DNA of 16,014 nt. It comes from Thermococci archaeon. Its GTDB lineage: Archaea > Hadarchaeota > B88-G9. The position numbers were made by a program, and so were the translations under genes. Shown one piece after another: positions 1-16,014 of this stretch. The notes below the pieces were generated by a model, which was not told the origin of the DNA, made no database searches, and worked only from the letters and a program-made list of their open reading frames with translations. Every line of letters begins with the position of its first letter. Position 1 is the first letter of the stretch. The DNA lies in the NCBI GenBank assembly GCA_003660555.1, contig QMUK01000021.1, positions 1 through 16,014 on the forward strand, read 5' to 3'.

Positions 1-1265
1 CTATTGTGTGAGTCTCTATACGTGATTCTCACTCCCTTCAATTCGTATTCTCCTTTCTTCTTAGCTCTAATTACATACCTTATTTCGGATACTTCTCCTC
101 CCTTTATTTCTGGAATGTTTTCCTCTGAGGATCCCTGAACGAATTCGAACTCGGGTGGCAAGTTGTTGAATACAACTACGTTTCTCCCTTCCATGTCCCC
201 CTCGTTTTTTATGCTAACAGTCAACGTGAATTCCGATCCCCTCTGAACTATCTGTCTGTCCACACTACTCTCCACCTTCAGTTTAGCTTCCCTAACAACT
301 ATTATCTTTTCGGACCTCTCTAAAGTTCTCAGTAGTCCTTTTCCATCGTAGTACTTGACCTTTACTTTGAAGTCTCCTATCCCTATTGCCTTAGGGAGTA
401 GAGTCACCTCTATTTTCTTCTCGGCTCCAGGCATTAAGTTCCCCATTTCTTGCTCAGCTTCTCCCTTGAGTAAGACATTTCTAGGATGGCTTATTTCGAG
501 CTCTATATCTCTGGCCTTATCTCTTCCCTCGTTTCTAAGCGTTATTTCGGCTATTATTTTGTCTTCGGGAGTAACTTTATTTCTACTTAGGTCTAACTCG
601 AATTTGAGATCTGGAGAGAGAGTGGTCTTTTTTATCTCCCTTATCTGGGGAGAATATATTCTTATGGTTGCTTTGGGCTCCTTTTGGTTCTCCAAGAATA
701 CGCTTATTACCTCCACTAAAAAGAGACCTTTTTGTTCACTTTCTCCGCTTTGTAAAATGAATTCTTCATCTCCAACGTAGAGCAAAACCTCGCTCAGTTC
801 AGGATTTCTCGGGTCGTAGCCTATCCTCTTGACAGACACTTTGTATTTCTTTCCCGCGATTTCCTCAGTCAAGTCGCTTTCTCCTTCTCCGAGTGCTCCC
901 TTGTAAACTTGGAAGACTCCAGCATATACCTCCAGTTCAACCCAACCCGCGTCTTTGTTTACTTCAAGTACTCTTATGTCGAAAATTAGGTTATCAAAGA
1001 CATCGTAGACTAGTAGCTTCTCCTCTGGAGCTATCGTTTTTGCTCTTATCAGTGAGCCCTCTTCGTAGACTTCTATAAGTACTTTTCCCTCTTCACTGAT
1101 CTGTTTGACCACTATTTCATATGAATCAGACTTTATTCCTTCAAAAGTCCATAATTTTCCTCCAAATACCTTTATTTCTGATTTGGATTCTCCTTCAGAA
1201 GTGGACAACGGAATAACGGTAAAAGCGATTGTTACTGAGAGAAGAACTAGGAGTAGAGGGCGCAA
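1..1265 (-). CDS. Secreted/surface protein with Ig-like (CARDB/DUF11-type) repeats, C-terminus off window
   Basis: Translating the minus strand from 1265 to the left edge gives about 420 codons with no stop, so the gene is cut at its 3' end. The start begins MRPLLLVLLSVTIAF, a signal-peptide-like hydrophobic stretch of about 20 residues, followed by an acidic/serine-rich exported region. The second half shows beta-rich modules with phrases such as 'AEITLRNEGRDKARDIELEI' and 'LTVSIKNEGDMEGRNVVV', the hallmark of CARDB/DUF11/COG1361 domains in archaeal S-layer-like proteins. I chose the TTG at 1265 because GAGGTGA lies five bases upstream; an in-frame GTG at 1274 is the alternative. A TATA-like box at 1313-1320 suggests its own transcript. 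The role is likely extracellular or cell-surface structure. No catalytic motif is visible, and a C-terminal membrane anchor could lie outside the window. Confidence 0.8.
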   Translation of the reverse strand, partial: MRPLLLVLLSVTIAFTVIPLSTSEGESKSEIKVFGGKLWTFEGIKSDSYEIVVKQISEEGKVLIEVYEEGSLIRAKTIAPEEKLLVYDVFDNLIFDIRVLEVNKDAGWVELEVYAGVFQVYKGALGEGESDLTEEIAGKKYKVSVKRIGYDPRNPELSEVLLYVGDEEFILQSGESEQKGLFLVEVISVFLENQKEPKATIRIYSPQIREIKKTTLSPDLKFELDLSRNKVTPEDKIIAEITLRNEGRDKARDIELEISHPRNVLLKGEAEQEMGNLMPGAEKKIEVTLLPKAIGIGDFKVKVKYYDGKGLLRTLERSEKIIVVREAKLKVESSVDRQIVQRGSEFTLTVSIKNEGDMEGRNVVVFNNLPPEFEFVQGSSEENIPEIKGGEVSEIRYVIRAKKKGEYELKGVRITYRDSHN

Positions 1266-1312
1266 CTGTTTCACCTCTTCCCACTCTCCTACACGTCAGT
1301 AATATCAACCTG

Positions 1313-1320
1313 TTAATAAA
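1313..1320 (-). promoter_or_regulatory. Candidate TATA box for the secreted-protein gene
   Basis: On the minus strand TTTATTAA overlaps the stop codon of the thymidylate kinase gene. It lies about 48 bases before the proposed TTG start at 1265, so a transcript starting about 26 bases downstream would have a leader of roughly 20 bases containing GAGGTGA. This rests on sequence likeness only. Confidence 0.3.
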
Positions 1321-1927
1321 CTTTGGATATCACAGGTGAGACTGCCCTCATGACCTTTTCGGAAGTTTCCTCTAAGTCCATCCCTGTTTCTATTATCTCT
1401 ATGTTCCAAAAGTGTTTCCTAGATAGATCCCTTGATATCTGTCTATATTTCTCTATGACCATCTCCTGGAACTCCTCCGATTCGAACTTGCTTTTTCTTT
1501 TCTTTTTTCTTATTCGATCAATTATCGTCTCTTTATCGGATAACAAGACTATAGTTAGATCTGGTACTCCTGAGTACTTGTTTATTTCCTCTATCCACTC
1601 AATGTCCACCCCAGAGATGCTCTGATATACCAGAGAGGACAGGAGATACCTAACGCTTATGACGACTTTTCCTTCGTTGAGAGACGGTAATATTACTCTT
1701 CTGTAATGTTCGAGTCTATCTGCCGCGAAAAGTAGAGCTTCAGTCTCTGGGTAAAAACCCTTTCCATGTATCTCTTTTCTAAGAAAGATTCCTATTTTGT
1801 CGTCACTTGGTTCTTTCGTTAATATGCAAGGAACTCCAGCATCTCTAAGCTTGTCCCTAAGAAGTCTTCCTTGGGTGCTCTTTCCTACTCTATCTGGCCC
1901 CTCTATGGATATGAACACTCCCTTCAT
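1313..1927 (-). CDS. tmk: Thymidylate kinase (dTMP kinase) family protein
   Basis: This 204-residue protein has the layout of thymidylate kinase, which phosphorylates dTMP to dTDP with ATP. Visible motifs are a P-loop (GPDRVGKST, residues 10-18), the 'TKEPSDDKIG' region (37-46) matching the family TREPG motif, 'LFAADRLEH' (66-74), and 'RYLLSSLVYQ' (93-102) matching DRYxxSSxAYQ. A basic lid-like stretch RIRKKKRKSKFESEEF lies in the C-terminal third. Odd point: the usual Asp of the DRY motif is Val92 here (SVRY). Start: ATG at 1927 with GGAGG eight bases upstream. That Shine-Dalgarno lies inside a possible small ORF ending at 1924. The general family is clear. Strict dTMP specificity is less certain because of the altered motif; another nucleoside monophosphate kinase of the same family is possible. 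Confidence 0.85.
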   Translation of the reverse strand: MKGVFISIEGPDRVGKSTQGRLLRDKLRDAGVPCILTKEPSDDKIGIFLRKEIHGKGFYPETEALLFAADRLEHYRRVILPSLNEGKVVISVRYLLSSLVYQSISGVDIEWIEEINKYSGVPDLTIVLLSDKETIIDRIRKKKRKSKFESEEFQEMVIEKYRQISRDLSRKHFWNIEIIETGMDLEETSEKVMRAVSPVISKVY

Positions 1928-2028
1928 TTGAAATGCCTCCGAAGGACTTCAAGACATCTCTCTGCTACACCTATTAATTTTACACTGCCAGTAAATCTCG
2001 GACGATCTTTTCTCTTTAACAGTTTCAT
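1924..2028 (-). CDS. Possible 34-residue basic protein, overlapping start of tmk
   Basis: Reading minus from ATG at 2028 gives a 34-residue ORF beginning MKLLKRKDRPRFTG and ending CLEVLRRHFK. Its TGA stop overlaps the thymidylate kinase ATG (ATGA), the usual arrangement of translationally coupled genes. AAGGAA lies just before the ATG as a weak ribosome binding site, and an in-frame TAA lies eight codons upstream, so it cannot be extended. I do not recognise a family. It is basic and has no membrane segment. It could be a real small protein, chance, or the C-terminal piece of the decayed gene suspected just upstream at 2093-2305. Confidence 0.3.
   Translation of the reverse strand: MKLLKRKDRPRFTGSVKLIGVAERCLEVLRRHFK
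1973..1982 (-). promoter_or_regulatory. Candidate TATA box for thymidylate kinase
   Basis: The minus strand reads TAAAATTAAT about 48 bases before the tmk ATG. A transcript starting about 26 bases further on would have a leader of roughly 22 bases containing GGAGG. If the 34-residue ORF at 1924-2028 is real, this box would be inside it, so the two readings compete. Confidence 0.25.
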
Positions 2029-2092
2029 CGTGTTCCTTCCCGTTTCGCCTTAAACGAGCCCTCCCACTTCAATGAATGACTTCCCTTTTTTA

Positions 2093-2305
2093 CTATTGTC
2101 CTGTTTTTAGAAAATAACGCGGACTACTACTATCTCCTTGAATCCCAAATGTTAGATAATCGACCTTCGAGGAACTGCGTGTTTCGGCTAAATATTGGTG
2201 ACTATCTCCTATATCCAATACTTCTCCGCCCAATTTTTCCTTTTCGAAACACTACTAAGTTTCTCCATCGAATTGGAGTTGCTTTTCTTGAATTTCCAAT
2301 ACGTG
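2093..2305 (-). pseudogene. Possible remnant of a class I methyltransferase-like gene
   Basis: No intact gene fits the gap 1928-2319. One minus-strand frame reads as protein over about 70 codons. It begins VLEIQEKQLQFDGET, is broken by two consecutive TAG codons (2251-2256), continues CFEKEKLGGEVLDIGDSHQY, then LAETRSSSKVDYLTFGIQ and GDSSSPRYFLKTGQ, and stops at 2093. 'GGEVLDIGD' resembles motif I of Rossmann-fold SAM-dependent methyltransferases, although GDSH stands where GxGxG is usual. The codons are purine-rich like the neighbouring minus-strand genes. No full-length frame follows. My reading is a decayed, internally deleted gene, with the region to 1924 perhaps holding its C-terminus. 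This is inference from a short stretch; a chance open frame is the alternative. Confidence 0.3.
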
Positions 2306-2319
2306 GGAAAGAAAAGAAG
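2305..2319 (-). terminator. Candidate pyrimidine-rich terminator after the M50 gene
   Basis: Directly after the TAG stop at 2320-2322 the minus strand reads CTTCTTTTCTTTCCC. Archaeal RNA polymerase commonly terminates at U-rich tracts without a required hairpin, and this is the natural end of the seven-gene run that starts at 8430. The tract is interrupted by C residues, so its strength is uncertain. Confidence 0.35.
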
Positions 2320-3465
2320 CTAATCGATCTCCACCACTCTCACTGGATTTGGTGTGAAACTCAATATAACCAAAGCAGAATACAAAAATAACATGAGATA
2401 CTCCCTCAATCCTAGAGATAACTTCTCATTTAATGTGTTTTGTTCCGTTCCTCCTAGGAAAATCAGGAGCAATCCCCATATGGCCCATCCGGTCCATACC
2501 CTTATTCCGAGTAAATTCGCTAGGGGTGCTAAGATCAAAATCATGGGCAAATAATTAGAAAGTGCGATGTGAACTTTCTTTCCAGCTAAGCCTCTCACAA
2601 TGTGTCCTCCGTCGAGTTGAGCAGATGGAATTAAGTTCAAGAAGGTTATGAATATCCCGGCCCACGCTGCAAAGGCAATTGGGTGTAATAACACCTCTTC
2701 CAACCCCATGGCTCTCTTGACTATAATCATTATGAGGGGTTCTCCGAGTACGAGATAAGTCCCCTCGAGACTTTTCGGCTCGCTAGATAAACTAAGGCCG
2801 AGTACTAATAGAATTACTGAGAGGAGAAATCCAGAAAGAGGTCCACTTAATCCTATTTCTGCCAAAGCTCTCCTATGTGGTATAGCTCCTTTCACTTTTA
2901 TCAGTGCTCCGAGAGTGCCCAAGGGGAAAAAGGGCATTGGTATGAAATACGGAAGAGAACAAGAGACTAAGTTTTTGTTCGATGCAAACCTATGAGATAG
3001 TTCATGAATCGATATTATCCCAAATATAGATGCAGAAAATGATATTGCCTCATATACATTCTTGGAAAATTGATACCCTGCAAAAGTAGTCGATGCAATG
3101 GTCAATAGAGCCAGTAGGAGGAAGAGTAATTTGTTGTCTCTCTTGTAAAGAGGAGATGGAACTAACATGACTTCTCCTTTCCTAACGGAAACATATATTC
3201 CGTATTTCCTGAACTTTCTGTATATCCTGTCATATTCACTGAGATTCGGCTCCTTCTCTATGGGTATTACCAGTATTCCCTCTTTAGAGACATAGTACTC
3301 ATCAAATTCAGAGAGAATTAGGCTCATGTATGGATTCCAATCCCAAGGGCCTTCTCCTCTCGAGACTGAAAATTTATCTCCATCACAAGTCACGCACTTC
3401 CAATCTGGAACTCCTGTACCAATTCTGAATTCTTCTCTCCCACAGTTGATGCATTTAACCAACAA
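2320..3465 (-). CDS. Site-2-type M50 intramembrane metalloprotease with N-terminal zinc ribbon
   Basis: This 381-residue membrane protein carries both M50 signatures. HELSH at residues 154-158 gives the two zinc-binding His and catalytic Glu, and LDGG at 284-287, within 'LIPSAQLDGGHIV', gives the third ligand Asp285. Hydrophobic helices are visible near 113-130, 140-153, 208-226, 265-280, 305-320, 326-338 and 355-371. The N-terminus has two CxxC pairs (C5/C8 and C24/C27), a rubredoxin-like zinc ribbon, before an aqueous domain of about 80 residues. M50 proteases cut membrane-spanning substrates, often in signalling; the substrate here is unknown. It is the last gene of the run and overlaps the AcnX small-subunit stop by 11 bases. 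The start is TTG at 3465 or 3462, and neither has an ideally spaced Shine-Dalgarno. Confidence 0.85.
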   Translation of the reverse strand: MLVKCINCGREEFRIGTGVPDWKCVTCDGDKFSVSRGEGPWDWNPYMSLILSEFDEYYVSKEGILVIPIEKEPNLSEYDRIYRKFRKYGIYVSVRKGEVMLVPSPLYKRDNKLLFLLLALLTIASTTFAGYQFSKNVYEAISFSASIFGIISIHELSHRFASNKNLVSCSLPYFIPMPFFPLGTLGALIKVKGAIPHRRALAEIGLSGPLSGFLLSVILLVLGLSLSSEPKSLEGTYLVLGEPLIMIIVKRAMGLEEVLLHPIAFAAWAGIFITFLNLIPSAQLDGGHIVRGLAGKKVHIALSNYLPMILILAPLANLLGIRVWTGWAIWGLLLIFLGGTEQNTLNEKLSLGLREYLMLFLYSALVILSFTPNPVRVVEID

Positions 3466-3841
3466 TTTCTATCCATTCCTCCTGTATGATAACTTCTCTG
3501 GCTTTTTTTAGTTTCTCTATGTCTTTAAACTCTAGGAGGGGTATTTTCGCCATTACCGCTCCAATAGCAATAACGGGATTGGTCTTAGAACAGATCATCG
3601 CTAGAGGAGAATTGCCATGAACTTTCAGCCCGTATATGGTATAGGACCCAACTGTAGAGCCTTTCGCGGAAGGGAAGACCAATATCTTTCCTCTTAAGCT
3701 CTTTCCTTCTAATTCGTGTCCACTCTCGGTTATTTTCCCCGTCTCTGGATCTACTCCTCCCAAGAAAGTTATCGGCTCCTCAGTGTAGAGAACTTCTCCT
3801 CTAACTTTTCCTGGGAATATCGGCTTAGCCTTGAATCTCAT
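3455..3841 (-). CDS. Phosphomevalonate dehydratase small subunit (AcnX swivel domain, DUF126)
   Basis: This 128-residue protein matches the DUF126/AcnX small subunit, the swivelling domain related to the C-terminus of aconitase. The segment 'AKGSTVGSYTIYGL' (residues 59-72) carries the conserved small/Ser-rich active-site loop, and the N-terminal 'PGKVRGEVLYTEEPITFLGGVDPETG' is typical. With the large subunit it forms the enzyme that dehydrates (R)-mevalonate 5-phosphate to trans-anhydromevalonate 5-phosphate in the archaeal modified mevalonate pathway. It overlaps the large-subunit gene by 17 bases, and its ATG at 3841 follows GGGAGG with six-base spacing, which fits coupled translation in a 1:1 complex. 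AcnX proteins in bacteria act on cis-3-hydroxyproline. The archaeal context and the UbiD neighbour favour the mevalonate role. Confidence 0.9.
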   Translation of the reverse strand: MRFKAKPIFPGKVRGEVLYTEEPITFLGGVDPETGKITESGHELEGKSLRGKILVFPSAKGSTVGSYTIYGLKVHGNSPLAMICSKTNPVIAIGAVMAKIPLLEFKDIEKLKKAREVIIQEEWIEIVG

Positions 3842-4961
3842 TTAGAGCCTCCCTTTTTCTGATTAGACTTACCCTAATCCCAGATAAATTCCTCATATAG
3901 AAGGCTGCCTTGACACTCGGTGTTAGCACCTCCTCTATTCCCATCTCTCTCAGAGGAGAGACCACCATGCACGTGTCTCCGTATATCTTGAAGTTCTCAC
4001 TCTCTTTCACCAAAGAAGCCACACATCTAGAGGCGTATGCTAAGACTTTTCCCCTAAACCTTTTCGCCTCCTCAGCTTCTCTTAAAGTCATGTGTGGACA
4101 CCCTACAACCAATGGGCCATTCTCTGACTCGGAGAATTCCTCAAATACTTGGTTTATTTCCTCTTCTCCTATTTCAATTTTCTCAGTTGGGTTCATTTCC
4201 TTTCTCAGTGCTTCTGGTGTTTGACCCTTAACGTGGTATATGGATATCTCCGAAGAGGTAGCAATGCCAGCACCCAATTGTTTGTGTTCTTCAAGGGTCA
4301 TCCTCCTTCTATTGCCTAGGTCTATTAGGGGTATCTCGTCCTTCAATAGCTTCCCCAATGAGTATCCGAGAGCTCCGAACTCGGCTTCGTCATTTAAATC
4401 AGTCTTCACTTTGACTAGAACTTGAGGCTCCCTTTCCTCTTCAATGATAAGTCCGTACTCTGGAGTCTTCCCTATTATCGCAGACGCCAATGCACTAGGT
4501 CCGCCTTCTCTATTCGTTCTGGCTCCTAAAACTGAATTGGCGAATACAACAGCAGAAGACTCTGCCCATGAGATTACCTCTCCGAAGGAAGGAGTATTTC
4601 CCACTAGATATGGGGTACAAGTACAACTAGGCAGGATTCCCATTCCCTTATATATCTCGAGGATCTCCTCTTGTTCTTTGACGAAATCTTTAGGAAATTC
4701 CTCCTTTCTTTTTAGGTCTACCCCGCAAGGATTTAAAGTAGTTAAAACAGATACCTTAGCATTCCTTATTCTCCTGAGAAATTTCAATCCGTATTTACCT
4801 ATAGTCTTTGGAGACACTCCAGAAACCTGAGAACTACTTATTTTCACCAGTCTCTCTGCCCCAAAGACTTCTCCCAATGCGACTATCGTCTCCATAGCCC
4901 ATTTCCTCTCCTCTCCCTCTTCTCCAGATAATATTCTCTCTTCCTCCTTCGTCAGATACAA
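3825..4961 (-). CDS. Phosphomevalonate dehydratase large subunit (AcnX, DUF521)
   Basis: About 378 residues of the AcnX large-subunit type, a two-gene aconitase relative holding an Fe-S cluster. Family landmarks include the N-terminal 'YLTKEEERILSGEEGE', 'TTLNPCGVDL', 'PSCTCTPYLVGNTPSFGEV', 'FANSVLGARTNREGGPSAL', 'VVGCPHMTLREAEEAKR' and 'YASRCVASL'. The Cys residues in these blocks are the expected cluster ligand region. The enzyme removes water from mevalonate 5-phosphate. I place the start at TTG 4961, because family members begin M-YLT and GGGGGTGA lies eight to nine bases upstream. A GTG at 4973 is in frame but overlaps that Shine-Dalgarno. The gene follows the UbiD-like gene with an eight-base gap. 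AcnX relatives acting on hydroxyproline are the alternative, which the neighbours make less likely. Confidence 0.9.
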   Translation of the reverse strand: MYLTKEEERILSGEEGEERKWAMETIVALGEVFGAERLVKISSSQVSGVSPKTIGKYGLKFLRRIRNAKVSVLTTLNPCGVDLKRKEEFPKDFVKEQEEILEIYKGMGILPSCTCTPYLVGNTPSFGEVISWAESSAVVFANSVLGARTNREGGPSALASAIIGKTPEYGLIIEEEREPQVLVKVKTDLNDEAEFGALGYSLGKLLKDEIPLIDLGNRRRMTLEEHKQLGAGIATSSEISIYHVKGQTPEALRKEMNPTEKIEIGEEEINQVFEEFSESENGPLVVGCPHMTLREAEEAKRFRGKVLAYASRCVASLVKESENFKIYGDTCMVVSPLREMGIEEVLTPSVKAAFYMRNLSGIRVSLIRKREALNEIQG

Positions 4962-4969
4962 ATCTCTTC

Positions 4970-6283
4970 TCACCCCCGATTATTTCTGAGAAATTCAATG
5001 ACTCTTTCGAGAGGAACTGGATTCTTTCCTTCCTCTACCTCTAGTCCTCTCTTCGTAGTTGCGTCTAGACCGACCTTAGTGGTAACGGACTCCTTGGAAG
5101 AGGGGTCTAAGCTGGATCCCCTAGCTCCTTCTATTATGACTAGGTCCCTGTCAGCTTGGAACTTCAGAGCTATTTCCCTTTCGACTCTCTCTAAGTCGTA
5201 TGGATCCACCTCGTAGTCTACTACCACCACGTGTTTCAAGCTTGGATGCGCCGAGAAAGCCGCTATTATGGCGTTCTTCGCATCTCCTTCTGAGGCTTTT
5301 TCTATAGAGATCACTGCGTGTAGCCAAGAACATCCTCCAGGGGTTAAATGGATCCCTCTAACTCTCTTCACTACCCTTTTAACTTCTCTTAGAATGAGGG
5401 GTTCTCTCGGGAGGGCCATTAACGTCTTGTGTTCTATACCCCCAGGGATTATCCCATGGTATATTGGGTCATCCCTAGCTAAAACTCTCTCTACCTTGAT
5501 TACTGGTTCCTCCCTGGCCGAATCATAAGTGCCAGTTATGTCAACGAACGGTCCCTCCTTTACTCTTTCTCTAGGGAGTATCTCTCCTTCTATCACTATT
5601 TCCGAGTTTCTAGGTGCAAGAGAATTTACTCCATCGCATTCCACCATTTCTAGAGTACCTTTCATCAAAGAAGAGGCTACTTCCATCTCATCCATGTCTC
5701 TGGGGAGGTTCATGGCAGATGCTAACTGTACCTCCAAATCCGGTGCAATGGATATTGCTACCTCTAGCCCTTCACCCATCTCCTCTGCTCTCGAGTAGTA
5801 ACTATAAAGGTCCCTTGGAACAAGTCTTATGGCTAATCTCTCATCGTTCAGGACGAGGAGCCTGTGGAAAGAAGCATTTAAGACCCCTGTATCTGGATCT
5901 CTGGCGAAAACTATGCTAGAAGTAATGTATTTTCCTGCATCCATCGAATAATGCTTTAGAATAGGAATATCAGATAAAGAGAGTTCCTTCTCTTTAAACG
6001 GTGCTTCCTTAACAACTCTGTATTTCTCTGGGTTCTCTATTGCTTGAAGTAACTTCCAGGGGAGCTCATTTAGATTTGACCCAATGAATTCGACTACGTT
6101 TTCCCTAGTTACGAGGTTACAGATCACAGAGGCTGAGCTACCAGTCACGTTCTCGAAGAGTATAGGAGACTTCTCGTAGAGGGCTACTGCCGCTATTTCG
6201 TACTCGGGTGATATCTCCTTATTTACTTTTACTAGTGATCCTATTTCCTCCAGATGGGATATCATATCCCTAATACTCGTCAT
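4970..6283 (-). CDS. UbiD-family decarboxylase, probable trans-anhydromevalonate 5-phosphate decarboxylase
   Basis: A UbiD-family protein of 437 residues from ATG 6283; the family uses prenylated FMN and a divalent metal. Recognisable blocks are 'VNASFHRLLVLNDERLAIRL'-like (here NASFHRLLVLNDERLAIRLV), 'SIAPDLEVQLASAMNLPRD', 'SEIVIEGEILPRER', 'EGPFVDITGTYD' and the C-terminal 'LGLDAT'-like segment VGLDATTKRG. The Arg and Glu residues in the central blocks are where the family's catalytic R-E-E set lies. Placement between UbiX and both AcnX subunits points to anhydromevalonate phosphate decarboxylase, which makes isopentenyl phosphate. I chose ATG 6283 over the upstream ATG 6298 because GAGGTG lies five bases before it. 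It overlaps the UbiX stop by 14 bases. A different UbiD substrate cannot be excluded from sequence alone. Confidence 0.9.
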   Translation of the reverse strand: MTSIRDMISHLEEIGSLVKVNKEISPEYEIAAVALYEKSPILFENVTGSSASVICNLVTRENVVEFIGSNLNELPWKLLQAIENPEKYRVVKEAPFKEKELSLSDIPILKHYSMDAGKYITSSIVFARDPDTGVLNASFHRLLVLNDERLAIRLVPRDLYSYYSRAEEMGEGLEVAISIAPDLEVQLASAMNLPRDMDEMEVASSLMKGTLEMVECDGVNSLAPRNSEIVIEGEILPRERVKEGPFVDITGTYDSAREEPVIKVERVLARDDPIYHGIIPGGIEHKTLMALPREPLILREVKRVVKRVRGIHLTPGGCSWLHAVISIEKASEGDAKNAIIAAFSAHPSLKHVVVVDYEVDPYDLERVEREIALKFQADRDLVIIEGARGSSLDPSSKESVTTKVGLDATTKRGLEVEEGKNPVPLERVIEFLRNNRG

Positions 6284-6842
6284 ATCTCCACCTCTCATAC
6301 AGTTCGTGCTCTAAGTTGAGGAGCTCCAATATCTTTCCAACTACGAAGTTCACCAAGTCTTCCACTTCCCTAGGTCTGTGATAAAAGCCTGGAGAAGCTG
6401 GCATAATTATAGCTCCAGCTCTAGATGCCCTAAGCATGTTTTCTATTTCTATTTCTCCTATGGGTGTTTCTCTTATTACTAATACCAGTTTCCTCTTGGT
6501 CCTAAGGGAATTCACCGCTATTCTATCTAACAAGTCGTTTGCATAGCCCATAGAGATGGAGGAAAGCCTCTTGAGGCTGCAAGGGACTATGATAACTCCT
6601 GATAAAGGGAATCCACTGCTAGCTAATGGAGAGTCCAATTCGCCAGAATCGAAATGCCTAAATCCTAACTTATTACTCAAGGAGTCTATGGTAACTCCAG
6701 TCTCGATTTCGAATATCTTCCTTCCCATTTCAGTCGAAACCACTGAGAACCTCAATTTTCTACTGGCTAACTCCTCCAACAGCCTCTTAGCATATGGAGC
6801 ACCACTAGCCCCAGTTATTCCTATGACTAGCAACTCAACCAC
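6270..6842 (-). CDS. ubiX: UbiX flavin prenyltransferase
   Basis: This 190-residue protein makes prenylated FMN from FMN and dimethylallyl (pyro)phosphate, the cofactor of UbiD enzymes. The N-terminal 'VIGITGASGAPYAKRLLEEL' is the flavoprotein Rossmann signature of UbiX. 'IIVPCSLKRLSSISMGYANDLLDRIA' and 'LVLVIRETPIGEIEIENMLRASRAGAIIMPASPGFYHRP' match the FMN/phosphate-binding and C-terminal active-site segments; these are pointers to the region rather than complete motifs. It sits directly before the UbiD-like gene, with overlapping ends. Start: GTG at 6842, overlapping the HD gene stop. A TTG at 6833 has the better-placed GGGTGG and would remove only three residues. The pathway's own isoprenoid product feeds this enzyme, so the operon supplies both decarboxylase and cofactor. 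Confidence 0.92.
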   Translation of the reverse strand: MVELLVIGITGASGAPYAKRLLEELASRKLRFSVVSTEMGRKIFEIETGVTIDSLSNKLGFRHFDSGELDSPLASSGFPLSGVIIVPCSLKRLSSISMGYANDLLDRIAVNSLRTKRKLVLVIRETPIGEIEIENMLRASRAGAIIMPASPGFYHRPREVEDLVNFVVGKILELLNLEHELYERWRYDEY

Positions 6843-8016
6843 CCAATATCGATCTGAGCTTCCTCAGCACAGTTTCCTCGGAGAGATTCCTCCTTATCTC
6901 CTTTGGAACGTAAATCCCAAATCTCCAGTAGTCCCAAGATGCCCAAGACAAGACCTTCGCTAAAAAGGATACCTCTTCCAGTGCTTTCATTTCCCCTCTG
7001 TACTTGACTAAAACCTCCACTTCCTCGAAGGATGGACTTGGGAAAACGTCTATCAATAAGTCCCCGTTTCTTAAGTTGAACTCAGATGCTAGCTCATTCT
7101 CTATCTCCACTATTTTTTTAATCCCGTTTGATCTGAGATTGGTTAATAACTCAAAGAAATCGTCATCCATGTCCATCCTCGAAAGGTATACTACCCTTTT
7201 GTACAAATTCCTCTCGTCTATCATTCTCATTATCTTTGAAGGAATTCCCTCCTGTCTCCTAAGAAAGGAAATCAAATCGAAGTCATCCATCTTAGACAAT
7301 TCCTCTATCGAGAGTGTTCTATCTAGGAAACAGGATAGAACTGCTCTGGTGAGCATTGCATCTGCTATCCTAGATACGTGGTGCAAGTAAACTGTCGGAT
7401 ACATGGCAAATCTAGCAAACAATAAGGTCTCAGCTGCTTTTATTCCTTTCTCAGACAAGACTACCTTTCCGTTAGATATTTCAAAACTCTGTATTAGTCT
7501 CTCCAAGTCTATCACACCATAGGCCACTCCAGTGTAATGGGAGTCCCTAACTAGATAATCGGCTCTGTCTACATCTAATGGACTTGATATTATCTTTCCT
7601 AGTTCTCCCTCTCCCCTCACGATGGATATTACTTCCCTATTGGAGAAATTCCCGAGATCCATCTCCTTTATTATTTTCTCAGACAGGGAAGTGTGAGTAA
7701 CTCCGTAATAATCTCTAACAAGGTCCTCTAGTGCGTGGGAGAGAGGCATGTGCCCTATGTCGTGTAATAGTCCCGATATTCTCAGGAGCTTTTTCTCATC
7801 CTCTCCTAAGCCCAGAGACTCTGAAACTCTTCCTGCTAGATGCATCACTCCTAGGGAGTGTTCGAACCTAGTATGATTTGCTCCTGGATAAACCAGATAT
7901 GCCATTCCAAGCTGTCTTATCCTCCTGAGTCTCTGCACTTCTATTGAATCTATTATTCCAATTTCCTCCTCGGATATCTCTATGTTGCCGTGTATGGCAT
8001 CTCTTATCACTTTCAA
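6835..8016 (-). CDS. HD-domain phosphohydrolase (COG1078, SAMHD1/dGTPase-like)
   Basis: A 393-residue HD-superfamily protein. The metal-binding set is visible: H53 in 'TRFEHSLGVMHLA', H85-D86 in 'LLHDIGHMPLSHALE', and D150 in 'SPLDVDRADYLVRDS'. The opening 'KVIRDAIHGNIEI' and 'QRLRRIRQLG' are typical of the COG1078 branch related to dNTP triphosphohydrolases, so hydrolysis of a nucleotide is likely, but substrate cannot be read from sequence. Start: TTG at 8016, with GGGGAGTGA about nine bases upstream; GTG at 8010 is an in-frame alternative. It lies six bases after the YjbQ stop and overlaps the UbiX start, so it is part of the isoprenoid-linked run. No functional link to that pathway is known to me. 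The C-terminal ~150 residues show no further motif. Confidence 0.88.
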   Translation of the reverse strand: MKVIRDAIHGNIEISEEEIGIIDSIEVQRLRRIRQLGMAYLVYPGANHTRFEHSLGVMHLAGRVSESLGLGEDEKKLLRISGLLHDIGHMPLSHALEDLVRDYYGVTHTSLSEKIIKEMDLGNFSNREVISIVRGEGELGKIISSPLDVDRADYLVRDSHYTGVAYGVIDLERLIQSFEISNGKVVLSEKGIKAAETLLFARFAMYPTVYLHHVSRIADAMLTRAVLSCFLDRTLSIEELSKMDDFDLISFLRRQEGIPSKIMRMIDERNLYKRVVYLSRMDMDDDFFELLTNLRSNGIKKIVEIENELASEFNLRNGDLLIDVFPSPSFEEVEVLVKYRGEMKALEEVSFLAKVLSWASWDYWRFGIYVPKEIRRNLSEETVLRKLRSILGG

Positions 8017-8022
8017 TGTCTC

Positions 8023-8430
8023 TCACTCCCCAATCACTTGTACGTATAGTTCTCTCCTCCTAGGCCCATCGAATTCAATCATGAGTATCCTTTGCCAGGT
8101 CCCCAATTGAAGAGAGCCCCCTGATACAGGGAGAACTAGGCTTGGAAGGATCAAAATAGATCTAAGATGAGACGTTGCATTCCTGTCTACTTCATCGTGC
8201 TTGTATTTATTTTCCTTAACTAGAGTGGAGAAAGTCTTTAATATGTCATCCATTAATCCTCTTTCTGCTTCATTGATGCAAAGAGCTGCTGTTGTGTGTT
8301 TCAAAAAAACTATTGCAACTCCTTCCTTCACGCCACTCTTATTTATGGCCTTCTCCACCAAGTTGGTTACGTCTAGCACCTCCTCCTTGCTGGAGGTGTC
8401 CACTCTTTCCACTCGGACGTAACTCTTCAA
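8023..8430 (-). CDS. YjbQ family protein (UPF0047)
   Basis: This 135-residue protein matches YjbQ/UPF0047, a widespread beta-barrel family that forms trimers. Conserved positions are all present: 'KHTTAALCINE' (44-54), H78, N84 and H88 in 'RNATSHLR', 'LQLGTWQRI' (107-115) and 'FDGPRRRELYVQ' (120-131). Some members have weak thiamin phosphate synthase activity in vitro, but the cellular role is unresolved. It is the first gene of the minus-strand run to 2320. The start is probably TTG at 8430. There is no convincing Shine-Dalgarno before it, while a TATA-like box lies about 36 bases upstream, so a short leader or leaderless message is possible. A GTG five codons further in is the alternative start. 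Confidence 0.9.
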   Translation of the reverse strand: MKSYVRVERVDTSSKEEVLDVTNLVEKAINKSGVKEGVAIVFLKHTTAALCINEAERGLMDDILKTFSTLVKENKYKHDEVDRNATSHLRSILILPSLVLPVSGGSLQLGTWQRILMIEFDGPRRRELYVQVIGE

Positions 8431-8432
8431 AG

Positions 8433-8451
8433 GGATCCCAGGAGGTGATCC
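8433..8451. promoter_or_regulatory. Inverted repeat GGATC-N9-GATCC in the 22-base divergent gap, with strong ribosome binding site
   Basis: The gap between the YjbQ start (8430) and the TIGR04076 gene start (8453) contains GGATC and GATCC separated by nine bases, plus the nested palindrome GGGATCCC at 8432-8439. The spacer includes GGAGGTG, so GGAGGTGATCC (8441-8451) is an extended Shine-Dalgarno for the plus-strand TTG start. The repeat could be an operator at the YjbQ transcript start or a small hairpin hiding the ribosome binding site. The binding site is well supported; the regulatory reading is a guess. Confidence 0.35.
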
Positions 8452-8452
8452 G

Positions 8453-8740
8453 TTGAGAATAGTTATAAAGGTGAAGGAAATAAGGGGTAAATGTCCCGTC
8501 TATTCTGTAGGAGACAAAATAGTCCTAGATGGGCCGAGAATAGTAAAGGAGGAAAGTTCAGAGATTTGCGTCCACGCACTAGTGCCAATATTACACTTCT
8601 ACTTGGCGTTAAGAGAAGGAGTGTCTCCAGAGAAAATCGGAATAGGAAGAGGAAATAAGGCTTACATCTCTTGCCCAGATCCTGGAAAATACACTGGCGG
8701 AGGAAATGTCATTTTCGAATTGGAAGGGGAAGAACTATAA
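8453..8740 (+). CDS. TIGR04076 family protein, function unknown
   Basis: A 95-residue protein beginning MRIVIKVKEIRGKCPVYSVG, the usual opening of TIGR04076 proteins, with a second conserved Cys/His stretch 'ICVHALVPILHFYLALREGV' and a late 'YISCPDPGKYTGGGNVIFEL'. The three Cys and two His could bind metal, but no function is established. The start is TTG at 8453, backed by a textbook GGAGGTGATCC immediately upstream and by the family's expected length. It is alone on the plus strand, divergent from YjbQ and convergent with the DUF429 gene, whose last 32 bases it overlaps. No plus-strand TATA box is obvious upstream. Confidence 0.88.
   Translation: MRIVIKVKEIRGKCPVYSVGDKIVLDGPRIVKEESSEICVHALVPILHFYLALREGVSPEKIGIGRGNKAYISCPDPGKYTGGGNVIFELEGEEL
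8463..8470 (-). promoter_or_regulatory. Candidate TATA box for the YjbQ-to-M50 operon
   Basis: The minus strand reads CTTTATAA, centred about 36 bases before the YjbQ TTG start, which predicts a transcript start near 8440 and a leader of about ten bases. It lies inside the start of the divergent TIGR04076 gene. This rests on the motif and spacing only. Confidence 0.35.
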
Positions 8741-9284
8741 GGCCCTCATCTTCCCTGCCCAATGTCTCGAACTCTCCGAGGAAATACATGAAAGCAGTGA
8801 TTGCTGAGTAAACAGCGTCTTCCTCGTCTCTACTCAAATCCTTTTTCTGTATTCTCAGGTTTATTTTAGGGAGCAATTCCCAGAGTGGTCCGAGTATTTT
8901 CCTGCTAGTTCCAGGATGAACTTCTATTACCTCAATTCCCCGCTTCTCTAAGTTTTTCTTGAGTGAAATTCCTCTCTCTGTCAAATTCCTCATCCACTTG
9001 AATGTGACTGGAAACACTCTGTAACCTCTAGAGATCATTTCTCTCTCTATCCACCTCATTCCCCCTATTCTCTCACAATTACACTCCTTTCTCAAACAGC
9101 ATCTACCTAGAGGTAAAGAAAGGGGGGCATCTATTGCCACTACTCTCGGAGACACTTCCATCAATAGATCGACTATTTCCTCGTTGGAGAAAGCTTCTTT
9201 GACGAATACTTCTCCTTCGTCTAGCCAGGCAATCCCTGATGGCCTACTTTCCTTTGCTGAAAGATCCACTCCTGCTAATCTCAT
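8709..9284 (-). CDS. DUF429 family protein (predicted RNase H-fold nuclease)
   Basis: This 191-residue protein has the DUF429/COG2410 pattern: 'LAGVDLSAKESRPSGIAW' at the start (Asp7), 'RVVAIDAPLSLPLG' (the second acidic strand) and 'VFPVTFKWMRNLTERGISL', ending with an acidic 'SRDEEDAVYSAITAF'. These acidic positions suit an RNase H-like nuclease fold, but no substrate is known. An unusual 'CCLRKECNCERIGG' cluster with four Cys sits near residues 63-76 and may bind metal. The start is ATG at 9284, with GAGGAG about ten bases upstream, inside the previous gene (41-base overlap). It ends the POR-led run and overlaps the convergent TIGR04076 gene by 32 bases. Confidence 0.82.
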   Translation of the reverse strand: MRLAGVDLSAKESRPSGIAWLDEGEVFVKEAFSNEEIVDLLMEVSPRVVAIDAPLSLPLGRCCLRKECNCERIGGMRWIEREMISRGYRVFPVTFKWMRNLTERGISLKKNLEKRGIEVIEVHPGTSRKILGPLWELLPKINLRIQKKDLSRDEEDAVYSAITAFMYFLGEFETLGREDEGLIVLPLPIRK

Positions 9285-9795
9285 TGGAGTACAGCTCCTC
9301 CAATGGGACCTCTATCCTAGGCCTATTGGGTATGACGTGCCTAGTAGTCTTGGGCGGATATTTCTCCCCACTGAGCCCTATTTTTATTACGTCTTCCTTG
9401 CTAACACTTTTGAAAATAACTGCAGCTTGGAACTTCCCTTTCTCTACTAGTTCTATGGCCTCCTCAACGGATCGGACATATTCTACTTCCAGTTCGTTCC
9501 ATTTCCTTATTATGTCCTCCAGACCTTTTATTTCTCCTTTAACCACCGGATACCATCTCTCCACCCTTATGCTTGGATCGGAGTAATTCACCAAGAGTAC
9601 TGGAATTAGCCTGCATCCCAATTTCCTGAGAGCTTCGACTCTGTGATGCCCATCTAATACTACTAGGGTTTCCTTATCAACTATTACTGGCTCTTTAATC
9701 ACCCCGTCTCTTTTTATCTCGTCTATGAGGGAGTTCAGCTTCTCGGGGATTACTTCTTCGTGACTCTTGAGCTTCTCTATTTCTAATAGCTTCAT
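9244..9795 (-). CDS. serK: SerK-type free serine kinase (ParB/sulfiredoxin-fold)
   Basis: About 183 residues with a ParB-like fold. Landmarks are 'KLKSHEEVIPEKL' (8-20), 'LVVLDGHHRVEALRKLG' (44-60) and 'YPPKTTRHVIPNRP' (146-159). This set, especially DGHHR with the distal PPKTTRHV, is that of the archaeal free serine kinase SerK described in Thermococcus (ADP-dependent) and in Sulfolobales (ATP-dependent), rather than chromosome-partitioning ParB. It would make O-phosphoserine from serine, a cysteine precursor; which phosphate donor it uses is not evident. I chose ATG 9795, where the conserved part begins. TTG 9813, overlapping the POR beta stop with GGAGG ten bases upstream, would add six residues. 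It sits between POR beta and DUF429. A nuclease or regulator of the ParB superfamily is the alternative. Confidence 0.75.
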   Translation of the reverse strand: MKLLEIEKLKSHEEVIPEKLNSLIDEIKRDGVIKEPVIVDKETLVVLDGHHRVEALRKLGCRLIPVLLVNYSDPSIRVERWYPVVKGEIKGLEDIIRKWNELEVEYVRSVEEAIELVEKGKFQAAVIFKSVSKEDVIKIGLSGEKYPPKTTRHVIPNRPRIEVPLEELYSNEISRSGSFSKGK

Positions 9796-9809
9796 CTCCC
9801 CCTCGGATG

Positions 9810-10712
9810 TCAATCCGACTTATCCTCCATTTTCTCTATCCTCTCCCAAGTCTCATCGACCATCTTCTGTATTTTCTCTATCTCTTCCTTCGTTAGATGC
9901 CTAAATCTTCCCTGTAGCCTCAAATATTCCTCTACAGGTTTTCTCTCCTTTGGTTTATACGTTATTCTGAACTTCCCGTTCTCGAACTCGTATAAAATCC
10001 ACATTCCGGTTTCTACTGCTAGATTAGCAATCTCCACTGTTTTACTAGCATCGTATCTCCATCCAGGCTGACATGGAGAATGAATATGTAGATATCTGAA
10101 TCCTTTTATTTTTTTAGCCTTCTCTACTTTTCTTATTAGGTCCATTGGCTTAGCTATGCTCATTGTGGCCACATAAGGAACATTATGAGCCATCATTATC
10201 ATGGGTACGTCCTTTTTAGGCCTGTCCTCTCCAACTTTCCATTCCTTTCCGGGAGGTGATGTAGTAGTCCAAGCCCCATATGGAGTTGCTCCAGATCTCT
10301 GTATTCCTGTATTCATGTAAGCCTCGTTGTCGTAACAAATGTATATTACGTCATCGTTTCTCTCTGCAGCTCCAGAAAGAGCCTGAAGTCCTATGTCTGC
10401 CGTACCACCATCTCCTGCTATTCCAACTACGTTTACGTCCTCTACACCCTTTATCTCTAGTGCCGCTCTTATTCCGGAAATGACTGCCCCAGTGTTCTCG
10501 AAGGCGGTGTGTATGAATGGGACTTTCCAAGAAGTATAGGGATGAGTAGAGCCGAATACTAGGAGACAGCACGCCGGTGTGTGGACTATAGTCTTCTTAC
10601 CTAAGACCTTCATTATCATCCTTATTGCAATGGGTGCCCCACATCCTGGACAGGCAGTATGGCCTGAAACGAAAAGCTCCTCTTGTGGTAGATCCCTAAG
10701 GCTCTTTATCAA
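9810..10712 (-). CDS. porB: Pyruvate:ferredoxin oxidoreductase beta subunit (TPP-binding)
   Basis: This 300-residue subunit binds thiamine pyrophosphate and an Fe-S cluster. It shows 'GHTACPGCGAP' near the start with CxxC, 'VGIAGDGGTADIG' (TPP/Mg binding, GDGG) and 'YICYDNEAYMNTGIQRSGATP', the standard TPP motif of pyruvate oxidoreductases. The reaction converts pyruvate, CoA and oxidised ferredoxin to acetyl-CoA, CO2 and reduced ferredoxin. The frame is open upstream to a TTG-like codon at 10793, but that would overlap the alpha gene by 76 bases. The start is better placed at TTG 10712, five bases after the alpha stop, with GGAGGTGA overlapping that stop. Pyruvate is preferred over other 2-oxoacids because of the four-gene gamma-delta-alpha-beta layout; another 2-oxoacid is not excluded. 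Confidence 0.93.
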   Translation of the reverse strand: MIKSLRDLPQEELFVSGHTACPGCGAPIAIRMIMKVLGKKTIVHTPACCLLVFGSTHPYTSWKVPFIHTAFENTGAVISGIRAALEIKGVEDVNVVGIAGDGGTADIGLQALSGAAERNDDVIYICYDNEAYMNTGIQRSGATPYGAWTTTSPPGKEWKVGEDRPKKDVPMIMMAHNVPYVATMSIAKPMDLIRKVEKAKKIKGFRYLHIHSPCQPGWRYDASKTVEIANLAVETGMWILYEFENGKFRITYKPKERKPVEEYLRLQGRFRHLTKEEIEKIQKMVDETWERIEKMEDKSD

Positions 10713-10717
10713 ATAAA

Positions 10718-10725
10718 TCACCTCC
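10718..10725 (-). promoter_or_regulatory. Shine-Dalgarno deciding the POR beta start
   Basis: Minus-strand GGAGGTGA covers the TGA stop of the alpha gene and lies five bases before the TTG at 10712. This strong site fixes the beta start and implies coupling to the end of alpha translation. The same pattern precedes the alpha (11884-11893) and delta (12168-12174) genes. Confidence 0.7.
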
Positions 10726-11881
10726 TCAAACCAATCCAATGCATCCTCTCTTCTTTTTTCTTTGAGGAGTCCTCCATGTCCTTGAAAATCCACTTTATTT
10801 CATCAGTTCTGATGTCCCTGCCACCTATTCCAGATACGTAGCTGTTCACAAGTGTTTCCTCACCGTAAAGAGAGTCTCTAACCTCCAAGTAGACTGGAGG
10901 CCTAGATCCATAGGAATGAGCTCTGTCTATCACCCCAATGGCCTCTCTTTCCCTGAGCAACTCTCTTATCTCCTCTCTCGGGAAGGGCCTGAAGACCCTT
11001 ATCCTGAGTATCCCCACTTTCTTCCCCTCCTTCCTTAGTTCGTCCACTGTCTCCTTGGCAGTTCCGCTTAGAGCTCCCATTGTAACTAGAACGTACTCCG
11101 CGTCCTCTAGCATGTATCCATCTAGTACATCGTATTTCCTCCCGAACAGTTTGTGAAATTCTTCTTGGGCCTTTGGTATTTCTTTCCTAGCAGCCTCCAT
11201 ACCTTCTTCCATTCTATACTTGAATTCCATGGTGTAATCTGGAGTGACCAAGGGACCTAGAGTCATTGGATTATCAACGTCTAGTTTATACTCTGGCTCA
11301 TATGGGGGGAGGAAGTCTCTCACTTCATCTTCATCTGGTATTTCAACTGGTTCGTACGTATGGGAAAGAGTGAACCCATCCAGATTGACCATGGTGGGCA
11401 GCATTACTTCTTTGCTCTCGGATATCCTGTAGGCTTGAACTATGGTGTCTAGGACCTCTTGGTTGTTTTCACAGAATATTTGTATCCATCCAGAGTCTCT
11501 CTCGAACATGACGTCTGAGTAATCGCACCATATGTTTATCGGAGCTGCTAGCGTCCTATTGACTACAGCCATCACTATGGGTAGTCTCATGGAAGCAGCT
11601 ACTACCACCATCTCGTGCATTAAGGCCAATCCCTGAGAGGAAGTAGCGGTGAAAGTTCTAGCTCCGGTTGCAGATGCTCCTATGCAAGCACTCATTGCGG
11701 AATGTTCTGATTCTACTTTTATGTATTTGGCTTTTAATTCCCCATTGGATACGAACTGAGAGAGATATTCCACTATAGTGGTCTGTGGGGTTATAGGATA
11801 AGCTGCTATTACCTCGACTCCAGAGATTTTGGCCCCATAGGCAGCTGACATGTTCCCACTCATGACTCTCACTTCAGGCAA
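10718..11881 (-). CDS. porA: Pyruvate:ferredoxin oxidoreductase alpha subunit
   Basis: A 387-residue alpha subunit carrying the pyrimidine-binding N-terminal domain and the transketolase C-terminal-like domain. Diagnostic pieces are 'GVEVIAAYPITPQTTIVEYL' (21-40), 'VESEHSAMSACIGASATGAR', 'TATSSQGLALMHE', 'RDSGWIQIFCENNQEV' and, in the C-terminal domain, 'EYVLVTMGALSGTAKE' and 'IGVIDRAHSYGS'. It pairs with beta to form the catalytic core; gamma and delta complete the heterotetramer. The start is TTG at 11881 with GGAGGTGATC two bases upstream of the final TC spacer, one of the strongest ribosome binding sites in the window. It lies four bases after the delta stop. Nothing in the sequence suggests truncation. 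Confidence 0.95.
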   Translation of the reverse strand: MPEVRVMSGNMSAAYGAKISGVEVIAAYPITPQTTIVEYLSQFVSNGELKAKYIKVESEHSAMSACIGASATGARTFTATSSQGLALMHEMVVVAASMRLPIVMAVVNRTLAAPINIWCDYSDVMFERDSGWIQIFCENNQEVLDTIVQAYRISESKEVMLPTMVNLDGFTLSHTYEPVEIPDEDEVRDFLPPYEPEYKLDVDNPMTLGPLVTPDYTMEFKYRMEEGMEAARKEIPKAQEEFHKLFGRKYDVLDGYMLEDAEYVLVTMGALSGTAKETVDELRKEGKKVGILRIRVFRPFPREEIRELLREREAIGVIDRAHSYGSRPPVYLEVRDSLYGEETLVNSYVSGIGGRDIRTDEIKWIFKDMEDSSKKKEERMHWIGLRR

Positions 11882-11885
11882 GAGA

Positions 11886-12161
11886 TCACCTCCTCACCAT
11901 CTCTATCGCTTTGACGGGACAAACTTGGGAGCATATTCCACAACCCTTGCAGTACTCGTAATTTACTTCCACTTTGTTCTCCTCTTCTAGCCTGCTTATT
12001 GCTGCGTCTGGACAATATATCCAGCACAGAAGGCAATACACACACTTATTCTTGTCTATGTTTGGTTTGAATGCTCCCCATCCACCAGTCTTATTTCTTG
12101 TGGAATTTCCTGGATCCAATATTGCCGGGAGTGGGGGTAACTCTCTGAGACCTTCCTTCAA
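11886..12161 (-). CDS. porD: Pyruvate:ferredoxin oxidoreductase delta subunit (2x[4Fe-4S] ferredoxin)
   Basis: A 91-residue ferredoxin-like subunit with two complete CxxCxxCxxxCP motifs: 'CVYCLLCWIYCPDAAI' (40-55) and 'CKGCGICSQVCPVKAI' (71-86). It carries electrons from the alpha/beta active site to free ferredoxin. The N-terminus is 39 residues of basic/proline-containing sequence with 'GGWGAFKP', typical of PorD. It begins at TTG 12161 with GGAGGTG six bases upstream, and lies between gamma and alpha, with gaps of three to four bases. The first motif is rich in aromatic and hydrophobic residues between the Cys, but the Cys are intact. Confidence 0.95.
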   Translation of the reverse strand: MKEGLRELPPLPAILDPGNSTRNKTGGWGAFKPNIDKNKCVYCLLCWIYCPDAAISRLEEENKVEVNYEYCKGCGICSQVCPVKAIEMVRR

Positions 12162-12164
12162 GCT

Positions 12165-12710
12165 CTACACCTCCAATACCTTAGTCTCGGAATATGCTCT
12201 CTCAGCAGCCCTAGCGTTCTCCTCTGGCTTTGCGGGAGACATTCTCCTTATGGAGTCCAAAACTGTCTCTATTTTTACTTCTCCAGTAGCTTTGGCGAAT
12301 GCTCCCAATATAGCTGTGTTAGTTATGGGCACTCCCAATATGTCCAAGGCTATGGTGGTGGCGTCAACAGTTGCTACCTTTGAGCAAGTTTCACATGCTA
12401 TGTCCTCTGGGTTCCTCTCGGTATTGACTATGAGGATTCCACCCTCTCTCATACCTTCAGTTACTTTGACTACCTCTAGCAAAGTTGGGTCTAGGACTAC
12501 AACGTAATCTGGTTCATAAACGTGGGACCTGACTCTTATCGGTCTGTCGTCTATTCTAGCGAATGCCATTACTGGCGCCCCTCTTCTCTCGGCCCCGAAG
12601 AAAGGAAACGCTTGGGAATATTTTCCCTCTCTGAATACAGCATCCGCAAGAATCTGTGCGGCAGTAACTGCTCCTTGACCTCCTCTTCCATGAAACCTTA
12701 TTTCCCTCAA
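12165..12710 (-). CDS. porG: Pyruvate:ferredoxin oxidoreductase gamma subunit
   Basis: About 181 residues of the POR/KOR gamma type. The N-terminus '[20 protein letters not shown]' is the family signature, followed by '[21 protein letters not shown]' and a mid-protein '[15 protein letters not shown]' block. It is the first gene of the operon, and a palindromic TATAA element lies upstream. Initiation can be at ATG 12716 or TTG 12710. GGGGG abuts the ATG with no spacing but is six bases from the TTG, so I favour TTG. The difference is two residues. The gamma subunit lacks a cofactor of its own in this split form and is thought to help bind CoA. Confidence 0.92.
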
Positions 12711-12744
12711 GAACATCCCCCGGGCCAGAGGATGGGGAGTTCTC

Positions 12745-12750
12745 TTATAA
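12745..12750. promoter_or_regulatory. Palindromic TTATAA element, possible shared TATA box for both POR and CobO operons
   Basis: TTATAA reads the same on both strands and lies between the divergent genes. It is about 35 bases from the POR gamma start on the minus side and about 36 from the CobO TTG on the plus side. Expected transcript starts, roughly 26 bases away, fall near 12721 and 12773, leaving short leaders that each hold a G-rich ribosome binding site (GGGGG; GGGGAG). One TBP site may thus serve both directions. Confidence 0.45.
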
Positions 12751-12765
12751 CCTTAACTGAGCTCA

Positions 12766-12782
12766 CTCTCCCTAGGGGAGAG
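12766..12782. promoter_or_regulatory. Palindrome over the predicted CobO transcript start (candidate operator)
   Basis: CTCTCCCTAGGGGAGAG is a near-perfect inverted repeat centred at about 12774, spanning the predicted plus-strand transcript start and including the GGGGAG ribosome binding site. Archaeal repressors often bind between TATA box and start, so an operator is plausible. If transcription started further upstream it could also form a hairpin masking the site. No regulator gene is seen nearby. Confidence 0.35.
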
Positions 12783-12785
12783 AAG

Positions 12786-13301
12786 TTGCTGGGATTAGTG
12801 CATGTGTATACTGGAAACGGAAAAGGAAAGACTACTTCAGCCCTTGGTCTGGCCTTAAGAGCATCTGGCCATGAGATGAGGACCCTTTTCGTTCAATTTC
12901 TCAAAGGAAGAGAGAGCGGTGAGGTAAAGGCTCTAAAAGGAAACAAATTCATAGACATAGAGACCTTCGGGACAGGGGAATTCTTCACTGAATCTAAGAG
13001 AGATTTGTTCCTAGAATATTGTAGGAAAGGGCTTGAGAGGGTAAGAAATGGAATGAGGAGTGGGAGGTATCACATAATAGTATTAGATGAGGTAAACGTG
13101 GCAATGCACCTAGGCCTAATCGAGGAGAAAGAGATACTCTCGTTGATGGAAACCTCTAGAGAACTCGGAGTTGAGCTGATTCTCACAGGTAGAAATGCTC
13201 CGAAGAGTGTAATAGAAAGAGCAGACCTAGTCACTGAGATGGTCGAAGTGAAGCATCCATACAACTCGGGAGTGAAAGCCAGGATGGGGATCGAATGGTA
13301 G
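12786..13301 (+). CDS. cobO: Cob(I)alamin adenosyltransferase, CobO/CobA type
   Basis: About 171 residues. The P-loop 'TGNGKGKTTSALGLALRA' comes at the start, as in all CobA/CobO/BtuR enzymes, followed by 'RTLFVQFLKG', the Walker B-like 'YHIIVLDEVNVAMHLGL' and 'LILTGRNAP'. It transfers the adenosyl group of ATP to cob(I)alamin or cobyrinic acid diamide, giving adenosylcobalamin. I place the start at TTG 12786, with GGGGAG five bases upstream and the P-loop about nine residues in, as expected. The frame stays open to 12522, but that extension crosses the promoter region and has no family match. Its stop overlaps the CYTH start by seven bases. No other cobalamin gene is visible, so the source of corrinoid (synthesis or salvage) is unknown. 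Confidence 0.9.
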   Translation: MLGLVHVYTGNGKGKTTSALGLALRASGHEMRTLFVQFLKGRESGEVKALKGNKFIDIETFGTGEFFTESKRDLFLEYCRKGLERVRNGMRSGRYHIIVLDEVNVAMHLGLIEEKEILSLMETSRELGVELILTGRNAPKSVIERADLVTEMVEVKHPYNSGVKARMGIEW

Positions 13302-13801
13302 AGATCGAGGCCAAGTTAAGAGGTCATCCCAATCTCAGAAGAGTCATTGAAAGGCTAGGAGGCAAGAGCTTAGGGGTAGTAGACCAGGAGGACATTTATC
13401 TATTTCATCCGAGGATAGAAATGAAAGATTGTGCCTTAAGAGTTCGAATAGAGTGTTCTAATAATTGCAAGAGTGTAAAACTCTGTTATAAGGGTCCAAG
13501 ACTAACTATAGGGATGGTAAAGCAAAGAGAAGAGATAGAAGTGCATGTCGATGACTTAGATAAGCTATTGAGCATATTCCGCAATCTAGGATTCGAAGTA
13601 GTGGCCACAGTAAAAAAGAAAAGAGAGATATTCTCCCTTGGCAGAGTAGAAATACATCTGGATGATGTGGAAGAGCTAGGAATGTTTCTGGAAATAGAGG
13701 GAAATTCCCGAAGCGAGATAGAGAAAGTAATATCTGAATTGGGTCTCAGCGAGAAGGAAGTAGAGAGAAGGACTTACCTAGAGATGCTCCTCGGGGGCTA
13801 A
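13295..13801 (+). CDS. CYTH domain protein (CyaB-like adenylyl cyclase or triphosphatase)
   Basis: A 168-residue CYTH tunnel-fold protein. The ExExK motif is at residues 3-7 (EIEAK), and charged residues lining the tunnel follow in 'CALRVRIEC', 'LCYKGPR', 'KQREEIEVHVDD', 'VKKKREIFSLGRVEIHLDDV' and 'GMFLEIEG'. This is the class IV adenylyl cyclase/CyaB branch, in which archaeal members may make cAMP or hydrolyse triphosphate-containing compounds; which applies cannot be read here. The ATG at 13295 overlaps the CobO stop, and its stop is three bases before the MutS-like start, so the three are co-transcribed. The link between them is not apparent. Confidence 0.88.
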   Translation: MVEIEAKLRGHPNLRRVIERLGGKSLGVVDQEDIYLFHPRIEMKDCALRVRIECSNNCKSVKLCYKGPRLTIGMVKQREEIEVHVDDLDKLLSIFRNLGFEVVATVKKKREIFSLGRVEIHLDDVEELGMFLEIEGNSRSEIEKVISELGLSEKEVERRTYLEMLLGG

Positions 13802-13804
13802 AGA

Positions 13805-15775
13805 ATGAAAAAAGTCCCTGGACTGGGGAAAAGGACTAAAGAAATTCTTATCAAGAGTTTAGGTAGCGAAGACGAGATACTAAGCTCAATAGAAAAAAGA
13901 GATGTTCTAAAACTAATAAATGCCGGATTGCCACCTAGAAGAGCTGTGGAACTAATAAAATCTTTTGAGTACAGTAAACTCGGTTGTAAGGATGTTCTAG
14001 CCACTAAATTATCGAAGGAAGTGCACAGGAAGCTAATCTCAATCGTGAAGAGTTTTTGCTCTATGGAAGAGACTAGAGTGAGAATTGATTTGTTTTTCCC
14101 ATTGCCGAGGGGTGGAGAGAGAATTTGCCGAGAGAGGATGAGTGAACTGTTATCATACAAAAATTGGGTCAAGAGACTTATGGAAGAAATAGGGCCAGAA
14201 GGAATAGAAAAAATCAGAAAGATAGTATCTGGTGTGAAAAGGCCGAGAAAATCCGAGATAGATATGGAGTTCTCTAGGGTTCTCATATCTAGGGAGAGAG
14301 TCAACACGAGGTACACTGAGGTACTAGACCCTTCCTCGGTAATTGACTACTCCTCTCTCCTCGAGAGATATGACTTGGTGTTAATTGGTGAAGATTGCTC
14401 AGAGATTCAAATAGATGGAGAATTGACTCCTATAGACGAAATAGAGATCTCTCCAGAGGTAATACTAGAGAACTTCCTGCCGAACTACGAGTTCATAAAA
14501 GCTTGTGCAGATCTCTCCGAATTTTTCAAAGAATTCTCCGAAATGAATGAAATAAAAGAAAAAATAGATTCTTTTCTCCGTTTGAGAAAAGAAAAAATTA
14601 AGGAACTAAGCAAAATAGAAGAGATAATCACAGAAGTCGAGAACTGGATGAACGATGAGTTCTCCAAGAGGGTTGGCGAGTTGAAAATAAGCCTAGGTGG
14701 AGATCAAATTTTGAGGGCCCTCAGAGGAGAGACTATAATACCGGAGGAATTAGAGAGGAAATACAACGAGGTGATTGAGGAAGCCATATCCCTCCTGAAA
14801 GAGAGGACTGGGGTAGATGAGAGAATCTTAATTGAGCTCATTCCTGAGAAACTATCATACCCAATTGAGTTCAAAAACAAAGACTTAGTAAAGTCTGAAA
14901 TTAGAAAAATTTTAGCCACGGTAGACATTCAACTAAAGAGAGAATTGGCTAGATATTTGAAGGGAAAGGAGAAATTACTGACAGATGCCTATGATGAAGT
15001 GCTGGAAATTGACTATAAGTTGAGCTTGGGGCTTTTCGCTATGGAATACGATCTAAAAGAAGTTAAAATATCTGAGAGTGGAGGAATTGGATTTAAAAAT
15101 GCTAGAAACATATTTTTAAATGGGAAAAAAGTAGATCCTGTTAGTTATGAGATAGGAGAAACTCCAATGGGATTTCCCACCAAAGGAGAGAGAGTGGTCC
15201 TATTAACCGGGGCAAATAGTGGGGGAAAAAGCACTCTGTTGGAAACAATCGTGCTTCTTCAGACCATGGTACAATCTGGGATTCCTCCTCCTGTTGATGA
15301 GGGTTACTTCTCATTTTTCGACGAGATATACCTTTATGGAAAATTCGTAGGGTCTAGTGGTGCTGGAGCATTCGAAAAACTCCTTAAGGAAATATGTCCT
15401 ATCTCTCTAAAAGACGGGAAGAAGAAATTGGTTCTAATAGACGAGATAGAAACTGTAACTGAACCAGGAGCTGCAGCCAAAGTGATATCTGGAATAATAG
15501 AGGCTTTCCTAGACAATGAAGGAATACACTCGGTTATAGTCACACACCTCGGGGAAGAGGTGAGAGAGCTTCTCAGTGGGAAAGGAATACGAATCGATGG
15601 AATAGAAGCAAGAGGTCTGAATGAGAATTTGGAACTAATAGTGGACAGAAGCCCAATATTTGGGAAGTTAGCCAGAAGTACACCACAGTTGGTTGTAGAG
15701 AGGATGTATAAAACTTCCAAAGGAGAGATCAAGAAAATATACGAGAGAATACTTAATTTCTTCTCACAAGAGTAG
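13805..15775 (+). CDS. MutS-like ATPase with N-terminal helix-hairpin-helix, archaeal MutS5/MutS2-related
   Basis: This 656-residue protein combines an N-terminal helix-hairpin-helix ('VPGLGKRTKEILIKSLGS', residues 4-21), a long helical/coiled-coil middle (about 225-300, rich in E/K) and a C-terminal MutS-type ABC ATPase. The ATPase has Walker A 'GANSGGKST' (469-477), Walker B 'LVLIDE' ending D546-E547 with 'IETVTEPGAAAKV' after it, and the H-loop His581 in 'VTHLGE'. It lacks the mismatch-recognition domain with the Phe-x-Glu motif of MutS1. MutS-like proteins without that domain act on DNA or ribosome-linked processes rather than classic repair. No Smr domain is seen. ATG at 13805 follows GGGGG with about seven bases. 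The role is likely nucleic-acid binding; no partner MutL is in view. Confidence 0.82.
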   Translation: MKKVPGLGKRTKEILIKSLGSEDEILSSIEKRDVLKLINAGLPPRRAVELIKSFEYSKLGCKDVLATKLSKEVHRKLISIVKSFCSMEETRVRIDLFFPLPRGGERICRERMSELLSYKNWVKRLMEEIGPEGIEKIRKIVSGVKRPRKSEIDMEFSRVLISRERVNTRYTEVLDPSSVIDYSSLLERYDLVLIGEDCSEIQIDGELTPIDEIEISPEVILENFLPNYEFIKACADLSEFFKEFSEMNEIKEKIDSFLRLRKEKIKELSKIEEIITEVENWMNDEFSKRVGELKISLGGDQILRALRGETIIPEELERKYNEVIEEAISLLKERTGVDERILIELIPEKLSYPIEFKNKDLVKSEIRKILATVDIQLKRELARYLKGKEKLLTDAYDEVLEIDYKLSLGLFAMEYDLKEVKISESGGIGFKNARNIFLNGKKVDPVSYEIGETPMGFPTKGERVVLLTGANSGGKSTLLETIVLLQTMVQSGIPPPVDEGYFSFFDEIYLYGKFVGSSGAGAFEKLLKEICPISLKDGKKKLVLIDEIETVTEPGAAAKVISGIIEAFLDNEGIHSVIVTHLGEEVRELLSGKGIRIDGIEARGLNENLELIVDRSPIFGKLARSTPQLVVERMYKTSKGEIKKIYERILNFFSQE

Positions 15776-15806
15776 AGTGATTCTGACTATCTCAGATCTC
15801 CTGAAA

Positions 15807-16014
15807 TCAAACTCCTCCCCTGAGTATTTCCCTCGAGATTATCATCCTTTGGACCTCTGAGGTTCCCTCCCCTATTTCCATTAGTTTGGAGTCTCTGAAA
15901 TACCTCTCCACTGGATATTCTTGAGTGTAGCCGTATCCTCCATGGATTTGTATTGCCTTGGTGGTTATCCACATTGCTGCCTCAGAGGAGAAGAGTTTCG
16001 CCATGGAAGCTTCC
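15807..16014 (-). CDS. Acyl-CoA dehydrogenase, C-terminal part (5' end off window)
   Basis: The minus strand is open from the right edge to a TGA at 15807. About 68 residues are visible and match the C-terminal helical domain of acyl-CoA dehydrogenases: '[19 protein letters not shown]', '[18 protein letters not shown]' and '[20 protein letters not shown]'. The GGYGY and EGTSE-QR pieces are family hallmarks for FAD binding and tetramer contacts. These enzymes oxidise acyl-CoA to enoyl-CoA. The substrate and catalytic Glu position cannot be judged because the N-terminal and middle domains lie outside the window. It is convergent with the MutS-like gene, 31 bases apart. Confidence 0.92.

Follow-up and report, generated by a model that had tools for sequence, protein, structure and literature searches.

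Four adjacent genes on the minus strand of the 16,014-nucleotide stretch of Hadarchaeota DNA analysed here (the window), together with genes elsewhere in the same genome, almost certainly encode the known archaeal modified mevalonate pathway, as judged from sequence. According to the list of open reading frames and their profile matches, these genes run head to tail from position 6842 to 3455 and specify UbiX, a UbiD-family decarboxylase, and the large and small subunits of aconitase X (AcnX-L and AcnX-S). In the proposed route, the AcnX subunits would catalyze the phosphomevalonate dehydratase step on mevalonate 5-phosphate, UbiX would prenylate FMN, and UbiD with matured prenyl-FMN would decarboxylate trans-anhydromevalonate 5-phosphate to isopentenyl phosphate. 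Isopentenyl phosphate kinase (IPK) and IDI2, encoded elsewhere beside mevalonate kinase, would complete IPP and DMAPP. AcnX and UbiD are the two enzymes that distinguish this archaeal route. The enzyme activities, including the steps that lead from mevalonate 5-phosphate to isopentenyl phosphate, are predicted, and the gene group is an ordinary and widely shared one.

The flavin prenyltransferase gene ubiX occupies positions 6270..6842 (TIGR00421, 184.5 bits) and overlaps by 14 nt the gene for the UbiD-family protein, a predicted trans-anhydromevalonate 5-phosphate decarboxylase (4970..6283; TIGR00148, 382 bits against a cut-off of 245), when the latter starts at ATG 6283. A gap of 8 nt separates UbiD from AcnX-L, the large subunit of the predicted phosphomevalonate dehydratase (3825..4961; PF04412, 408 bits), with its start at TTG 4961, and AcnX-L overlaps the small (swivel) subunit AcnX-S (3455..3841; PF01989, 114 bits) by 17 nt. 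Overlap sizes depend on the choice of start codon, and the mechanical open reading frame list gave earlier starts for UbiD (ATG 6298) and AcnX-L (GTG 4973), with overlaps of 29 and 4 nt. Motifs resembling Shine-Dalgarno sequences (GGTGG and GGTGAG) lie upstream of both preferred starts, and homologues of AcnX-L begin with MYLTKEQE, in agreement with TTG 4961. On these homology-supported starts the spacing given in the first-pass annotation, overlaps of 14 and 17 nt and a gap of 8 nt, is confirmed.

That annotation had also described the four genes as a block, and their identity, order and packing stand. The block is not a self-contained unit, as it is overlapped at both ends within a seven-gene minus-strand run composed, in order, of YjbQ, an HD phosphohydrolase, UbiX, UbiD, AcnX-L, AcnX-S and an M50 peptidase. 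The run opens with YjbQ (UPF0047; 8023..8430, TIGR00149, 134 bits), which ends 6 nt before the start of the HD-domain phosphohydrolase gene (6835..8016, PF01966 and PF19276), and the latter overlaps ubiX by 8 nt. At the other end, AcnX-S shares 11 nt with the gene for an M50 (site-2-type) membrane metalloprotease (2320..3465; PF02163, 60 bits), a protein with an N-terminal zinc ribbon and an HELSH motif. The dTMP kinase (TMK) gene on the same strand (1313..1927; TIGR00041, 140 bits) follows 392 bp after the M50 gene and is a conserved neighbour, probably in a separate transcription unit. We infer that the block is co-transcribed; a scan for sigma-70 promoters and terminators, which is ill suited to archaea, returned counts equal to the shuffled expectation.

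The remaining pathway genes are present in the genome, a metagenome-assembled genome (MAG) that its relatives place in the phylum Hadarchaeota and that is 91% complete, so that absences from it are not proof. Profile searches recovered HMGR (382 bits) and archaeal HMGS (574 bits). IPK is encoded at C7:13929-14642 beside mevalonate kinase and IDI2, in the order enolase-rpsB-MEMO-MVK-IPK-IDI2, where enolase, rpsB and MEMO were assigned by eye from their translations. Mevalonate kinase was the only PF00288 kinase found, and neither TIGR01240 nor PF22700, the models for diphosphomevalonate/phosphomevalonate decarboxylase, had a match in the 91% complete assembly. A genome search for IPK and mevalonate kinase, and for the classical decarboxylase as a sign of the other route, had been proposed along with the original assignment; both kinases are present, diphosphomevalonate decarboxylase was not found with the two models at this completeness, and the classical mevalonate pathway was set aside as a candidate on that result.

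UbiX synthesizes prenylated FMN from reduced FMN and dimethylallyl (pyro)phosphate, and a functional link between UbiX and the block is expected because UbiD needs this cofactor. One UbiX exceeds the TIGR00421 cut-off in the genome. In an alignment with PaUbiX, residues E49, R122, E140 and Y169 are retained in the window protein as E47, R107, E125 and Y154, and F181 corresponds to F166; K129 is replaced by R114, an arginine seen in 3 of 30 rows, most of which have lysine. F166 hints at DMAP over DMAPP as the prenyl donor, although the residue at this position does not determine the donor alone. As the sole such pair in the genome, the window UbiX presumably serves the window UbiD. Catalytic residues R146, E248 and D253 of UbiD (numbered from ATG 6298) are conserved and match the Arg-Glu-Glu/Asp network of UbiD decarboxylases. 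A tree that included HmfF, AnInD, E. coli UbiD and menaquinone-type proteins as the comparison set, without the Aeropyrum or Methanosarcina UbiD, placed the window protein within the AcnX-linked archaeal UbiD set (SH-aLRT 96).

The UbiX and UbiD pair could instead be an aromatic- or furan-acid decarboxylase system that lies next to AcnX by chance. The solved UbiD nearest in sequence is 6h6v (321 bits), the furan-dicarboxylate enzyme HmfF, and a second archaeal UbiD of the same kind likewise scores highest against it. The furan-2,5-dicarboxylate decarboxylase HmfF shares the UbiD fold and prFMN chemistry with the window protein, but its catalytic triad ends in Glu where that of the window protein ends in Asp, and in the tree neither HmfF nor AnInD is placed within the AcnX-linked archaeal group. 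Moreover, UbiD and AcnX are adjacent in 47 of 78 named loci, and the genome, which encodes mevalonate kinase and IPK with no other known route between them, has no second UbiD. We consider such a system very improbable; an aromatic-acid role for the UbiD, which stands apart from aromatic-acid decarboxylases, was rejected on the tree, the single copy and the context. There is still less chance that the AcnX is a cis-3-hydroxyproline dehydratase, although the sole NCBIfam match of AcnX-L is to the hydroxyproline-dehydratase model: the two reading frames score 208 and 79 bits against a model cut-off of 700, and the cis-3-hydroxyproline enzyme (type I) is a single fused chain. The top PDB match of AcnX-L is Thermococcus 7cnr with 289 bits, twice the 145 bits of the hydroxyproline enzyme, and Cys292 corresponds to Tk Cys283 (cysteine site 1), a residue that phosphomevalonate dehydratases have and hydroxyproline enzymes lack. 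Score, split subunits and cysteine pattern exclude the hydroxyproline assignment, and the AcnX is by these sequence features the split type IIb form with both subunits present. Cys119, Cys292, Cys335, Glu138, Lys355 and Tyr359 of AcnX-L (numbered from GTG 4973) are conserved in 104-105 of 105 rows; the three cysteines are the counterparts of Cys122, Cys297 and Cys356, the reported [4Fe-4S] ligands of Aeropyrum pernix PMDh (PMC10040528). AcnX-S, a single-copy swivel subunit in this genome, has TK1248 (7cnr_B) as its top PDB match and keeps the motif KGSTVGSY. A suspected stop codon in the AcnX-L of another Hadarchaeota genome (G001) was located upstream of the true start.

Small archaeal genomes often have genes that overlap by 4-17 nt, and UbiX lies apart from UbiD-AcnX in most Hadarchaeota of group f3, so tight packing might reflect a compact genome only, with UbiX, HD and M50 as unrelated passengers. 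This is unlikely, though it carries more weight than the two alternatives above. Against it, the UbiX-UbiD-AcnX grouping recurs across many phyla: it is found in other Hadarchaeota, Hydrothermarchaeota, Methanocellales, Aenigmatarchaeota and Micrarchaeota, in an Odinarchaeon and in one Chloroflexota MAG. UbiX lies within about four genes of AcnX-L in 15 of the 78 named loci, many phyla among them, compared with an estimated chance expectation of about 0.6% for a genome of about 1,400 genes; the grouping goes beyond chance. AcnS-M50 is also retained in 15 of 16 Hydrothermarchaeota loci and occurs on one Thermococcaceae contig. The passenger explanation may still apply to HD, M50, YjbQ and TMK.

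HD also adjoins UbiX in G029, Methanonatronarchaeales and Methanocellales, and the order UbiX-M50-TMK occurs in six f3 genomes and in G012; a second YjbQ beside these genes was not found in the loci examined. Two conserved neighbourhoods, HD-UbiX and AcnS-M50-TMK, come together in the window, a new if modest observation that suggests an older, larger cluster. It is conceivable, if rather doubtful, that the window retains an archaeal superoperon of ancestral origin (HD-UbiX-UbiD-AcnL-AcnS-M50, followed by TMK) and that the intramembrane M50 protease and the HD phosphohydrolase have a part in the control of isoprenoid or membrane-lipid synthesis. If so, UbiX-M50-TMK in other Hadarchaeota would be the scar left by the departure of UbiD-AcnL-AcnS. 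The conserved M50 and HD neighbours offer a candidate lead on the control of archaeal lipid synthesis. In our literature search, no paper brought M50 and UbiX neighbours together with aconitase X, and none dealt with mevalonate together with Hadarchaeota.

The assignment of UbiD and AcnX to the archaeal modified mevalonate pathway, made from the block in the first-pass annotation, is supported by the catalytic residues, the UbiD tree and the genomic set of pathway genes. Gene-context support for the pathway is extended to a divergent Hadarchaeota family, and a specific UbiX is tied to the pathway's UbiD. In single-gene trees the window proteins have branch lengths of 1.8 (UbiX), 1.06 (UbiD) and 1.51 (AcnX-L), and none groups with other Hadarchaeota; because of these long branches, the substrates are assigned more from context than from close orthology. 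The pathway also depends on itself, in that prenyl-FMN synthesis needs a dimethylallyl donor made by the same pathway. This dependence is a consequence of known chemistry and not a new finding; the feedback between product and cofactor drawn from UbiX chemistry may operate here.

Among known systems, the A. pernix pathway (Hayakawa et al. 2018, cited in PMC9128505 and PMC8184944) has a split AcnX phosphomevalonate dehydratase, a UbiD-type decarboxylase and a UbiX partner, as in the window. The four window genes are contiguous and overlapping, whereas the A. pernix decarboxylase and UbiX are seemingly apart, since the quoted tags APE_RS06980 and APE_RS05555 differ widely. Thermococcus kodakarensis AcnX (7cnr/7cns, with TK1248 as the small subunit) is likewise a two-subunit type IIb enzyme with identical cysteines and Glu/Lys/Tyr residues; Tk Asn53 is Thr57 in the window, at a position where the family has Ser, Thr or Asn. 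On the Thermococcaceae contig, the AcnX small subunit is followed by M50 as in the window, but UbiD and UbiX were not seen beside AcnX. The Hadarchaeota f2 group (G001, G003 and G004) shares contiguous UbiX-UbiD-AcnL-AcnS with the window, but HD and M50 are unattached, and the UbiD and UbiX of these genomes have diverged from the window proteins. The Hydrothermarchaeum profundi cluster (L055/L156), although extra genes separate HD from UbiX and AcnL from AcnS there, carries HD, UbiX-UbiD-AcnL and AcnS-M50 in the order of the window.

On the minus strand, UbiX (6842-6270), UbiD (6283-4970) and the large and small (swivel) subunits of a predicted phosphomevalonate dehydratase, AcnX-L (4961-3825) and AcnX-S (3841-3455), were each identified as an open reading frame (ORF) with a profile match. 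The UbiX/UbiD overlap of 14 bases, the UbiD/AcnX-L gap of 8 bases and the AcnX-L/AcnX-S overlap of 17 bases given by the first-pass annotation are exact, the UbiD and AcnX-L spacings resting on the chosen starts 6283 and 4961 rather than on the longest-ORF starts (6298 and 4973). Homologues of AcnX-L start at MYLTKEQE, and a GGTGAG sequence that overlaps the UbiD stop is suitably spaced upstream of TTG 4961. All four genes stand in the order described, but they belong to a same-strand run of seven: YjbQ, an HD-domain phosphohydrolase, UbiX, UbiD, AcnX-L, AcnX-S and an M50 metalloprotease, with every gap or overlap at most 17 nt. A dTMP kinase gene (TMK) follows 392 bp beyond M50. Separated by 23 bp from the run's start, a small divergent ORF (8453-8740, plus strand) carries a good Shine-Dalgarno motif (GGAGGTGATC) and had no match in a Pfam search.

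The window covers bases 1-16,014 of contig 21 of its source genome, an archaeal MAG (1.30 Mb, 150 contigs, 91% complete) that its relatives place in the phylum Hadarchaeota. The sole member of family f1 among the genomes compared, this MAG is predicted to encode the full archaeal modified mevalonate route. Profile searches found the AcnX swivel domain and UbiD once each, and a single UbiX scoring over the curated cut-off. The genome also encodes HMG-CoA reductase and the archaeal form of HMG-CoA synthase. On contig 7, genes for enolase, rpsB and MEMO (named by eye from translations) run on directly into those for three pathway enzymes: mevalonate kinase, matching TIGR00549 at 267 bits; isopentenyl phosphate kinase, at 175 bits to NF040647 against a cut-off of 120; and type 2 IDI, at 423 bits. 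Diphosphomevalonate decarboxylase was not found in this 91% complete genome with two models (TIGR01240 and the MVD-like N-terminal domain), and its only PF00288 kinase is the mevalonate kinase. With the full modified route and one UbiD, the window's UbiD is the only candidate for the decarboxylation step.

AcnX-L Cys119, Cys292 and Cys335 (numbered from GTG 4973) correspond to Thermococcus Cys110, Cys283 and Cys342 (PMC8184944) and to Aeropyrum Cys122, Cys297 and Cys356, which mutagenesis showed to be required for the [4Fe-4S] cluster (PMC10040528). Of the mevalonate 5-phosphate site, Asn81, Glu138, Ser139, Lys355 and Tyr359 are conserved too. UbiD (numbered from ATG 6298) has R146, E248 and D253, and UbiX E47, R107, E125 and Y154 match E49, R122, E140 and Y169 of PaUbiX, whose K129 is replaced by arginine (R114). 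In a 71-row tree, UbiD groups with AcnX-linked archaeal UbiDs (SH-aLRT 96), with HmfF, AnInD, E. coli UbiD and the menaquinone-type enzymes lying beyond that group; its position inside the group is tentative, apart from the other Hadarchaeota UbiDs. AcnX-L falls near Hydrothermarchaeota sequences (SH-aLRT 83; branch 1.5), far from the hydroxyproline enzyme, and the UbiX branch is longer still. These long branches may reflect either fast evolution or transfer. The assignment of UbiD and AcnX to the isoprenoid route is borne out by single copies, pathway genes, active sites and trees; the earlier finding was accurate and its interpretation is well supported.

The prenyl donor of UbiX is dimethylallyl phosphate or diphosphate, made by the same mevalonate pathway. 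The pathway therefore relies on its own product for a cofactor, which follows from known chemistry. Feedback between product and cofactor, as suggested by the first-pass annotation, is a conjecture drawn from that chemistry.

HD directly precedes UbiX in the window, in genome G029, in Methanonatronarchaeales and in Methanocellales. M50 directly follows AcnX-S in the window, 15 of 16 Hydrothermarchaeota loci, genome G028 and one Thermococcaceae contig, with TMK next in several cases; this adjacency occurs at none of 14 loci from G029's phylum. In f3 genomes of Hadarchaeota, UbiX-M50-TMK stands beside an HD gene in convergent orientation; taking UbiD-AcnL-AcnS out of the window's order would give this arrangement. 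Most simply, the window retains nearly whole a cluster that was once larger. The M50 gene itself (2320-3465 in the window; loci L144-L159, L094, L137-L142) neighbours AcnX-S in Hydrothermarchaeota and Thermococcaceae, and in other Hadarchaeota its neighbours are UbiX and TMK. This tie to isoprenoid genes is one of conserved gene order, and M50 and HD are at most candidates for a role in isoprenoid synthesis.

Elsewhere in the window, a 189-aa protein (9244-9813) resembles SerK, an ADP-dependent serine kinase, along roughly the first 100 of its residues, at 118 bits where the cut-off is 380. A four-gene 2-oxoacid:ferredoxin oxidoreductase operon (9810-12716; TPP, POR_N, ferredoxin and gamma subunits) is faced by a CobO-CYTH-MutS-like run (12522-15775).

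Chloroflexota-labelled contigs L081, L122, L129 and L133 pair a type II AcnX with an archaeal-type UbiD and form one group in each of the two trees; on L122 the set is complete (UbiX-UbiD-AcnL-AcnS). The archaeal route was transferred to Chloroflexota, or else the contigs are mis-binned. Bacillota-labelled L102 has both AcnX subunits as well as a distant UbiD, on long branches. An AcnX-L homologue at L035 (G030, 2874-4064; branch 3.26) reads GSPQ instead of GCPH at the second cluster cysteine, possibly a changed function. Hadarchaeota genome G015 has a second, VdcC-like UbiD away from AcnX (L026, 1841-3205; TIGR00148 365 bits, VdcC 296 bits).

Among 78 named AcnX-L loci, UbiD lies within 3.5 kb at 47, AcnX-S is present at 50 and UbiX at 15. 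The UbiX-UbiD-AcnX grouping occurs in Hadarchaeota f2, Hydrothermarchaeota, Methanocellales, Methanoperedens, Aenigmatarchaeota, Micrarchaeota, an Odinarchaeon and Candidatus Terraquivivens, and in one Chloroflexota MAG. A published survey found mevalonate-pathway genes usually clustered and the modified route dominant in archaea (PMC11052028). Most other Hadarchaeota of f3 hold UbiD-AcnL-AcnS at one locus and UbiX at another. The four-gene cluster is of low surprise, another member of an already known grouping.
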